From NCBI RefSeq assembly GCF_000526795.1, contig NZ_JAGT01000001.1, forward strand, positions 1,387,001 through 1,451,000: a stretch of 64,000 nucleotides of DNA. Reading direction: 5' to 3'. Shown here piece after piece: positions 1-64,000 of the stretch. The position numbers and the translations under genes are program-made. The notes under the pieces were generated by a model, which worked only from the letters and a program-made list of their open reading frames with translations, did no database searches and was not told where the DNA came from. How positions within the stretch are numbered: the first letter of the stretch is position 1; each line of letters opens with the position of its first letter. Source of the stretch: Ruminococcus flavefaciens AE3010. Lineage in GTDB: Bacteria > Bacillota > Clostridia > Oscillospirales > Ruminococcaceae.

Positions 1-195
1 TATTGTACCCTCGTGTATCTTGCCCTCCTTTTCGGCGTGGCGTATCATGTTGTAGGCTGTACGTGTCTTTATGGAGCCGCCCACGTTAAGTCCCTCGAAC
101 TTAACGTAAACGTCTGCGTTTCCCTTTTTGTTCATTCGGCTGAGCTTTATCATGGGAGTATGTCCCATAGCTTCCAGAATGTTGTTGTATATCAT
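1..195 (-). CDS. cysK: Cysteine synthase-like PLP enzyme, N-terminal part (cut by window edge)
   Basis: The first 65 residues are present and the rest lies outside the window. Residues near the start (NNILEAMGHTPMIKLSRMN) match the opening of O-acetylserine sulfhydrylase/cystathionine beta-synthase-fold enzymes. GGSIKTR carries the lysine that binds pyridoxal phosphate in this family. The usual Asp after that Lys is Thr, which is also seen in relatives such as SbnA, so the exact substrate is uncertain. The ATG at 195 has a strong AAAGGGG ribosome-binding site just upstream. It lies downstream of metG on the same strand, after a hairpin repeat. The family role is L-cysteine (or a related beta-substituted amino acid) synthesis in the cytoplasm. 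Confidence 0.8.
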   Translation of the reverse strand, partial: MIYNNILEAMGHTPMIKLSRMNKKGNADVYVKFEGLNVGGSIKTRTAYNMIRHAEKEGKIHEGTI

Positions 196-240
196 TGGAT
201 TACCCCTTTATCATTACTTATGTCTTGTATAGCAATTCAC

Positions 241-266
241 GGGACGATGCAGGCATCGCCCCCTAC
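241..266. repeat. GTAGGGG-type hairpin repeat (CGATGC stem class)
   Basis: The hairpin CGATGCAGGCATCG (245-258) is followed by CCCCTAC, read as GTAGGGG on the other strand. It lies between metG and the cysK-like gene. It belongs to the dispersed family described in the findings. Confidence 0.75.
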
Positions 267-278
267 ACTATGCACTGA

Positions 279-2288
279 TCACTCTTCGGCAGAAGCGAAC
301 TGGCTCTCGTGACGTGTGAAGAAGTCCGTTCTCGGCGGCAGGAATTTCAGCTTGTGATCCTCCCCTGTGAAATATGTCAGCGGTTCAAGGATAGTATCCC
401 ATGACCAGATTCGCTCGTCAACTTCAAGATACTCGCGGAGCTTCTCTGTGCCGAAAGGAGCCATTGGGTGGAGGAGCACTCCTGTTATCCTTATCATGTA
501 GAACAGGTTCGCAAGAGCCTGCTTGAGCGCTTCCTTGTCGGGATATTCGCCTGTGAGCGCCTTTGCCATGTACTTGCTGCCGTTGCGGATATAGCTGTCC
601 AGAACGTAGGTGCACTGGTGGAAGGCAAACTTTGACATATGTCTCTCGTATTCGAGAACTGCCTTTTTTGCGTCCTCGCGGAACTTCTCCTCGGGAGCAT
701 TGTTTGGCATAACGCCGTCAAGCTCCTTCTGTGCGGTATAGAAAGCTGTTCTTATCATACGGTTGAAAACGTTTGACAGGAGCAGTCCGTCCTTTACAAC
801 GGGATCTGCGTCCTCGGGCTTTGCGTCGGGATTGTAGGGCTTTGGCATGAAGCTTACGGAGCGCTGTCCCAGACCAAGTCCCAGCCAGTGCATACGGAGC
901 TGCTCGGGAGTATAGTGATTGAGCAGGTCGTCAGCCATAGGCGGCTTTACTGCGCCCGAGCTTGAAGCCTTTTTGTCAAGGAAGAGGATATGGTGGTTAG
1001 CCACGATAACAGGGAGCTGGAGCTCTCCGTCGGCAGGTGAAGCGGTCTTTGTGTCGCTCTCCTGCTGAGCCATCCACATTGCAGGCTCGGCAATACCGTA
1101 GAAGTAGATATTGTCCTGACCGATGAACTGGTACACTGTAGCGTCCTTGCTGCACCAGTAGTCGCGCCATTCTTCCTTGTCGTGACCGATAGATTCAAGG
1201 TAAGTCTCTGTGAATGAGATAGGAGCCCACAAGGACTCGGGCCATACCCATACAGTAAGTCCCTCAACGCCGTCCATAACGGGGGCTGGTACTCCCCACT
1301 CGATGTTTCCTGTAAGACGGAAAGGCACAAGGGTCTTGCCTGTTCTGTAGCGTATTCCGTTCTCGGTGAGTACGCGGCAGGCTTCATCGCAGTCGGAGAG
1401 CTTGTCGAACTCGATAGTGAAGGAGGGCTTTTTCGGCTCCTCGATATAGTTGTGCACGGGCATAGAGCCTTTCAGCTCCATGTACTTCTCCTCGAACTCA
1501 CGCTTGATATAGATAACGGGCTTCTTTAAGAACTCGTCAATGGTCTTCCATACTACGGAACGGATATCCTTGCGCTTTTTCAGTTCCTCCACCCAGTCTT
1601 TCATGAGCTGCTCATAGTCGCGGAGCTTGAAATACCAGTTGGTAACGGGCTTCATGGTGGGAGTTTCGCCTGTAAGGGTGCTGACAGGATTTATGAGGTT
1701 CTCGGGCATATACTGATGTCCCATGTCGCACTCGTCTGCATAGCCCTTTTCAGAGGTACAGCCGTCAACGGGGCACTTGCCTATTACCTGTCTGCCGTTG
1801 AGGAACACACCTGCCTTTTCGTCGAAGAACTGCATGGTGGTTATCTGGTTCAGCTGTCCCTTTTTGTGGAGGGAGCTGATAAAGCGGTCGGTAACGGAAG
1901 CGTGTATCTCCTTGGAACGTCCCAGTCCCGAAGCTGCAAACAGATTGGGAGCTATACCGTAAGCGGCAAGAGTCTCCTTCTGCTTGTTGTGATTTCTCTG
2001 TACGAAATCCTCAAGGGAGCCCTCAAACTCGCCGTTCTTGACCTTTACGCGCCAGCCCTCTGCAATAGGTGAGCCGTAGCAGTCCGTACCGCTGACGAAG
2101 ATGACATTTTCCTTGCCTATGCGGTCTCTCAGGAAGCGTGCATAGGTATCCGCAAATACAAGCATACCACCCACGTGACCGAAGTGGAGCTCCTTGTTGC
2201 CGTAGGGCATACCGCCTGTGACTACAGCCCTTTTCGGGAACACAGGACGGGGTATCTCAAAATTTTTCTTTTCTTTATTGTCTGACAT
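279..2288 (-). CDS. metG: Methionyl-tRNA synthetase, divergent
   Basis: A 669-aa class I aminoacyl-tRNA synthetase of the methionine type, which would charge tRNA-Met in the cytoplasm. The class I signature HIGH appears as HFGH (residues 35-38) after PYGNKEL. A zinc-knuckle-like segment follows near 170-190 (CPVDGC, then CDMGH). The KMSKS loop is strongly altered to KKASSSG (about 439-445), so the usual catalytic second lysine is replaced by Ser. There is an extra segment of about 80 residues near 250-330, before RLTGNIEWGVPAP, and no C-terminal Trbp111-like domain. The start is ATG with AGAGGA upstream. It is on the same strand as gltX but separated by about 200 bp of hairpin repeats. It could be the sole MetRS or a paralogue of a standard one elsewhere. 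Confidence 0.85.
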   Translation of the reverse strand: MSDNKEKKNFEIPRPVFPKRAVVTGGMPYGNKELHFGHVGGMLVFADTYARFLRDRIGKENVIFVSGTDCYGSPIAEGWRVKVKNGEFEGSLEDFVQRNHNKQKETLAAYGIAPNLFAASGLGRSKEIHASVTDRFISSLHKKGQLNQITTMQFFDEKAGVFLNGRQVIGKCPVDGCTSEKGYADECDMGHQYMPENLINPVSTLTGETPTMKPVTNWYFKLRDYEQLMKDWVEELKKRKDIRSVVWKTIDEFLKKPVIYIKREFEEKYMELKGSMPVHNYIEEPKKPSFTIEFDKLSDCDEACRVLTENGIRYRTGKTLVPFRLTGNIEWGVPAPVMDGVEGLTVWVWPESLWAPISFTETYLESIGHDKEEWRDYWCSKDATVYQFIGQDNIYFYGIAEPAMWMAQQESDTKTASPADGELQLPVIVANHHILFLDKKASSSGAVKPPMADDLLNHYTPEQLRMHWLGLGLGQRSVSFMPKPYNPDAKPEDADPVVKDGLLLSNVFNRMIRTAFYTAQKELDGVMPNNAPEEKFREDAKKAVLEYERHMSKFAFHQCTYVLDSYIRNGSKYMAKALTGEYPDKEALKQALANLFYMIRITGVLLHPMAPFGTEKLREYLEVDERIWSWDTILEPLTYFTGEDHKLKFLPPRTDFFTRHESQFASAEE

Positions 2289-2326
2289 TTTATTTTCCTC
2301 TTAACATTATTCGTTTTATTTTGGGT

Positions 2327-2488
2327 GGGACGTCGAGGACGCCGTCCCCTACAAAACATGATCGTTTAACGAGGAACGCCGAGGGTGGCGTTCCCTACAT
2401 TGTGTCATTTATAATTTGTGAATAATTGGCGGGCGGATAATATCCGCCCCTACTACTCTCTACTTTCTACTCACTACTCACTAATCAG
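2327..2488. repeat. Cluster of three GTAGGGG hairpins plus a heptamer tract
   Basis: Three different hairpins lie head to tail: 2327-2352 (GGGACG..CGTCCC), 2372-2399 (GGAACGCC..GGCGTTCC) and 2431-2453 (GGGCGGATAATATCCGCCC). Each ends in CCCTAC or CCCCTAC. They are followed by five period-7 units at 2454-2488 (TACTCTC, TACTTTC, TACTCAC, TACTCAC, TAATCAG). The last unit contains the gltX stop codon. No gene is seen here. Confidence 0.75.
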
Positions 2489-4125
2489 GCGAATGCCTGA
2501 AGACGCCTGCGTGTTATCTCCTCGCCAAGAACATGGCTCACTTCCCAGATATCGGGAGCATTTGCATGTCCTGTGAGAGCTATACGGAGCATATTTGTGA
2601 TATGGACGATGCTTCCCTTGAACTGGTCGGGGTTCTTCTTGTAGTCCTTCGGCTTTACTGCAAAGCCCATTTCCTCGGTGATAGCCTTTATCTTGTCGAA
2701 CCACGCCGCGCTGTCGTCGTTATGGTCGTAGCTTGCAAGATATTTGCCGAAGAATTCCTTCACTGTTGCTTCGTCGCACTCCTCGGGCATTGGGTCTGAC
2801 ACTGTGAATTTCTCGTCATAGTAGAAGCTCATGAAGTCGCATGCCTGCTTCCATGTCTCGATGTCACGTCTCGGCTTTGCGCCGCCTCTGCCAACATTGA
2901 GAGCTGCAAGTGTTCTCTCGGGATACTTGTTGATAAGTTCTGCGAAGTCCTTGTCGTACTCATTGCACCATTCCAGCCAGCCGTCATAGACCTGCTGTGC
3001 AGGCATACGGCAGATAACGTTCTTGGAAATATCGCGGAGCTTGTCAAGGTCAACAAGAGCGCCCGATACGGACATCTTCTCCAGTGTGTACGGGAATTCG
3101 TGATAATCGGTCTCGGGATTTGCGATTCTCCACTCCTCGTAGTTGGAGTTGAGCAGAGTGAGGAGGAACTCCCAGATAGCGTCTCTGCTGATACCCTCCT
3201 GCTGATAGTAGGACAGAGCCAGCTCGGGGTCCTTTCTCTTGGAGAGCTTTCTCTTGCCGCCTGTCTCACCGTCTATCTTCATGAGTGTTGCTGTGTGGCA
3301 GTAGATAGGCTGCTTCCAGCCGAGAGTGTTGAACAGCTCAACGTGCATCGGCAGTGATGATATCCACTCCTCGCCGCGGATAACGTGGGTGGAGCGCATG
3401 AAGTGGTCGTCCACAACGTGTGCGAAGTGATATGTGGGGATACCGTCGCTCTTGAGGAGCACGAAGTCCATGTTGTTTCTTGGCATTTCCAGCTTTCCGC
3501 GGATAGCGTCCTCAACGGCGATAGTCTCGCCTGTCTCCTGACCTCTGAAACGGAGCACCCACTCCTTGCCTGCTTCGATATTTGCCTTTATCTCGTCAAG
3601 ACTCAGGTCGCGGCACTTTGCATACTCGCCGTAAACTCCGGGGTTCTCCTTGTTTGCGGTCTGCTGCTCGCGGATAGCCTCTATCTCCTCTGCTGTCATG
3701 AAGCAGGGATAAGCAAGTCCTCTTTCGGTGAGGAGCTTTGCAAATACGTGGTAGATGTCCTTACGCTGACGCTGTCTGTAGGGACCGTAGCTGCCGTTGT
3801 CGCCCTCTGCTGTAGCGCCCTCGTCGAAGTGAACACCGAAGTAGTCCATAGCATTGATGACGGTCTCAACTGCTCCCTCAACCTCACGCTTGTTGTCGGT
3901 ATCCTCGATTCTCAGGTAGAAAACGCCCTTTGACTGATGAGCGATACGCTCACCGATGATAGCGTTGTAGAGGTTGCCAAGATGTACGAAGCCTGTGGGG
4001 CTGGGACCTATACGGGTAACGTTAGCTCCCGTGGGGAGCTCCCTCTCGGGGAAACGAGCCTCGATATCCTCGGGAGTTGCCGTAACATCGGGAAAAAGGT
4101 AGTCTGCAAGTGCTTTATAATCCAT
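2485..4125 (-). CDS. gltX: Glutamyl-tRNA synthetase
   Basis: A 546-aa class Ib synthetase that attaches glutamate to tRNA-Glu. In many Firmicutes it also charges tRNA-Gln for later amidation, though whether this one does cannot be seen. RIGPSPTGFVHLGN (HIGH motif HLGN at 48-51) and KLSKRK (KMSKS motif, about residue 257) are both clear. The start is set at the ATG at 4125, with AAGGA 8 nt upstream. A longer reading to 4191 would begin upstream of the promoter -10 box at 4180-4185 and is rejected. Its stop codon lies inside a heptamer repeat tract. Confidence 0.95.
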   Translation of the reverse strand: MDYKALADYLFPDVTATPEDIEARFPERELPTGANVTRIGPSPTGFVHLGNLYNAIIGERIAHQSKGVFYLRIEDTDNKREVEGAVETVINAMDYFGVHFDEGATAEGDNGSYGPYRQRQRKDIYHVFAKLLTERGLAYPCFMTAEEIEAIREQQTANKENPGVYGEYAKCRDLSLDEIKANIEAGKEWVLRFRGQETGETIAVEDAIRGKLEMPRNNMDFVLLKSDGIPTYHFAHVVDDHFMRSTHVIRGEEWISSLPMHVELFNTLGWKQPIYCHTATLMKIDGETGGKRKLSKRKDPELALSYYQQEGISRDAIWEFLLTLLNSNYEEWRIANPETDYHEFPYTLEKMSVSGALVDLDKLRDISKNVICRMPAQQVYDGWLEWCNEYDKDFAELINKYPERTLAALNVGRGGAKPRRDIETWKQACDFMSFYYDEKFTVSDPMPEECDEATVKEFFGKYLASYDHNDDSAAWFDKIKAITEEMGFAVKPKDYKKNPDQFKGSIVHITNMLRIALTGHANAPDIWEVSHVLGEEITRRRLQAFA

Positions 4126-4179
4126 AGTATCAATCCTTTGTAAAAATTCCGTCTGCCTGCTGACAGACACATTTAATTT

Positions 4180-4208
4180 ATTATACCACACTTGAGCTAT
4201 AAAGTCAA
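4180..4208 (-). promoter_or_regulatory. Sigma-A promoter of gltX
   Basis: On the minus strand, TTGACT (4203-4208), a 17-nt spacer and TATAAT (4180-4185). It supports the gltX start at 4125. Confidence 0.8.
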
Positions 4209-4211
4209 ATA

Positions 4212-4450
4212 GTAGGGGCGGATAATATCCGCCCGAGCCGTTAGCCTTTAGCTTGTAGGGGACGGTTACTCCCTACAGTGTAGGGAGATGTCCGAAGGAC
4301 AGAGGGTCGCGGCTTCTGTTGGAAGTCCTCGACGTCCCGTGCTTTACGATGCCATTAACATGAACTTGCTGTAGGGGCTGCCTTTGGCAGTCCGCAAGTA
4401 AGTAGTGAGTAGAGAGTAGAAAATAGTAGGGACGCGCATTGCGCGTCCGC
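4212..4450. repeat. Intergenic repeat mosaic: hairpins, double-hairpin element, heptamers
   Basis: This stretch holds a CGGATAATATCCG hairpin preceded by GTAGGGG (4212-4234) and TTAGCCT/TTAGCTT heptamers (4241-4254). A two-hairpin element lies at 4268-4307: CTCCCTA/TAGGGAG, then TGTCC/GGACA, then GAGGG. A CTGCC/GGCAG hairpin lies at 4371-4395. Five AGT-rich heptamers (4397-4431) run into a GACGCGC/GCGCGTC hairpin at 4426-4450. No coding potential was recognised. Confidence 0.7.
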
Positions 4451-4483
4451 CTGTGAATCCCACACGAATTATAAATGGCACAT

Positions 4484-4515
4484 AAAAACTCCCCTCGTGT
4501 GAGGGGAGCTTTTTA
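4484..4515 (-). terminator. Intrinsic terminator of the 107-aa secreted protein gene
   Basis: An eight-pair stem, CTCCCCTC/GAGGGGAG with loop GTGT, is followed by a T-run in either direction. It lies just after the stop codon at 4522. Confidence 0.85.
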
Positions 4516-4521
4516 TTTTGA

Positions 4522-4845
4522 TCAAAAATAATAATACCAAGTACCAACAATCTTTCCATTTATTTTTGTATAGCCCCATCTACCTATTTTTTTCTTTGTA
4601 GAGCCATAGAACTGTCGGCAGCAATTACAATTTAAATATTTTACTTCATAAATATATCCATCTGAATACCATGATTCCCATTTCTGAACAACATAAGTAT
4701 TATCTGCACGATGATACTGACAAGCTGCATTTGCTGTAAGTGTGTTTACAGACTTTGGATTAACATTTTTTGCGATTGTTGTTCCGGAACCGAGAAGCTT
4801 AAATGCTAATGCGATTGCTGAAACTTTTTTGAATACGTTCTTCAT
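4522..4845 (-). CDS. Small secreted cysteine-containing protein, unknown function
   Basis: A 107-aa protein that I do not recognise. Residues 1-25 form a signal peptide (MKNVFKKVSAIALAF, then a small-residue region). The mature part has four Cys (CQYH and CNCC) and is rich in Trp and Tyr, ending in GTWYYYF. The aromatic content and Cys pairs suggest a small disulfide-stabilised, possibly cell-wall or polysaccharide-contacting domain; this is inference. The ribosome-binding site is weak. The promoter is near perfect and an 18-bp palindrome sits at the predicted transcription start, so expression is probably tightly controlled. Its leader resembles that of the secreted protein at 5679 (MKNTLKKVL). 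Confidence 0.7.
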   Translation of the reverse strand: MKNVFKKVSAIALAFKLLGSGTTIAKNVNPKSVNTLTANAACQYHRADNTYVVQKWESWYSDGYIYEVKYLNCNCCRQFYGSTKKKIGRWGYTKINGKIVGTWYYYF

Positions 4846-4872
4846 TTGTTTTACATTCTTTACAATAATATT

Positions 4873-4890
4873 TAAAGTTGGCCAACTTTA
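4873..4890. promoter_or_regulatory. 18-bp perfect palindrome, putative operator
   Basis: TAAAGTTGGCCAACTTTA is fully self-complementary. It lies just downstream of the -10 box at 4899-4904, at about +1 to +18 of the transcript for the 107-aa protein. A repressor site is the simplest reading. Confidence 0.6.
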
Positions 4891-4898
4891 TGTGTCAC

Positions 4899-4927
4899 AT
4901 TATATAACAATAAATATTTTTTGTCAA
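4899..4927 (-). promoter_or_regulatory. Consensus sigma-A promoter for the 107-aa protein gene
   Basis: On the minus strand, TTGACA (4922-4927), a 17-nt spacer and TATAAT (4899-4904). Confidence 0.85.
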
Positions 4928-4978
4928 CATTCCATGCAATTATACGCAATAATTGCCCAGCCCGCCCAATTATTGCTG

Positions 4979-5485
4979 TCACGCTTTTACCTCAAGAAAA
5001 CGCACCAGCATATTCCATGTGGGACAGTCCACGGCGCCGCTGTCGGGAAGTCCCGAACACTGCTGGAAGCTCCGCACGGCAGCCGCCGTTGCCTCGTCGA
5101 ACTCGCCGCAGACGCTCACCTTTGGCATATTGTCATACCACGCCGCAGCTTTCCACAGCATTGCCTGTATGATATAGACCAGTTCGCCGCTGTCGCCCTC
5201 ACAGGCTTTGAAGCTCCGCGAGGGAAAGGCGTGATAGGCTGCGGGAGAGCCGTCAAGATAATCGCGGTAGATAGCCGCTATCCTGTTCCATGTGGCAGCG
5301 TCGGTCTCGCCTGTGACGGGAAGTCCGTATGTGCGCTGAAAGGCTTCCACAGCGGCTTTTGTATCCGCGTCGTATACTCCGTCGGGGAGTATCTGGGGTA
5401 TGTTCTTATCGAACATGGATATGGCGTAAAGGTATGTCTGGAGCTCGCGTATGTGCTCCCTTTTCTGCTGTTCTGTGTATGGCAT
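4979..5485 (-). CDS. Protein with two peptidoglycan-binding domains
   Basis: A 168-aa protein built almost entirely of two PG_binding_1-type repeats. They lie at about residues 13-75 (ELQTYLYAIS .. AVEAFQRTYGLPVTG .. TWNRI) and 100-165 (IIQAMLWKAA .. AVRSFQQCSGLPDSG .. TWNML). The pattern of hydrophobic positions, FQ and GLP.TG is diagnostic. No signal peptide or catalytic domain is visible. The start is taken at the ATG at 5485, where AAGGAG sits 8 nt upstream. Relatives with catalytic partners bind cell wall or act in cortex/septum remodelling. A related three-repeat protein lies at 6640-8031. Confidence 0.8.
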   Translation of the reverse strand: MPYTEQQKREHIRELQTYLYAISMFDKNIPQILPDGVYDADTKAAVEAFQRTYGLPVTGETDAATWNRIAAIYRDYLDGSPAAYHAFPSRSFKACEGDSGELVYIIQAMLWKAAAWYDNMPKVSVCGEFDEATAAAVRSFQQCSGLPDSGAVDCPTWNMLVRFLEVKA

Positions 5486-5594
5486 GAAATTACTCCTTAA
5501 CAAAATATTTGTTTTTTTGTAACTTTATTCATTTATTTTTCATTTCTTTGTAACTCGATTCACTAATTTGTAAATTGAATTACCAAATTGTAAC

Positions 5595-5623
5595 TTGACC
5601 GTGAACTATTATCGTCGTATAAT
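5595..5623 (+). promoter_or_regulatory. Sigma-A promoter for the 242-aa secreted protein
   Basis: TTGACC (5595-5600), a 17-nt spacer, TATAAT (5618-5623). Several TTTGTAA/TTGTAA copies lie within the 80 bp upstream and may be binding sites. Confidence 0.8.
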
Positions 5624-5634
5624 TTTATGTAGAG

Positions 5635-5650
5635 GGTCAAAACATTGACC
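5635..5650. promoter_or_regulatory. Inverted repeat GGTCAA-4-TTGACC near the transcription start
   Basis: A perfect 6-bp inverted repeat just downstream of the -10 box. Its half-site TTGACC also forms the -35 box. It may be an operator for the gene at 5679. Confidence 0.45.
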
Positions 5651-5678
5651 TTAAATTTTATAAAAAGGAATGATACAA

Positions 5679-6407
5679 ATGAAGAACACACTCAAAAAGG
5701 TACTCTGTACCGCTCTCGCAGCTGTTTCACTCTCAGCTATGGTAACTGTTCCGTCATCGCTCAACAAGCCAAATTCGGACAATTCTATCGTTAATGTAAT
5801 GGAAGCTGATGCAGCGAAAAAAGAAAGATGCGTTGATTATAAGCTCTACAAAGCAGTAAAAGCAGGAAAAATAAGAAGCACTCCTACTCTTAAAGCCGAT
5901 AATGTTATCAATACTTTTAAAAAGGGCGATGTTTTTATCGGCTATGACACTTCAAACAACTTTATAAGCATAGCTCCTAAAACAAGAAACGGAAATTGGG
6001 CTGTAGACAATAATTATGCAAACCTCTATCAGAAAAAGGGCTGGATATATACTAAAGGCGGACATCTTGACGATGACAGCTGTACCTTCACAATACAAAG
6101 AGGACAGAAGACTAGAGTTGAACCTAGCTGTAGTGCAATTTATGACGGAAAGTTTTATGGTAAAGGTCGTAAAATAACTGTCCAGAAAATCACCTTGGAA
6201 AAAGTTACCGAGGGCAAATATCGTTTATGGGGCTATTTTGAATCAGATGGTTCTGGGCATTGGATACGTATTGTAGGAGGTGAGCATGAAATAGACGTAA
6301 ATGGTGCAAATGTCAATGACCCTGAAGTCAAATCAGATAATTTCTATATTCAGCGAGAAATAGAGAATATGATGCATAAAGCAACGTCATTTTACCAAGT
6401 TAAATAA
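5679..6407 (+). CDS. Secreted protein, unknown, possible SH3-like fold
   Basis: A 242-aa exported protein of unknown function. The ATG at 5679 is chosen because AAGGA lies 9 nt upstream; the in-frame ATG at 5670 directly touches that site. The signal peptide MKNTLKKVLCTALAAVSLSA is followed by a linker and a mature domain. That domain's segments (KIRSTPTLKADNVINTFKKGDVF .. GWIYTKGG) resemble bacterial SH3-type cell-wall modules, which is inference from pattern only. The second half is beta-rich without a recognised motif. It has its own promoter and terminator, so it is monocistronic. Local base composition is more AT-rich than the neighbouring glycosidase genes. Confidence 0.7.
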   Translation: MKNTLKKVLCTALAAVSLSAMVTVPSSLNKPNSDNSIVNVMEADAAKKERCVDYKLYKAVKAGKIRSTPTLKADNVINTFKKGDVFIGYDTSNNFISIAPKTRNGNWAVDNNYANLYQKKGWIYTKGGHLDDDSCTFTIQRGQKTRVEPSCSAIYDGKFYGKGRKITVQKITLEKVTEGKYRLWGYFESDGSGHWIRIVGGEHEIDVNGANVNDPEVKSDNFYIQREIENMMHKATSFYQVK

Positions 6408-6420
6408 TCATTTTATCTTC

Positions 6421-6446
6421 CCTCCCCGTGAGGGGAGATTTTTTTG
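6421..6446 (+). terminator. Intrinsic terminator after the 242-aa secreted protein
   Basis: CTCCCC/GGGGAG stem with loop GTGA, followed by a run of seven T. Confidence 0.85.
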
Positions 6447-6457
6447 TCTTGCATACA

Positions 6458-6638
6458 CGGGCGGCGGGACGCCGCCCCTACATTCTCAATTCTCAATTCA
6501 CGGGCGGATAGCTTTGCATATAGCATTGCCAGCCAAATCAAAGATTTGGGGCACTGCTTAATATCCGCCCCTACAAGCTAACGGCTCGGACTGCCAAAGG
6601 CAGCCCCTACACTCTCAACTCTTCACTCTTAACTCTCA
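6458..6638. repeat. Repeat cluster including a hairpin inserted in another hairpin
   Basis: The cluster starts with a GGCGGC/GCCGCC hairpin (6458-6481) and ATTCTCA heptamers (6482-6500). A GGGCGGATA..TATCCGCCC palindrome at 6501-6574 is split by a 50-nt segment (6511-6560), itself a long hairpin with core CCAAATC/GATTTGG. A CTGCC/GGCAG hairpin follows (6588-6610). The cluster ends with four ACTCTCA-like heptamers (6611-6638) directly before the stop codon of the next gene. Confidence 0.75.
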
Positions 6639-6639
6639 A

Positions 6640-8031
6640 CTACTTGATAGTGTAGCCGGGGTTCTGGTAGGGGCGCTTGTCGAAGCCGTACCGCAGGTCG
6701 GAATATACTCCCGCTATCCTGTCCCATGTGACAGCTCCCACTATGCCCGTGGGGTCAATGCCGAACTGCCGCTGGAACGCCGTCACCGACTGCTTGGTGA
6801 GCGGTCCGAAATAGCCCGTATCGCTCACTGCAGGGATATTGGGATAGCTCCTGTTGATGTAGGTAAGGTACTGCTGTATGGTCTTTACGGAGTCGCCGCT
6901 GGCTCCCTCGCGTAGCACCGTGTTGGGATAGAGTGCCACGTAGGTATACTGGGGCGGCACGCTCTCCACTATGCCCTGATATGCGCGGTAGAGGTCGTTG
7001 CGTGTGGCACGGTCAACTACTCCCGTCTGGGGAAGTCCGAACACACGCTGGAAGGACTTCACGGAGCGCTCTGTCTGCTCGCCGAAATAGCCTGTTATCT
7101 CCACGGGTATGACCGCTTCGTAGTATGCTCCCACAACAGCAAGGTAGTATTGCAGCATGCTCACCTCTATGGACTGCATGCCGATACTGAGATTCTCCTT
7201 GAACTGAGGGGATATCTCCTCGAAGCGCACTCCCTCGGAGTCAAGCTCCGCAAGGCGCTTCACGCTGGTAAATATGTAGGTTATCTTGTACCATGTAGCC
7301 GCGTCCACCGTTCCCGTGGGTTCAAGTCCGAAGACCTGCTGGAACTTCCTCACTGCCGCTTCCGTTGCCGTGTCGAACACTCCGTCTGCGGCAGGTATCT
7401 TGGGTATGGCAGGAAAATTCCGCGAGATACGGTTCAGCCACACCTGCACGTACTTCACATCGTTGCCGAATGAGCCGTTTTTCAGCTCCAGACCGCCGTA
7501 TGATGGCATTGCCGACTGCACGGGAGCATTCTGCACTATCTCTATGTCGTCCCCGTAGTAGTATTTCAGTATCTCAAGGGAATTGTAGCCACGCTCCGCA
7601 AGATATTGTGAGCCCCACTGTGACAGCCCGTCGCAGGTAGTAGTCGTTCCGTTGCAGAACGCCGTGAACAGGGGCTCCACCCTGCCCTGCCGCCTTATGT
7701 AGTCGTTGAACAGGTCATCAACAAGGTAGCTGATGTTCTCGAAGTACTCTCTGCCGTTGATGAACTTCTGGTCGAACTGAGTGGTTGCGGTGATGTCGAA
7801 GTCATACCCCCGGGAGCGGTACCACTCCGTATAGATGCGGTTCAGTGCAAAGGAAACTATGGCGTAGATATTGGCGCGGAGTGCGCTGACGTTCCATGTG
7901 GGGTATATCTCGCTGGAAGCCACATTCTTCACGTAGGAAGCAAAGTCCACCGTCACATCGGGAGCATTGGAATCGGGAAAGCCCAGATGCACCGTGATAG
8001 TCTCGGGGATAAAGGGCGTGCCTGTAAGCAT
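6640..8031 (-). CDS. SpoIID-like domain protein with three peptidoglycan-binding repeats
   Basis: A 463-aa protein. The N-terminal 165 residues resemble the SpoIID/LytB amidase-enhancer region (TWNVSALRANIYAIVSFALNRIYTEWYRSRGYDFDITATTQFDQ). Three PG_binding_1 repeats follow at about 182-250, 281-350 and 373-445, each ending in FGL..TG...ATW or a variant. No signal peptide is seen. It starts 3 bp after the stop codon of the 235-aa gene (8035-8742), so the two are translationally linked and probably act together. The family suggests cell-wall binding or glycan processing, perhaps in sporulation-like remodelling. Catalysis is not demonstrated by any residue I can identify. Confidence 0.75.
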   Translation of the reverse strand: MLTGTPFIPETITVHLGFPDSNAPDVTVDFASYVKNVASSEIYPTWNVSALRANIYAIVSFALNRIYTEWYRSRGYDFDITATTQFDQKFINGREYFENISYLVDDLFNDYIRRQGRVEPLFTAFCNGTTTTCDGLSQWGSQYLAERGYNSLEILKYYYGDDIEIVQNAPVQSAMPSYGGLELKNGSFGNDVKYVQVWLNRISRNFPAIPKIPAADGVFDTATEAAVRKFQQVFGLEPTGTVDAATWYKITYIFTSVKRLAELDSEGVRFEEISPQFKENLSIGMQSIEVSMLQYYLAVVGAYYEAVIPVEITGYFGEQTERSVKSFQRVFGLPQTGVVDRATRNDLYRAYQGIVESVPPQYTYVALYPNTVLREGASGDSVKTIQQYLTYINRSYPNIPAVSDTGYFGPLTKQSVTAFQRQFGIDPTGIVGAVTWDRIAGVYSDLRYGFDKRPYQNPGYTIK

Positions 8032-8034
8032 GGG

Positions 8035-8742
8035 TCACTCCTTTCTGCCGCCGAAGCTCGGCTCTGCGTTGTAATATGTCACAGTCTCGTCGGAGCTGTT
8101 CATCATAAGGGGCACGGGTATCAGGTTGAAGTTCTGGACTGAGGTTATCCCCGAGAATACAGGCACATCTACGCTCCTTGCGCGGAAGAATCCCTCTGCG
8201 GAAACACTTACGTCAAAGAGGTTGTAGGGGCGCTCATCGGGGTCGGGAGCCTGAGAGTGTACAAGGTCGGGGACGGGAAGCTCAAACTTTGGAGAGACTC
8301 CGCTCTCGTCGGTAACTCCCGAGGCAAGGATAAGCCGTCTGCCGTCAACTACGGCTGTGACCGCGACTACAGCTCCCGCAACTGCCGAGGAGTCGTCGCC
8401 TGTACGGACATTCACCAGTATATAGCCCTTTTCAGTGCCGAGAAGCTCCTCTGAGAAGTACTCGGGAGGCTCATTGTCCTCAGTACTTGCCGTGCCGAAG
8501 TCCGTATCCAGCTCCGACAGGTCGGGCTCGGGATAGCGGCTGTTGTAGTCCTCGGGAGAGCCGTTTGAGTCCTCGTCCATGTGCTCCGCATACACCGTAT
8601 CGTCGGGAGCATTCTCCTTTGCGTCCTCTGTCTCCTGCGGCTCGGGAGCATATTTCTTCGGCTCCTCATGAGGAACGCTTCTGCTGTAGAGCTTCATGAG
8701 CTCCTGCTTGTATTTTTCTGTATCAAGGTCTCTGTTATTCAT
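8035..8742 (-). CDS. Acidic protein with carboxypeptidase-regulatory-like domain
   Basis: A 235-aa protein with no signal peptide. Residues 1-105 are acidic, low-complexity and probably disordered (many E, D, P). From about 106 a beta-sandwich begins (KGYILVNVRTGDDSSAVAGAVVAVTA .. LASGVTDESGVSPKFELP), with the layout of carboxypeptidase regulatory-like (transthyretin-fold) domains. The start is ATG with GCAGGAG upstream. It is the first gene of a two-gene unit with the SpoIID/peptidoglycan-binding protein. The function is unknown. An accessory or adhesion role for its partner is the most that context supports. Confidence 0.65.
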   Translation of the reverse strand: MNNRDLDTEKYKQELMKLYSRSVPHEEPKKYAPEPQETEDAKENAPDDTVYAEHMDEDSNGSPEDYNSRYPEPDLSELDTDFGTASTEDNEPPEYFSEELLGTEKGYILVNVRTGDDSSAVAGAVVAVTAVVDGRRLILASGVTDESGVSPKFELPVPDLVHSQAPDPDERPYNLFDVSVSAEGFFRARSVDVPVFSGITSVQNFNLIPVPLMMNSSDETVTYYNAEPSFGGRKE

Positions 8743-9059
8743 ATCATCAACTCCTGCGCATTGCCTGTGCCCTCCGTTATTACGGTGGCATTGAGCGGCA
8801 GCAATTTTGTTTACTCTACATTCTATTCCTGCTACATCGCGATTATTACTTTACATTCAACCGCACTTATGGTATAATATATAACTATGTAGGGGTGCCC
8901 TTTGGGCGTCCGCAGGTTTCAATGGAATTAAGACGGGCTGCCAAAGGCAGCCCCTACAGAGCTAAAGGCTAATGCCTAACGGCTCGGGCGGCGTTTCGCC
9001 GCCCCTGCAATTATGAATTATGCATTGTGAATTATGAATTAAATAAAGGGAGATATTAT
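8743..9059. other. Divergent intergenic region with promoter and hairpin repeats
   Basis: 317 bp without a gene. It holds the promoter at 8850-8878 reading rightward. Three hairpin repeats follow: 8889-8916 (GCCC/GGGC class), 8934-8957 (CTGCC class) and 8985-9008 (GGCG/CGCC class). Heptamer tracts of the GGCTAAT type (about 8961-8988) and the AATTATG type (9009-9036) are also present. The ribosome-binding site of the next gene comes straight after. Confidence 0.7.
8850..8878 (+). promoter_or_regulatory. Sigma-A promoter upstream of the spermidine-synthase-like gene
   Basis: TTTACA (8850-8855), a 17-nt spacer, TATAAT (8873-8878). The resulting leader would be about 175 nt and contain the hairpin repeats. 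Confidence 0.7.
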
Positions 9060-10685
9060 ATGAAGAAGAAAACCACAGTACAGTCCACGCAGAAAAAGCC
9101 CCTGCCGAAGATACTGAAAAACAAATGGTATCTCTACATGACCGAGTTCTTCGCAGGAATGTCCGTCATGGCTGTGGAGCTTGGCGCAAGCAGGCTTCTC
9201 GCCCCCTATTTCAGCTCCTCGCAGATAGTCTGGACTATCATCATCGGTACTATCATGATAGCAATGGCGCTGGGCAACATCTACGGCGGCAGGTCTGCCG
9301 ACAAGGACCCTGACCCCGACAAGCTCTACGGACGCATACTCATAGCCTCTGTGTGGATAGCGGCTGTGCCTTTCATCGGCAAGCTTGCCATTGCAGGCAT
9401 TGCCGGACTTCTTGTCATCACCGTCAATACCAACTTCCTCATATGGGCAGCCTTTATCACCTGCATGGCTGTGTTCGTATATCCCCTTTTCCTCCTCGGA
9501 ACAGTCACTCCCTCACTTGTGAAGTACACCGTGGACTCCCTTGACGACAGCGGCAGCACCGTGGGTACTCTTGGAGCTTTCAACACTATCGGCTCAATTA
9601 TCGGCACATTCGTCCCCACATTCATCTCTATCCCCGCTGTGGGAACTGCCGTGACATTCCTTATCTTCGCAGGCATAATGCTCCTTATCGGTATCATCTA
9701 TTTCATAAGCAGCAAAACAGGCGCAGTAAAGACTGCTGCGGCTTCTGTTCTGTTCATCGTATGCTGCTTTGCTTCACCCTCTATGGGCTTTGCATTCTGG
9801 GAGAAGGGTCTCACCTATGAGGGCGAGTCCGTATACAACTACTTACAAGTCAGCGAGGACGACAGCAATGTGTATCTCTCCACCAACGTCCTCTTCGGAG
9901 TCCAGTCCGTCTACGTAAAGTCGGGAGAGCTCTCGGGTATGTACTATGACTACGCCATGGCAGCTCCCCTTATGACCGAAAAGCCAGATTCTGCGGATAT
10001 TCTTGTCCTTGGCATGGGTACAGGAACCTACGCCAAGCAGTGCACTACCTATTTCAGCGATGTTACTGCCGAGGGAGTTGAGATAGACGACAGGATAACC
10101 GACCTTGCAAGGGAGTACTTCGAGCTCCCCGAGGATATAAAGGTCACCACCTACGACGGCAGAGCCTTTCTTGCCGCCTGTGACAAAAAGTACGACGTTA
10201 TCATGGTGGACGCTTATCAGGACATCACTATCCCCTTTCAGATGTCCTCAGTGGAGTTCTTCGCTCTCGTCCGTGACCACCTCAACGAAAACGGCGTAAT
10301 GGTGGTCAATATGAATATGCGCTCCGACAGCGCAGACGGCATCAATAACCGTCTGGCGGACACTATCTCCGCAGTATTCGGTCAGGTCTGCACCGTGGAC
10401 GTTAAAAGCTCCACCAACCGCGAGCTCTTCGCTTCAAACAACGCCCATATGCTCACTCTACTGAGAGACAACACGGAGAAGCTTGACAACCAAGCCCTGA
10501 AAGCCATGATGAACACCGTTCAGGCGGAGCTCGTCCCCTATGTTTCGGGCGGAAAGATACTCACCGACGATAAGGCTCCCGTGGAGCTTCTGGGTATGCG
10601 AGTCATAGACGATATCATACAGGACGAGCTGGTCTACTACAAGGAGCAGTTCAAGGAAAAGGGCATACGCGGCTTGCTGGAATAA
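9060..10685 (+). CDS. Membrane-fused spermidine synthase-like protein
   Basis: A 541-aa fusion. Residues about 20-245 contain seven or so transmembrane helices starting at YLYMTEFFAGMSVMAVELGASRLLAPYF. Residues 255-541 form a spermidine/spermine synthase methyltransferase fold: ILVLGMGTGTYAKQ is the nucleotide-binding loop, GVEIDDRI follows, and YDVIMVDAYQD holds the conserved Asp. The family is the fused MFS/spermidine synthase group, whose aminopropyl-transfer activity is often assumed rather than shown. No SpeD, SpeA or agmatinase gene is nearby, so the substrate is unknown. The start is the ATG at 9060, with AGGGAG 8 nt upstream; an upstream in-frame ATG lies within the heptamer tract. 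Confidence 0.85.
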   Translation: MKKKTTVQSTQKKPLPKILKNKWYLYMTEFFAGMSVMAVELGASRLLAPYFSSSQIVWTIIIGTIMIAMALGNIYGGRSADKDPDPDKLYGRILIASVWIAAVPFIGKLAIAGIAGLLVITVNTNFLIWAAFITCMAVFVYPLFLLGTVTPSLVKYTVDSLDDSGSTVGTLGAFNTIGSIIGTFVPTFISIPAVGTAVTFLIFAGIMLLIGIIYFISSKTGAVKTAAASVLFIVCCFASPSMGFAFWEKGLTYEGESVYNYLQVSEDDSNVYLSTNVLFGVQSVYVKSGELSGMYYDYAMAAPLMTEKPDSADILVLGMGTGTYAKQCTTYFSDVTAEGVEIDDRITDLAREYFELPEDIKVTTYDGRAFLAACDKKYDVIMVDAYQDITIPFQMSSVEFFALVRDHLNENGVMVVNMNMRSDSADGINNRLADTISAVFGQVCTVDVKSSTNRELFASNNAHMLTLLRDNTEKLDNQALKAMMNTVQAELVPYVSGGKILTDDKAPVELLGMRVIDDIIQDELVYYKEQFKEKGIRGLLE

Positions 10686-10743
10686 TGAGCAGTAAGTGCA
10701 TGGACTCCCATGTGTACAACCCTTGACATTGTGATGAAATTAC

Positions 10744-10984
10744 GGTATAATGAATGCAAAAGCATTCATTATAATTGATCTTAATACCCTTGCAGATGCG
10801 CAAATCAAAGATTTGCTCCCTGCAATCGGGCGATTATACCATATTCGCTTCGCTTATATGGTATAATGAATGCAAAAGCATTCATTATAATTGATCTTAA
10901 TGCCCTTGCGGATACGCAAATCAAAGATTTGCTCCCTGCAATCGGGCGATTATACCATATTCGCTTCGCTTATATGGTATAATA
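10744..10984. repeat. 116-bp tandem repeat, two copies plus a start of a third
   Basis: Two nearly identical 116-bp units start at 10744 and 10860. A third begins at 10976 and breaks off after GGTATAAT. Each unit contains a 12-bp-stem hairpin (TATAATGAATGC / GCATTCATTATA), a GCAAATC/GATTTGC hairpin, and a hairpin of ATTATACCATAT with TATATGGTATAAT that crosses the unit junction. Only about three substitutions separate the copies, so the duplication is recent. No protein-coding potential is evident. Confidence 0.9.
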
Positions 10985-11025
10985 AAAAAATCGCAATCGG
11001 CTTTTTTGCTGTGAAAGGATATATC

Positions 11026-11457
11026 ATGAACGTAACGAAAATCATTTCTGCCATACTGGCACTTATGGCAGCTGTTCTCATAGCCATGGCAGGTAAGTCC
11101 TGTGCCAAGGACGCAGCAGAGAAAAATGCTGCACGGCGCAGCCGCAATACTACCGAAGCTCCGAGCTACCACCTCATTACAGATCCTCCGTATGAAAACG
11201 ACGATGGCGATCTTCCGCATCTCGTCGAGGACGATACTGATGAAGCTGTTACCGAGCGTGAATACGTGACCGTCACTAATATTTTCGGAGACGTTGTTGA
11301 GACAATACCCGTAACTACTCCGGAAGAGGCTCTTATCCCCACAACTACGCTGTCTATACTTGATGCATACAATCAGGAGCACAGCGTCGAAGAGTATGTC
11401 CCTCCAACTGTTGAGTACGGCACTGTAGACGAGCATATAACCATAGAAATATACTGA
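11026..11457 (+). CDS. Membrane-anchored protein with acidic Thr-rich tail, unknown
   Basis: A 143-aa protein. Residues 1-23 form a single transmembrane helix or uncleaved signal (MNVTKIISAILALMAAVLIAMAG). It is followed by a short basic stretch, then an acidic, Thr-rich and Pro-rich extracytoplasmic tail without recognisable fold. GKSC near residue 26 is not a good lipobox. The start is the ATG at 11026 with AAAGGA 6 nt upstream. Longer readings would extend into the tandem repeat and are rejected. It sits 67 bp before the cyclophilin gene. The function is unknown. Confidence 0.65.
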   Translation: MNVTKIISAILALMAAVLIAMAGKSCAKDAAEKNAARRSRNTTEAPSYHLITDPPYENDDGDLPHLVEDDTDEAVTEREYVTVTNIFGDVVETIPVTTPEEALIPTTTLSILDAYNQEHSVEEYVPPTVEYGTVDEHITIEIY

Positions 11458-11524
11458 TGAACTTTCTCGGCATAAAAAACCGAGTAAGCTAACATATATC
11501 AGATCTACAAAAGGAGAAATTATT

Positions 11525-11995
11525 ATGGTAATCATCGAAATGGAAAACGGCAAGAAGATAAAGATAGAGCTCTATCCCGATATTGCTCCTATCTCATGCG
11601 AGAACTTTGAGAAGCTTGTTAAGCAGGGCTTCTATGACGGTCTCACATTCCACAGAGTTATCCCCGGCTTCATGATACAGGGCGGCTGTCCAAACGGTAC
11701 AGGCACAGGCGGTCCCGGCTGGCACATCAAGGGCGAATTCGCTGCAAACGGCGTAAAGAACGACCTCAAGCACACAAGAGGAGTTCTCTCAATGGCTCGT
11801 TCCATGATGCCCGACTCAGCAGGCTCACAGTTCTTCATCATGCATGAGGACGCTCCTCACCTTGACGGCAACTATGCTGCATTCGGCAAGGTAGTAGAGG
11901 GTATGGACGTTGTTGACGAGATAGCACAGTGCGCTACAGACTACAACGACAAGCCTACAACTCCACAGGTAATGAAGAAGGTAACAATTGAGTAA
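11525..11995 (+). CDS. Peptidyl-prolyl cis-trans isomerase, cyclophilin type
   Basis: A 156-aa single-domain cyclophilin, which catalyses proline cis-trans isomerisation during protein folding. Hallmarks are LTFHRVIPGFMIQGG (catalytic Arg in FHRV), GTGTGGPGW, RGVLSMAR, SAGSQFFIM and LDGNYAAFGKV. There is no signal peptide, so it is cytoplasmic. The start has AAGGAG about 9 nt upstream. Its length is normal for bacterial PpiB-type proteins. It ends at a terminator shared with the convergent 41-aa protein gene. Confidence 0.95.
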   Translation: MVIIEMENGKKIKIELYPDIAPISCENFEKLVKQGFYDGLTFHRVIPGFMIQGGCPNGTGTGGPGWHIKGEFAANGVKNDLKHTRGVLSMARSMMPDSAGSQFFIMHEDAPHLDGNYAAFGKVVEGMDVVDEIAQCATDYNDKPTTPQVMKKVTIE

Positions 11996-12013
11996 TTCAT
12001 AATGCATAATTAA

Positions 12014-12042
12014 AGGCTTCACATTTATGTGAAGCCTTTTTG
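12014..12042. terminator. Bidirectional intrinsic terminator
   Basis: Stem AGGCTTCAC/GTGAAGCCT with loop ATTTAT, then five T. It serves the cyclophilin gene on the plus strand and the small gene at 12048-12173 on the minus strand. Confidence 0.85.
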
Positions 12043-12047
12043 AGGTT

Positions 12048-12173
12048 TTATGCTTTCTTTTTCCATATTAGCATTATTGCAATAGTAATTGCCCAGCTTA
12101 CACCAAGACACAAGGGACTCACAATATACGCAAGCCCTGAAACAGCAATGATGCCTAAAAAATAAGCCTTCAT
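12048..12173 (-). CDS. 41-residue hydrophobic membrane protein
   Basis: A very short gene encoding MKAYFLGIIAVSGLAYIVSP and then a second hydrophobic stretch, ending in IWKKKA. Two short membrane segments with a lysine-rich tail are predicted. It is supported by a perfect AAAGGAGG ribosome-binding site 5 nt before the ATG at 12173. A promoter at 12309-12337 and the terminator at 12014-12042 add further support. An overlapping 60-codon reading in another frame (12025-12207) lacks these signals. The function is unknown. Candidates are a small membrane-complex regulator or a toxin-like peptide, but nothing in the sequence decides. Confidence 0.7.
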   Translation of the reverse strand: MKAYFLGIIAVSGLAYIVSPLCLGVSWAITIAIMLIWKKKA

Positions 12174-12499
12174 AAAAACCTCCTTTCTTTTCAAAAGGCG
12201 GAAACAAGTTTCCTTCACGGCTATTATAAAGATTTATTCTTTCATTATTTTATTATTCTGGATTTTTATATTCCGAGATTTATCAGAAGCTCTGTAATCT
12301 TCACTTATATTTTATCAGAATTATCAGAAAAAGTCAAGGGGGCTAAAAGCTCTTAAAATAAAAAATATTCTCTTATTTTTGTTCAATATAACAACTATTT
12401 TGAACAATAATGATTTTTATGTCATTCAATTGCAGTGAGGGCGGCATTTACGCCGCCCCTACAATAATCACTATTCACTTACATCAGTAAGGTTCGTGC
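12174..12499. other. AT-rich intergenic region with promoter and one hairpin repeat
   Basis: 326 bp without a gene. It contains the promoter for the 41-aa protein and three copies of TTATCAGAA near 12280-12330, two of which overlap the promoter. It also has an inverted repeat GTTCAA..TTGAAC near 12380-12410 and a GGCGG/CCGCC hairpin repeat (12438-12462) ending in CCCCTAC. Confidence 0.6.
12309..12337 (-). promoter_or_regulatory. Sigma-A promoter for the 41-aa membrane protein
   Basis: On the minus strand, TTGACT (12332-12337), a 17-nt spacer, TAAAAT (12309-12314). Direct repeats of TTCTGATAA overlap the spacer. Confidence 0.7.
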
Positions 12500-13123
12500 T
12501 TATGCCGTTAGCATAACACAGATCAGGAAGAAAAGTGACAGAAAGATATGGAACTTACACTTCGACACTGCTTCTTTCAGGGAGAGCTGGTCTCTGAACA
12601 TTCTCATTAATATACCCACGATAGCAGGCATGAGCATTGCGATAAGTCCAACGCCGCCCCACTCCTCTGACCTGAATGTAGCAAAGAACAGGAGAAATGC
12701 GATTATCTCCAGTACGAGCAGCTCCACCGCTAAATATGCTGCGCTGCTCTTCTGTTCAACGCCCGCTTTATGAGAGCCCTCAAATTCCAGTATCGCCGCT
12801 GCCTTTTCCTCTGCTTCCGTCAGCTTGTCCTTTACGGGAGCTTTCTCACCGTCGGAGTCAATAGCGCCCCTGAGCTTTGGGTCAAGAGCCGCCGGTGCTT
12901 CGTCAAGTTTACCTGTGGGAGCTTCTGAAATGTGCTCGGGTATCTCATCGGGAGCTGTCTCGCTGACAGCCTCGGCAATCTCCTCTGCCATAGTATCAGC
13001 AGTCTCCGCCGCCTGCTCCGCAGGCTTTTCCTCATTTTTCTGCACGGGGAGCTCTATCTTCTCGCGGAGCTTCGGGTCAAGTGAAGCCAGTATTGCGTTA
13101 AGGTCTTTTTTATCGTTCTGCAT
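12500..13123 (-). CDS. Membrane protein with acidic N-terminal region, unknown
   Basis: A 207-aa protein. The first 125 residues are charged and Ala/Glu-rich, containing two copies of a short motif (LDPKLREKIE and LDPKLRGAID). The last 80 residues hold three membrane helices (AAYLAVELLVLEIIAFLLFF, GLIAMLMPAIVGILM, FHIFLSLFFLICVML). The start is taken at the ATG at 13123 with AGGA 9 nt upstream; an ATG at 13132 touches that site. There is no known family. The cytoplasmic domain with duplicated LDPKLR motif may be an interaction segment. Confidence 0.6.
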   Translation of the reverse strand: MQNDKKDLNAILASLDPKLREKIELPVQKNEEKPAEQAAETADTMAEEIAEAVSETAPDEIPEHISEAPTGKLDEAPAALDPKLRGAIDSDGEKAPVKDKLTEAEEKAAAILEFEGSHKAGVEQKSSAAYLAVELLVLEIIAFLLFFATFRSEEWGGVGLIAMLMPAIVGILMRMFRDQLSLKEAVSKCKFHIFLSLFFLICVMLTA

Positions 13124-13167
13124 ATCTTTCATTCCTATCAGTGTTAAAATAAAAATACGTGAATAAT

Positions 13168-13320
13168 GTAGGGGCGCCCTGTGGGCGCCGCAGGTCACTA
13201 TATAATTACCACGGGCGGCGGGACGCCGCCCCTACAGTGTGTCATTTATAGTTCATGTGCAAGGCACGGGCGGATAATATCCGCCCGTATACTTAGTTCT
13301 TAGTTCTAAGCTCTTATTTG
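13168..13320. repeat. Three GTAGGGG-type hairpins and a heptamer tract
   Basis: Hairpins lie at 13168-13194 (GCGCCC/GGGCGC), 13211-13235 (GGCGGC/GCCGCC) and 13267-13288 (CGGATAATATCCG). The heptamers CTTAGTT, CTTAGTT, CTAAGCT, CTTATTT lie at 13292-13319. The stop codon of the CE12 protein (13314-13316) falls within the tract. Confidence 0.7.
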
Positions 13321-16300
13321 AGGTATTGAGCCAGTCCGCTTATGTTCTGCTTTCTTATCTCGCCTGCAACAAGTCCCGCAACGATATTGGCACCCTTTTC
13401 ACAGAAGTGTGTACCGTCGGTGGAGCCTGCAACAGCTCCCATAAGGTGATAGCTCTTGGCTGTGTCGTAGCCTACTGAGTTATAGTGGTTCACCATAAGG
13501 GTATTGAGATCGATGCATGGGATACTGTACTTCTTGGCAAGGTTGTAGCAAGCCTCGTTGTAATTTGTATAGCTGTTCACGAACCTGCCGTTGGAGTAAG
13601 CCTTCATGCCGATAGTAGTTGTTACCAGTATGGGAGTTGCTCCCTTGTCCTTTGCGGACTTGATGAACTGGGTCATGTACCACTCGTATGAGCCCGATGA
13701 GGGATTGTCAACGTTGCCGCAGGTAGGTGCGTATCTGTCCGCATTGGACTGACCTGCGTCGTTGATAGCGAACTGTATCATTACGAAGTCGCCCTCTTTA
13801 AGGCTGTCCGCAATTGTCTGCCATCTGCCCTCGTCGTAGAACTTCTTGGAGCTTCTTCCTGCTATGGAGTGATTTGCAACAGTGATATCGCTGTTGAAGT
13901 AGCTCTGCATATAGTAGCCCCAGCCCTGCTGCGGAGCGTAGGACTCGCGGTAGCTCTGTACTGTGGAATCGCCTGCGATATAGAGAGTACGCTGACCGCT
14001 GCCTGTGTTCTGCTGCTCCTGTGACGGGTCGTAAACCTCAGCATATGGCTCGTCGGTAGCGCTGAGCTCGATGTAGTCAAGATTGGGAGCTCCCTCAGAC
14101 ATTGCAGACTGCATAAGGATAGTGTTTCTGCCTGCCTTGAGAGGAAGAACTATGCCGAACTCCTTCCATTCAGTCCATGAGCCCGAGCCCGGGAAGGACT
14201 GCATCCAGCAGAAATCATTATTGTTGTTCACGAAAATCTTCATCTTACGGTCATTAGTTGAACCGTTTGCGAAGCGGATATGGGTCATGTAGTTGCCCTC
14301 GGCAGGAACGTCCACCGTAAAGGTGATGTTGCTGTCGGTGTTGTTGCCCAGATTAACATAGCCCTTGTCGTAGGTATAGCCTGAGTTGGTAGTCTCGATT
14401 ATACCGTCGTTCCATGTCTGGTCGGCGGCATAGTATTTGAGCACAGCAGGAGCTGTAGTAGTTGTGGTAGTCTCCGCTGTTGTTGTGGTAGTAGTGGTCG
14501 TTGTAGTTGTTGGCTGCTCGGGTACGATAGCAACAGCCTCGGGAAGCTTATCAAGTCCAAGCAGACATCTCTGTATGAACATAGCGTCCTGAACTGTCAT
14601 GCCGTCGCCGCCGCCTGTAACGTCTGCATTGAGACGTCCCTCTGCGGTGATAGCGTGGCTGTCAGAGCCGTTTACATCGTACTTGTTGGGGTTTGCAAGA
14701 GCCTGCATGATAAGAACGATATCCGACATATCAACAGCACCGTCGCAGTTGGCGTCGCCGTACTTCACAGTCACACTCGGAAGAGTTGTTGTGGTCTTTA
14801 CTTCCTCGGGAGTAGTAATCACAGTAGTTGTTGTGGTAGTTGTAGTTGAAGTGGTGGTCGTTGTAGCAACAATATCGTCCACCTCTATCATTTCCCACTT
14901 CTGACAGGCGTGACCGTTTATCTCCCACTGCTGGATATTGGCGCCGTTATCCTTAGCTGCGCTTCCTACCTCTACCGCAGAAGCGTCACGGGAAGCTCTT
15001 GTGAGGATAGTAACGGTGCCGTCGCCGTTGTCCTGGAATTTGAAGAACTGGTCGCTGTAGCCGTTCTTGTCGGCAACTACTATATTAGCGCCGTTGTCCT
15101 TGCTGCCGTTGTCAACATAGAGACAGAGCTCGGACTCCGCAGGCTTTATGTAGAAGTAATCGCCTGTAGCCTGTATGCACTTCCATGTGTTTTTCAGCTC
15201 AGAAACGCCTGCCTGTCCCTGCTGGACATTTGCACCGCTCGCTGTGCTGCCGTCAGCCACCTCCATGTAAAGACCGCTGTTGACGTTCTTGAACATGTAG
15301 CTGACATTTGCATCGGGGTGGATAGGCTCTCTCGCAGGAGCGGACAGCTCCTGCGCCATTATCTCGGCTATCTTCTGAGCGCCCTTCTTGCTCTGGTGGA
15401 GGTCGTCATTGGAGCCGTTTGCCTGTATAGCGTAGTAGGAAGCCATACCGTCATAGCCCACAGAGAAACCGAAGTTCTGCCACAGGGTGAACAGGTCTAC
15501 AACCCGCACGTTCTGCTCGCTGCCTATCTTGTCCAGTGAGCCGCCGTACCAGCGTCCTGTGAGCTTTGGATTGCGCTGCAAGTCGCCGCGTCTGCCCTGC
15601 TGCTTGACCAGTATTACCTCCATGCCCTTAGCCTTTGCGCGTTTGGTCATGTCGGTTACTGTATTGTAGTACTCCGTTTCGTTGGAGTAGTTTGAATCAT
15701 TGATACCAATGGAGATTATGTAATAGTCCCCTGCCTTGCCGTAGGTCTCGATAGGAGCGAACTGTCCTGCGTCCACGAAGCCCTTGGCATACTGTCCGCT
15801 GGTAGCCATGTTGCGGACCTCATAATTGCTGCCGAAGGTCTTGCCGTTGAAGAACTGTCCCCAGCCGTGCTGTGCGGTATCTGCGGAGTTGTAGTAATTT
15901 GCCACGGTAGAGTCGCCGCATATCCAAACCATAGGCGGCATTTCGCCTGTGGTGTTCACCTGTGTTATCTCAACTGCGGCTATGGACTGCTCTCGCTTGC
16001 TCATGCCCTCAACTGCCTGAATGTTCAGCTGACCGTCCGTAACGGGAAGCTTTACTGTCTCTGTTGCCCCCAGTCCCGTAAGGTTCATCATCTGGACCAT
16101 GCCCTCAAGCTTGATAGTGGTTCGGGGAGCATTTCCCACAGTGACCTTGACTTCGTAAAGTCCCTTTGGCAGGTCAACATTAAAGGTGTTGCCCGTGCCG
16201 TAGTCCTTGAACTGGACTGCGTCTGCTGTTGCTCCGCTGCCTCCTGCGGAAACATTTGCCACGTTCCATGTCTGTGCGAAGCCGTAGCCTCTGCCTGCGT

Positions 16301-16490
16301 CATAGCCGTCGGTGGCTGATACGCCTGTGTAGCCGCCTGCCGCTCCGCTGCCGCCGAAGTCGAACTTCCAGTTTGCCTGAGCAGCCTGCGCCTCAACAGG
16401 CTTGACTGCGCTGCCTGTGCCCAGTCCTGCAAAAGCTGAAAGCGAAAGCGCCAGAGAGGTAAGACCGCTGATCAGTCTTTTTGCTTTCAT
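13314..16490 (-). CDS. Cellulosomal bimodular carbohydrate esterase CE12-CBM13-dockerin-CBM35-CE12
   Basis: A 1058-aa secreted protein. Order of modules: signal peptide (1-37), then an N-terminal beta-domain. The first SGNH esterase has GDST near 193 and DLHQSKKG near 363. A ricin-type CBM13 follows (about 393-535), then a Thr linker. The dockerin (about 573-653) has calcium loops GDANCDGAVDMSD and NADVTGGGDG. A second Thr linker leads to a CBM35-like domain (about 680-810). The second SGNH esterase has GDST near 840 and DGTHF near 1028. CE12 enzymes deacetylate rhamnogalacturonan or xylan. The dockerin would tether it to a cohesin scaffold at the cell surface. ATG at 16490 with GGAGGAA upstream. 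Both catalytic cores look intact. Confidence 0.9.
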   Translation of the reverse strand: MKAKRLISGLTSLALSLSAFAGLGTGSAVKPVEAQAAQANWKFDFGGSGAAGGYTGVSATDGYDAGRGYGFAQTWNVANVSAGGSGATADAVQFKDYGTGNTFNVDLPKGLYEVKVTVGNAPRTTIKLEGMVQMMNLTGLGATETVKLPVTDGQLNIQAVEGMSKREQSIAAVEITQVNTTGEMPPMVWICGDSTVANYYNSADTAQHGWGQFFNGKTFGSNYEVRNMATSGQYAKGFVDAGQFAPIETYGKAGDYYIISIGINDSNYSNETEYYNTVTDMTKRAKAKGMEVILVKQQGRRGDLQRNPKLTGRWYGGSLDKIGSEQNVRVVDLFTLWQNFGFSVGYDGMASYYAIQANGSNDDLHQSKKGAQKIAEIMAQELSAPAREPIHPDANVSYMFKNVNSGLYMEVADGSTASGANVQQGQAGVSELKNTWKCIQATGDYFYIKPAESELCLYVDNGSKDNGANIVVADKNGYSDQFFKFQDNGDGTVTILTRASRDASAVEVGSAAKDNGANIQQWEINGHACQKWEMIEVDDIVATTTTTSTTTTTTTTVITTPEEVKTTTTLPSVTVKYGDANCDGAVDMSDIVLIMQALANPNKYDVNGSDSHAITAEGRLNADVTGGGDGMTVQDAMFIQRCLLGLDKLPEAVAIVPEQPTTTTTTTTTTTAETTTTTTAPAVLKYYAADQTWNDGIIETTNSGYTYDKGYVNLGNNTDSNITFTVDVPAEGNYMTHIRFANGSTNDRKMKIFVNNNNDFCWMQSFPGSGSWTEWKEFGIVLPLKAGRNTILMQSAMSEGAPNLDYIELSATDEPYAEVYDPSQEQQNTGSGQRTLYIAGDSTVQSYRESYAPQQGWGYYMQSYFNSDITVANHSIAGRSSKKFYDEGRWQTIADSLKEGDFVMIQFAINDAGQSNADRYAPTCGNVDNPSSGSYEWYMTQFIKSAKDKGATPILVTTTIGMKAYSNGRFVNSYTNYNEACYNLAKKYSIPCIDLNTLMVNHYNSVGYDTAKSYHLMGAVAGSTDGTHFCEKGANIVAGLVAGEIRKQNISGLAQYLK

Positions 16491-16525
16491 AGTATTCCTC
16501 CAATTCCGTACTTCAAGTACGCATA

Positions 16526-16554
16526 ATTATCTAAAGTAATTAATGTCTGCTCAA
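16526..16554 (-). promoter_or_regulatory. Probable promoter of the CE12 esterase gene
   Basis: On the minus strand, TTGAGC (16549-16554), a 17-nt spacer, GATAAT (16526-16531). It is weaker than the other promoters here, consistent with a regulated gene. Confidence 0.5.
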
Positions 16555-16628
16555 TAAGAAAAAATGTGTCGTTTGTAGTTTTTCCTTGCACCTTGTTTTG
16601 TCCTTTAGGACAAAATGAGCTTGACATA

Positions 16629-16734
16629 AATTAATGCAATGCGCAAATTCTTATTCGTAAAAAAGAATTTGCGCTCCCTGAACTTTGTTCAGGGCAATAA
16701 CCGCCTTACGGCGGTTATTGAATTCACATTAATT
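16629..16734. repeat. Multi-hairpin element with outer closing stem
   Basis: Three perfect hairpins follow each other: 16641-16674 (12-bp stem GCGCAAATTCTT), 16676-16694 (8-bp stem CCCTGAAC) and 16695-16720 (11-bp stem CAATAACCGCC). An outer 8-bp stem, AATTAATG/CATTAATT, encloses all of them. The string ATTTGC..TCCCTG and the order of hairpins recall the 116-bp tandem repeat. Confidence 0.75.
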
Positions 16735-17025
16735 ATAACATTGTTAAGAATTCAAGTCAAGCGTTTCCGTATGCAGTTTTGAATTATTTCTACTCATTTT
16801 TGTGGCATTTTAACAATATGGTTAAGTGATTAGTTTTTAGTGATCAGTGATCAGAAAGTAGTAGGGGCGGATATTATCCGCCCGTATATGCCATTTTATA
16901 AAAATACGATGTATCAATGCAACCGTGTAGGGGCGCCCTTTGGGCGCCCGCAGGTTTCTACGCAAATAAAAAGGGCGGATATTATCCGACAGAGCCGTTA
17001 GCGGCGCGGGCTCCGCGCTGCGCTG

Positions 17026-18102
17026 TCAGCAGACAGCCGCATTATATGCTGCCATTGCGGCAATGGTGCTGATGAGCATCATGACAGCGCAGCTGTACGG
17101 CAGCAGCTTCAAATGTACATCATGGGGATCCTTGGGATTTATCCTGATCATTCTTGTTTCATCAAGCACGATCTCTCTGCCTGTCATAGGCCCCCAGTGT
17201 AAGTAGTCCCTGTCATTGAAGCTGTACGCCCAGCATGGGTCATAGGTAGGGTGTCTATGATATTTTGAATAGGTCACTTTGACCTCGACGCAGCATGCCT
17301 CAACCTTTACCCTGCACCGCAGCAGCTTGATGATATTGTATATCAGCGGCATGAGTACGATAACAGCGGCGTACACAGCAGTAAGCTTAGTGAATATATC
17401 AGAGCCAAGCTCAGGTTTCAATGTAAAAGTTAGGTGTGCGATGAGCATAAACATTCCCAGCAGAGCAGGCAGATTAAGAAATATTGCCATATCACGCTTC
17501 TTATTGTGCTTACAGCTTATTGACAGCAGGGTGAAGCCTGTGAAGAAAAGAGCTCCGAAAGTTATCCCCAGCACGTTCCCGTGAAGCACGCTTGTGACCA
17601 CAAGTGAAGCCGCTGCAAGTGCAACGCCGATACCGCCTGTCCACATTACAGCCTTTGAGGGCGTTCCCTCAGAGCGGTTCGTATCCGCATATTCCTTTGT
17701 TTGTCCGTATGTTTTTTCGATCTTCAGCTTGTCGGCAATATAGCATACCGCAGGGACTCCTGCTGCAAGAATGAGACCTATGGCGACCATAAGACCTGCA
17801 AGTTCTTCATTGGATTCGTAGAAAAAGAACACCGAACATATTATCGCAAAGCCTGCTATCATTGAGAAAGCCGTTATTTTCATAATATTTATGTCAGAGC
17901 TTTTCTCTTTGGGAAGATCACTCATACCGCGAGCATGATGAATGAGGGCACGGTCACTGCCAAGAGTATCGGTGGCTCTGCGAATCTCTTCTTCCTGCTC
18001 CGCGTCTGAAAGAGCGTCGAATTCTTCGTCTGACATAAGATGCTTTCTTTGTTCGATGCTGCTGAGTTCTTTTATCAGCATATATGTTGTTTTGTTGTTC
18101 AT
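17026..18102 (-). CDS. Multi-pass membrane protein, unknown
   Basis: A 358-aa protein. Residues 1-70 are cytoplasmic and charged. About seven membrane helices follow (for example IMKITAFSMIAGFAIICSVFFFY, LAGLMVAIGLILAAGVPAVC, MLISTIAAMAAYNAAV at the end). Between the last two groups lies a soluble beta-rich part (CRVKVEACCVEVKVTYSKYHRHPTY, cut at about residue 300) resembling the small domains of DUF3592-type proteins, a weak similarity. The start has GGAAGGA upstream. It lies 64 bp downstream of the HAD phosphatase gene on the same strand, separated by a hairpin repeat. The function is unknown. Confidence 0.65.
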   Translation of the reverse strand: MNNKTTYMLIKELSSIEQRKHLMSDEEFDALSDAEQEEEIRRATDTLGSDRALIHHARGMSDLPKEKSSDINIMKITAFSMIAGFAIICSVFFFYESNEELAGLMVAIGLILAAGVPAVCYIADKLKIEKTYGQTKEYADTNRSEGTPSKAVMWTGGIGVALAAASLVVTSVLHGNVLGITFGALFFTGFTLLSISCKHNKKRDMAIFLNLPALLGMFMLIAHLTFTLKPELGSDIFTKLTAVYAAVIVLMPLIYNIIKLLRCRVKVEACCVEVKVTYSKYHRHPTYDPCWAYSFNDRDYLHWGPMTGREIVLDETRMIRINPKDPHDVHLKLLPYSCAVMMLISTIAAMAAYNAAVC

Positions 18103-18141
18103 TGAAATGTTCCTTCCTATAATATCCGTATCAAAATGTTC

Positions 18142-18164
18142 GGACGCGCAATGCGCGTCCCTAC
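18142..18164. repeat. GTAGGG-type hairpin repeat (GACGCGC class)
   Basis: GGACGCGCAATGCGCGTCC then CTAC. It is the same stem class as 4426-4450 but in opposite orientation. Confidence 0.75.
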
Positions 18165-18166
18165 AG

Positions 18167-18802
18167 TCATTTATCCAGCTCTTTCATAAGATTCGGCAGG
18201 TCGCTGAAGCGCTGAAGCTCGGGGACAATCTGCTTTATAGTACCGAATCCGTAGGCAGAGTGTATGAAGTCCAGACCCGCTTTCATGGTGGCGTCGTAAT
18301 CACCCTGTATATCCCCTACATACCAAGCCTTGTCAAGTCCGTTGCGCTTGGCAAGGAGAGCGATGTTGTCGCCCTTTTCCTTTAGATTGTTGCCGTAGCA
18401 CTCAATGTCGTCAAAGTGCTTACCGAAGCCGTAATGCTCCAGAAAAGCCTCTATATAGCCCTGCTGGCAGTTGCTTACGATGTAGAGGTGATACTTCTTT
18501 TTAAGGCGTACAAAGGTCTTTTCAAGGTCGGGATAGAGAACTCCCCCGTGCTTGCGGAGATAGTCGTTCTCATGCTGACAGCACAGGTCAAGAAGCTCCA
18601 TGCGCTTCTCCTTTGAAAGGTCGCCGAAAAGCGCGTCCGCTATCCTGTCCATGGTAAGTCCCATAACTCCCATAACGTCACTCTTTGTTATGTCGGGGCG
18701 TTCAAGCCCCAGCTCCCTTATCTTTTCAGTCCACGATGCGGCAACGTTCTCCGAGGAGTCCCAGAGAGTGCCGTCCATATCGAATATCAGTCCCTTTTTC
18801 AT
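18167..18802 (-). CDS. HAD-family phosphatase (phosphoglycolate phosphatase-like)
   Basis: A 211-aa haloacid-dehalogenase hydrolase. Motif I is FDMDGTLWDSS (nucleophile and acid Asp near residues 8 and 10). Motif II is YIVSNCQ (Ser), motif III Lys lies around residue 143, and motif IV is WYVGDIQGD. A helical cap domain lies between motifs I and II. These enzymes dephosphorylate small phosphometabolites. Its ATG overlaps the stop codon of the upstream glycerol-1-phosphate dehydrogenase-like gene by 4 bp, so the two are translationally coupled. The substrate may therefore be a glycerol phosphate or a related product, which is inference. Confidence 0.85.
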   Translation of the reverse strand: MKKGLIFDMDGTLWDSSENVAASWTEKIRELGLERPDITKSDVMGVMGLTMDRIADALFGDLSKEKRMELLDLCCQHENDYLRKHGGVLYPDLEKTFVRLKKKYHLYIVSNCQQGYIEAFLEHYGFGKHFDDIECYGNNLKEKGDNIALLAKRNGLDKAWYVGDIQGDYDATMKAGLDFIHSAYGFGTIKQIVPELQRFSDLPNLMKELDK

Positions 18803-19863
18803 TTGCCCTCCGCCATTCTGCTGTAAATTTCATTAAGCTGCACCCTGTCGTGCTTTACCTCGTCAAGAACGGTTATCCTGCCCTTGCGTACCGTTCTTGC
18901 CTTCTCCCACATATCAGCGAACATATCCTCGGTTATGCCGTAGGAGCGTGGGTCGATACCCACTCCGTAGGTCTTGAAGAAGCTGATAAGTCCGTCGGGA
19001 GTCTGTCCCTGAAAGATGCAGGCAGGTATGGAGCCCATTGCAACTGCAAGTCCGTGGGATATCTTTATGTCAGGGTAGTACTCCTCGATAGCGTGGGCAA
19101 AGAGGTGCTCACTGCCGCTGCAGGGGCGTGAGGAGCCTGCTATCTCCATAGCAAGACCGCCCATAACGAGAGCTCTCGACAGGATACGGATAAACACGCG
19201 GCTCTTCAAGTCCTTTTCGTCGCAGTGATACACCGAATCGTAGCTCATTCTGCTGAGTGCGTAAGCAAAGTCGTCCACACGGGTACCCGTCTTTCTCGCA
19301 GCAAGCTTCCAGTCGTACAGCGCCGTATGCTTTGCAATGGTGTCGCCTATACCCGAAAGAGTCTGGTTCAGCGGAGCATTTGTTATCATGTTGGTGTCCA
19401 CGATGATAGCCGTAGGTATCTTGCACTCAATGGTCTTACGCGCCACACCCTCGGTCTCAAGGACTGCAAAGGGCGAAGCAAGTGAGTCGTTGCTGAGGGA
19501 AGTCGGCATACAGATATACACCGCCTTGCTGATGTGTGCGGCATACTTTGCAGTATCAAGTACTCGTCCGCCGCCGATGCCGATTATGACCTTTATGTCC
19601 TCGACACAGACCTTTTTGGCTATCTTTACCGCTTCGTCGAAGCTTGCGCGGTCCATGGCGATTATCTCCGCACCGCCGAAGTCGTGGCTGATGTTGGTTA
19701 TCTTCTCCTTGTAGATGTCGATGAGGAACTGCTCCGAGACAATAACGGTCTTTTGACCGATCATCTCTGGGATATAGCGTGAAATTATCTCGTCCGAATG
19801 AAAAAAGGCGTCCTCCTCCACTGCAAGGCAGATAGGAAGATTAAATCTTGTATGCTGATTCAT
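18799..19863 (-). CDS. sn-Glycerol-1-phosphate dehydrogenase-like enzyme
   Basis: A 354-aa member of the iron/zinc alcohol dehydrogenase superfamily, closest in pattern to glycerol-1-phosphate dehydrogenases (EgsA/AraM). Visible features are the NAD(P)-binding GIGGGRVLDTAKYAA, PTSLSNDSLASP, and metal-ligand regions GIGDTIAKHTALYDW, GSEHLFAHAIE and SHGLAVAMG. In that family dihydroxyacetone phosphate is reduced to sn-glycerol-1-phosphate. The start has GGAGGT upstream. It is the first gene of a coupled pair with a HAD phosphatase. The pair could make an sn-glycerol-1-phosphate-derived lipid or polymer precursor, but no polymerase or prenyltransferase is nearby. Confidence 0.8.
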   Translation of the reverse strand: MNQHTRFNLPICLAVEEDAFFHSDEIISRYIPEMIGQKTVIVSEQFLIDIYKEKITNISHDFGGAEIIAMDRASFDEAVKIAKKVCVEDIKVIIGIGGGRVLDTAKYAAHISKAVYICMPTSLSNDSLASPFAVLETEGVARKTIECKIPTAIIVDTNMITNAPLNQTLSGIGDTIAKHTALYDWKLAARKTGTRVDDFAYALSRMSYDSVYHCDEKDLKSRVFIRILSRALVMGGLAMEIAGSSRPCSGSEHLFAHAIEEYYPDIKISHGLAVAMGSIPACIFQGQTPDGLISFFKTYGVGIDPRSYGITEDMFADMWEKARTVRKGRITVLDEVKHDRVQLNEIYSRMAEGK

Positions 19864-19892
19864 GATGATACCTCCGCTTTATTATAGTGTTA

Positions 19893-19925
19893 AGCCCTTA
19901 GCGGCTTTGCTGACGGCTAAGGGCT
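19893..19925. repeat. Hairpin between the dehydrogenase and pncB genes
   Basis: Stem AGCCCTTAGC/GCTAAGGGCT, 10 bp. There is no T-run on the pncB side, so it is a weak terminator candidate at best. Confidence 0.5.
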
Positions 19926-19935
19926 ATGTGCTTTC

Positions 19936-21135
19936 TTACTTCTTGGATTCTCTTTCAAGTCTGAACTCCACAGAGCGCTTTAAGTACTCAAGGTAGCTCT
20001 CATCGCGGCACATTGCCTTGCCGATGTCGTCGGAGAGCTTCGCAACGGGACGTCCGTTGACATACTGGAGCTTTATAACGATATTGAGAGCTGTCTCCTC
20101 TGTATCATTGGAGCAGAATGTTCCGATACCAAAGGAAACCTTGGTCTTGTCGCAGAAGTACTCATAGAGCTTCTGTGCGCGGTCAAAGTCAAGGCTGTCG
20201 CTGAACAGCAGGAGCTTTGTCTTGGGATCAACGCCGTACTTCTTGTAGTGGGCGATTATCTTCTCTCCCCACGCATAGGGATCACCGCTGTCGTGGCGGA
20301 CTCCCGTGTAGTTATTGACCATTGAGCGGTTGAAGTCCAGCAGGAACAGGTCTGTAGTCACCGTATCCGTAAGAGCTGTACCGTTATCGCCCTGATACTC
20401 GTTGTACCAGTCGTTCATTGCATAGTGGTTAGTGTATGCAAGAGGTATTGAGTCTATGCCCTGATACATCTGCACGAACTCATGGGCATATGTGCCGATA
20501 GGAGTTACATTGTACTTCATTGCAAGGTAAACGTTTGAAGTACCCACGCACTTGTCAGTCTCGGTGCACAGGCGCTTTACCACAACGTCCTCCCACTCGC
20601 GGGAAAGGCGTCTGCGGCAGCCGAACTCGGCAAATTTGAATGTATATGTGCCGTCGTTAAGTGCCTTTATCTTTGCGTCAAGGCGCTCCTCGGCAGATTT
20701 GCGGAGCCTTTCATAGTCGAACTTCATACGGAAGTATACCTCGTTGACTATCTCCAGCAGATATATCTCGAACTGCATAGCCGAGAACAGCGGTCCGTCA
20801 ACAACTATCTGAAGCTGACCGTTTCCGTCAAGCTCTGCGGTAACGTAGTCGCGGATAGGCCTCCACAGCCTCAGAAACTCAACATAGTCGTCCTTGATGA
20901 AGCGTATGGAGCGGAGGTAGTCCAGCTCTTCTTTCTTGAATGTGAGAGAGCAGAGGTGGTCGATCTGGTCGTTTATCTCCTGCACCATTTCGGCAGTGAA
21001 AACCACATCCTTGTTGCGGCACTTGAAGTAATACTGTCCGCAGAGATCGGTGTGCTTGTGGAAGATGACCTGATCCATGTTGAACTTGTACAGGTCGGTA
21101 TCCAGCAGTGATACGACAATTGGTTGGAGCTTCAT
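19936..21135 (-). CDS. pncB: Nicotinate phosphoribosyltransferase
   Basis: A 399-aa enzyme of the NAD salvage pathway, converting nicotinate and PRPP to nicotinate mononucleotide with ATP hydrolysis. Diagnostic segments are SLLDTDLYKFNMDQVIF at the N-terminus, FAEFGCRRRLS, GTSNVYLA, GTYAHEFVQM, TDLFLLDFNRS, TGVRHDSGDPYAWGEKII and LFSDSLDFDRA. Length and motifs fit the proteobacterial-type PncB branch. Its start has AAAGGAA upstream. It is separated from its neighbours on both sides by hairpins and appears monocistronic. Confidence 0.95.
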   Translation of the reverse strand: MKLQPIVVSLLDTDLYKFNMDQVIFHKHTDLCGQYYFKCRNKDVVFTAEMVQEINDQIDHLCSLTFKKEELDYLRSIRFIKDDYVEFLRLWRPIRDYVTAELDGNGQLQIVVDGPLFSAMQFEIYLLEIVNEVYFRMKFDYERLRKSAEERLDAKIKALNDGTYTFKFAEFGCRRRLSREWEDVVVKRLCTETDKCVGTSNVYLAMKYNVTPIGTYAHEFVQMYQGIDSIPLAYTNHYAMNDWYNEYQGDNGTALTDTVTTDLFLLDFNRSMVNNYTGVRHDSGDPYAWGEKIIAHYKKYGVDPKTKLLLFSDSLDFDRAQKLYEYFCDKTKVSFGIGTFCSNDTEETALNIVIKLQYVNGRPVAKLSDDIGKAMCRDESYLEYLKRSVEFRLERESKK

Positions 21136-21183
21136 AGTTTTTATTCCTTTCTGTCCGATTAAAAATCGGTTATTTGATCACTG

Positions 21184-21255
21184 TGTAGTGGCTGATGCCC
21201 ACATCAGCCCGATTTATTGAAAAACTAACGGGGCGATGTAGGCATCGCCTCCTAC
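21184..21255. repeat. Two hairpin repeats upstream of pncB
   Basis: A GTAG-type element with stem GGCTGATG/CATCAGCC (21184-21211) and a GGCGATGTAGGCATCGCC hairpin ending in TCCTAC (21229-21255). The second has the same class as 241-266. Confidence 0.65.
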
Positions 21256-21260
21256 AAAAG

Positions 21261-22538
21261 CTACCTGTTTTTTTCTTTTATCTCATGCACAAACTGTGCC
21301 AGCTCCTCGGAATGGAGCATAGTTGACATATGTCCGCCGTCAATATACCGGAATTCTTTATCTGGAGCGTTTATTCTGTCAAAATATGACTTGATTACGC
21401 CGCAGTAATCGTCATTGCTGCCCTGCAAAACATAAACCGGAACCTTATACTCTGTCTTTTCGCTCAGATCAAATTCATCAAGCAGTACACCACACACATC
21501 ACCGCTTTTTTCATTTGCAGGATCAACAGGCTGATAATAAACATCTTCTCCAAAATTATTCTTTATATGATCTGTGATCGAATAATACGGATTGAAAAAA
21601 GCTGCTGCAAGTGGATTTACATCGCCGTCAAACAGTCCTTCCTCATCGCTGTATACATACTTGTCTGTCAGAGGAAGAACGCTTTCGCCAAACATATGAG
21701 ATGCTTTTTTAATATCAGTCTCAGAGGAACTGCATATCAGCTCTGTCATTTTATCCGGATCAAACTGTTCGGCAAAAACGCGGTCATCTTCGCTGTTTAC
21801 CGTCCAGTCCGTCATAATCTGTTTTACAGCACTGAAATACTTTCTGTACTTCTCGCTGCTGTCAAGGCAGGAGCTCTCACCTGTAAAGTTGTAGTACATA
21901 AACGATATTTCGCCGTACTTATCTATTGCAGTCTGATAATCTATTGCTCCCGAGATATAATCCTCAACGCCCTTGTTCATCATCGCAGTAACATCTTTAT
22001 CCACGGAAAGTGAAAGGTCGATTATACAATCCACCTTTTCGGGATTACGGATAACAAAATCTCCGCCGTACATAGTTCCCCACGAATGACCAAGTATAGT
22101 CAGCTTATCCTTGCCCATATATTCAAGAATGAAGTCTGCAACTGCGTCGATATCACTTTGCATGAGCTCAGAAGTTATCAGCCCCTCCTGCGGAGAGTGT
22201 ATCTGAGTCTTGCCGCAGCCTCGCTGATCCCAGTTGACCACAGTGTAATCCCCTGCCAGCTTCCTCAGCACTTTCCAGTCCATTTCACTGGTAGCGCCTC
22301 CGGGACCGCCGTGAAGATACAGCATAACGGGATTATCCCTGTCCTCGCCGTAAATATTTATCCACTGCTGCTGACCATTGACGTCAATGTACATTTCCTC
22401 GTTTATGCCGCCCTCGGGAGTTTTATTGTATATCATTCTGCCTATCGCCCGTACTAACAGCAGTATAATTATCAGCGAAACAAGGATAATACCGAACCAT
22501 TTCAGTGTTTTCAAAAATGCTTTTATTGCTTTTTTCAT
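21261..22538 (-). CDS. Membrane-anchored alpha/beta hydrolase, proline iminopeptidase-like
   Basis: A 425-aa protein. Residues 10-35 form a membrane anchor (WFGIILVSLIIILLLVRAIG). The rest is an alpha/beta hydrolase of the S33 type: LHGGPGGATSEMDW forms the oxyanion hole, NWDQRGCGKT is typical of the family, GHSWGTMYGG holds the nucleophile Ser, and DGGHMST holds the catalytic His near the C-terminus. Family members remove N-terminal proline or small residues from peptides. Here it would act outside the membrane. The start has AAAGGAG upstream. It is divergent from the que operon. Confidence 0.85.
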   Translation of the reverse strand: MKKAIKAFLKTLKWFGIILVSLIIILLLVRAIGRMIYNKTPEGGINEEMYIDVNGQQQWINIYGEDRDNPVMLYLHGGPGGATSEMDWKVLRKLAGDYTVVNWDQRGCGKTQIHSPQEGLITSELMQSDIDAVADFILEYMGKDKLTILGHSWGTMYGGDFVIRNPEKVDCIIDLSLSVDKDVTAMMNKGVEDYISGAIDYQTAIDKYGEISFMYYNFTGESSCLDSSEKYRKYFSAVKQIMTDWTVNSEDDRVFAEQFDPDKMTELICSSSETDIKKASHMFGESVLPLTDKYVYSDEEGLFDGDVNPLAAAFFNPYYSITDHIKNNFGEDVYYQPVDPANEKSGDVCGVLLDEFDLSEKTEYKVPVYVLQGSNDDYCGVIKSYFDRINAPDKEFRYIDGGHMSTMLHSEELAQFVHEIKEKNR

Positions 22539-22681
22539 AAAAACATCTCCTTTATACTTGTTTTATCACATTATACTGCATTAACCTTACAATAAGATTA
22601 CAAAGAGAAATGTTTTTTATAAGCATATCACATCATAGTAAAATTATAACGCAAAACTCCCCGTTTGTCAATAAAAACGGC

Positions 22682-22710
22682 TTGACAAGCGGCAATTTTC
22701 ATGATATAAT
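22682..22710 (+). promoter_or_regulatory. Perfect consensus sigma-A promoter of the que operon
   Basis: TTGACA (22682-22687), a 17-nt spacer, TATAAT (22705-22710). Transcription would start near 22717. Confidence 0.9.
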
Positions 22711-22717
22711 GTGTAAT

Positions 22718-22873
22718 GGTTTTAATACCCGACAGTTCGATTGCGCCATCCTGTCGTTAAACAAAACCAGGGCATCTGTGTACACAGGGATACTGTGTCA
22801 AAGTGCAGCTAAACTGCACATAATTGGAGGACAGGTGCGTCTGCTCAATATTGGGCAGGCGCATATTTTATTT
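22718..22873 (+). promoter_or_regulatory. Structured leader with terminator, candidate preQ1-type riboswitch
   Basis: The leader begins at the predicted transcription start. GGTTTT (22718-22723) can pair with AAAACC (22763-22768), enclosing a CGACAG/CTGTCG hairpin (22730-22756). Further hairpins are CTGTGTACACAG (22776-22787) and GTGCAG/CTGCAC (about 22803-22819). A terminator-like stem TGCGTCTGC/GCAGGCGCA (22836-22863) is followed by TATTTTATTT. GACAGG just before the terminator could pair with CCTGTC of the first hairpin, giving two exclusive folds. Its position before the complete preQ1 pathway suggests preQ1 control. I could not match it to a known preQ1 class. Confidence 0.5.
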
Positions 22874-22971
22874 CGAGCTTAACTGGCTCGTCACCGCATA
22901 TTTTATAGCGGGCGGATAATATCCGCCCCTACAAATCACTAACAACTGATCACTGAAATTGAGGTGTGATA

Positions 22972-23397
22972 ATGTATATACTTAAAACGTCGGCGGAGTT
23001 CGACAGCGCCCACTTCCTTTCGGGCTATAAGGGCAAATGCGCAAATATCCACGGTCACCGCTGGAAGATAGAAGTCTGCGTGGCTGAGGAAGCTCTCATT
23101 GCCGAGGGCGAAAAGCGAGGCATGGTAATAGACTTCGGCGACCTGAAACACGAAGTACGTGCTCTTGCAGACAGCTTCGACCACGCTCTCATATATGAAA
23201 AGGGCTCACTGAAAACGACTACCCTTGCCGCTCTCAGTGACGAGGGGTTCCGCCTTATCGAGGTGGACTATCGTCCCACAGCCGAGAATTTCGCCCGTGA
23301 TTTCTATGAAGTTCTCACCGCAAAGGGACTTCCCGTGAAGTCCGTGACCGTATATGAAACACCCGAGAACTGCGCTATTTATGAGGAGGTAAAGTAA
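22972..23397 (+). CDS. queD: 6-carboxy-5,6,7,8-tetrahydropterin synthase
   Basis: A 141-aa PTPS-family enzyme converting 7,8-dihydroneopterin triphosphate to 6-carboxytetrahydropterin, the second step to queuosine. Zinc ligands are His14, His27 and His29 (in NIHGH), with catalytic Cys23 (KGKCANIHGH). DSFDHALI and YETPENCAIY are conserved. The start is the ATG at 22972 with GAGGTG 5 nt upstream. An in-frame GTG at 22966 overlaps that ribosome-binding site and is rejected. It is the first gene of the que operon and overlaps queE by one base. Confidence 0.95.
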   Translation: MYILKTSAEFDSAHFLSGYKGKCANIHGHRWKIEVCVAEEALIAEGEKRGMVIDFGDLKHEVRALADSFDHALIYEKGSLKTTTLAALSDEGFRLIEVDYRPTAENFARDFYEVLTAKGLPVKSVTVYETPENCAIYEEVK

Positions 23398-24056
23398 TGC
23401 TGCCTGTTGTTGAAAAATTCATCAGTATAAACGGCGAGGGCGCTCACGCAGGCGAGCTTGCGGCGTTCATACGCTTCCGCGGCTGCAATCTCAGCTGCTC
23501 CTACTGCGATACCTGTTGGGCTAATACGGAAAACGCCCCTGCGGAGTACGAAACTATAGAAGAGCTTGCTGCATGGGTGGCAGATACAGGCGTCCACAAT
23601 GTTACCCTCACAGGAGGCGAGCCCCTGCTGCAAAAGGAGTGCGGCGCACTGGCTGAGCTCCTCATAAAGAACGGCTGCCGCGTGGAGATAGAGACCAACG
23701 GCAGTATCTCCCTTGAAAGGTTAGCTTCTTCCGAGTACCGCCCTGTGTTCACTATGGACTATAAGCTGCCCTCAAGCGGTATGGAGGAGTTCATGTGCGT
23801 GGACAATTTCCGACTGCTGAACTGCCACGATACGGTGAAATTCGTGTCGGGAAGCATTGCCGACCTTGAAAAAGCGGCGAAGCTCATAGACAAATACAGG
23901 CTCAAGGAGCGCTGCCATGTTTTCATCAGTCCTGTTTTCGGCGAGATAGACCCTGCGGACATAGTTGACTTCATGGAGGAGCACAAAATGAACGGCGTCC
24001 GCTTGCAGTTACAGCTCCACAAATTCATCTGGGAACCCACAAGGAGGGGCGTTTAA
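23397..24056 (+). CDS. queE: 7-carboxy-7-deazaguanine synthase (radical SAM)
   Basis: A 219-aa radical SAM enzyme that contracts 6-carboxytetrahydropterin to 7-carboxy-7-deazaguanine. The iron-sulfur motif is Cys30-x3-Cys34-x2-Cys37 (GCNLSCSYCDTCW). FISINGEGAHAGELAAFIRFRG precedes it and is the typical QueE opening. LTGGEPLLQ and EIETNGS are SAM-binding motifs. TAATG links it to both queD and folE (one-base overlaps), implying strict co-translation. The length is normal for the compact QueE type. Confidence 0.95.
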   Translation: MLPVVEKFISINGEGAHAGELAAFIRFRGCNLSCSYCDTCWANTENAPAEYETIEELAAWVADTGVHNVTLTGGEPLLQKECGALAELLIKNGCRVEIETNGSISLERLASSEYRPVFTMDYKLPSSGMEEFMCVDNFRLLNCHDTVKFVSGSIADLEKAAKLIDKYRLKERCHVFISPVFGEIDPADIVDFMEEHKMNGVRLQLQLHKFIWEPTRRGV

Positions 24057-24625
24057 TGGACAGAGAAGCAATAGAATATCACGTTCTCGGGCTTATCAAG
24101 GCTATCGGCGAAGACCCTGAGCGCGAGGGACTGAAAGAGACTCCTGCCCGTGTTGCCCGTATGCTGGAGGAAGTCCTTGAAGGAACTGCTTATACCAATC
24201 ATCAGATAGCGGAGATGTTCGGCAAGACCTTTGACACGGACGACGGCTCCGATATGGACAGCGCCGTAGTCATGAAAGACATCACCGTGTTCAGCTACTG
24301 CGAGCACCACCTCGCCCTCATGTACGATATGAGCGTCAATGTGGCATATATCCCACGGGGAAAAGTTCTCGGGCTCAGCAAGATAGCACGTATCTGCGAT
24401 ATGGCTGCAAAGCGGCTTCAATTGCAGGAGCGTCTCGGTAAGGACATCGCGGAGATAATCTCCGAAGCCGCAGGCACTCCCGATGTGGGAGTTATGATAC
24501 GCGGCAGTCACAGCTGCATGACGGCAAGAGGCATACGAAATGCAAACGCTAAGACCGTCACAGGCACCTACATGGGAGAATTCCGCAAAAATGCCGAGCT
24601 GAAAGAGCTCATAAAATTCGATTAA
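24056..24625 (+). CDS. folE: GTP cyclohydrolase I
   Basis: A 189-aa enzyme turning GTP into 7,8-dihydroneopterin triphosphate, the entry step for both folate and queuosine. Motifs: EREGLKETPARVARM, FSYCEHHLALM (zinc Cys and His), GKVLGLSKIARICD, RLQLQERLGKDIA and GSHSCMTARGIR (second zinc Cys). Its position between queE and queC means this copy probably feeds the queuosine branch. Whether another folE exists elsewhere cannot be seen. It starts within the queE stop codon (TAATG). Confidence 0.95.
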   Translation: MDREAIEYHVLGLIKAIGEDPEREGLKETPARVARMLEEVLEGTAYTNHQIAEMFGKTFDTDDGSDMDSAVVMKDITVFSYCEHHLALMYDMSVNVAYIPRGKVLGLSKIARICDMAAKRLQLQERLGKDIAEIISEAAGTPDVGVMIRGSHSCMTARGIRNANAKTVTGTYMGEFRKNAELKELIKFD

Positions 24626-24635
24626 GGAGAACCAC

Positions 24636-25322
24636 ATGAAAGCACTGGTACTTTTCAGCGGCGGAGTTGACAGCACCACCTGTCTCGGCATCGCCGTCAA
24701 TAAATACGGAGCAGACCAAGTTCTGGCTCTTTCACTCTACTACGGACAAAAGCACAGCCGCGAGCTTGAAGCGGCACGAAAGATAGCCGCTCACTACGGC
24801 GTAAAACACAAGGAGCTTGACCTTGCTCTCATCTTTGCGGACAGCGACTGCTCGCTGCTCAGAGGCTCCACAGAGGATATCCCCAAGGAGTCCTACGCAG
24901 AACAGCTAAAAAAGACAGACGGCAAGCCTGTTTCAACTTATGTACCGTTCCGAAACGGACTTTTCCTTGCATCTGCGGCAAGCATTGCACTGTCGAATGG
25001 CTGCACAGAGATATACTACGGCGCTCACAGCGATGACGCCGCAGGCAACGCCTACCCTGACTGCAGCAGCGACTTCAACGACGCTATCAACCGCGCTATC
25101 TACCTCGGAAGCGGTGAGGAGCTCCGCGTTGTGGCGCCCTTTATCGGAATGAACAAGGCTCAGGTGGTAGCTGAGGGACTTAAACTGAACGTCCCCTACG
25201 AGCTCACATGGAGCTGCTATGAGGGCGGCGACAAGCCCTGCGGTGTATGCGGCACCTGCCGCGACAGAATGGCGGCATTCAGAGCCAACGGCATGGACGA
25301 CCCTGCCATGAAAGGAGAATGA
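24636..25322 (+). CDS. queC: 7-cyano-7-deazaguanine synthase
   Basis: A 228-aa ATP-pyrophosphatase-fold enzyme converting 7-carboxy-7-deazaguanine to preQ0 with ammonia and ATP. The P-loop is [28 protein letters not shown] and [17 protein letters not shown] are family motifs. Four Cys form the C-terminal zinc site ([18 protein letters not shown]). AAGGAG lies upstream of the ATG at 24636. The gene follows folE after 10 bp, and its stop codon overlaps an ATG just before the queF start. Confidence 0.95.
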
Positions 25323-25324
25323 CT

Positions 25325-25822
25325 ATGAGCGGAAGAACCGAAAACGAAAAGGGTGATATCACCCTGCTGGGCAATCAGCATACAAAGTATAACTACGACT
25401 ATGACCCGTCAGTGCTGGAGACCTTTCCAAACAAGCACCCCGACAACGACTACTTCGTGAAGTTCAACTGTCCAGAATTCACAAGCCTGTGTCCTATCAC
25501 AGGTCAGCCAGACTTCGCAACTATATACATCTCATACATACCAGCCGAAAGAATGGTGGAGAGCAAGTCCTTGAAGCTCTACCTGTTCAGCTTCCGCAAT
25601 CACGGCGATTTCCATGAGGACTGCGTGAACATCATCATGAAAGACCTCATAAAGCTCATGGATCCGAAATATATCGAGGTGTGGGGAAAGTTCCTGCCTC
25701 GCGGCGGTCTGTCCATAGACCCCTACTGCAACTACGGCAAGGCAGGCACAAAATGGGAGCAGATGGCGTGGGAACGTCTCTCTCAGCATGATATGTATCC
25801 CGAAACTGTCAATAACAGGTGA
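25325..25822 (+). CDS. queF: NADPH-dependent 7-cyano-7-deazaguanine reductase
   Basis: A 165-aa T-fold enzyme that reduces preQ0 to preQ1, the base inserted into tRNA by Tgt. The thioimide-forming Cys56 lies in [18 protein letters not shown]. The QueF motif appears as [21 protein letters not shown] (without its first residue). It is the short, unimodular form. The ATG at 25325 is chosen because AGGAG is 7 nt upstream; the ATG at 25319 overlapping the queC stop is too close to that site. It is the last gene of the operon, so GTP to preQ1 is complete in one transcript. Confidence 0.95.
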
Positions 25823-25947
25823 AGTCAGCCTGTAGGGGCGAACATTGTTCGCCCGAGCCGTTAGCCATTAGCCTTTAGCTTTTAGTAAGCTGAACCCATG
25901 AACGGGATTCCAAAAGGAGTATACTCCCTTTGGTCAGGTCAAGGGTG

Positions 25948-25990
25948 ACTCCCCACAGGGTGGGGAGATGTCGCAACGCGACAGAGGGGA
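25948..25990. repeat. Two-hairpin element, covarying copy of 4268-4307
   Basis: CTCCCCA/TGGGGAG with a 5-nt loop, then TGTCGC/GCGACA with loop AAC, then GAGGGG. The copy at 4268-4307 has CTCCCTA/TAGGGAG and TGTCC/GGACA, so paired positions changed together. Confidence 0.75.
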
Positions 25991-26070
25991 CGGACCCGAT
26001 TAGGGGGACAGCCCTTGTGGGGTATGGGGCAAAGCCCCGCATACGTCAGGCGCCTCGCAAGGGGTGAATA

Positions 26071-26099
26071 AAAAAACAGTCCGGTGGACTGTTTTTTTA
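26071..26099 (+). terminator. Intrinsic terminator of the que operon
   Basis: Stem AACAGTCC/GGACTGTT with loop GGT(G), flanked by A and T runs. It lies 250 bp after queF, beyond the repeats. A second strong hairpin, GGGGACGCCTT/AAGGCGTCCCC, follows at 26102-26131. Confidence 0.75.
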
Positions 26100-26143
26100 G
26101 AGGGGACGCCTTGTAAGAGAAGGCGTCCCCTTGATCTAAACAT

Positions 26144-26186
26144 AAAAAACTCCGCTGTAACCGTTAATACAGCGGAGCTTTTTTAT
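26144..26186. terminator. Bidirectional terminator between the que operon and the GH5 gene
   Basis: Stem CTCCGCTGTA/TACAGCGGAG with A-run before and T-run after. It terminates the GH5 gene on the minus strand. Confidence 0.85.
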
Positions 26187-26211
26187 AATGGGGGGGTAAA
26201 TTCAAATTTGA

Positions 26212-28485
26212 TCAGCCTGCAATATCAAGAGAAGCGACCTTCTTGAGGAGATACTCCTGTATGCGGAGAGCGTCGTTGGCTGTGATGCCCTCGCTGGACT
26301 TGTCAACGTCGCCGTTTGCAAGTCCCTTTTCGGTGATATGCTTTGCGTCAGAACCATTGAGACCGTACTTGTTGGGATTTGCAAGGAACTGCATTATAAG
26401 CACAACATCGGACATATCTATCTCGCCGTCACAGTTTACATCGCCGTACTTGTCAGCCTTTACGTCTGCAACAGTAGTTGTTGATGTAACAGGCTCTGTA
26501 ACTGTAGTAGTCTGCGTTGTTGTCGAAGTAACAGTTGTTGTAACTGTAGTTGTGGTCGAGGTGGTTGTTGAAGTCGATGTTGTCGTAGTCTCGGAAGTAG
26601 TAGTTGTTGCTGTCGTTGTGGTAGTTGTAGTCGTTGTGGGCTGTGAGCCGTTTGAGGCAACGATGAATGCCTTTATGCTCTCAGCTCCCGAAGCAGGAGG
26701 TGTTATCTCCTTGCCCGACTTGTCGGAAGCGTACCAAGCCTGTAAGAGTGCGGACTTTTCATTCTTTATCATATCGATGAGCTGCTTCTTTACGTCAGCG
26801 TCTGTAACAGCCTCAGAGGGCTCTGTTGATACGTCCATTACCTGCTTTGGATTGTTCATGTCAAGAGTGATAATGCCTGACTTCTTAGCCTCCCATACGT
26901 ATGACACCCAGTAGCTCTTACCGTTGAGCTGTGGTGAGAAGCCCAGACAGCCGTTCATGAAGTTTGTATTTCCTGCGAACTGAACATCAACGAATGCAGT
27001 TTCGCCGATACTTGTACCGAAGTTCACTGTGCCGTTTCCGTTGTCCTTGCCGTAGATCTTGTCGCTCTCGGATACATTTGCCATTGTAGTAGTAGTTACA
27101 ACCTCATTGGGATTTGTAACGGAAGTAACGATAGTGGACTCAGCGCTTCCTCTTGCGTACTTGTTGATAGCTGCAACGATCTCGGGACGCTTCCATGTGC
27201 AGTTTGATCTGTCAAGGAGCATGAAGCTGATATCGTCCCACCAGCAGCAGGTAACGCCTACAGATGAAGCATAAGCTGTGAAGTAAGCAGCGCAGTCAAC
27301 TCTGTCCTGTACGTTGTTGCCCTTTTCTCTTGCGCCGTACTCACCTACATAAACAGGGATACCCTTTGAGGTGTACTTCTGGTAAACCTTGTCGAATGCC
27401 TGATTTATCTCGCTTGTGTCTGTGTTGATGTTAAACTTTGAAACGCTCTGGGAGTCGCTTTCCTCAGCAAGAGCGAAGCCGTATGGCAGATATGCGTGAA
27501 CAGCTACGATAAGTCTGTTCTGTGCACTGTCGTTAGGTATCTGGAAGTTCTCATTTGTAGCGCCGTCAACGGAGCAGTCATAACCCGGGACTGCAACGTA
27601 TCTTGTGCTGTTGTTGCCGCCTGACTTACGGATAGTGTCAAGGCAGTCCTGATTGAGCTTGTTGATAGTCTTTATAGCGTCGATACAGTCAGCGTTGGAG
27701 GGATTTATCCACCACTCGTTCTGGTGACCGATAAGACGTGGCTCGTTCATGGTCTCGAAGATGAGCTTATCATCGTATTCCTTGAAACGGTCAGCAATCT
27801 GTGACCATACAGTGGTCATGTACTTCTTGGACTGGTCGTAGTGAGCAGTATCGGGGTACATATACTTTGCATCGTTATCGTGGTGAACGTTAAGGATAAC
27901 GTACATACCGTCGTCGATAGCATAGTCAACTATCTCCTGAACTCTGTCCATCCACTGCTTGGATATCTGGTAGCTGCCGTCAACGTGGTTGTGCCATGAA
28001 ACAGGGATACGGACAGTTCTGAAGCCTGCTGCCTTAACTGTGTCTATCATCTTCTTGGAGGTCTTATAGCCACCGTTCCAGCAGGTCTCGATGCCCATTT
28101 CGCTGCCAACCCAGCCTGTATCGTCGATAGCGTCCATAGTATTTCCCAGGTTCCAGCCAAGGCGCATATCCTTTACGAACTTGATACCCTCAGTCTCGGG
28201 AACTGACTTTGCAGGGATATTGAGGTCGGGGATATTGTAATCGGCTGCTGCAACCTTATTGCTTGTAAGGAGAGGTACCGAGAATTCGCCGACGTCTGTC
28301 ACGCTGATGTCGGAATTCAATACCTCGGCAGGAATTGTGTATGTGCTGTCGGAGCTTTCACCTGCAAACTGCTGTATACTTACACTTACAGCGGACGTGG
28401 TGAAAACAGTGCTTCCCATAGCCGAGGAAACAAGGGTAACTGCTGCAAGAGCAGCGGAACAGCCTTTCTTGAAGAAACTATTCAT
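26212..28485 (-). CDS. Cellulosomal GH5 endoglucanase with dockerin
   Basis: A 757-aa secreted protein. Signal peptide (about 1-32) and a low-complexity N-terminal region to about 95. The GH5 domain (about 98-445) contains LGWNLGNTMDA, RIPVSWHNHVDG, acid/base Glu248 in ETMNEPR and nucleophile Glu382 in VGEYGAREK, which resembles GH5_4. Residues about 470-615 form a separate beta domain (SYWVSYVWEAKKSG .. ESIKAFIVAS), probably a carbohydrate-binding module of a family I cannot name. A Thr/Ser/Val linker leads to the dockerin (about 678-750, GDVNCDGEIDMSD and NGDVDKSSEGITANDA). It hydrolyses internal beta-1,4-glucan bonds. The start has AAAGGAA upstream. It is divergent from the regulator gene at 28807. 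Confidence 0.92.
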   Translation of the reverse strand: MNSFFKKGCSAALAAVTLVSSAMGSTVFTTSAVSVSIQQFAGESSDSTYTIPAEVLNSDISVTDVGEFSVPLLTSNKVAAADYNIPDLNIPAKSVPETEGIKFVKDMRLGWNLGNTMDAIDDTGWVGSEMGIETCWNGGYKTSKKMIDTVKAAGFRTVRIPVSWHNHVDGSYQISKQWMDRVQEIVDYAIDDGMYVILNVHHDNDAKYMYPDTAHYDQSKKYMTTVWSQIADRFKEYDDKLIFETMNEPRLIGHQNEWWINPSNADCIDAIKTINKLNQDCLDTIRKSGGNNSTRYVAVPGYDCSVDGATNENFQIPNDSAQNRLIVAVHAYLPYGFALAEESDSQSVSKFNINTDTSEINQAFDKVYQKYTSKGIPVYVGEYGAREKGNNVQDRVDCAAYFTAYASSVGVTCCWWDDISFMLLDRSNCTWKRPEIVAAINKYARGSAESTIVTSVTNPNEVVTTTTMANVSESDKIYGKDNGNGTVNFGTSIGETAFVDVQFAGNTNFMNGCLGFSPQLNGKSYWVSYVWEAKKSGIITLDMNNPKQVMDVSTEPSEAVTDADVKKQLIDMIKNEKSALLQAWYASDKSGKEITPPASGAESIKAFIVASNGSQPTTTTTTTTTATTTTSETTTTSTSTTTSTTTTVTTTVTSTTTQTTTVTEPVTSTTTVADVKADKYGDVNCDGEIDMSDVVLIMQFLANPNKYGLNGSDAKHITEKGLANGDVDKSSEGITANDALRIQEYLLKKVASLDIAG

Positions 28486-28683
28486 GTTAAAAACTTCCTT
28501 TCTCTACAGTTTAGAGTTGAGAGTGCAGAGTTGAGAGTTTAGGTGTTCGCTGCGCTCACGTTATTAAAAATATACCGCCAAAGGCGACTCCGCAGCTTTC
28601 AACTCTCAATTCTCAACTCTCAACTTCTACATATACGTACAATTAAATCAAGGGACGTCGTCCCCTATATTTTTGTTACTATA

Positions 28684-28712
28684 ATTATAGAGCAGATAAA
28701 TGTAAATTTCAA
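28684..28712 (-). promoter_or_regulatory. Promoter of the GH5 endoglucanase gene
   Basis: On the minus strand, TTGAAA (28707-28712), a 17-nt spacer, TATAAT (28684-28689). Confidence 0.7.
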
Positions 28713-28755
28713 TGAAAATTCCAACTGTATTTATGTACTTTTCAGCTTTTTGCAG

Positions 28756-28784
28756 TTGATTTCTCCCCTGCCATGTGGTATAAT
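28756..28784 (+). promoter_or_regulatory. Promoter of the AraC-type regulator gene
   Basis: TTGATT (28756-28761), a 17-nt spacer, TATAAT (28779-28784), followed closely by AAGGAGG and the start codon. Confidence 0.7.
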
Positions 28785-28806
28785 CATAACAAGGAGGTGA
28801 CTGCCC

Positions 28807-30978
28807 ATGAGAAAACGAATAGCATTCATAACCGTAAATGTGGAAAAGCTCTACCAGACCAGCCTTATTGAGGCGATGTGGCGGCAGTCCGCCGCCTTTG
28901 GCTATGATCTTGCAGTGCTGACCCATTTCGTAAACTTCGACAACGAGTCCGACCACCTTAAAGGTGACGAAAATATCTACACCCTCATCAGACAGCTCAG
29001 CTTTGACGGAGCTGTTATCGACTTAGGCTCATTCTACAGCCGTTCCCTGTCAAAAAAGCTGGAGGACATGCTTTGGGAAAAGGGCATACCTGTCATCGCT
29101 CTCGATTACTTCAGCGAACGCTTTGAAAGCTGCCTGCAAAACAACAGGGAGAACTTCCGACAGCTCACCGAGCACTTCATCAAAGTTCACGGCTTCACAA
29201 ATATATACTGTCTCAGCGGTCCCGAGAACGTCATACATACCACAGAGCGTATAGAGGGCTACAAGGACGCTCTCGCCGAAAACGGCATACCATTCAGACA
29301 GGATCATGTTTTCTACGGCGACTTCTGGGTGAACTACGCAAAGAGCTTCGCGGCGCGTATCGCCAAGGGCGAAATAGAACGTCCGCAGGCTATTGTATGC
29401 GGAAATGATTTCATGGCTTTGCAGCTCTGCCTTTCACTTGCGGAAAACGGCATAAGCGTCCCTGACGACATAGCCGTGGGCGGCTACGACGGCAACCCCG
29501 ATGTAAGCAGCTACCACCCGTCGCTCACCACCTTTGGAGGCGGCTTCACGGAAAACGGTATCAACGCCGTGTGCCGCCTGCATAAGCTCATAAGCGGAAA
29601 AGCTCCCGACAAGCGCATAGCAGTCCGCCCTGCCGTCAAGGTTGGAGCAAGCTGCGGCTGCAGGGCTGATACCTCGGGAGATGCCGCCATAAGCGAGAAG
29701 ATGTTCGCAAGGGACATGACCATGGGAATATTCATGCACAGTAACTATTCCTCCATGATGAACAACGTCAAGAACATGGACGAGTGTGCTATAGTACTGG
29801 CACAGAATGCCTATCTTCTCTATCCCAAAAGCGATTTCTTCCTCTGCCTTTGCGGCGGCGAGGAGAGCTCTGGCAGAGGCTACACTGATACTATGCTGTG
29901 TCCTATGAGATACTGTAACGGCAGGTGTGACATAGCTCAGCAGGAATTCCCGCTGGATATGATGATACCCAAGCAGGAGCTCACAGATAAGCCCGCCGCC
30001 TATATCTTCACTCCCCTCCACTACCTCGACAGGAACTTCGGCTACTGCGTCCGCAGATATTCAGACAGCATAGTATTTGAGCAGTATTACGGCGAATTCT
30101 GTCAGGTCGCTGCCAATACCATAGAGCGCATACGCATGCTTGACTACGAAAGGTCACTCAACGAGAAAATACAGCGGCTCTCCGAGCGTGATATCCTCAC
30201 GGGTCTTTTCAGCCGCAAGGGACTTATCTCACGGACAGACGGCCTCAGTCCCGAGCGCAGATACTACGGCGTTCTCTACTGCATCGAGGGAGCTGAGCAG
30301 CTCCGCGGACAGTACGGCAATGAGTACGTGCGACAGATAATAGTGTCATTTGCACAGGCAGTCAACCTGTCCTGCGCAAGGGGTGAGCTCGCCGCAAGAA
30401 CAGGCAGCGAGGAGTTCATAATGATAGGCGAATGTGACGATTCCGACTTTCCCGAGCAGCTCTTCATAAATTCATTGAAGTCCAATCTGAAAATGATAGA
30501 GATGCAGCAGAATGTGAGCATATCCCCTATGCTCGCCCGCTTATCCGCAGTCACCGACAGCAGTATCTCTCCAACTGATATGATAGCGCAGCTTGAAAAA
30601 AAGCTGGAGGATACGCGCAGCTCCTCAGCAGACAGCAGCAGCGCCTTTCTCGGCAAGCTCCGCGAGCTCCAGTACAACGTCTACGAGGAGCCCCAGCTTG
30701 AATGGACAGCGTTCAAAGCCGCTGCAAGAATAGGCTTGAGCATTTCCTACTTCCAGCACCTCTACCGCCAGTTTCTGAATATAAGCTTTAACGCCGATGT
30801 TATCTCCGCACGTCTCGCTCTTGCGGAGCAACTTCTTGTGAACACAGCTCTTAACGTCAGCGAGATAGCCGAGAGATGCGGATACCCCGACGCCTCACAT
30901 TTCATGAAGCTTTTCCGCAGAAAAAAGGGCATGACAGCCTCGGAGTACAGAAAAGCCATGACAGGCAGCGGAGAATAA
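28807..30978 (+). CDS. Transcriptional regulator: LacI-type sensor, GGDEF-like and AraC DNA-binding domains
   Basis: A 723-aa cytoplasmic protein. Residues 1-290 resemble the sugar-binding part of LacI/GalR regulators (RIAFITVNVEKLYQTSL .. CGNDFMALQLCLSLAENGISVPDDIAVGGYDG). A linker or GAF-like region follows. About 455-600 is a degenerate GGDEF domain (RDILTGLFSRKG, with TGSEEF instead of GGDEF), so cyclase activity is unlikely. Residues about 620-720 are an AraC helix-turn-helix pair (ARIGLSISYFQHLYRQFL .. SEIAERCGYPDASHFMKLFRR). This architecture couples sugar sensing to DNA binding. It is divergent from the GH5 endoglucanase, making that gene a likely target. Start ATG with AAGGAGG upstream. 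Confidence 0.85.
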   Translation: MRKRIAFITVNVEKLYQTSLIEAMWRQSAAFGYDLAVLTHFVNFDNESDHLKGDENIYTLIRQLSFDGAVIDLGSFYSRSLSKKLEDMLWEKGIPVIALDYFSERFESCLQNNRENFRQLTEHFIKVHGFTNIYCLSGPENVIHTTERIEGYKDALAENGIPFRQDHVFYGDFWVNYAKSFAARIAKGEIERPQAIVCGNDFMALQLCLSLAENGISVPDDIAVGGYDGNPDVSSYHPSLTTFGGGFTENGINAVCRLHKLISGKAPDKRIAVRPAVKVGASCGCRADTSGDAAISEKMFARDMTMGIFMHSNYSSMMNNVKNMDECAIVLAQNAYLLYPKSDFFLCLCGGEESSGRGYTDTMLCPMRYCNGRCDIAQQEFPLDMMIPKQELTDKPAAYIFTPLHYLDRNFGYCVRRYSDSIVFEQYYGEFCQVAANTIERIRMLDYERSLNEKIQRLSERDILTGLFSRKGLISRTDGLSPERRYYGVLYCIEGAEQLRGQYGNEYVRQIIVSFAQAVNLSCARGELAARTGSEEFIMIGECDDSDFPEQLFINSLKSNLKMIEMQQNVSISPMLARLSAVTDSSISPTDMIAQLEKKLEDTRSSSADSSSAFLGKLRELQYNVYEEPQLEWTAFKAAARIGLSISYFQHLYRQFLNISFNADVISARLALAEQLLVNTALNVSEIAERCGYPDASHFMKLFRRKKGMTASEYRKAMTGSGE

Positions 30979-30988
30979 AAGGCAAAAT

Positions 30989-31019
30989 GCCCGAAAGCAG
31001 CTTAATGCCGCTTTCGGGC
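30989..31019. terminator. Bidirectional terminator between the regulator and the RTX gene
   Basis: Ten-pair stem GCCCGAAAGC/GCTTTCGGGC between two convergent genes. The minus-strand side is followed by ATTTTGCCTTTT. Confidence 0.75.
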
Positions 31020-31024
31020 TCATA

Positions 31025-33169
31025 TTATTTCAGATCGAACGAGTAGTAGCCTTTGCTTTTGTCAAGTGTATAGCTGTCAGTGCCGAAAACAAAGGTATAC
31101 CGCGAAGGGTCATACTTCATTATAGTCACCTTGTCTCCCGTCTGCATATTCTTTATGGTGAGACTTTTATCATCGGAGGTGGTGAATATCATATCGGAGG
31201 TCTCCATACCGTCAAATACGATGGTTTCCTCACCGTCCGAATCCTTTATGATATCGCTGCCGAAGCCTTTCCGGAAGATGTACTTATCGTCGCCTATTCC
31301 ACCGCAGAGCATGTCATTGCCCTCATCGCCTGTAAGCTGATCATTGCCCATACTGCCGTAAAGAATGTCATTGCCTGTTCCGCCTTTGAGGGTATCGTCT
31401 CCGGGACCGCCGTGTAGAATGTCGTTATGCTCCTGTCCCCACAATGTATCATTTCCCTCATTGCCGTAGAGCTTGTCATTGCCTTCACGTCCAAAGAGCT
31501 TGTCATCGCCCTCGCCGCCGTATATATCATCGTCGCCCTTGAATCCGCGGACAAGATCTTCCCCGCTTGTTCCGTAGATAGCTTCCGAAGAATCAGGGTA
31601 GTGTCTTGCATTATCTCCGTCTGCGACCCGCCATACAGCCTTGCCCTCATTGTTGCGGTATTCAAGGAACCTGCTCCATACGCCGAAGCCTGCAAGGCTG
31701 CTCTGTCCCAGACTTTTAAGAAAGCTGTCACGCACCTTCATGGCGCCTGTGATACATGATCTAACAGCAGCCACCGCATTGTTCACGGTATTTACGCTGT
31801 TTCTCAGACAGGAGCAGACCATTTCAGTAGCCGAAAGCTGGTTCTGCAAAACAAAGCCCAGCTCCGCTGTGAGCTGCCTCGATGAAACGTCGCCGACTGC
31901 ATAGCCCACCTGAGAAGCACGGTCCGATATGCTCTCTACGGCAAGTGAAGCGCCGATGTAGTAGAGCTTCATAAGATCGGGGTCAGACATTACATAGCTG
32001 AGCCTGTCACTGATAGAAGCAGACGCAAGAGAGCTGTCAGCTCCCGAATCGTTGGGTATGATTATAAGGTCAAACACCATGTCCTGACCAGCCTTTTTTC
32101 CTGCGTATGAGGTCAGGGGCACTATTATCTCATAGAGATTGGTGAGGAAGCCTACGCACTCCTCCAGAGAAGCCTTTTCGCCGTTGAGTCCGTCGGGAGA
32201 ATTGCTTCCGCCGACAAACTGCTCAGAAAGAGTCATAAGGGTCCTGCATATATCCTCGCGCTTTTCATGTGGAAGCTGCATGGCATTTCTGCTCAGCTCC
32301 CGTGAGCACATTGCAAGGTCTCTCTGCACATTTACCTGATCGTTGAACATATTTGTCCTGAAATTGAAAAGGTAATCGCAGTAATGGGCATCAACGTCCT
32401 TGTAATACTGTGGTACTATGGTATGTGCGCCGTAGATATCCGTAGGAGAGGTATTAGTCCTGATATAGACCGTGTTGGCGTCGGGAATGATCTTGTTGCC
32501 CAGGACGTTCACGTAGTCGTTGTCGCCGCATACGGAGTACATTCTCCTGCTTAGCTCGCTGACGCGGCTCTGACTTATGCTTCCGAGAAATTCGGGTGAA
32601 AAGCCCTGTCCGTCAAAGGATATGCAGTACCTTACCCTGTCTCCGTAATCAGACCTGAGAGTAACGTACTGCGAGAGATTCCCGCCCTTGGAATGACCTG
32701 TTACCACAAGCTTTACATCGCCGCTGAGGTCGAGTGTGTCAAGCACGTCGTTGAAGTACCTGAGCGCCACATTCTGATACTCCGACGAGGTATTTGAAAG
32801 GCCGTCGCCATTGTCGTACCAGCGTCCCGTACCTGTACCGCGAAACACCACATAGACCTTTGAGCCGTCGGAGCTTCTGAATACAGCACCGCAGGCTCCC
32901 TTGTACTTCTGCCGCTTATGCTCGGAAAAGCTGACCAGCTCCAGTGAGCCCACATCTTCGTTTCTTTTCAGAGAAAGGCTGCGCCTGACCATTTCCAGAG
33001 CCGCCTTCTGGGAATCTTCAAGACCGTCGAAGCTTATCTGGTCAACAATGCTTTTCAGCGTTATCGGAGCGCTGCTCTTCAGACATCTGTCAACATACAT
33101 GAATGTATTGAGTATTATCGAAGCTCTTGCTTCATTAGTTATCCCTTTTTCTGCAAAGAAATCAGCCAT
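31025..33169 (-). CDS. Alpha/beta-hydrolase (DUF2974-like) with C-terminal RTX calcium-binding repeats
   Basis: A 714-aa protein without signal peptide. Residues about 60-265 are a lipase-like alpha/beta hydrolase: VVFRGTGTGRWYDNGDG, then GHSKGGNLSQYV with the nucleophile Ser, as in DUF2974/Mbeg1 proteins. A helical region of about 250 residues follows. From about 540 to 640 lie at least nine RTX nonapeptides of type GGxGxDxLx (GGEGDDKLFGREGNDKLYGN and onward), which bind calcium outside the cell in known RTX proteins. A short C-terminal beta domain ends it. The ATG at 33169 is preferred over TTG at 33175. Last gene of a four-gene unit. The export route is unknown, since no type I secretion genes are nearby. 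Possibly a secreted lipase or toxin. Confidence 0.75.
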   Translation of the reverse strand: MADFFAEKGITNEARASIILNTFMYVDRCLKSSAPITLKSIVDQISFDGLEDSQKAALEMVRRSLSLKRNEDVGSLELVSFSEHKRQKYKGACGAVFRSSDGSKVYVVFRGTGTGRWYDNGDGLSNTSSEYQNVALRYFNDVLDTLDLSGDVKLVVTGHSKGGNLSQYVTLRSDYGDRVRYCISFDGQGFSPEFLGSISQSRVSELSRRMYSVCGDNDYVNVLGNKIIPDANTVYIRTNTSPTDIYGAHTIVPQYYKDVDAHYCDYLFNFRTNMFNDQVNVQRDLAMCSRELSRNAMQLPHEKREDICRTLMTLSEQFVGGSNSPDGLNGEKASLEECVGFLTNLYEIIVPLTSYAGKKAGQDMVFDLIIIPNDSGADSSLASASISDRLSYVMSDPDLMKLYYIGASLAVESISDRASQVGYAVGDVSSRQLTAELGFVLQNQLSATEMVCSCLRNSVNTVNNAVAAVRSCITGAMKVRDSFLKSLGQSSLAGFGVWSRFLEYRNNEGKAVWRVADGDNARHYPDSSEAIYGTSGEDLVRGFKGDDDIYGGEGDDKLFGREGNDKLYGNEGNDTLWGQEHNDILHGGPGDDTLKGGTGNDILYGSMGNDQLTGDEGNDMLCGGIGDDKYIFRKGFGSDIIKDSDGEETIVFDGMETSDMIFTTSDDKSLTIKNMQTGDKVTIMKYDPSRYTFVFGTDSYTLDKSKGYYSFDLK

Positions 33170-33175
33170 AGACAA

Positions 33176-33889
33176 TTACCCCCATTTCTTGTCCGTAATA
33201 TTGAAATCATCGTCCATTCCTAAAACACAGTCCGCAGCAACATGAGCCTTATCCATGTCAGCCGCCGACTTTAAGCTCTCATAGTACTTATCATCGTCAA
33301 GATACGCAATGTAAAGATAACAGCGTATCTTATCCGCTTTCAGCTTCTCAAAGAGCATATCCAGTTTTTTTCCCTTGTCGGACATATCCTGTCCCGCAGG
33401 AAGAACAACCGTATAATAGCACTTGGAAGCCCTCAGCATCTCCTGCACCGTGGAATCCTTTCCCATATCCTCGGGAAGCACCATTTTGTCATCGGGAACA
33501 TAGAACGCCCTGCACCTGCCGTATACGTCCTCTGCCATTGCTTTCAGATAAGCCTCTGCGTCGGCTTTGAGGTAATACGCCATGTAGTTGTCCCTGTTCT
33601 CGGTCTTTCCGTCGAAGACTCCGCGCACCGCATATACCGTATCCCCCGGGAGCTTCTCCGAGCGGACGTGTATGGCACAGTGGTCGGTAACGGCAGTACC
33701 GCCGCCTGCGTTATCCACAAATGTGAATTCATCACCGTACTTGCTGCGCAGGCTGTCAAGAAGCACATCCTTGCCGTCCATGACAGCAGCAGGAGCGTGG
33801 GTTTTGCAGCCGCTTCCGCCAAAAACAAGAGATGCGGCAATAAATGCCGCAAGAACAAAATGCTTTATGGGTCTTTTCGTAAAAATCAC
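33176..33889 (-). CDS. Lipoprotein of unknown function
   Basis: A 237-aa predicted lipoprotein. The signal peptide has an Ala/Phe-rich core and a lipobox-like FGGSGC, so the mature protein would be lipid-anchored. The body contains repeated segments about a daily-use alpha/beta fold (KYGDEFTFVDNAGGG .. AYLKAMAEDVYGRCR .. LDMLFEKLKADKIRCYLYIAYL) with no recognised motif. The start is GTG (33887-33889) with AGGAAG 8 nt upstream. Its stop codon is 6 bp before the RTX-hydrolase start, so the two are co-translated. A surface accessory or immunity-like role for its partner is possible but unproven. Confidence 0.65.
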   Translation of the reverse strand: MIFTKRPIKHFVLAAFIAASLVFGGSGCKTHAPAAVMDGKDVLLDSLRSKYGDEFTFVDNAGGGTAVTDHCAIHVRSEKLPGDTVYAVRGVFDGKTENRDNYMAYYLKADAEAYLKAMAEDVYGRCRAFYVPDDKMVLPEDMGKDSTVQEMLRASKCYYTVVLPAGQDMSDKGKKLDMLFEKLKADKIRCYLYIAYLDDDKYYESLKSAADMDKAHVAADCVLGMDDDFNITDKKWG

Positions 33890-33907
33890 CTCTGATACTT
33901 CCTGTTA

Positions 33908-34339
33908 TCAGCTGTTTTTTACCCGTTCAAGAGTCTTTATCACCGTCTTGTGGACAGGGAATCTCTTACTTTTCGGGTAGTACCTTGTGTACTGCTCAAG
34001 AAGCTCCGCCGCGTCCGCAGGCGATAGCTGCTCAGCCAGCCCCACAGTGAGACTGTGCACCGCATTCATAGGCATTACAGCGCCTGAAGGCTGCTCCTCA
34101 TCACATGGCGTGCTGTATATGAACTCCAGCACCTCACGTATGACCTCCGAGGAAGGCTTTTCCTCTGCCAGTCCTTTCAGAAGCTTTTCCAGCTCTTCAA
34201 TAAAGCGTTCATGGCAGGGATCGTCGGCGAGCTTCTTCCCCATTCCGAAAAGCCCGTCCCACACCTTTCTCTCGCCTTCAAGCTTTGCGACCTGAGAGCT
34301 GTACTCCTCATAGACGGCGCGGATTTGGTCAAGGATCAT
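33908..34339 (-). CDS. Small helical protein, unknown
   Basis: A 143-aa soluble, mostly helical protein (MILDQIRAVYEEYSSQVAKL .. WDGLFGMGKKLADDPCHERF .. LLEQYTRYYPKSKRFPVHKT, each a separate part). No signal peptide and no recognised domain. Its ATG overlaps the stop of the upstream 94-aa membrane protein gene (ATGA), and the lipoprotein follows 18 bp later. It therefore belongs to a four-gene unit with the RTX hydrolase. It might act as a chaperone or adaptor, as small helical proteins often do beside exported effectors; this is inference. Confidence 0.6.
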   Translation of the reverse strand: MILDQIRAVYEEYSSQVAKLEGERKVWDGLFGMGKKLADDPCHERFIEELEKLLKGLAEEKPSSEVIREVLEFIYSTPCDEEQPSGAVMPMNAVHSLTVGLAEQLSPADAAELLEQYTRYYPKSKRFPVHKTVIKTLERVKNS

Positions 34340-34620
34340 TTTCTTGTGAATTCTTCGTCGTCATCGTCGAAGCTCTTTTTTCTGATATGAGCCGAGGTAT
34401 AATCATTATAGAAGCGGTAAATGGAATATCCTGCAATGATAAGAGCTGCCAGCAGGAATAATGCACCAAAGGTCCATGCTGTAGCCATATCCATAGTAGT
34501 TTCCTTGTTGGTCAGCAGCTTGATGCCGAGATAGCCCAGATATACTGCAACTATTGCGCGGAGTACCGCTGAGATCTTTGCCTTATTATGCTTGATAGCA
34601 TCAAATTTTAAACTGTTCAT
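34336..34620 (-). CDS. Small membrane protein, unknown
   Basis: A 94-aa protein with two membrane helices (AVLRAIVAVYLGYLGIKLL and WTFGALFLLAALIIAGYSIY) and an acidic C-terminal tail (SFDDDDEEFTRK). The start is taken at the ATG at 34620, with AAAGGA 10 nt upstream; longer readings overlap the gguB-like gene. It overlaps the next gene by 4 bp. It is the first gene of the unit leading to the RTX hydrolase. The tail could be an interaction site. The function is unknown. Confidence 0.65.
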   Translation of the reverse strand: MNSLKFDAIKHNKAKISAVLRAIVAVYLGYLGIKLLTNKETTMDMATAWTFGALFLLAALIIAGYSIYRFYNDYTSAHIRKKSFDDDDEEFTRK

Positions 34621-34652
34621 TATATTTCTGTCCTTTCTGTTTTGTATTTTTA

Positions 34653-34678
34653 GGCTCGGGTACTGAGCGACCCGAGCC
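34653..34678. repeat. Hairpin after the sugar permease gene
   Basis: Stem GGCTCGGG/CCCGAGCC, 8 bp, loop 10 nt. There is no T-run on the minus strand, so it is more likely an mRNA end-protecting or processing hairpin than a terminator. Confidence 0.5.
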
Positions 34679-34693
34679 ATATATGGTATAGGC

Positions 34694-35854
34694 TTAACCT
34701 GCCTTACCTGTCTTCTTGTTGGATACAACGTCAAAGATAACAGCCACGAGAAGTACTGCACCCTTGACTACGTACTGCCAGTTGTTGTCAAGTCCCTTGA
34801 TGGACATGCCCTGGTTGATAACACCGAGGAGGATAGCTCCGACTACAACGCCGCCTACAGTACCGCTTCCGCCGTATGCAGAAGCGCCGCCGATGAAGCA
34901 TGAGCCGATAGCGTCCATTTCAAATGAGTTACCTGTATCGCCGTTTACTGAGCCGATACGAGCTCCGATAAGGAGTCCCGAAAGACCTGCAAGGAGCGAC
35001 ATTGAAGTATAAGCCATGAAGTATACCTTATTGGTATTGATACCCGAAAGCTTTGTAGCCTTTTCGTTTCCGCCTACTGCGTAGAAGTAGCGTCCGAAGG
35101 CTGTCTTTGAGGTGATAAATGCATAGATGAATACTACTGCAAGTACCCACAATGCCATTACAGGAATGCCCTTGTAATGAGCAAGCTTCCATGAATAAGC
35201 GATGATAAGCAGGTCTATAACTGCGATCTTGACGAACTGTGATACGGCAGAAGCCTGCTTATAGCCCTTCTTTGCTTTCTTGAAGCGGCTGAATGCTGTT
35301 ACTGCAACGAGTATGCACGCAATGGCTATGCCTGCGATGAATGCCGACCACTTGACATCATTGTCAAGTCCGGGTATCTCAATATAGGAAGCAAAGGTAT
35401 TGAGGAAGTTCTGGTCATTTATAGCGATAGTTTTTGATTCAAGTATGGCACGTCCTATACCTCTGAACAGGAACATTCCCGCGAGAGTACAGATAAAGGG
35501 CGGTATATGTATATAGCCTATCCAGAAGCCCTGCCACATACCTATGAGCACGGATAATATCAGACAGAGTATTATAACCGCATAGGCGTTCATATGGTGT
35601 TTCGACATCAGCTGAGCGGCTATAGCTCCTATGAGGCAGACCGTAGAGCCTACCGAGAGGTCGATATTACCGCCTGTGAGTATACACAAAAGCATACCGC
35701 ATGCCATTACAAGCACGTATGCGTTCTGGAGCAAGAGATTTGAAAGATTCTGTGCCAGCAGAAGTCTCTGATCTGTCCACCAGGCAAAGAATATGAATAC
35801 CACGACCAATGCAATGACCATGGTGTATTTTTTGACGAATGTTTTGACGTTCAT
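34694..35854 (-). CDS. gguB: Monosaccharide ABC transporter permease
   Basis: A 386-aa permease of the XylH/RbsC/GguB type with about ten membrane helices. Diagnostic segments are LTGGNIDLSVGSTVCLIGAIAA, IHIPPFICTLAGMFLFRGIGR, FGRYFYAVGGNEKATKLSGIN, LIGARIGSVNGDTGNSFEMDAI (without last residues of the family block) and GASAYGGSGTVGGVVVGAILLGV. With the ATPase and binding protein upstream it forms a complete importer for aldoses such as galactose, arabinose or xylose. The start has AAGGAG upstream. It is the last gene of the transporter operon. Confidence 0.9.
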   Translation of the reverse strand: MNVKTFVKKYTMVIALVVVFIFFAWWTDQRLLLAQNLSNLLLQNAYVLVMACGMLLCILTGGNIDLSVGSTVCLIGAIAAQLMSKHHMNAYAVIILCLILSVLIGMWQGFWIGYIHIPPFICTLAGMFLFRGIGRAILESKTIAINDQNFLNTFASYIEIPGLDNDVKWSAFIAGIAIACILVAVTAFSRFKKAKKGYKQASAVSQFVKIAVIDLLIIAYSWKLAHYKGIPVMALWVLAVVFIYAFITSKTAFGRYFYAVGGNEKATKLSGINTNKVYFMAYTSMSLLAGLSGLLIGARIGSVNGDTGNSFEMDAIGSCFIGGASAYGGSGTVGGVVVGAILLGVINQGMSIKGLDNNWQYVVKGAVLLVAVIFDVVSNKKTGKAG

Positions 35855-35873
35855 AATATACTCCTTCGATCAT

Positions 35874-37409
35874 TTATTTTTTATCGGACTGAAGGATAGC
35901 CGCCATGATCTTCTCCTGCGTTGCTTCGGAAGCAGGCATCTCTGCGACCATTTTTCCCTCGTTCATAACGTAGATACGGTCGCACATACCGAGAAGCTCA
36001 GGCATTTCCGATGAGATCATTACCACGGATTTTCCCTGTGCAACAAGGTCGTTCATTATGCAGTATATCTCGTACTTTGCACCTACGTCGATACCTCTTG
36101 TGGGCTCGTCGAGAATGAGCACCTCAGGATCGGCGAACATCCACTTTGAAAGGAGCACCTTCTGCTGATTTCCGCCCGAGAGATTTCCAACAGCCTGCTG
36201 TACAGAAGGAGTCTTTGTACGGAGCTTCTGCTTGTATTCCTCTGCCACAGCGTTTTCCTTGTCAATATTTATGATTCCCTTGCCGCATACCTTTTCAAGG
36301 CGCGACATTGTTATGTTCTTGGCAATGCTCTCCTCAAGTATGAGACCGTTGCCCTTTCTGTCCTCGGTAACGTATGCAAGACCTGCCTTGATAGCGTCAC
36401 GGACATTTCTGAGCTCTTTCTCTTCTCCGTCGATCTTGATCTTTCCGCTTATACCCGAGCCGTAGGATCTGCCGAAAATCGACATAGCCAGCTCGGTGCG
36501 TCCTGCGCCCTGCAAGCCCGAAAAGCCTACTATCTCGCCGCGGCGAACGTTAAAGGACACGTTGTCCACTACCTTTTTCTCGGTATACAGCGGGTGATGA
36601 ACTGTCCAGCCGCTGACCTCCATGCCCACCTTGTCGCTTACATTATGCTCGCGGGCAGGATAACGGTCGCTGAGCTCACGTCCTACCATACCGCTGATGA
36701 TACGTGCCTCGTCGATATTATGGTCTGCGTTGTCGATAGTCTCGATAGTCGCACCGTCACGGATAACGGTTATCTTATCGGCAACGTAAGAGATCTCGTT
36801 GAGCTTATGGGAGATTATGATAGAAGTCATGCCCTTCTGCTTGAAGCTTATGAGCAGATCAAGGAGCATTTTTGAGTCCTCTTCATTCAGTGAGGACGTA
36901 GGCTCGTCAAGAATGAGCAGCTTAACGTCCTTGCTGAGAGCCTTGGCTATCTCAACAAGCTGCTGCTTGCCTGTACCTATGTCCTTGATAAGAGTAGTAG
37001 CTTCTTCCTTCAGGCCTACCTGACGCATATGCTCTCCTGCCTCATGGTAAGTCTTGTCCCAGTCTATGCCGAAAAGACCTTTGCGTTCATTTCCGAGAAA
37101 CATATTCTCGCCTATTGAAAGCTCAGGGATAAGAGCAAGCTCCTGATGTATGATAACGATTCCCTTTTCCTCGCTGTCGTGCAAAGTCCTGAACCTGCAT
37201 TCCTCGCCGTTGTACACGATGTCACCTGTATACGAACCGAAAGGATATGTACCGCTGAGAACGTTCATAAGCGTGGATTTACCGGCTCCGTTCTCACCGA
37301 CGAGAGCATGTATCTCGCCGGGCTTGACCTTGAGATTTACGTTATCGAGAGCCTTGACACCGGGGAACTCCTTTGTTATGTTTTTCATTTCGAGAATGTA
37401 TTCTGCCAA
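35874..37409 (-). CDS. gguA: Monosaccharide ABC transporter ATP-binding protein
   Basis: A 511-aa protein with two fused ABC domains. The first has Walker A GENGAGKST, signature-like GTGKQQLVEIAKAL and Walker B LLILDEPTSSL. The second has a degenerate Walker A (GLQGAGRTE), signature LSGGNQQKV and Walker B LILDEPTRGIDVGAK. This asymmetry is normal for sugar ABC ATPases of this group. The start is TTG (37407-37409), seven nt after AGGAGG. It lies between the binding protein and the permease, energising import from the cytoplasmic face. Confidence 0.92.
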   Translation of the reverse strand: MAEYILEMKNITKEFPGVKALDNVNLKVKPGEIHALVGENGAGKSTLMNVLSGTYPFGSYTGDIVYNGEECRFRTLHDSEEKGIVIIHQELALIPELSIGENMFLGNERKGLFGIDWDKTYHEAGEHMRQVGLKEEATTLIKDIGTGKQQLVEIAKALSKDVKLLILDEPTSSLNEEDSKMLLDLLISFKQKGMTSIIISHKLNEISYVADKITVIRDGATIETIDNADHNIDEARIISGMVGRELSDRYPAREHNVSDKVGMEVSGWTVHHPLYTEKKVVDNVSFNVRRGEIVGFSGLQGAGRTELAMSIFGRSYGSGISGKIKIDGEEKELRNVRDAIKAGLAYVTEDRKGNGLILEESIAKNITMSRLEKVCGKGIINIDKENAVAEEYKQKLRTKTPSVQQAVGNLSGGNQQKVLLSKWMFADPEVLILDEPTRGIDVGAKYEIYCIMNDLVAQGKSVVMISSEMPELLGMCDRIYVMNEGKMVAEMPASEATQEKIMAAILQSDKK

Positions 37410-37464
37410 GTATATCCCTCCTTTTCCATGTCTGATAAAGCTCCGAATATGCCTAAATATTCAG

Positions 37465-37491
37465 AAAAGGGCAGGCTGAGCCCGCCCTTTT
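37465..37491 (-). terminator. Intercistronic hairpin after the sugar-binding protein gene
   Basis: Stem AAAAGGGC..GCCCTTTT with a short T-run on the minus strand. It probably limits read-through, giving more binding protein than ATPase and permease. Confidence 0.65.
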
Positions 37492-37517
37492 ACAGACAAT
37501 ATAACGATATTATTTCA

Positions 37518-38744
37518 TCAAGTGGTCTCAGCTGTTGACTCGAGGTACTTGTTATCGCTGTCCCACTTGTAGAGATTTGTCTCTACGAGCAGATCCAGGT
37601 TATCCTTGGTGATAACATAAGGAACGAGAAGGTATGAAGGAACTACCTTTACGCCGTTGTCATATGACTCTGTATCGTATGCAGCCTCTGCCTTGATATT
37701 GCTGAGGAGACTTGCATCGGGAGTCTGACCTGAAAGAACAGACTTGGCAACTTCGAGGGTAGCAGCTGCCTCATCGTTTACGTTCTTGTAAACTGTCATG
37801 GACTGCTTGCCGTCAACGATGTTCTTGAGGTTAGCGATATCGCCGTCCTGACCTGTTACGATAACAGTATTCTTTCCGCTGTAGTCAGAGCTGATAGCCT
37901 GAGCTACACCGAGAGCTGTTGAGTCGTTGGAGCAGAGAGCAACGTCAAGCTGTGTGCCGTCTGAATAGTAAGAAGCGAGAGTGTTCTGCATATTCTCAAG
38001 AGCTGTATCTGTTGACCATGTTGGAGTAGCTACCTGCTCGAACTTTGTCTTGCCCGACGGGATCTTGAGCTTGCCGTCATCAATGTATGACTTGAGAGCG
38101 TCATAAGCGCCGTTGAAGAAGAAGCCTGCGTTATTATCAGCAGGGTCGCCTGCGGTGAACTCGATGTTGTAAGGACCTGCCTCGCTGTCAAGCTTGAGCT
38201 GGTCGCGTACAAATTCGCCCTGGAGCTTACCTACTGTATAGTTATCGAATGAAACGTAGTATGAAACTGCGTCTGTGTTCATGATAAGACGGTCATAAGC
38301 GATAACAGAGATGCCTGCGTCCTTAGCGTCGGCAAGTGTCTGTGAGAGGGTATTTCCGTCGATAGCAGCAATAAGAAGAAGATCTACCTTATCAGCGATC
38401 ATGCCCTGGATATCGTTGTTCTGCTGGTTTGTGTCATTATCAGAGTACTTCAGCTCAACCGAGTAGCCTGCTGCCTCAAACTGATCCTTGAGGTATTCGC
38501 CGTCACGGTTCCAGCGCTCGAGAGACTTTGTAGGCATAGCGATACCAACAGTCTTTCCGCCGCTGCTTGAAGACTCGTCAGCTTTTGATTCTGATGAATC
38601 GTCTGTTTTAGCGTCTGTTTTTGATTCAGTGTTTGAGCTTGGGGTTGCACCGGCGTCGCTGTCAGATGTGGATGTTGTTCCGCCACATGAAGCGAGTGTG
38701 CCTAACATCACCAGTGTAGAGAGTACTGCAAGAAACTTTTTCAT
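37518..38744 (-). CDS. chvE: Multiple-monosaccharide binding lipoprotein
   Basis: A 408-aa periplasmic-binding-protein-fold lipoprotein (lipobox LASC at about residues 17-20). An Asp/Ser/Thr/Lys-rich linker leads to the sugar-binding domain (GKTVGIAMPTKSLERWNRDG .. SDNDTNQQNNDIQGMIADKVDLLLIAAID .. GQDGDIANLKNIVDGKQSMTVYKNV, in parts). It matches the ChvE/XylF group that binds galactose, glucose, arabinose or xylose; the exact ligand is not visible. The start has a perfect AAGGAGG. It is the first gene of the operon, preceded by a promoter with an inverted-repeat operator. Confidence 0.9.
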   Translation of the reverse strand: MKKFLAVLSTLVMLGTLASCGGTTSTSDSDAGATPSSNTESKTDAKTDDSSESKADESSSSGGKTVGIAMPTKSLERWNRDGEYLKDQFEAAGYSVELKYSDNDTNQQNNDIQGMIADKVDLLLIAAIDGNTLSQTLADAKDAGISVIAYDRLIMNTDAVSYYVSFDNYTVGKLQGEFVRDQLKLDSEAGPYNIEFTAGDPADNNAGFFFNGAYDALKSYIDDGKLKIPSGKTKFEQVATPTWSTDTALENMQNTLASYYSDGTQLDVALCSNDSTALGVAQAISSDYSGKNTVIVTGQDGDIANLKNIVDGKQSMTVYKNVNDEAAATLEVAKSVLSGQTPDASLLSNIKAEAAYDTESYDNGVKVVPSYLLVPYVITKDNLDLLVETNLYKWDSDNKYLESTAETT

Positions 38745-38818
38745 GATAAAGATCCTCCTTATGTTAAAATTAATATGTGAAAAAATTGTTGCCGAATTAT
38801 ATTATAATTAATGCGTAT

Positions 38819-38841
38819 GTAAACATTTTACACATGTTTAC
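38819..38841. promoter_or_regulatory. Operator-like inverted repeat over the transporter promoter
   Basis: GTAAACAT, 7 nt, ATGTTTAC. The repeat covers the -10 box at 38825-38830, so a bound repressor would block transcription. Confidence 0.65.
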
Positions 38842-38853
38842 TGCCCGTGTCAA
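38825..38853 (-). promoter_or_regulatory. Sigma-A promoter of the monosaccharide transporter operon
   Basis: On the minus strand, TTGACA (38848-38853), a 17-nt spacer, TAAAAT (38825-38830). Confidence 0.8.
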
Positions 38854-38988
38854 GATATTGTCTTTAGTTTTTGTGAAACATCTTCAAAACTTTGGCGTAT
38901 TGTATAAGCATTCGAGCTCAAATATGTGTAAAATGTCAATTGACTAAGTAACAATCGATACTGACAATATAACTTTTCGTGCAGATAG

Positions 38989-39017
38989 TTGACAAACAGC
39001 GTAAAACAAGGTATAAT
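38989..39017 (+). promoter_or_regulatory. Perfect consensus promoter of the FicTA pair
   Basis: TTGACA (38989-38994), a 17-nt spacer, TATAAT (39012-39017). It shows that the antitoxin must start downstream, at 39042 rather than 38979. Confidence 0.85.
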
Positions 39018-39041
39018 ATCGTGGTAAAGGAGCTGATGGCA

Positions 39042-39212
39042 ATGCAGAACGTCACCACCGAAAAAGCGCTGAAAAACCAGCTGGCTTCCGTCCGTATGGA
39101 GGGATACCGCTTTTCGGAAAAAGAGATAGAAAATGTCAGAAAATGTCTCAGCGGCGAGCTGTCATTCAAGCAGTTCACCGATAAGATAATCAAAGACAGC
39201 AAAAGGAAATAA
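39042..39212 (+). CDS. Fic antitoxin, VbhA-like
   Basis: A 56-aa helical protein. It contains the inhibitory motif S/T-x-x-x-E-G as SVRMEG (Ser16, Glu20, Gly21). In class I Fic modules this motif inserts into the active site of the toxin and blocks ATP positioning. The ATG at 39042 is favoured (AAGGAG 9 nt upstream); the ATG at 39036 is possible. Its stop codon TAA overlaps the ATG of the fic gene by one base, the usual antitoxin-toxin arrangement. Flanking genes are unrelated, so the module may be horizontally acquired. Confidence 0.85.
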   Translation: MQNVTTEKALKNQLASVRMEGYRFSEKEIENVRKCLSGELSFKQFTDKIIKDSKRK

Positions 39213-39811
39213 TGGCTGTATATAAAATAGAGGGCTGTCAGTGGAACTGTTACCCTGATACCACAGTCCTCATAAACAAGCTCGATATCAGAGACCAGCA
39301 GGAGCTGGACGCACTGGAAAAGCAGATAACCCTGCTCCGCGGTATTCAGGCTGAACAGGAGACCGAATTCGTAAATGTGGACTTTGAGTTCTACAAGTCT
39401 CTCCACAAGACCCTTTTCGGAGACCTCTACGACTGGGCAGGCACCCTGCGGACTATCAATATCTCCAAAAAAGGCACCGTTTTCTGCGATCACACCGAGC
39501 TTGAACGGCTGGGAAAGCTGAAATTTCAGCGTCTCGCCTCTCAGAACTATCTCTGCGGACTTCCCGACAGCGAATTCCTCAGCGAGGTGACGGAGCTGTA
39601 CCATGAGCTGAATATGCTCCACCCGTTCCGTGAGGGCAACGGCCGTACCCTGCGTCTTTTCATCACGCTTTTAGTACGCAGTACAGGGCGCGATATAAAC
39701 TTTGCCGAATGTGCTCCCGACATGCTCATCATTGCGGCTGTCAAAGCTGCACAAGGCGATACTTCCCTGCTCAGGAACGTTTTCGGAGAGATAATTTCCG
39801 AGAAAATGTAA
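39212..39811 (+). CDS. Fic-family AMP-transferase toxin
   Basis: A 199-aa Fic domain protein. The catalytic loop HPFREGNGRTLR (His137) is a complete HxFx(D/E)GNGRxxR motif, predicting active AMP transfer to target hydroxyl groups. FGDLYDWAGTLRTINISKKGTVF is the usual upstream flap region (given here in outline). In VbhT/FicT-type modules the targets are DNA gyrase and topoisomerase IV; the target here is not known. Co-translated with the antitoxin, and followed by a terminator at 39812-39838. Confidence 0.93.
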   Translation: MAVYKIEGCQWNCYPDTTVLINKLDIRDQQELDALEKQITLLRGIQAEQETEFVNVDFEFYKSLHKTLFGDLYDWAGTLRTINISKKGTVFCDHTELERLGKLKFQRLASQNYLCGLPDSEFLSEVTELYHELNMLHPFREGNGRTLRLFITLLVRSTGRDINFAECAPDMLIIAAVKAAQGDTSLLRNVFGEIISEKM

Positions 39812-39838
39812 AAACCGCTGTTCAGGCGGTTTTTTTAT
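39812..39838 (+). terminator. Terminator of the FicTA pair
   Basis: Stem AACCGC/GCGGTT with loop TGTTCAG and a run of seven T. Confidence 0.85.
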
Positions 39839-39941
39839 GGTCAATATGACAACAAATTCCTATACCATTTGTATTATTTCCGCTTTCTTTTATACAAATG
39901 TAACATTTTTATGAACCACAAACTTTGTTTTGCCATACAAG

Positions 39942-39970
39942 TTGACAATTGCAATCAAATATTGTAAAAT
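39942..39970 (+). promoter_or_regulatory. Promoter of the diguanylate cyclase operon
   Basis: TTGACA (39942-39947), a 17-nt spacer, TAAAAT (39965-39970). The leader carries a 9-bp hairpin GGAGAAGCT/AGCTTCTCC (39997-40027) ahead of the ribosome-binding site. Confidence 0.8.
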
Positions 39971-40054
39971 AGTAGTATAAATAAGTACAGCTATGCGGAG
40001 AAGCTCCCGCCTATTTTCAGCTTCTCCCCCGATATAACGGACAGAGGTATCAAA

Positions 40055-41383
40055 ATGTCAAGATCTGTAAAAAAATCCATAGGAGCATTTGCGGCAGGCA
40101 TTCTCGTCCTTTTTGTTCTCATCGGCTTTGTTTTTTCATACGGCTGTGTGCGCTTCATAGGCAATAAGTACTGTGAACGCGCAGCTTCCTCAGCCCTCGA
40201 TTTTGCGGCGCTGACCATAAACGCCGACAAGGCAAGATCAAGCTACAAAACAAGGATAAAGTCTGATGACTACGACTCGGTACAGAACAAGATAACCGCA
40301 TATCAGCGCAATAATAACGACATCATCAGCAGGATCTCCCTCGTAAGCTTCAGCAATTCCGCAGGCGTTTATATCTTTGACTCGGGCGGAGCTACCCTTG
40401 GCTCACGCCTTGATTACAACAAGTACACTTCATCTGTAAAAGCCGAGCTGATAAACGGCAGAAGCTCCATGAGCACCTCCGAGAATGGCAGGCTCATAGT
40501 CTACCGCCCTCTGAGAACTGTTGACGACAATCTCTGCGGTACACTGATAGTTGAACTGGAAAAGCCCTTTGAGACCCAGTACTACTACATTATCGCCGTT
40601 GTGTTCGCCGTGCTCCTTCTGCTGGGACTCGTATTTGTGGGTATGCTTCTGCTTTTCCTCAGAAAGAAGATGTTCACTCCCATCAGAAAGATAGCATCTT
40701 ATCTCGATTCACTCAAGAATAATGCTGCCTCCGAAAAGAAGGACAATGACAGCGGCGACAAAAAATCAGGCAAAAAGGAAAGCCCCGACGCTTCCGTGAT
40801 CTTCAATTCGGACCGCGACGACGAGATAGGACAGCTCAGCAGCTCACTAAAGACTCTTCTCGGAGACCTGATAACAGGCGAAAAGACTCTCAATCAGGCT
40901 ATATATGACGCTAATCACGACGGTATGACTCAGCACTGGAACAAGCGCTTCTACCACAACATGGAAGAATCCTTCAGGAAGTGCGAATCCATCTGTTTCA
41001 TTTACTTTGACGTAAACAACCTCAAGCTCATGAACGATACCCTCGGCCACGAAAGCGGCGACTTCGTCATCAAGAGAGCTGCTGATTACATCAGAGGCTT
41101 TATCGGTGACGGTGACTATTGTTTCAGAATGGGAGGCGACGAATTCCTCATTGTAATGACATCAGGCGACGTCAGAAGACTCGATAAGATAATTGATAAG
41201 CTCAACAGCGATGCGCCGTATATACTCAGCAGAAAGACCGATTCCATAAAATGCTCGCTGTCATACGGCTTCTCATACGCAAAGGGCATATTCTCCTACG
41301 ACGCAAAGCTCGCAGAAGCAGAAGACAACATGTACATCAAAAAGACCGAACTCAAACAACTCCTTCAAATGCCTGACAGATAA
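40055..41383 (+). CDS. Membrane diguanylate cyclase
   Basis: A 442-aa protein. Two membrane helices (residues about 10-32 and 175-205) bracket an extracytoplasmic sensor domain of about 145 residues. A HAMP-like segment follows, then a Lys/Asp/Ser-rich stretch and a GGDEF domain (about 285-440). The domain keeps RMGGDEFLIVM and DVNNLKLMNDTLGHESGD, so it should make cyclic di-GMP. An RxxD inhibitory site is absent at the usual position. The start has AGAGG upstream. The next gene begins 6-15 bp after its stop, so the three genes to 44624 form one operon. Confidence 0.9.
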   Translation: MSRSVKKSIGAFAAGILVLFVLIGFVFSYGCVRFIGNKYCERAASSALDFAALTINADKARSSYKTRIKSDDYDSVQNKITAYQRNNNDIISRISLVSFSNSAGVYIFDSGGATLGSRLDYNKYTSSVKAELINGRSSMSTSENGRLIVYRPLRTVDDNLCGTLIVELEKPFETQYYYIIAVVFAVLLLLGLVFVGMLLLFLRKKMFTPIRKIASYLDSLKNNAASEKKDNDSGDKKSGKKESPDASVIFNSDRDDEIGQLSSSLKTLLGDLITGEKTLNQAIYDANHDGMTQHWNKRFYHNMEESFRKCESICFIYFDVNNLKLMNDTLGHESGDFVIKRAADYIRGFIGDGDYCFRMGGDEFLIVMTSGDVRRLDKIIDKLNSDAPYILSRKTDSIKCSLSYGFSYAKGIFSYDAKLAEAEDNMYIKKTELKQLLQMPDR

Positions 41384-41398
41384 AGCGAGGTGGCAGTT

Positions 41399-42991
41399 TT
41401 GGAAAAGGAAAAAAAGATCAGGCGCAAGTTCGCTCCGTTTTCCAATACTCCCGTAAGCATAAAATCAGCGCTCCTTGTCATTATGATGCTGCTCTCGGTA
41501 GCAACGATATGGGGCGCTATGGTAAGAACTATACTGATTACCCAGCGGGAAAAATACAGACAAATGGAGCACACTGTAGTCACAGCTTCGGAGCAGATAG
41601 TCAATCTCTCCGTGGAAAGCGCTGTGTCTATCGCCAAGAATATCTACACCAACGAAGCTATATACGACTTTCTCAATAAGGAATACTCATCTTCGGCAGA
41701 ATATTACGAAGAATACTATCATCTTCAGCGCAATACTGTACTGAATATCGCCGAGACAAATATAGTAAAGTCCTGCACTCTCTATACTGCAAACCCGACT
41801 GTTCTCGCAGGCGGCAGCATCAAAAAGCTGGATACCGCAGTAAACGATTACTGGTACAAGTACTTCAGGGAGATAAATAAATCCACAGTACTCTGTATAG
41901 ACCAGTCCAAAAACGAGTTCATTCTCGTCAGGAAGCTGGACTACTACACTCTCGACACAGGCGACTGCTATCTCTGTCTCGAGATGAACAGCAAGGTCAT
42001 TTCCGAATTTGCTGACAGTCTTGACTTTGACGGTGAGCTCTATATAATGAGCGGCAATCATATCCTGTACAGCAGCGATAAAAGCGCTTCCACAAGCGAT
42101 AATATCACAATAAGTCAGGACTTTGACTGCATCACAAGAAACTACTATACGGTGGATATAGAGTTCTATTCGCGCTCACAAAGAAAGGGCTTCAAGAACT
42201 TCATATCCATGAATAAGCAGCTCATGATAATGCTCATAGGCATAATCATACTCTCGGTAATACTGGGACGTATGCTTGCTATCGGCGTAAAGCGCAGAGT
42301 CAAGGCTGCTATGGCGGAATACCGTGCCCTCGGTATAATACAGCAGACCAAGAAAGGCAAAAACGGCAGGGACGAGATAGGTTCGCTGCTGGATATTTGC
42401 TGCGATATGTCGGAAAAGCTCCAGAAAAAGGGCTACGAATTCAAGGAGCGCGGCGATACTCTCATGCGCAAGGAATCCGATTACGCTTCGCTGTACACAA
42501 CAGCTATGCGTCTCGATGCGGAGCTCCTTATGACAGAAAAGTATCCCTACGTCATTGCCGACAGCGATGACGAGTATATACCGCTCAGCGAGGAAGCCAG
42601 ACTGGTGGCAAAGATTGCCGACATACTGGAAAAGAACTACTCTGCTACTCACATACCCGAGGATAAATGGCACGTGCCTGCATATTCCTTCGCTCTTATA
42701 GCAGATGATATATACAATCATTACGGCGACGTTTCAGCTAATTTCCTTGTAACAGAGAATACCGCAGTCATCTCATTCGAGAGCAGCGATCCCCTCCTGA
42801 ACGAGGATATGCTGAAATTCAATGCCATTTTCGAGTACGGCGAAGTAGCCGAAGACTACTGCTTCAACAGAAGCTACAGATTCAATCCGTATCTGCGTCT
42901 GAAACAATGCCTCGGAAACAGGATAGAGCTGGAAATACCATATACAGATAAGCTCAGGCTGGTATTTACGATAAAAACAGACACAGAATAG
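41399..42991 (+). CDS. YesM-like membrane sensor lacking a recognisable kinase core
   Basis: A 530-aa protein. Two membrane helices (about 20-45 and 270-290) flank an extracytoplasmic domain of about 220 residues like those of YesM-type two-component sensors. A HAMP-like region follows. The C-terminal 200 residues should be the kinase, but no phosphoacceptor-His box and no ATP-binding N/G boxes can be found. It is therefore a degenerate or different signal output. The start is probably TTG (41399) with GAGGTG 6 nt upstream; GTG at 41390 overlaps that site. It lies between a diguanylate cyclase and a solute-binding lipoprotein. Confidence 0.65.
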   Translation: MEKEKKIRRKFAPFSNTPVSIKSALLVIMMLLSVATIWGAMVRTILITQREKYRQMEHTVVTASEQIVNLSVESAVSIAKNIYTNEAIYDFLNKEYSSSAEYYEEYYHLQRNTVLNIAETNIVKSCTLYTANPTVLAGGSIKKLDTAVNDYWYKYFREINKSTVLCIDQSKNEFILVRKLDYYTLDTGDCYLCLEMNSKVISEFADSLDFDGELYIMSGNHILYSSDKSASTSDNITISQDFDCITRNYYTVDIEFYSRSQRKGFKNFISMNKQLMIMLIGIIILSVILGRMLAIGVKRRVKAAMAEYRALGIIQQTKKGKNGRDEIGSLLDICCDMSEKLQKKGYEFKERGDTLMRKESDYASLYTTAMRLDAELLMTEKYPYVIADSDDEYIPLSEEARLVAKIADILEKNYSATHIPEDKWHVPAYSFALIADDIYNHYGDVSANFLVTENTAVISFESSDPLLNEDMLKFNAIFEYGEVAEDYCFNRSYRFNPYLRLKQCLGNRIELEIPYTDKLRLVFTIKTDTE

Positions 42992-43001
42992 GGGGATGCT
43001 T

Positions 43002-44624
43002 ATGACAAAAAAGAAAATGACAGCAGCTCTCATTACTGCGGCAATGACGCTGACCGTCAGCGCCTGTGGGAAAAAGAAAAATGATGAAAAAGCCATCAGA
43101 GAATTTACAGGCATCTTTGCCGCAAGGATAGCCGAGATTGACAGAGATAATGAGATACAGCAGATAATAGCTGAAAAAACAGGCGCTATCCTGCGTGAGC
43201 AGTGGATCTCAGATCAGGACGACATCGACAAGACATTCAGTGATATGATGATCTCCAATAAGTACCCCGACTTTATGACCCCCGATGCTGCAAACTGCCA
43301 GAAGCTCATAAAGGAAGGCGCATTTATACCCATAGACAGCTACTGGAACGAATATCCCAACATCAAAAAAATGTACTCGGACACCGAATGGGACAGCGTC
43401 CGCGCTGACGACGGACATATCTACTATATACCGCTGTTCTCCTCAGTAAACATAAAGGACACCAACCCGACCCACAGTGGCGAAGCCTTCTGGGTACAGG
43501 TAAAGGTCCTTGAATGGGCAGACTATCCCGACATAAAAACTCCCTACGAGTACTTTGACCTTATCGAGCGCTACCTTGAAGCCAACCCCACAAACGAAAA
43601 CGGCGAGGCTTACTACGGCTATGAGATAGAGGCAAACGACGCATGGTTCTTTGCCATGGACAATCCGCCCATGTTTTTAGACGGCTATCCCAACGACGGC
43701 TGCTGCTACGTGGATACGGAAACACTCGAAGCAAAGGACTATAACCTTACACCTACCGCAAAGGAATGGTACAGGCTTCTCAATGAGGAATACCGGAAGG
43801 GCATCATCGACAAGGAGTTCTCAATGCTCAACTCCGAGCAGTACTACTCAAAGCTTGCATCAGGCAGAGTCCTCGGCATGGTAGACCAGAACTGGAACTT
43901 CTCCAGCGCCGTGAACAAGCTGCCCCCTGACTGTACGTATATCCCTCTGGGAGTTACTATGGACCGCAGTATCCCCGACAGATACCGTGACCGCGTTGCG
44001 TTCAACGGCTCCGCAGGCGTAGGCATATCTATAAGCTGCGAAGACCCCGAGGCAGCAGTAAAGTTCATAAGCGATCTCCTTGAACCCGAGATACTAAATC
44101 TCCGCTTCTGGGGAATCGAGGGAGTTGACTACACCGTAGGCGACGACGGTATATTCTATCAGGACGAAGTGCAGTACGCACAGTGGCGAAACGAGGAATA
44201 CCGCAGAAAGCATATATGCGTCTACAACTATATGCCCTATTATCTCGGTATGGCTCCAGACGGAATCAATGCCTTTGAGTCCACAAATCAGCCGAATATC
44301 TTCTATGAGCACCTTTCCGAGCCTGTACAGAGATGTTTCAGCGCATACGGAGTACAGACCTATACGGGTATGCTGAACGATCCACCCGAGAACTCACCAT
44401 GGTACCCAATGTGGTCTTTCAGCAATTCCGTTACCGACGAGACAAACTACGGCAAGGTAATGAAGCAGATAGACGCGACAAAGCACAAGTATCTGCCGCT
44501 GCTGGTAATGAGCAACGACTTTGAAAAGACATGGGAAGAATACCTTGAAGAATATAACAGTATCGACACTCAGGTCTACTTTGACGAGCTCACCGCAGAG
44601 GTACACAGAAGAATTGACAAATAA
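43002..44624 (+). CDS. Extracellular solute-binding lipoprotein (family 1 type), orphan
   Basis: A 540-aa lipoprotein: signal peptide, lipobox VSAC near residue 22, then a family-1 solute-binding fold of the LplA/large oligosaccharide group (NKYPDFMTPDAANCQKLIKEGAFIPID .. FNGSAGVGISISCEDPEAAVKFISDLL, in parts). In this group the ligands are oligosaccharides such as pectin or xylan fragments. No permease or ATPase is encoded beside it. It follows the YesM-like sensor by 10 bp, so it may deliver ligand to that sensor rather than to a transporter. ATG at 43002 with GGGGG 6 nt upstream. Confidence 0.8.
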   Translation: MTKKKMTAALITAAMTLTVSACGKKKNDEKAIREFTGIFAARIAEIDRDNEIQQIIAEKTGAILREQWISDQDDIDKTFSDMMISNKYPDFMTPDAANCQKLIKEGAFIPIDSYWNEYPNIKKMYSDTEWDSVRADDGHIYYIPLFSSVNIKDTNPTHSGEAFWVQVKVLEWADYPDIKTPYEYFDLIERYLEANPTNENGEAYYGYEIEANDAWFFAMDNPPMFLDGYPNDGCCYVDTETLEAKDYNLTPTAKEWYRLLNEEYRKGIIDKEFSMLNSEQYYSKLASGRVLGMVDQNWNFSSAVNKLPPDCTYIPLGVTMDRSIPDRYRDRVAFNGSAGVGISISCEDPEAAVKFISDLLEPEILNLRFWGIEGVDYTVGDDGIFYQDEVQYAQWRNEEYRRKHICVYNYMPYYLGMAPDGINAFESTNQPNIFYEHLSEPVQRCFSAYGVQTYTGMLNDPPENSPWYPMWSFSNSVTDETNYGKVMKQIDATKHKYLPLLVMSNDFEKTWEEYLEEYNSIDTQVYFDELTAEVHRRIDK

Positions 44625-44627
44625 GCA

Positions 44628-44662
44628 AAAACAGCCACCCGAATCGGGTGGCTGTTTCTTTG
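44628..44662. terminator. Terminator between the solute-binding protein and the GH30 gene
   Basis: Stem AACAGCCACCC/GGGTGGCTGTT with loop GAATC, A-run and T-run on either side. It serves both convergent genes. Confidence 0.85.
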
Positions 44663-44684
44663 TATTGAAAGCATTATCCTTATT

Positions 44685-47600
44685 TCAGTTCTGGAAAGCT
44701 ATACGGAAGAAATTGTAGAGGTGAGCTCTGATACAGTTATCACCGTGATAACCGCCGTTTACATAGTGCCATACATGAGGAACGCCGTTCTTCTCGAAGT
44801 TATTGTGATAGCTTCTGGGATTGTCGCCAACAGTCTGGTCGTTGCTTCCTGCAGTTATCATCAGGAAGTAAGGCTCATTGCTGCTGTCCCACTTGAATGA
44901 GCCTGAAACGCCAGGAGCGGGGCATATAGCACCGATGTAGCCGATCTGATCAGACATCTGCATTCCAATGAGGAGAGACTCGCGTCCGCCCATTGAGAAG
45001 CCTGTGATAGCGGTATTGTCCTTACCTGTGAGAACACTGTAGTTCTTCTCGATCTCAGGCATAAGGTCGTTCTTGAGCTGATTGATGAAGTTGTCGTAAG
45101 CTCTGTTGTTATTATCGTCCATACCTGTAACTGCGTCCTGAGTAGCGCTTGAGTATACATCAGGGAATACACATATCATTTCCTTTGCAGCCCCCTCAGC
45201 GATAGCATTGCCCAGCATCTCGCGGGTATGCATCTCAGCGTTGCCGGTCGTGAGCATTCTGTCAGGATTCTCATAGTAGCCGTGAAGAATGTACATTACA
45301 GGGTACTTCTTATTAGGATCGTAGTTGGGAGGCAGAAGAACGTTGTACTTCTTGGTTCTCTTGCAGGTATTTGAATAGTAGCTCTTCTTCTGTATCTCAC
45401 CGTAAGTTACGCCGTTTTTCTGCTGATTTGCGGAATTAGGCTCTTTTTCAGCGATATTGGACTGAACCTTTGCTGTGAAATCCTTCATTGAAAGATGTGC
45501 AGCAGCTGCAATGGTTGTCGTTGTGGTTGTGGCAGTCGATGTGGTCGTTGCCTTTGTAGTTGTTGCAGCTGTGGTAACTGTCTTGATGTCGTCGGAGTAG
45601 CTCTCAGGGAGCTTTGTGATAGTGCCTAAGAGGAACTTCTGGATAGCAAGTGCGTCGTTGGCAGTTATACCGCCGCCTGCTTCGCTTACGTCTGCGTTAA
45701 ATGCGCCTGTCTCAGAAAGAACATACTTGTTTGGGTTTGCGAGAGACTGCATTATGAGTACAACGTCAGCCATGTCCACGCCGCCGTCGTTGTTAGCGTC
45801 GCCCCACTTGGAGACCTTTGCGTCAAGTGCAGCCTTTGGATCGGCAGTTGTTGTAACGATCGGTGCAGCTGTAGTAGTGGTCGTGGTCGTTGTGGTGGTT
45901 GTAGTAGTTGTTGTTGTAACAGCCTTTGGACCGTCGATAACTGTGCCTGCCTTTGCGACGATTGCCTCGTCGATAGCAAAGTCATCTGTGCCCTCTTCTG
46001 TCTCAACGTAGAGCTTGATGTTGGAGGCGCCCGTTGGGATAGTGTAGTTTGGATTTGCAAGCTGTACATACTCGCCGTTGGAAACTCCGTCTGCGATATG
46101 ATCGTATTTAGTTTCGCCGTCAGCTGTGTATTCCAGTGACAGCATCATGTTGCCAGAACCCTTTGCTGCAACGCTGAAGCTGTAGGACTCGCCTGCCTTG
46201 AATGTAAGGTAGTCGAGTGTCTTCATTGCGCCGTGCCATGCACTTGTTCTGCCAGATACTGTAAGAGCCTTGCTGCCTGCGTATGCTGAACCGCCTGTGG
46301 AAACTGTAGCACCGCCTCTGCTCTCCCAGCTGCCGTTATCGTCTTCGAATGTATCGTGATAATAGTAGCCGTTTGCATCAGGCTCGATAGGCTCGGGAGG
46401 TGTGGGATCCTTGCCGCCCACGAAGCCCTTGCCATCGCTTTCAAGAGCCACAACGAATGTTGAAACGCTGTTTGCGGGGAGCTGTGCTGTGAACGATGAA
46501 CCGCTTGCTGAAACTCCGTTTATGCTTGCGATATTCTCGCTGCCCGATGTTCTGTAGGTCTCAACGCCTGTAACGTTTCTGCCGCTGAGGGTGAACTGCT
46601 GACTTACTGCACCGCTGCCCTTATTGATTGCGACTACTGTAGCCTGTGTGTCGCTGTGCTTATATGCTGATACAAGAATGTTTGTATTTGGCTGCTCTGT
46701 AGCGTCGATACGAACGTCGCCCGGGCGAACCCACTTTGAGAACTGAGCCATTGCATATCCGCGCTTGGATATCTTACCGGTATCCCACATTGGGCTGTAC
46801 TGACGGCGGATATACCACCAAACGTAAGCGTTCATATTACCAACAACGAGAGCATTGTGGATATTCTCAGCTACCTTTACGCCCTCAGGCCAGCGGTCTG
46901 CGGAGTTGTTATCGCTGTTTGGAACGTAAACCTCGGTCATCCATATTTCCTTGCCGCAGTTTTCAAGGGCAGGGAAGTCCATAGCGTTGCGCTGTGTTCC
47001 GTAGAAATGAGTGCCGAACATATCGCAGTTTGCCATAGCCTTGGAATTGTTGAGGATTGCGTTGTAGAAGCTCTTGTTATAGCTGAAACTCTCAGGTGAC
47101 ATCAGCTTTGTTGTGGTGCCGGCTGTTACAGACTTACCGTAGTTTGCAATGAAGTTTGCCGCACGGTCTGGTGTCCATGCTGTCCACTCGCCTGACCAGT
47201 CAGGCTCGTTCTGAACAGAAATGGAGTTGAGCTGAACGCCCTGATTGTTGCAGTACTTGATGAAGTCATTGAGGTGCTGAGCGTACTGAGCTTCTGCGCC
47301 CTGTTTAAGCACATACTGACCGCCTGTTGGACCGCCTGTGCCGTTTGTTCTCATAGAAGCTGGCGGATTCCACGGAGTTGCAAATACAGTTGCGCCTAAT
47401 TTCTGAGCTCTCTGAGCTGTCGGGATAGCGTTCTTCCATGCGTTCTTGTCGTCGCTTACAAAGATACGCAGAATTGTAAGTCCCAACTCGTCGGCGCCGT
47501 TTCCGAAAGCTTTCTGAACCTGAGCTTCCGTCATATCTCCGGGAGCTCCGTTCTGAGCGTTGTAGCTCTGCCACTCAGGGTGGTTCATGCCGCCGAAGCC

Positions 47601-47765
47601 GCGTATCGTCTGGTACTCCTTGTTGGTGTTGATGGTACACGCACCTGCTGCCTCTGCACTGAGAGGTGCCGCTGACGGAAGCGGAAGTGACGAAGCTGTA
47701 CTTGCCAGCATTGCTCCCGCCATGACTGCCGAAACAGCAGTCTTGAATTTGCGAGTAATGTTCAT
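44685..47765 (-). CDS. Cellulosomal GH30 glucuronoxylanase-CBM22-dockerin-CE1 esterase
   Basis: A 1026-aa secreted bifunctional enzyme. Signal peptide (1-40). The GH30 domain (about 41-440) has acid/base Glu187 in NEPD and nucleophile Glu278 in WMTEVY. YVWWYIRRQYSPM is the loop that recognises glucuronic acid in subfamily 8, so it should cleave glucuronoxylan next to glucuronate side chains. A CBM22 follows (about 467-602), then a Thr linker, a dockerin (about 650-722, GDANNDGGVDMADV and NADVSEAGGGITANDA) and a second linker. Last is a CE1 esterase (about 763-1026, GFSMGGRES nucleophile near 920), probably feruloyl or acetylxylan esterase. ATG with GAGGAGG upstream. It lies just downstream of the GH9 gene, same strand. 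Confidence 0.93.
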   Translation of the reverse strand: MNITRKFKTAVSAVMAGAMLASTASSLPLPSAAPLSAEAAGACTINTNKEYQTIRGFGGMNHPEWQSYNAQNGAPGDMTEAQVQKAFGNGADELGLTILRIFVSDDKNAWKNAIPTAQRAQKLGATVFATPWNPPASMRTNGTGGPTGGQYVLKQGAEAQYAQHLNDFIKYCNNQGVQLNSISVQNEPDWSGEWTAWTPDRAANFIANYGKSVTAGTTTKLMSPESFSYNKSFYNAILNNSKAMANCDMFGTHFYGTQRNAMDFPALENCGKEIWMTEVYVPNSDNNSADRWPEGVKVAENIHNALVVGNMNAYVWWYIRRQYSPMWDTGKISKRGYAMAQFSKWVRPGDVRIDATEQPNTNILVSAYKHSDTQATVVAINKGSGAVSQQFTLSGRNVTGVETYRTSGSENIASINGVSASGSSFTAQLPANSVSTFVVALESDGKGFVGGKDPTPPEPIEPDANGYYYHDTFEDDNGSWESRGGATVSTGGSAYAGSKALTVSGRTSAWHGAMKTLDYLTFKAGESYSFSVAAKGSGNMMLSLEYTADGETKYDHIADGVSNGEYVQLANPNYTIPTGASNIKLYVETEEGTDDFAIDEAIVAKAGTVIDGPKAVTTTTTTTTTTTTTTTTAAPIVTTTADPKAALDAKVSKWGDANNDGGVDMADVVLIMQSLANPNKYVLSETGAFNADVSEAGGGITANDALAIQKFLLGTITKLPESYSDDIKTVTTAATTTKATTTSTATTTTTTIAAAAHLSMKDFTAKVQSNIAEKEPNSANQQKNGVTYGEIQKKSYYSNTCKRTKKYNVLLPPNYDPNKKYPVMYILHGYYENPDRMLTTGNAEMHTREMLGNAIAEGAAKEMICVFPDVYSSATQDAVTGMDDNNNRAYDNFINQLKNDLMPEIEKNYSVLTGKDNTAITGFSMGGRESLLIGMQMSDQIGYIGAICPAPGVSGSFKWDSSNEPYFLMITAGSNDQTVGDNPRSYHNNFEKNGVPHVWHYVNGGYHGDNCIRAHLYNFFRIAFQN

Positions 47766-47826
47766 TTTAATATCCTCCTCTACGCAATTTCTTAGTTGAT
47801 TGCGGATAACGTTTTATATATTGTAT

Positions 47827-47855
47827 ATTTTACCATTAAATTTATCTTTTGTAAA
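47827..47855 (-). promoter_or_regulatory. Promoter of the GH30-CE1 gene
   Basis: On the minus strand, TTTACA (47850-47855), a 17-nt spacer, TAAAAT (47827-47832). TTAGGTGGA lies upstream at about 47871-47879, similar to TTAGGTGGA before the GH9 promoter. Confidence 0.65.
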
Positions 47856-47951
47856 CTCAAAAAACAGCACTTAGGTGGACAAAATAATGTTATTATGATA
47901 ATGTCGAACGCAAAAACGTTATAAAATGTGCACGATAATACAGCAAAAGCA

Positions 47952-47975
47952 ACAAGCCGCCTTGCGGCGGCTTGT
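47952..47975 (-). terminator. Terminator-like hairpin after the GH9 gene
   Basis: Ten-pair stem ACAAGCCGCC/GGCGGCTTGT with loop TTGC. The following minus-strand sequence is only moderately T-rich. Confidence 0.65.
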
Positions 47976-47991
47976 ATTAGATATTAATTTT

Positions 47992-50900
47992 TCATGAAAC
48001 AGGTAAACTTTTTACCTTGCCAAGGAGGAACTCCTGTATCGAAAGTGCGTCATTTGTGGTAACGCCCGAGCCCACCTCAAATACATCGGCAGCTGTCCAG
48101 CCCTGCTCGATCACAGCGTTCTTGTCAGAACCGCCCACACCGTACTTGTTCGGATTTGCCAGAGCCTGCATTATCAGGACAACATCACTCATATCCACCT
48201 GTCCGTCGCAGTTTGCGTCGCCGTTATGTACGGGCTTGGCAATTATATCAGAACCTGTAACGGTAGTAGTCGTAGCAGTAACTGTAGTGGTCGTAGCTGC
48301 TGTAGTTGTGGTAGTTGTCGTTACCTCGGAAGCCTTTGCTGCAATGTCCTCAAAGAAAGCCATATCCCACGCAAAGCCTGCCTGCCAGTCAAGAGCATGT
48401 GAATTGGTAGACCACGACTCAACAGTATCGGCATAGCATCTCTGAGGAGCTGTTTCGCTGGTAATGCCAAGGAGACGTATATATTCATCATACAGAGCTG
48501 AGCAGGGACCGCCTGCCAGTACTCCGTCGGGAGCCTTAGGCAGGGTCTTGTCTATCTCATAAGCCCAGTAGGTATCGGTAGGATAATTTACATGCTGCGA
48601 ACCGCAGCCCGTAACATATGAGAAGCCGAGGGCATTTCTTCCGAAGATGTAGTCCATAGCCTGCAAAGCGCCGTTAAGGTACTTGCTGTCTCCTGTTGCG
48701 TCGTAAGCATAAGCCATTACCACAGCATTATTCGTGATCCTGCTGTTGGAGCCGTAATCATAGCCCGAGAAATAAATGTAGTCAATGCTGTAAGGATCGT
48801 ACCAGCCTACCTTTTCATATGGAGCACCCATAGCATTGGTTTTCACGTCATTTTCAGTGTTTACAAACCTATCAGCGGTGATCAAAAGGTTGTCCTTGAT
48901 CTTAGCCTTGTCCGTATCCGAGGTCTTGTCGCTGAGATAAAGTGACAGCGAACCACAGCCCACCTTATTGGCTATGTCGAATGAAGTGTACGCTCCGCGC
49001 GTGCCATAAACATCAGAACGGCTCGGTATGCCGAATGCACGGAACTGCTCATCTTTTCTGACTGAATTGGAGCTGTCATAGTCTTTCAGATAGTCATAAT
49101 AAGCTTCATCGCCCGTAGTCGCAAAAAGCTCGCAGGCTGCCCAGTAAGCCTCGTCCCTGACATCATCATTGCCAGAGTCGGGATCAATAGCTGATAAAGC
49201 GGTGTACTGATCATCATAGTTAAGATTACCGAGACCCTTTTCAAACTCATCTTTATACTTCATAACAGCTTCCCATGACTTCTTTGCACGTTCAATACAC
49301 TCGACCGAGAAATCGTCGTCGATGCCCTTCCACAGACGTGAAGCCTGTGCTGCACAGGCGATCATATTGAACGTTGCGCTGTAGGTAGGCGGACTGATTA
49401 TACGGGGCGCTCTCATGTAGCTTTCGTTATCCTCACTGATATAGTCATACTCAACATAGCCAACGGGAAGAGGACTGAACTCTCTTACCTGACTGTATAC
49501 GAGACCTGCATATTTCTCGCCCCAGACAGTATCCTTTTCGGGATCAACTATCATTCTGAACATGAATTCCAGCTCGTACCTTGCTTCATCAAGTATATCG
49601 GGAGTACCCTTGCAGCTTACTTCCCTGCCGCCCGATAATTTATAGCTGTCGGGAATGTTCATGGTCTTGCCGTCAGTCCATTTGCTGTCGGTGCCGTTCT
49701 TCTTTGACCTCTCATACATATTCTGGAGAAGCCATGCTGCAGTTCCGCCGCTTACAACGCTCTTGCTGTTGCCTTCCGCATCGTACCAGCCTCCCGAAAC
49801 ATCAAGGAGTATATCTTTTTTAATGTCAGATTCAAAAGCCTTGGGCAAGTATGAACTAAACCATCTGTCCTGTACATAAGCCACATCTTTCTTGTTCATG
49901 TCCTTATGGGCAAGCACCTTCTTGTCCCCCGAGGTTATATAATCCTGCTCGATATCGGAGCCCGAGCGCTTCTGATAGTAGTAATTCAGCGCATTTGTGA
50001 GCACTCCGTCGTAGATGTCCCTGCCTATCCTGAACTCCTGACTGAAGTTCATGGAATCCATCCTATCATCGTCCACAACGATCCTGTATGTACCCTCGGT
50101 CTTTACTGCGGAGAAGTCTATGATCTGGCAGTATTCCCCTGCATTTTTGTCAAATCCCGCAGGTACTGTCTTACCTTTGTAAACTTCCTTGTCGTCCTTG
50201 TCGACTACCTTGAAGTCCAGAGCCTCTTTTTCCACAGAGGTCACATAGGTCGCCATTTTATCGGCTGCCGGGAAATAACCCATCTGATTGAGGCGGACAT
50301 CGCTCTTTGGAGTTATAAACATATTGCCGTAATCTTTCCAGCCGCATACTGCTGATGTGGGATCCTCGTCACAGGTAAGGCAATCGATGGACATATCGTC
50401 GAACCATATCTCATCGCCCTCCTTGGCATTTCCCTGATACTTTGTACCCCTTGCATACTGGAAAGTCCACTGAGCGCCCTCAATATCTTTGGTAGGAATG
50501 AATGTGCCCTCAACAGTCTGCCAGTCAGTTGTAAGCTTCAGTGCAGCCGAAGGCCACTTGCCCTCCATATCAGGTCCCATATGCATATCCTTTGTGCCGC
50601 CGTCAAGCTCGAAATACTCCTCAGTGGCACTAAGGTTTCCGATATACGAGCAGAGCTCGAAGCCAGGCCTGCTGCCCTTTACCTTGAAGCTTACCTTGTA
50701 CTCATGGCCTGCCTTGAAATTGAGATTCCTGTGTTTGAACTGGAGATCCCATTTTTCCTTTTCGCCGCCCTCGGGTACTAAGATCTGAATGTGGAATGTG
50801 CCGTCCTCAAAGTCAAACTGCTGCTTTGCAGGGGCGTTGTTGCAGACGTACCACGGCAGAGCTTTTTGCTCGAAAGACGTCTCACCCAGTACCTGAACGG

Positions 50901-50997
50901 CAGAAGCCTCCATTGGTGCGAATGATGCAGCTGCTGATGCCGCGGTCATTGCCAGCGACATAATACCTGCGATTAATTTTTTTGATTTTTTATGCAT
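47992..50997 (-). CDS. Cellulosomal GH9-family protein with degenerate active site
   Basis: A 1001-aa secreted protein. Signal peptide (1-34), CBM4/9-type module (about 35-205), CelD-type Ig domain (about 235-330), GH9 domain (about 335-890), Thr linker, dockerin (about 924-995, GDANCDGQVDMSDV and AADVFEVGSGVTTNDA). The GH9 fold is clear (LNYYYQKRSG, ILDEARYELEFMFRM, MDYIFGRNALGFSYVTG). However, the base motif DAGD reads DAEGN (Asp406 kept, second Asp lost). The C-terminal NE of the acid is Asn-Ser866-His (TNSHALDW). The PHHR substrate motif is replaced by YPTDTYW. It may be a non-catalytic binding protein or a GH9 with altered chemistry. ATG with GGGAGGG upstream. Confidence 0.88.
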   Translation of the reverse strand: MHKKSKKLIAGIMSLAMTAASAAASFAPMEASAVQVLGETSFEQKALPWYVCNNAPAKQQFDFEDGTFHIQILVPEGGEKEKWDLQFKHRNLNFKAGHEYKVSFKVKGSRPGFELCSYIGNLSATEEYFELDGGTKDMHMGPDMEGKWPSAALKLTTDWQTVEGTFIPTKDIEGAQWTFQYARGTKYQGNAKEGDEIWFDDMSIDCLTCDEDPTSAVCGWKDYGNMFITPKSDVRLNQMGYFPAADKMATYVTSVEKEALDFKVVDKDDKEVYKGKTVPAGFDKNAGEYCQIIDFSAVKTEGTYRIVVDDDRMDSMNFSQEFRIGRDIYDGVLTNALNYYYQKRSGSDIEQDYITSGDKKVLAHKDMNKKDVAYVQDRWFSSYLPKAFESDIKKDILLDVSGGWYDAEGNSKSVVSGGTAAWLLQNMYERSKKNGTDSKWTDGKTMNIPDSYKLSGGREVSCKGTPDILDEARYELEFMFRMIVDPEKDTVWGEKYAGLVYSQVREFSPLPVGYVEYDYISEDNESYMRAPRIISPPTYSATFNMIACAAQASRLWKGIDDDFSVECIERAKKSWEAVMKYKDEFEKGLGNLNYDDQYTALSAIDPDSGNDDVRDEAYWAACELFATTGDEAYYDYLKDYDSSNSVRKDEQFRAFGIPSRSDVYGTRGAYTSFDIANKVGCGSLSLYLSDKTSDTDKAKIKDNLLITADRFVNTENDVKTNAMGAPYEKVGWYDPYSIDYIYFSGYDYGSNSRITNNAVVMAYAYDATGDSKYLNGALQAMDYIFGRNALGFSYVTGCGSQHVNYPTDTYWAYEIDKTLPKAPDGVLAGGPCSALYDEYIRLLGITSETAPQRCYADTVESWSTNSHALDWQAGFAWDMAFFEDIAAKASEVTTTTTTTAATTTTVTATTTTVTGSDIIAKPVHNGDANCDGQVDMSDVVLIMQALANPNKYGVGGSDKNAVIEQGWTAADVFEVGSGVTTNDALSIQEFLLGKVKSLPVS

Positions 50998-51034
50998 TTT
51001 AAACCCTCCCTTTTTTAATATGCATTATACAACT

Positions 51035-51063
51035 ATTATATATGATTTCCAGTAAGCAGTCAA
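51035..51063 (-). promoter_or_regulatory. Promoter of the GH9 gene
   Basis: On the minus strand, TTGACT (51058-51063), a 17-nt spacer, TATAAT (51035-51040). TTAGGTGGA (51069-51077) lies 5-6 bp upstream of the -35 box. Confidence 0.8.
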
Positions 51064-51115
51064 GTATTTTAGGTGGATTATACAAAGAATTTCAATTTCG
51101 TTCACAACATGACCA

Positions 51116-51144
51116 TTGACATAAAACTGCCTTTCAAGTATAAT
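51116..51144 (+). promoter_or_regulatory. Perfect consensus promoter of the metallophosphoesterase gene
   Basis: TTGACA (51116-51121), a 17-nt spacer, TATAAT (51139-51144). Confidence 0.85.
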
Positions 51145-51174
51145 TGATATATCACTTATTAAGGGGGATACTCT

Positions 51175-52272
51175 ATGACGATGTGGCTGATCATCTTAGT
51201 GGCAGTTCTTGCGGCATTTGCGGCAGGAACGGTCTATCTGACAGTTGCAGTGGGACGCTTTGGCTTGATAAAAAAGCTTTCGGGAGACAGAAAATGGCTG
51301 AAAGGACTTCTCTCCTTCGGCATCATAGCAATAGTATTCACGGGAATGGTTTTCCTGACTTCGGTGGTAAACGCCATTATCATACTTCTCAGCACGCTGA
51401 TGTTCTTCCTGATATACGGGCTTGTCTTCCGTATCATAAGAGCTGTCCGCAAAAAGGATTTCACCTGCAACTGGGCAGGCCGGCTGGCGCTTGTGACCTC
51501 GGCTGTATACCTGTGCGCGGGCTGTTACCTCTGCTTCCACATATGGCAGAAGAACTATCACCTCACCACCGATAAATTTGACGGGAAGCTCCGCATAGCC
51601 ATGTTCGCGGACTCACACCTCTGCACCACCTTTGACGGAGATGGCTTCGCAGAGCAGATGGAACGAATCAAGGAGCAGTCTCCCGATATACTTTTTATAG
51701 CAGGCGACTTCGTGGACGACAGCACAGACCGTGAAAATATGATAAAAGCCTGCGCTGCTCTCGGTGATACAGAGCTGAAATACGGGGTGTGGTACTGCTA
51801 CGGCAACCATGACAAAAGCTATTACGGCAGCGAAAGGCGTGGCTTCTCCAAGGACGACCTTGAAGCGGAGCTTGAAAAGAACGGCGTCCATGTCCTTGAG
51901 GACGAGTCCCTGACAGTGGGCGGTATGACAATCATCGGCAGAAAGGACTCAGCTGAAAGCGACCGCGCTGAAATGTCGGAACTGATGAAGAACGTCTCCC
52001 CTGACAGCTACACCATAGTCCTCGACCATGAGCCCAACGACTACGATAACGAGGCGGCGGCAAATGCCGACCTTGTACTCTCTGGACACACCCACGGCGG
52101 ACAGCTCTTCCCCGTTACCTATGTGGGCGAATGGTTCCGTATCAACGACGCAACATACGGCTATGAAAGGAGAAAGAACACAGACTTCATAGTGACCTCG
52201 GGCATATCCGACTGGGAGATACTCTTCAAAACAGGCACCAAGTCCGAGTATGTAATAATAGATATCAACTGA
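51175..52272 (+). CDS. Membrane-anchored metallophosphoesterase
   Basis: A 365-aa protein. Residues 1-125 hold about four membrane helices, then a calcineurin-like phosphoesterase domain faces one side of the membrane. Metal-binding motifs are complete: FADSHL (DxH), AGDFVDD (GDxxD), YGNHD (GNHD) and SGHTHGG (GHxH). The pattern is that of YkuE/YaeI-type phosphodiesterases, which act on phospholipid or nucleotide-sugar headgroups; the substrate here is unknown. It sits between two cellulosomal genes but with its own promoter and terminator, so it is probably unrelated to them. Confidence 0.88.
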   Translation: MTMWLIILVAVLAAFAAGTVYLTVAVGRFGLIKKLSGDRKWLKGLLSFGIIAIVFTGMVFLTSVVNAIIILLSTLMFFLIYGLVFRIIRAVRKKDFTCNWAGRLALVTSAVYLCAGCYLCFHIWQKNYHLTTDKFDGKLRIAMFADSHLCTTFDGDGFAEQMERIKEQSPDILFIAGDFVDDSTDRENMIKACAALGDTELKYGVWYCYGNHDKSYYGSERRGFSKDDLEAELEKNGVHVLEDESLTVGGMTIIGRKDSAESDRAEMSELMKNVSPDSYTIVLDHEPNDYDNEAAANADLVLSGHTHGGQLFPVTYVGEWFRINDATYGYERRKNTDFIVTSGISDWEILFKTGTKSEYVIIDIN

Positions 52273-52279
52273 GTTTTAT

Positions 52280-52309
52280 GACCTTTTGCAGAGCAAAAGG
52301 TCTTTTTTA
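52280..52309 (+). terminator. Terminator of the metallophosphoesterase gene
   Basis: Stem GACCTTTTGC/GCAAAAGGTC (loop AGA) followed by six T. Confidence 0.85.
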
Positions 52310-52383
52310 CACCTTGGGTGGAGTTTATCTGACATAATTATTTAATCATTGATTCATAATTAGTGAACTCCGCAATATTTGAG

Positions 52384-52412
52384 TTGACAAGTGTCGATAA
52401 ATATGGTAGAAA
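52384..52412 (+). promoter_or_regulatory. Possible promoter of the CE1-CE1 gene
   Basis: TTGACA (52384-52389), a 17-nt spacer and a weak -10 box TAGAAA (52407-52412). The poor -10 suggests an activated promoter. Confidence 0.5.
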
Positions 52413-52447
52413 TTATACATAGAGATAATTTACAAGGAGGAATGTAA

Positions 52448-55000
52448 ATGAAAAAATCCATACCCACAATCATGGCAGCTATGCTCGCCCTTTCATCTGC
52501 GAGCGCCATCCCCCTCTCAGCTGCAGAGTCCGACTATCTGCTCCACAGTACCTTTGAAGAAGGCACCGATAAATGGAGCGGCAGAGGCTCGGCATCCGTC
52601 AAGACCGTCTCGGGCACATCACGCTCGGGCGAGTATTCCCTCTTCACCAGCGGACGCGAAAGCTCCTGGAACGGCGCTTCCGTAAGTCTCGGTTCCGACT
52701 TCAAGGCAGGTCAGGACTATGCATTCAGTGCATATGTTATGACAGACGCAGAGGACTCCATCACATTCTATCTCACTCTCCAGTACAGTGACGGCAGCAC
52801 CACAAGCTACCCAAAAATAGCAGAAGTAACAGCAAAAAAAGGCGAATGGGCACATCTTGAAAAGAGCAGCTTCACCATTCCCGCAGGTGCTACAAACATC
52901 AGTCTCTACATCGAGACCGAGGAAAGCAAGTGCAATTTCTACGTTGATGAAGTTGCAGCTGCTCCCAGCGGCACCACCTTCGACGAACCGTCTGCTCCCG
53001 TTAAGATGAACAAGGGCGATATCAACTACGACGGTTGTATCGACTCCTTCGATATCATTCTTGCAAGAAAGGGTCTCATCAATCCATTCACCGACAAGAA
53101 GATGCAGAAGGCTGCCGACGCTGACAGCAACGGCGTTTATGAGATCGCCGACGCAGTTCTCATTATGCAGTTCGTATCAGGCAAGATAAAGGAATTCCCT
53201 GTTGCCGAGCCTGCTCCGGGACAGCAGAAGTACACTACCGAGGAGCTCACCGAAAAGGTACAGAACGAGCTCGTAAACACCGAGCCCAATGACTCACACA
53301 TGGAGAAGCAGGGCGTCAAGTACGGCACTATCAAGAAGGAGACTTACTTCTCCAAGAAGGCCAACAAGAACAAGAACTACAATATCCTGCTCCCTGCCGA
53401 TTACGACGAGAGCAAGCAGTACCCTGTTCTTTATCTGCTCCACGGCTTCTTCGAGAACGAGGACCGTATGATAACAAAGGGCAACGGTACTATGTACACC
53501 AAGCAGATCATCGGCAACGCTATCGCTTCGGGCGAGGCTAAGGACATGATCGTTGTTGTTCCTTTCGTATTCACAAGCGCAACAATGAACGACGCTACAG
53601 GCTTCGCAGATCAGGGCTCAAACGAGGGCTACGACAACTTCGTTGACGATATCGTTGACAGCCTCATGCCTCATATCGAGAGCAAGTACAGCGTTGCAAC
53701 AGGCAGAGAGAACACAGCTGTTACAGGCTTCTCAATGGGCGGACGCGAGTCTCTCCAGATCGGTATGAAGTACGGCGACAAGTTCGGCTACGTAGGAGCT
53801 ATCTGCCCTGCTCCAGGCGCTTCGGGCTCATGGAAGTGGAACAACTCCGACGATCAGCCGTATCTCCTTATGATAACAGGCGGTACTCAGGACGACGTAG
53901 TTGGTCTGAATACTCCCGAGGGCTACCACAATAACTTCAACAAGAACAACGTTCCTCACGTATGGCACGTAGTTCAGGGCGGCCACCACGGCGACGACTC
54001 TATCCACTCAGCTCTCTACTGCTTCGTAAGAGGCATATTCCAGGCAACTGACGGCGGTTCGGGCGGCTCATCTTCACAGACTCCCACACAGACACCTGTG
54101 ACAACTACCACAAAGGCTCCCGATAAGCCCATCACAACAACACAGCCCATCAACACATCAACAGGTCAGCGCAAGTACAGCATGAAGGAACTCACAGAGA
54201 TAGTTCAGAATGCACTTGTAAACAACGAGCCAAACGATTCACACAACAAAAAGAACGGCGTTCAGTACGGCACTATCAAGAAGGAGACCTACTTCTCCAA
54301 GAAGGCCAACAAGAACAAGCCGTACAATATCCTGCTCCCCGCAAACTATGACTCCAGCAAGAAGTACCCCGTGCTTTACCTGCTCCACGGCTTCTTCGAG
54401 AACGAAAACCGTATGATAACACAGGGCAACGGCACCATGTACACCCAGCAGATCATCGGCAACGCTATCGCCGAGGGCGCAGCAAAGGATATGATCGTTG
54501 TTGTTCCTTTCGTATTCACCAGCGCTACCATGAACGACGCTACAGGCTTTGCAGATCAGGGCTCAAACGAGGGCTACGACAACTTCGTTGACGATATCGT
54601 TGACAGCCTCATGCCTCATATCGAGAGCAAGTACAGCGTCGCTACAGGCAGAGAGAACACAGCCGTAACAGGCTTCTCAATGGGCGGACGTGAGTCTCTC
54701 CAGATCGGTATGAAGCACGGCGACAAGTTCGGCTACGTAGGCGCTATTTGTCCTGCTCCCGGTGCTTCGGGCTCATGGAAGTGGAACAGCGAGAGCGAGA
54801 CTCCTTACCTCGTAATGATCACAGGCGGTACAGCTGACGACGTTGTAGGTCTGAATACTCCCGAGGGCTACCACAACAACTTCAACAAGAACAATGTACC
54901 TCACGTATGGCACGTTGTTCAGGGCGGTCACCACGGTGACGACTCTATCCACTCCGCACTCTACTGCTTCGTAAGAGGCATATTCCAGGCAACAGACTGA
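52448..55000 (+). CDS. Cellulosomal CBM22-dockerin-CE1-CE1 esterase
   Basis: An 850-aa secreted protein. Signal peptide (1-26). A CBM22-like module (about 28-175) is related to that of the GH30 protein. The dockerin (about 187-255) is of a different type from the other four (GDINYDGCIDSFDIILARKG and ADADSNGVYEIADAVLIMQF). Two CE1 esterase domains follow (about 260-535 and 575-850), separated by a Thr/Pro linker. Both keep GFSMGGRES and a C-terminal HHGDD, so both should be active on feruloyl or acetyl esters of xylan. The two esterase domains are nearly identical over long stretches, at DNA level too. ATG with AAGGAGG upstream. Confidence 0.93.
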   Translation: MKKSIPTIMAAMLALSSASAIPLSAAESDYLLHSTFEEGTDKWSGRGSASVKTVSGTSRSGEYSLFTSGRESSWNGASVSLGSDFKAGQDYAFSAYVMTDAEDSITFYLTLQYSDGSTTSYPKIAEVTAKKGEWAHLEKSSFTIPAGATNISLYIETEESKCNFYVDEVAAAPSGTTFDEPSAPVKMNKGDINYDGCIDSFDIILARKGLINPFTDKKMQKAADADSNGVYEIADAVLIMQFVSGKIKEFPVAEPAPGQQKYTTEELTEKVQNELVNTEPNDSHMEKQGVKYGTIKKETYFSKKANKNKNYNILLPADYDESKQYPVLYLLHGFFENEDRMITKGNGTMYTKQIIGNAIASGEAKDMIVVVPFVFTSATMNDATGFADQGSNEGYDNFVDDIVDSLMPHIESKYSVATGRENTAVTGFSMGGRESLQIGMKYGDKFGYVGAICPAPGASGSWKWNNSDDQPYLLMITGGTQDDVVGLNTPEGYHNNFNKNNVPHVWHVVQGGHHGDDSIHSALYCFVRGIFQATDGGSGGSSSQTPTQTPVTTTTKAPDKPITTTQPINTSTGQRKYSMKELTEIVQNALVNNEPNDSHNKKNGVQYGTIKKETYFSKKANKNKPYNILLPANYDSSKKYPVLYLLHGFFENENRMITQGNGTMYTQQIIGNAIAEGAAKDMIVVVPFVFTSATMNDATGFADQGSNEGYDNFVDDIVDSLMPHIESKYSVATGRENTAVTGFSMGGRESLQIGMKHGDKFGYVGAICPAPGASGSWKWNSESETPYLVMITGGTADDVVGLNTPEGYHNNFNKNNVPHVWHVVQGGHHGDDSIHSALYCFVRGIFQATD
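53228..54048 (+). repeat. First copy of the duplicated CE1 esterase coding segment
   Basis: This segment matches 54173-54993 at a constant offset of 945 nt. It includes long runs with no difference (for example around 53606-53690 and 54551-54635). It marks an intragenic tandem duplication. Confidence 0.9.
54173..54993 (+). repeat. Second copy of the duplicated CE1 esterase coding segment
   Basis: Partner of 53228-54048. Differences concentrate at the N-terminal edge of the domain and in the loop after GSWKWN. Confidence 0.9.
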
Positions 55001-55022
55001 TCCGGATATTAAAGTTCATCAG

Positions 55023-55069
55023 CCGCAGTATTCCTGATATTTCGTCAGGGATACTGCGGTTTTCTTTTT
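55023..55069 (+). terminator. Terminator of the CE1-CE1 gene
   Basis: A long stem CCGCAGTAT..ATACTGCGG with G-U pairs inside, followed by TTTTCTTTTT. Confidence 0.85.
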
Positions 55070-55101
55070 ATCGTCAAAGTGCACATTATTTTTATAAATC
55101 A

Positions 55102-55130
55102 TTGACAAAATAAGCGTTTAATGTTATAAT
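55102..55130 (+). promoter_or_regulatory. Perfect consensus promoter of the GGDEF/EAL gene
   Basis: TTGACA (55102-55107), a 17-nt spacer, TATAAT (55125-55130). Confidence 0.85.
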
Positions 55131-55178
55131 AAAAGTGGTTAATACTCCTATTCCATATCCGAAGGGGGGATATGTTTA

Positions 55179-57782
55179 ATGGATAAACAGGGAATCTTTG
55201 ATAATATCGCCGAAAGTCTGGCGCGAAGCTATGATATCATATACTATATCAACGCTGATAACGGCAATTATACCCGATTTACGGGGGCAAAGATATACGG
55301 TGACAATCACATAAAAGAGAACGGAAAGAATTTTTTCAGGGACGCTATGACAAATGCCGAGAAGATCATCGTTCCCAAGGACGTTGAACGTGTAAAGTTC
55401 AAGCTGCAAAAGGAAAATATCATCTCTGCCCTTGAGGTCAAGAAGCTGTACAGCTTCGATTACAGCCTTCTCATCGACGGCAAGCCCAAGTTCGCACGCG
55501 CGACTGTATCATGGGCAAGCGATAATCTCCATCTCATTATCGGCGTAGAGGATACCGACGAGGAGATACGCCGCGAGAACGCTCTTACCGACGTTCTCAG
55601 CCTTGCCAACGAAACATCAAGGCGAGACTCCCTCACAGGTATAAAAAACAAGACTGCATTCAACGAGCTTGCAGACGCCATACAGATGAATATCAACAAC
55701 GGACTGGTGTATCTGCCCTTTGCAGTCATAGTCTGTGACCTCAACGACCTGAAGGTCATAAACGAAACGTTCGCACAGGCAACAGGCGACGGTCATATCA
55801 TCGCAGCATGCAGGCTCATATGCAACATCTTCACACACAGCCCTGTTTTCAGAGTGGGCGGTGACAGATTCGTAGTGTTTCTCAGAGGTTTAGACTATGA
55901 GAACAGGAACGTTCTGTTTGAGGACCTGCACGATCAGGTTCTGGACAATCTGAAATGTCAGGACGGTCCTGTCATAGCCGCAGGCATGGCAGTATACAAC
56001 AGCACCGAGGACAAGAGCTTCAGCGCTGTAATGACACGCGCCGAGAACCTCATGCACGATGACAAAAAAGCGCTCAAAAGCGGCGAGGAAAGCAAGCCCG
56101 CCTTTGAAGTCGGCGACGGTAATGTTTCTATCCCGCTTGAACGCAAGGAAAAGCTGGAAAAGCTGTTCAACGCCTTTTCAATATTCGCAGAGGGAACCTA
56201 TGTATATCTTTGCGATATGCGCTATGATTATTCCCGCTGGTCAAAGAAAGCCGTTGACCTCTTCGGGCTTCCCTCAGAATATATGCTGCACGCAGGCAAG
56301 ATATGGGAGAAGCATATCCACCCCGATGATGTTGAGATATACCATTCGGGCATCGAAGCTATTTTTGCAGGCGGTGCAAATTCCCATGATATGCAGTACA
56401 GAGCCCGCAAGCTCAGCGGCGAATACGATGTCTGTACCTGCCGCGGTGTTGTCCTGTACAGTCCCAAGGGCATACCCGAATACTTCTGCGGAACTATCCG
56501 CAACCACAGCTTGCAGGGCAATATCGACAACCTGACAGGTCTCCGCAATCAGTACGGCTTCTTTGAGGATCTGGAAGCAAGCATACTCAAAGGCGATCAC
56601 TTCAAGGTCATAATCGTAGGCATCGGAAAGTTTGCCGAGATAAACGAGGTATACGGCTATCACTTCGGCAATCTGGTGCTCCAGAGATTCGGCAGACTGC
56701 TCTTTGAGCACGCAGGCAACAAGGGCAGCGTTTACCGTCTCGACGGCACAAAATTTGCAATTATAACTACGACTACAGAAACCGAATCTATATACAACAG
56801 CTATGAGAATTTCCGCAGATATTTCCGCGAGGAATTCTCCATTGACGATAAGTTCATGATGCTGGAGCTCAATGCGGGACTTCTCAGCATAAACAATTTC
56901 AGCATCGACGCCCAGACCGTCTATGCCTGCCTCAACTATGCATACGGCGAGTCAAAGCTCCACAGACAGGGCGACATGGTGGAATTCGGCAGCAGCGTCA
57001 ATCAGGACAAGCGCCACCGCACAGAGGTGCTCCACGTTATCAGGACCTCCATTATGTATGATTATCAGGGCTTCTTCCTGCTGTATCAGCCCGTTGTGGA
57101 CTCACTGACCGAAAAGGTCATAGGCGCAGAGGCGCTCCTCAGGTGGAAAAACGAGGAATACGGCATGGTACCGCCCGACCAGTTCATACCCGTGCTTGAA
57201 AAGGACCCCATTTTCTTTGAGCTTGGTCAGTGGATACTGAAAACTGCTCTCATAGGAGCTAAGAAGCTGAGGGAGAAGTTCCCCGAATTCATCATCAATG
57301 TAAATCTCTCCTACAATCAGCTGGAAAAGCCGAACTTTGTGGATATGGTGCTGGAGGCTCTTGCCGAGACTGAGTACCCGCCCGAGGCACTTTGCCTTGA
57401 AATAACAGAGCGTTGCAGGCTTCTCGATATAGACCTGCTCAAAAACATCATAGTAAATCTCCGCGGAAGAGGCGTAAAAATGGCTCTTGACGACTTCGGA
57501 ACAGGCTTCTCCTCTATCGGACTTGTAAGAAGTCTCCCCTTTGACGTCATAAAGATCGACCGCAGTCTCGTTATGAAGATAGAGGAAAATCCCCAGGATC
57601 GTCAGCTTGTGGGCTCTATTGCAAATTTAGTTGCCAACTACGGCGCAAAGGTCTGCGTAGAGGGCATAGAGACATCTGCCATGAGAGATATACTCCTCAA
57701 CTATGAGGTACACAGCTTTCAGGGATATTATTATTCCCGTCCTATACCTCTTGATGATCTGCTCAACCGAGAAGAAAAATAA
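55179..57782 (+). CDS. Cyclic di-GMP phosphodiesterase with two degenerate GGDEF domains, PAS and EAL
   Basis: An 867-aa soluble protein. Order: N-terminal PAS-like sensor (1-130), a degenerate GGDEF domain (about 145-300, VFRVGGDRFVVFL), a PAS domain (about 325-440), and a second degenerate GGDEF domain (about 445-600, YRLDGTKFAI). The EAL domain (about 615-860) keeps GAEALLRW, INVNLSYNQ, LEITE, LDDFGTGFSS, IKIDRS and EGIE. These are the metal and base residues needed to hydrolyse c-di-GMP. It is thus expected to be a phosphodiesterase opposing the cyclase at 40055. No membrane segment is present. The start has a GGGGGGA ribosome-binding site. Confidence 0.9.
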   Translation: MDKQGIFDNIAESLARSYDIIYYINADNGNYTRFTGAKIYGDNHIKENGKNFFRDAMTNAEKIIVPKDVERVKFKLQKENIISALEVKKLYSFDYSLLIDGKPKFARATVSWASDNLHLIIGVEDTDEEIRRENALTDVLSLANETSRRDSLTGIKNKTAFNELADAIQMNINNGLVYLPFAVIVCDLNDLKVINETFAQATGDGHIIAACRLICNIFTHSPVFRVGGDRFVVFLRGLDYENRNVLFEDLHDQVLDNLKCQDGPVIAAGMAVYNSTEDKSFSAVMTRAENLMHDDKKALKSGEESKPAFEVGDGNVSIPLERKEKLEKLFNAFSIFAEGTYVYLCDMRYDYSRWSKKAVDLFGLPSEYMLHAGKIWEKHIHPDDVEIYHSGIEAIFAGGANSHDMQYRARKLSGEYDVCTCRGVVLYSPKGIPEYFCGTIRNHSLQGNIDNLTGLRNQYGFFEDLEASILKGDHFKVIIVGIGKFAEINEVYGYHFGNLVLQRFGRLLFEHAGNKGSVYRLDGTKFAIITTTTETESIYNSYENFRRYFREEFSIDDKFMMLELNAGLLSINNFSIDAQTVYACLNYAYGESKLHRQGDMVEFGSSVNQDKRHRTEVLHVIRTSIMYDYQGFFLLYQPVVDSLTEKVIGAEALLRWKNEEYGMVPPDQFIPVLEKDPIFFELGQWILKTALIGAKKLREKFPEFIINVNLSYNQLEKPNFVDMVLEALAETEYPPEALCLEITERCRLLDIDLLKNIIVNLRGRGVKMALDDFGTGFSSIGLVRSLPFDVIKIDRSLVMKIEENPQDRQLVGSIANLVANYGAKVCVEGIETSAMRDILLNYEVHSFQGYYYSRPIPLDDLLNREEK

Positions 57783-57820
57783 GCGCGGCGGTAAATGCGC
57801 CGCCGCTAAAAGAATAATGA

Positions 57821-57856
57821 AAAAGGTATCGACCGAGGGTCGATACCTTTTTTCTT
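57821..57856. terminator. Bidirectional terminator between the GGDEF/EAL and surface-protein genes
   Basis: Stem AAAGGTATCGACC/GGTCGATACCTTT with loop GAG, with A-run and T-run. A second GC-rich hairpin, GCGGCGG/CCGCCGC, lies just before it (57785-57807). Confidence 0.9.
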
Positions 57857-57866
57857 AGTTCTTCAA

Positions 57867-60800
57867 TTAAAGTAATCTCTTCTTGCGTTTTCTGATAAGG
57901 AATACAGCTGCCCCCGTCAGGAGCACGGCTCCGCCGCAGACGAACTTGAACCATGTCTTGTGGGCAAGAAGCCTTACAGCGTTTGTGGTAACAAGGATAT
58001 TCTTGTAGGAATACTCTATCTCGTTGCCTGCCATATCGGTGAGGACTATTTTTACGTCCTGAGAATGCTTTGCATTGGGAATAGTGAATTCGAGATACTC
58101 GTCGTCGATATATCTCGACCTTATCTCCTTGTCATTAAGGAACACCTTTGCTCCCTTTAGCATTATATTATCCGATACGGACATTTTCGCGTCAAGTCTT
58201 TCTCCCTTGTATGCGCTGTTCTCCGTAACATTCAGCGGTATGCAAAGAGGCTCGGTGGTATCCACACAGAATTCAAGGCGTGTATTCTTCTTCTCCGAGG
58301 TGCTGATATTGATATTTCCCGCCTCGTCAACCGAGTGTATGGAAACGGTATATCTGCCGTCCTTCTCAAAGTTCTTGGCGTAGATGATGTATTTGTACTC
58401 GGACCACTCGTCGTCGCCGCCCTTGTACTCCACCTTGTAGTCAACATTGTCCTTGAGCACTGACATTTCCGAATCCTTGGTAATGTATACGCTGTAGGGC
58501 TCGGAGTGCTTATCCGCATTGACCTCAGTGATAACGATATCCTGAGCTCTGGAAATATACTTTCCTACTAAGCTGCCCGTACCCTCGTCCAGCATGAATG
58601 TTGAACCGTATCTGTTTACCGAGAAGCGGAAGTCCGTCTCAACCTTGTTGGAGGCGTTGTCCTTGGCGCTTGCGGTAATGGTATAGATGTCATCGTAATC
58701 GGCATTGTCGGGGATATTGTTCAGTACATACTCGTATCCGTCGTCCTTTTCGCGGAGCTCGCCCTCGACTTCAAGTGACTTTCCTCTGTTGGCGCCCTCC
58801 ATCTTTACCTGTATGCTGTCCTTGTCAAGGTTTGCGTCCTTGAACTGGATATGGGGTCTGATCTCAGCCTTGTTATTAGCCGCACTGACATCGCTGACAG
58901 ATATTTTCGGTGACTGGCTGTCGATACAGAACTTGGCATTATATGCTTCAAGAGTATTTCCTGCCATGTCCTTACCTGTGATATTTACTGTATAGTCGCC
59001 GTCCTTTTCAAACCTGACAGTGGATACGTAATCATTTCCCGACTTCGTCCACTCGGAAGCCTTGGGGAAGTCCTCGGCGCTGTCGTTGTAGGTACCTGTC
59101 ACGACTATCCTTGACGGGTCGAAGTTCTGGTCGGATATCCTGAATGTAGCCGTAGTGGGCTCATTGTAGTAATGATCGTTGGCTATCGATCTGTCGAAGC
59201 CGATATTCATTGCAGGAGCAGTTCTGTCTATGATGAATTCCTTGGAATCGTAAGACTTAGCCTCTCTGCCGCACATATCCTTAAAGCTTGCAGTAAGTCT
59301 GTATGTGCCGTCATTGTCAAAGGCTATCTCAGCCTGATATGTAGCGCTGTCCGTACCCTCTGTGCCGCTTACGAGCCGCCAGTCCAGCTGTCTGCTGGTG
59401 TTGTTTACTCTTATATTGGCAAGAGACTTGTCGAAGTTTCTCTCGTTTATGGTGATGACAGCACGTCTTGATGCCTTGAATATCTGCTTGAACTCGCTGT
59501 CCGCCGATCCGTTTCCGTCGGTGAACACAACATTCATAACAGGGTCGGTCTTGTCTATGCTGTATCTTCTGCGGTCATAGGTATGATCCTGATCATCGGG
59601 ATTGCCCGCTCTGTCGCCGAAGCTTACGAAAGCGACGCTGTTGTTTGAATTGCCTGTGAGCAGGATATCTCTCTCCAGACCGTTCACAAGGTTGATATCC
59701 CTGCTGTCCTCGTCAATGCTCCAGAGCTCCGCTTCATTTCCGCTGAGCTCTCCCGACTCGTTCACATACAGATACCTGTCCGCAGTTCCGCTTGATGATA
59801 TATAAACATTTGATATACCCGAGAAGTTTTCCTTAACGGTGAGCTTTGCGCTTATATCGTCGCTGTACAGCGGGAATCCGTTTATGTCCTTATACTGAGT
59901 TTCGGGGAGCTCCAGCCTGATATGGGCGTTCTCCCTGTGATCGTCGGTGTTTTCAACGGCGAACAGAGCCGTCTCGAATACATCTGACTCCCTGCCCATA
60001 CAGCTGACAGCCTTGACTCTCATAAAGCCCTTGAATCTGTCGGGAACAGTTACTGTCCAGCTGTCCGAGCTGCCGTTCCTGCTTATCTTGGGTACCAGAG
60101 CGCTTGGAGTACCGTCGCTGTTCACAAGCGACGCTTCGATACGGTCAAGACCTGCTCCCGCACCGTTGCGGTTCACGGAGACCTGTACATCAGCCTGTTC
60201 TCTTGCGAAATAAACATAGCCGTAGCGCTCATCGCGTCTGAGGTCGGCACCGTCTGCATATACGCTTTCGACAGTGGGCTCCGAAAGGTCTATCCAAACC
60301 TTTGTTTCCCTCTCTTCGCTTTCATTTCCCGCATAGTCGTTTGTGCTGAGCTTTACATTTATTGCTCCGTCATTTCTGCTGAACTCTCCAAGCTCCGATA
60401 TAAGAACCTTACCGTCAGCACTGACAAGCTTTGCCTTGAACCTGTCGGGGTCCTGAACTGCTTCAAATAGGATATTGTATCCGCCGTTTTTGAGGGCAGT
60501 CTTGTCGATACCGCTCTGAGCGTCAACATTCACGGTGCGGTGATGACCGTTTATATCCAGCTTCAGCTCCCTGATGCCCGAGCATACCAGAGAATTGGGA
60601 TCCTCAGCCGCAACAGCTATCTTCACATCGGAGTAAGCCTTGTACCATTCCTTGCCGCCGTCATTCTCATCTATGTACGGCTCAGCGGTATCCGACACGT
60701 TCTTCACTGAGCAGGTGGGAGCCGTATCATCGATAATGATATAGAAGCCGCCGTATTTGCTGTCCTTGCTCTTCATTACAGCGGAGTTCCCCACGCTGTC

Positions 60801-63434
60801 CATTGCATATATAGTGATATAGGACTTGATATTCACGTCCTTCACAGCATCGCTGACGATATTGAAGATATACATTCCGTTCTGCTGAGTCATGCTCTCT
60901 GCGGAGTCTTTCTCGTCGCCGAAGTATATCTTTACATCGTTTACGCCCGAGCCTTTTACCGAGGACTCTATATCGTTTACAGCTACGCTGATGACGCTTC
61001 CTGCTTTGAGAACGTGGACATCTGCGTTATTGCTGTCCTTTATGACAGTATCCCCTGAGATGTTTATTTTGTTATCCGCAACAGCAGGCGGTGCGCCGTC
61101 TATCTTTACCCTTATCTGCTTCTTGCTGTTATTGTCCCAGCTTGAATTATTGCTGTCGTCATAAGCGAAAACACTGAGCATTTCGTCGATCATTTCATTT
61201 TCATGAGCTGATTCCGCCTTGACAGACACTCTGAATTCCTTTGCCGCTCTGTCATAAGTAAGAACAGGCATACACTTTGAAGCTCTGACAGGAGAGTTCT
61301 GTGCTTCCATGTAAGCCCTTACTACGCCGACGTACTTGTCGCACTGAGCCCTGAAAGAATCTATCTTAGCCTGATCGGGCTCGTCCTTTTCGATCTCGGC
61401 AGCTATCTTTGCGTCATAGTATTCCGTCATATCGTCAATGAGAGAAGCGGAATGCTCCCTGAGGAGCTTGCGGTAATAGCCGTCATAATTGAGCTGATCG
61501 CTGTAGCTGCTGTTTATGTCGGACAGCTTCAGCTTTGAAAGCTCTGCCACCGCCGCATTATACTTTGCTCTCATGTCGGGAGTTTCCACATAGCCCTTGA
61601 TATTGGCTGTATCTCCCCAGCCCTTTGCGGGTCTGTCGAATCTGTAGTCTCCCACAACAACGGAATATATCTCACTGCAGTCAACGGTCTCCTTGTTGAT
61701 GTAGTACTTGTATATATCAACTATCTCACTCTCGTCAAAGGTGAGATCGCCGCTTTCTGCAATGGGACAGTCCTCCTTGTCGGTTATCCTCATGGCAAAG
61801 GACATACCTTCCCTGCCCACCCATGAATCGGAGTTGTGCCCGCGGGTGAATTCTACCTTGGGAGCTGTCTTGTCGCTGTAAAAGCATATTATGCCGTCAA
61901 GTCCGTCAATGAGTGAATCTGTTTCGCCCTTGCTGATAATATTCTTGACGATGTACAGCGCAGACTCGGAGCTGTCCGTCATGGACTCGGTAAACTCTCT
62001 TGATGACTCTCCTATGTAGAATTTTTTATTCTCAACGCTGTTTCCGCTGCCTTTCCTGAATACGTCATAGAGGAGCGTGCTTCCGTCAAAGAGGGAGGTA
62101 AAGTCCATAAGGTCCACAAGAGCGTCCTTGGAGCTTACGGAATAGCAGTTCTTATTCCTCTCGAAAAGGTCTGCCTCGGGCTTGAAAACATAGGCATTGC
62201 CGTTATCGGCAAGCTTTCTGTAGACCAGCTTGATATTGGTCACATCATAGTGATATGGTATCACCTTTGCTCTTTGTCCGTTTACAAGAGCGTCATACAT
62301 CTCGGCAAGACATTCCGTTGTTTCGCCGTCATAGGTATAGCTGCTGAGGCAGTAACCGTCGCCTGCAAGATAAGGTACGCTCACCGTACAGCCAGAATCA
62401 GTATCCAATGTGACAGGTACCTTATAATTCTTGTATACCTGTGCGTTTGTCTCGTCAAATGAAGCAAAAGCCGTTATACTGCTGTCAATGCCCTTAATGG
62501 TGAATACGCCTTTATTTATGTAGCTGAAATCGGGCTCCTGAGTTAAGACAGAACAGTTCACCTCATTATTGTACAGCTCTCTTATCTCGTCCTTATCACC
62601 GCATTTTATGTACAGAGCCTGCTTGCCGTCAGTCTTTAAGCTGACGCTGCTTACTTCTTTCCATTCAAAGCTTCTGCGCTCGGTGGATACGCCGTTCACA
62701 AGAACGTCGAACACAGTACCGTCAACATCCAGAGAAAAAGTTCTCGGTGATACGGTATGTCGGTCTCTGTTCACAATGAGCTCATAGCCGTCATTGTAGG
62801 GATTATCGGTACTTACGCTTACGGGAGCGCTGACAGGTACTCTTACGGGCTCAGTGCCGTTATCGATGATATATAAGTCCGAGGGTACGAATTCAAGGTC
62901 AGTCCCGCCCTTGCAGAAGCCGTCACTGATGTCATCGCCCTCGCTGTTTCTCATGGATATCCTTTCATCGCCGCCGAAGCCGCTGACCTTGTAATAGGTA
63001 TCAAATACAAGGGTGAAGCCGTTCTCCGAGCTGATCCTGAACTTCATATCCTCTGCGTTATTGTATACGTCATTCCTGTTCAGAACAGGCAGACTGCCAA
63101 CAGTAATACTTCCCGCACCTGTGGACTCATCAAAGCTATGAGCCTTTATTTCGGTACGGAACACCTTTTTCATTATATCAATGAACGTATCATCATCAAT
63201 ATCACTGTTATTGATCATTACAGTATATACCACATCATTACTGCCGTCATCGCTGTTTTCCACAGGCGGCGGGACCACGTCATCAGGTGCGTCTACAGTA
63301 ACAGGCTCAACGCTCATTACAGCCGCAGATGTTTCAGCGCCTGCCGCAGGTACACTGTATGCTGAATTTGCAGTAAAAGCAAGTGCCGCCACAAAAGCGA
63401 GCTTTCTTTTTAGATCAAATCTGCCGTTATTCAC
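57867..63434 (-). CDS. Giant membrane-anchored surface protein with Ig-like repeats
   Basis: A 1855-aa exported protein. The signal peptide (1-34) is followed by non-repetitive beta-rich domains and a helical insert near 610-700 (YNAAVAELSKLKLSDINSSY, DDMTEYYDAKIAAEIEKDEP). From about 780 there are about ten bacterial Ig-like domains ending in the pattern IDxTAP/IDKTDPVMNV/IDSQSPKISV, typical of Ig repeats in surface adhesins. A C-terminal membrane helix (KFVCGGAVLLTGAAVFLI) and a basic tail (RKRKKRLL) anchor it. No LPXTG sorting signal is visible. The start is GTG (63432-63434) after AAAGGAGG, overlapping the stop of the upstream gene (GTGA). Probable role: adhesion or surface scaffolding. 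Confidence 0.8.
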   Translation of the reverse strand: MNNGRFDLKRKLAFVAALAFTANSAYSVPAAGAETSAAVMSVEPVTVDAPDDVVPPPVENSDDGSNDVVYTVMINNSDIDDDTFIDIMKKVFRTEIKAHSFDESTGAGSITVGSLPVLNRNDVYNNAEDMKFRISSENGFTLVFDTYYKVSGFGGDERISMRNSEGDDISDGFCKGGTDLEFVPSDLYIIDNGTEPVRVPVSAPVSVSTDNPYNDGYELIVNRDRHTVSPRTFSLDVDGTVFDVLVNGVSTERRSFEWKEVSSVSLKTDGKQALYIKCGDKDEIRELYNNEVNCSVLTQEPDFSYINKGVFTIKGIDSSITAFASFDETNAQVYKNYKVPVTLDTDSGCTVSVPYLAGDGYCLSSYTYDGETTECLAEMYDALVNGQRAKVIPYHYDVTNIKLVYRKLADNGNAYVFKPEADLFERNKNCYSVSSKDALVDLMDFTSLFDGSTLLYDVFRKGSGNSVENKKFYIGESSREFTESMTDSSESALYIVKNIISKGETDSLIDGLDGIICFYSDKTAPKVEFTRGHNSDSWVGREGMSFAMRITDKEDCPIAESGDLTFDESEIVDIYKYYINKETVDCSEIYSVVVGDYRFDRPAKGWGDTANIKGYVETPDMRAKYNAAVAELSKLKLSDINSSYSDQLNYDGYYRKLLREHSASLIDDMTEYYDAKIAAEIEKDEPDQAKIDSFRAQCDKYVGVVRAYMEAQNSPVRASKCMPVLTYDRAAKEFRVSVKAESAHENEMIDEMLSVFAYDDSNNSSWDNNSKKQIRVKIDGAPPAVADNKINISGDTVIKDSNNADVHVLKAGSVISVAVNDIESSVKGSGVNDVKIYFGDEKDSAESMTQQNGMYIFNIVSDAVKDVNIKSYITIYAMDSVGNSAVMKSKDSKYGGFYIIIDDTAPTCSVKNVSDTAEPYIDENDGGKEWYKAYSDVKIAVAAEDPNSLVCSGIRELKLDINGHHRTVNVDAQSGIDKTALKNGGYNILFEAVQDPDRFKAKLVSADGKVLISELGEFSRNDGAINVKLSTNDYAGNESEERETKVWIDLSEPTVESVYADGADLRRDERYGYVYFAREQADVQVSVNRNGAGAGLDRIEASLVNSDGTPSALVPKISRNGSSDSWTVTVPDRFKGFMRVKAVSCMGRESDVFETALFAVENTDDHRENAHIRLELPETQYKDINGFPLYSDDISAKLTVKENFSGISNVYISSSGTADRYLYVNESGELSGNEAELWSIDEDSRDINLVNGLERDILLTGNSNNSVAFVSFGDRAGNPDDQDHTYDRRRYSIDKTDPVMNVVFTDGNGSADSEFKQIFKASRRAVITINERNFDKSLANIRVNNTSRQLDWRLVSGTEGTDSATYQAEIAFDNDGTYRLTASFKDMCGREAKSYDSKEFIIDRTAPAMNIGFDRSIANDHYYNEPTTATFRISDQNFDPSRIVVTGTYNDSAEDFPKASEWTKSGNDYVSTVRFEKDGDYTVNITGKDMAGNTLEAYNAKFCIDSQSPKISVSDVSAANNKAEIRPHIQFKDANLDKDSIQVKMEGANRGKSLEVEGELREKDDGYEYVLNNIPDNADYDDIYTITASAKDNASNKVETDFRFSVNRYGSTFMLDEGTGSLVGKYISRAQDIVITEVNADKHSEPYSVYITKDSEMSVLKDNVDYKVEYKGGDDEWSEYKYIIYAKNFEKDGRYTVSIHSVDEAGNINISTSEKKNTRLEFCVDTTEPLCIPLNVTENSAYKGERLDAKMSVSDNIMLKGAKVFLNDKEIRSRYIDDEYLEFTIPNAKHSQDVKIVLTDMAGNEIEYSYKNILVTTNAVRLLAHKTWFKFVCGGAVLLTGAAVFLIRKRKKRLL

Positions 63435-64000
63435 TTTGACCTACCTCCTTTTCTGACTATAAAACAGGCTGTTCCCAGAGCGATGACTGTTGCGGCGATA
63501 ACAGGGATCAGCAGATCTTTTGATTTATGTTTTGTATTATCGTTTGCGGCTACTGTTTCGGTGGTCACAGCCGCAGTCTCAGCTGCCGAATACGAAGGGA
63601 CAGCCTCAGAAGTGCTGCTCACGGCAGCTGTTGAAGTTACTGAAACTGTGACCGTAGTTTCAGACGCAGTTGTTGTCTGAGATGAAGTCACAGCCGCAGC
63701 TGTAGTGACAGCTGACGCAGCTTCACTGCTTTTTTCGTTATTATCAGACGAGCAGCTGCTTTGCAGGGCTTCATTCCTCTGCCCGTTATCCTCATGATGA
63801 GGAGCAGCCTGCTCGGGCTGTATTTCCGTGTCACCGTCCTTTACGGTAATGCTCCCGCCTCTCAGCTGAGAAAAGCACTCCGAGCCGAACCACGAATCAT
63901 AGCTGTTGTATGTCAGCAGCATATGTCCTTCATTTGGGGAACAGGACAGCCATATATCATATTTTCCCACGGGAGTATCCTCAGAGAGCAGGACTCTCAG
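63431..64000 (-). CDS. C-terminal part of a membrane-anchored surface protein, cohesin-like end (cut by window edge)
   Basis: The reading frame is open to the window edge, giving at least 189 residues; the true start lies outside. The visible N-terminal part (SEDTPVGKYDIWLSC .. QLRGGSITVKDGD) has the shape of the last strands of a cohesin or similar scaffold domain. A Ser/Thr/Ala-rich stalk follows, then a membrane helix (LLIPVIAATVIALGTACFIV) with a basic tail (RKGGRSK). It has the same anchor design as the next gene, to which it is translationally coupled (GTGA overlap). If the cohesin reading is right it could hold dockerin proteins at the surface. Confidence 0.65.
   Translation of the reverse strand: MRVLLSEDTPVGKYDIWLSCSPNEGHMLLTYNSYDSWFGSECFSQLRGGSITVKDGDTEIQPEQAAPHHEDNGQRNEALQSSCSSDNNEKSSEAASAVTTAAAVTSSQTTTASETTVTVSVTSTAAVSSTSEAVPSYSAAETAAVTTETVAANDNTKHKSKDLLIPVIAATVIALGTACFIVRKGGRSK

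Follow-up and report, generated by a model that had tools for sequence, protein, structure and literature searches.

The window, a stretch of 64,000 nucleotides of Ruminococcus flavefaciens AE3010 DNA, encodes what is probably a pseudo-cellobiohydrolase: a secreted binding subunit that docks into the cellulosome, performs no catalysis and has a pocket specific to its lineage. As read from its sequence, the protein descends from an active lineage of the CbhA/CelK-type cellobiohydrolases; it has lost the acid, the base and many residues of the cleft, and has retained the fold, the CBM4 and the dockerin. The clade to which it belongs is under purifying selection, and comparison of its members indicates that the old cleft was rebuilt type by type and then largely held. 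This pattern suggests that in the groove of the window protein and its relatives grip replaces cutting.

Domain architecture and lost catalytic residues

The gene and its parts map as follows.

47992..50997, reverse strand: whole open reading frame, CBM4-Ig-pseudoGH9-dockerin, 1001 residues
50902..50997, reverse strand: signal-peptide-like N-terminal segment, residues 1-32, read from the sequence
50458..50883, reverse strand: CBM4, residues 39-180 (Pfam E 1.4e-9; fold match to the CBM4 of CbhA/CelK)
50065..50307, reverse strand: Ig-like CelD_N domain, residues 231-311 (Pfam E 2e-23)
48367..50013, reverse strand: GH9 barrel, residues 329-877, putatively non-catalytic by its residue content
49768..49782, reverse strand: former base motif DAGDH, here DAEGN, residues 406-410, with Gly409 in place of the base Asp
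48565..48582, reverse strand: former PHHRYW motif, here PTDTYW, residues 806-811
48385..48408, reverse strand: former acid motif, here TNSHALDW, residues 864-871, with Ser866 in place of the acid Glu
48001..48237, reverse strand: group-1 dockerin at the C terminus, residues 921-999

The window protein belongs to GH9 (Pfam PF00759) by descent and fold, since the profile covers nearly the whole model and a solved GH9 fold was matched. It has the CBM4-Ig-GH9 order of the CbhA/CelK subfamily, and it carries a dockerin, the mark of a cellulosomal subunit. A preliminary description made from the DNA alone had listed the GH9 fold, signal peptide, CBM, Ig domain, dockerin and an intact frame, and the same parts were found here, the signal peptide by reading. 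The closest solved relatives, the GH9 cellobiohydrolases CbhA and CelK of C. thermocellum (1ut9, 1rq5), have the domain order in common with the window protein, whereas the latter is without base and acid, has the Trp, His and Arg residues of the cleft replaced, and scores 413.8 bits against the CelK equivalog model (NCBIfam NF049990), short of its cut-off of 1700 bits.

In the alignment, CbhA residues D383, D386 and E795 correspond to D406, G409 and S866 of the window protein. We take D383 to be the auxiliary Asp and D386 the base, from general knowledge of GH9, and the acid E795 is flagged by a Glu-to-Gln change in structure entry 1rq5. The auxiliary Asp is thus kept as Asp406, and both the base and the acid are gone. 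The preliminary description had reported changes in just these base and acid motifs and in the PHHR substrate motif; its observation was borne out as a whole, with the auxiliary Asp staying in place. Moreover, R505, P509, M528, I675, Y748, T807 and T809 stand where intact CbhA-like relatives have near-invariant H, W, W, W, W, H and R. An intact Asp or Glu shifted into the active site from a neighbouring loop by misalignment was ruled out, as the motif aligns ungapped between invariant residues on both sides (Glu408 is taken up below with the alternative that it concerns). A sequencing error is unlikely, because the near-identical P0001, with 6 differences over 1001 residues, shares the altered motifs.

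The AE3010 genome holds 13 GH9 genes (14 matches, two of them in what is seemingly one frame of 914 residues). The Asp-Asp-Glu triad (DDE) is kept in 10 of these and missing in three, namely the window gene (D/G/S), L013 (T/N/S) and L012 (K/D/Q). The L012 type (454-4146 and kin, about 1230 residues) has a long C-terminal extension that reads as an SH3-like stretch followed by a further domain. The intact paralogue L009 (G000:C1:3095122-3098208), an Ig-GH9 protein with a dockerin, matches the window protein end to end at 49% identity and keeps DAGDHGK, PHHR and NEVTINW, which the window protein does not.

Relatives of the protein and the rebuilt cleft

Relatives were gathered from a protein search (best 120 of 1828 hits), from genome searches and from one scan of a genome collection with patterns of the window protein, so the sample leans towards that protein and its frequencies are not a census. 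The alignment of 224 CbhA-like rows was reduced to 181 by removing five short fragments (two pieces each of L017 and L090, and L073_3487) and 38 rows more than 95% identical to a kept row; 5 of 112 open reading frames were removed as duplicates. P0001, the distant GH9s of the same genome (L001-L004, L006-L008 and L010) and L011, L014, L101 and L104 were excluded from the main set. Strict triad counts refer to 178 rows, three whose triad contains a gap or an X being excluded.

Among the 181 sampled relatives, 99 have the DDE triad (CbhA counted) and 82 have another, in 44 complete combinations and three incomplete ones; the base or acid carboxylate is missing in 61 of the 178 scorable rows. The preliminary description had called for a search for Ruminococcus orthologues with like changes, and this search placed the window protein inside a clade of 50 rows without any DDE member (starred support of 100; FastTree, 181 rows, motif columns removed). 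Base or acid is missing in 43 of the 48 scorable rows of this clade and both in 31, and D or E is retained at both sites in five. Grouping through convergent cleft changes alone was rejected for this clade, since its 24 sampled rows stay together with starred support of 99 in an IQ-TREE analysis of 73 selected rows from which every cleft loop was deleted. In that tree the clade is nested among intact cellobiohydrolases, and the label "intact" needs eight changes, seven of them forced by starred branches; both tree runs are quick methods, and change counts alone cannot separate loss from regain. The placement of the non-DDE rows indicates that further losses happened among related ruminococci outside the clade, where such rows come from Ruminococcus and from metagenome-assembled genomes named only Oscillospiraceae or Clostridiales.

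Five of six named R. flavefaciens assemblies in the collection scan, which was not exhaustive, hold a member of the window protein's clade: YAD2003, YL228, MA2007, UBA1190 and ATCC 19208, the last counted through L051, whose match values are the same as those of the clade member L016. Strain Y1 has an intact gene only, among the matches listed. Several further arrangements were seen. At locus L072 (5677-19964) an intact CbhA-like GH9 gene (DDE) heads a tandem array whose three further genes have EDE, EDD and EGG, and mixed arrays resembling it occur in L076 and L080. P0016 combines a DNS-type base motif with TNS-type PHHR and acid regions and looks chimeric, possibly through recombination between paralogues or as an artefact of metagenome assembly. 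A separate, R. albus-like lineage (P0080, P0084, P0087, P0089, P0108 and P0117) has the first Asp changed to Ala and keeps the base Asp, Glu or Asp as the acid, and PHHR or PHHK; judged by these residues, it may be active with altered chemistry.

The CBM4-Ig-GH9 order is also found in R. albus 8 Ra3055, Ra1589 and Ra1743, which end in CBM37 or in nothing where the window protein ends in a dockerin; in the portion of that study available to us, all three of these cellobiohydrolases were active on cello-oligosaccharides when tested (PMC5066209). By analogy with these proteins, which are compared here by architecture and activity rather than by triad, a non-DDE triad is no proof of inactivity outside the window protein's clade.

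To describe the cleft, positions were called conserved at 90% or more among 98 intact relatives and lost if kept in less than 80% of the clade. By this measure 93 of 202 conserved GH9 positions are lost, compared with 10 of 34 in the CBM4 and none of 13 in the Ig domain, and the lost GH9 positions cluster in the former active-site loops. In a structure model the 93 lost positions are predicted to comprise 59 in coil, 9 in strand and 25 in helix, and the 109 kept positions 40, 11 and 58, respectively. The clade replaces Trp509, Trp528, Trp675 and Trp748 (Tyr stands at 748 in 28 rows, at 509 in 12 and at 528 in 15); His505 and His807 are gone, His808 remains in 15 rows and Arg809 in 10, and Asn872, present in 98 of 98 intact relatives, is Gln in 48 of 48 clade rows. 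Overall, Tyr, Ser and Asp become more frequent in the cleft loops, and Gly, His and Trp less so: per protein, the clade has 10.3 Tyr, 9.6 Gly and 1.8 His in the cleft versus 6.1, 20.6 and 5.9 in intact relatives. The remaining 32 non-DDE rows, with 6.8 Tyr per protein, do not show the gain of Tyr. Every CBM4 position that is aromatic in at least 80% of intact relatives is still aromatic in at least 60% of the clade rows. If W509, W528, W675, W748, H505, H807 and R809 of the intact relatives are cellulose contacts, as we take them to be, their replacement means that the GH9 domain is probably no cellulose binder of the ancestral type.

Selection on the cleft and rival explanations

The window gene has an open frame, and so do nearly all relatives in the genome search, the TNS-type relative L017 having an in-frame stop. 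Selection was estimated from 29 greedily chosen close pairs, with substitutions counted by a Nei-Gojobori-style method; the pooled values omit L091/L092, the one pair that mixes triads (DDE/NDE). The ten non-DDE pairs gave dN/dS values of 0.18-0.35. Pooled, they gave 0.31 for the non-cleft part of GH9 and 0.25 for the cleft itself; the four pairs from the window protein's clade gave 0.24 and 0.17, and the 18 intact pairs 0.25 and 0.05, respectively. The old cleft has therefore been freed from extreme constraint, yet is still constrained. With its catalytic residues gone and the gene held by selection, the window gene fits what is understood by a pseudoenzyme, to the extent that inactivity can be read from sequence.

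We also compared cleft dN with dN of the rest of the domain for every pairing of the 15 clade rows for which DNA was available (105 pairs), leaving out motif codons and assigning to the TNS type one row that lacks the third residue. The 19 same-triad pairs had ratios of 0.49-1.45 (median 1.03), the 86 different-triad pairs 1.34-1.98 (median 1.65), and 1225 intact pairs a median of 0.31; the pairs are non-independent, the same-triad and different-triad ranges overlap slightly, and the loops were picked after conservation had been seen. At dS 0.9-1.5, five same-triad pairs gave 1.00-1.26 and 23 different-triad pairs at least 1.39. This looks like discrete types of cleft that changed together and were then kept. 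Positive selection was not supported in a comparison of the window gene with eight relatives (cleft dN/dS 0.28-0.59, dS about 0.9-1.9), and we make no claim of it because the loops were chosen post hoc, the pairs are non-independent and dS between types is near saturation.

These data bear directly on the rival that survives best, in which the Ig and GH9 domains are an inert spacer, kept for folding and for presentation of the CBM4 and dockerin, with a cleft drifting under mild structural constraint. The Ig domain is indeed the best-kept part and the CBM4 the next, and in the clade, unlike in active enzymes, the cleft and the remainder of the domain evolve at similar rates. Yet cleft dN/dS within types (0.17-0.25) is far below 1, pairs that differ in triad show a higher cleft-to-rest ratio than same-triad pairs even at dS 0.9-1.5, and holding more than 500 residues for so long would be costly. 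We consider this explanation unlikely.

The active site could instead have been re-sited, with new carboxylates at positions 408 and 870 that would work on an altered substrate or coordinate a metal. In the window protein these are E408, next to the lost base, and D870, four residues past the lost acid. Within the clade, D or E occupies position 408 in 37 of 50 rows and position 870 in 37 of 48, and none of 98 intact relatives has it at either; among the 31 rows without acid and base it occurs at 408 in 29, at 870 in 24 and at both in 22. However, Asp at the equivalent of 870 is also found in ordinary acid-keeping GH9s, such as L001 of the same genome (NEVTIDYNA), and of the 43 rows without acid or base, 15 are without the full new pair and two have neither residue. 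The conserved Trp, His and Arg of the cleft are replaced as well, and shared descent alone can yield the association of carboxylates, so that we regard a new active site as quite improbable.

Similarly little weight falls on a decoy or antagonist whose cleft would bind a plant cellulase inhibitor, a rival's enzyme, or a phage or host protein; a decoy role of inactive beetle GH28 proteins is put forward in the part of that report at hand (PMC7500146). Two observations speak for such a protein: the cleft varies between types, becoming richer in Tyr, Ser and Asp, and the gene diverges faster than its surroundings. L048 of R. flavefaciens YL228 is syntenic with the window over nine genes, and the eight neighbours (some aligned partly) are 74-88% identical with dN/dS 0.13-0.20 and dS 0.57-0.95, compared with 63%, 0.28 and 1.04 for the counterpart of the window protein, in which dN is also higher and cleft dN is 1.85 times that of the rest (bootstrap 1.34-2.54). 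Since its dS is slightly higher than that of its neighbours, replacement by a divergent copy is possible. Between AE3010 and YL228 the TNS genes are 70% identical and the KDQ and intact L009 genes 91% each, with dN/dS 0.20-0.21. Against the decoy, no partner is in sight, and both the CBM4 and the carbohydrate enzymes encoded nearby suggest a link to plant cell walls.

Finally, a decaying gene would account for the lost catalytic residues and for the stop in L017, but is very improbable given the open frames, the low dN/dS of the non-DDE pairs and the kept core and dockerin; the view of the preliminary description, that the protein is selected and non-catalytic or re-purposed rather than randomly decayed, is supported on the same grounds.

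Genomic surroundings and proposed role

Two dockerin-bearing neighbours frame the gene.

44685..47765, reverse strand (that of the window gene): downstream neighbour with GH30-like, CBM, dockerin and esterase domains
52448..55000, forward strand: neighbour with CBM, dockerin and two esterase domains, syntenic in L048

A phosphoesterase gene stands between the window gene and the two-esterase protein. Genes related to the GH30-like neighbour accompany clade members in L047, L048 and L049 and are absent near those in L045, L050, L051 and L052, the other loci being too short to judge. These neighbours are the sole hint, and a weak one, at the class of ligand. Genes for a GGDEF protein (40055-41383) and a PAS-GGDEF-EAL protein (55179-57782) also lie beside the cellulosomal genes, syntenic in L048, and hint at cyclic-di-GMP signalling tied to fibre degradation; 57867-63434 encodes a protein of 1855 residues with bacterial Ig-like matches only.

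As a non-catalytic binding subunit, the protein would plug through its dockerin into a scaffold of the ScaA/ScaB type, and the CBM4 would hold it on glucan. The rebuilt pocket would bind a plant cell wall ligand, perhaps decorated hemicellulose because of the GH30-like and esterase neighbours, a guess at ligand class that draws on these neighbours and on loop composition. The protein would thus target or position the complex and leave cellulose uncut. Group-1 dockerins of strain FD-1, one CBM-GH9-Doc protein included, bound ScaA and ScaB cohesins according to the part of the study available (PMC5301203). The preliminary description had suggested a cellulose-binding scaffold part or an enzyme with a new mechanism. 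Its direction was right and its interpretation stands in part: the CBM4 and dockerin of a scaffold part are kept, but the residues taken for cellulose contacts are replaced, and a new mechanism is weakly favoured by D or E at 408 and 870 in many members, but finds no acid/base pair common to the whole clade.

Non-catalytic proteins that keep a hydrolase fold, have lost catalytic residues and serve a new, known or proposed, role include the GH18 chi-lectins, the xylanase inhibitor XIP, alpha-lactalbumin and Klotho, none of them GH9 or cellulosomal. Inactive GH45 (PMC6509783) and GH28 (PMC7500146) proteins of beetles, as described in the available parts of these reports, likewise keep the hydrolase fold and have lost catalytic residues, but they belong to other folds and organisms and are neither GH9 nor cellulosomal. 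In literature searches made mostly at the level of listed records, we recognised no report of inactive GH9s in cellulosomes. The available portions of PMC2721979, PMC2930009, PMC4081043, PMC6509783, PMC5831590, PMC7500146, PMC8865330, PMC5301203, PMC3672088 and PMC5066209 do not mention lost catalytic residues in ruminococcal GH9s, and those of the papers on FD-1, on six strains and on strain 007 treat CBM4-GH9 proteins as enzymes. None of the expression records could be tied to the window gene. A CBM4-Ig-GH9-Doc gene of FD-1, ORF01133, is given with a 6.60-fold change in the accessible part of PMC2930009; it is probably the intact gene, because it follows a GH9-CBM3 gene, as the intact L009 adjoins the GH9 gene L004 in AE3010 (L004 being assumed to have the CBM3).

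We propose tentatively, and as a possibility that falls somewhat short of the probable, that inactive cellobiohydrolases have radiated within ruminococcal cellulosomes and that their clefts have been turned type by type into discrete ligand sites, forming a variable, non-catalytic "reader" of the plant wall, with like losses repeated in other branches of the family. Judged from their residues, a number of rumen Ruminococcus "GH9" database entries are probably not enzymes of that kind, and cellulase counts from rumen genomes may therefore be inflated. The family offers a clean case in which to study a possible change from enzyme to binder, with intact sister genes at hand. If the pockets bind, they represent many natural variants of a binding site on one barrel, and a cellulosome that ranks among the most elaborate known may use ex-enzymes to steer itself.
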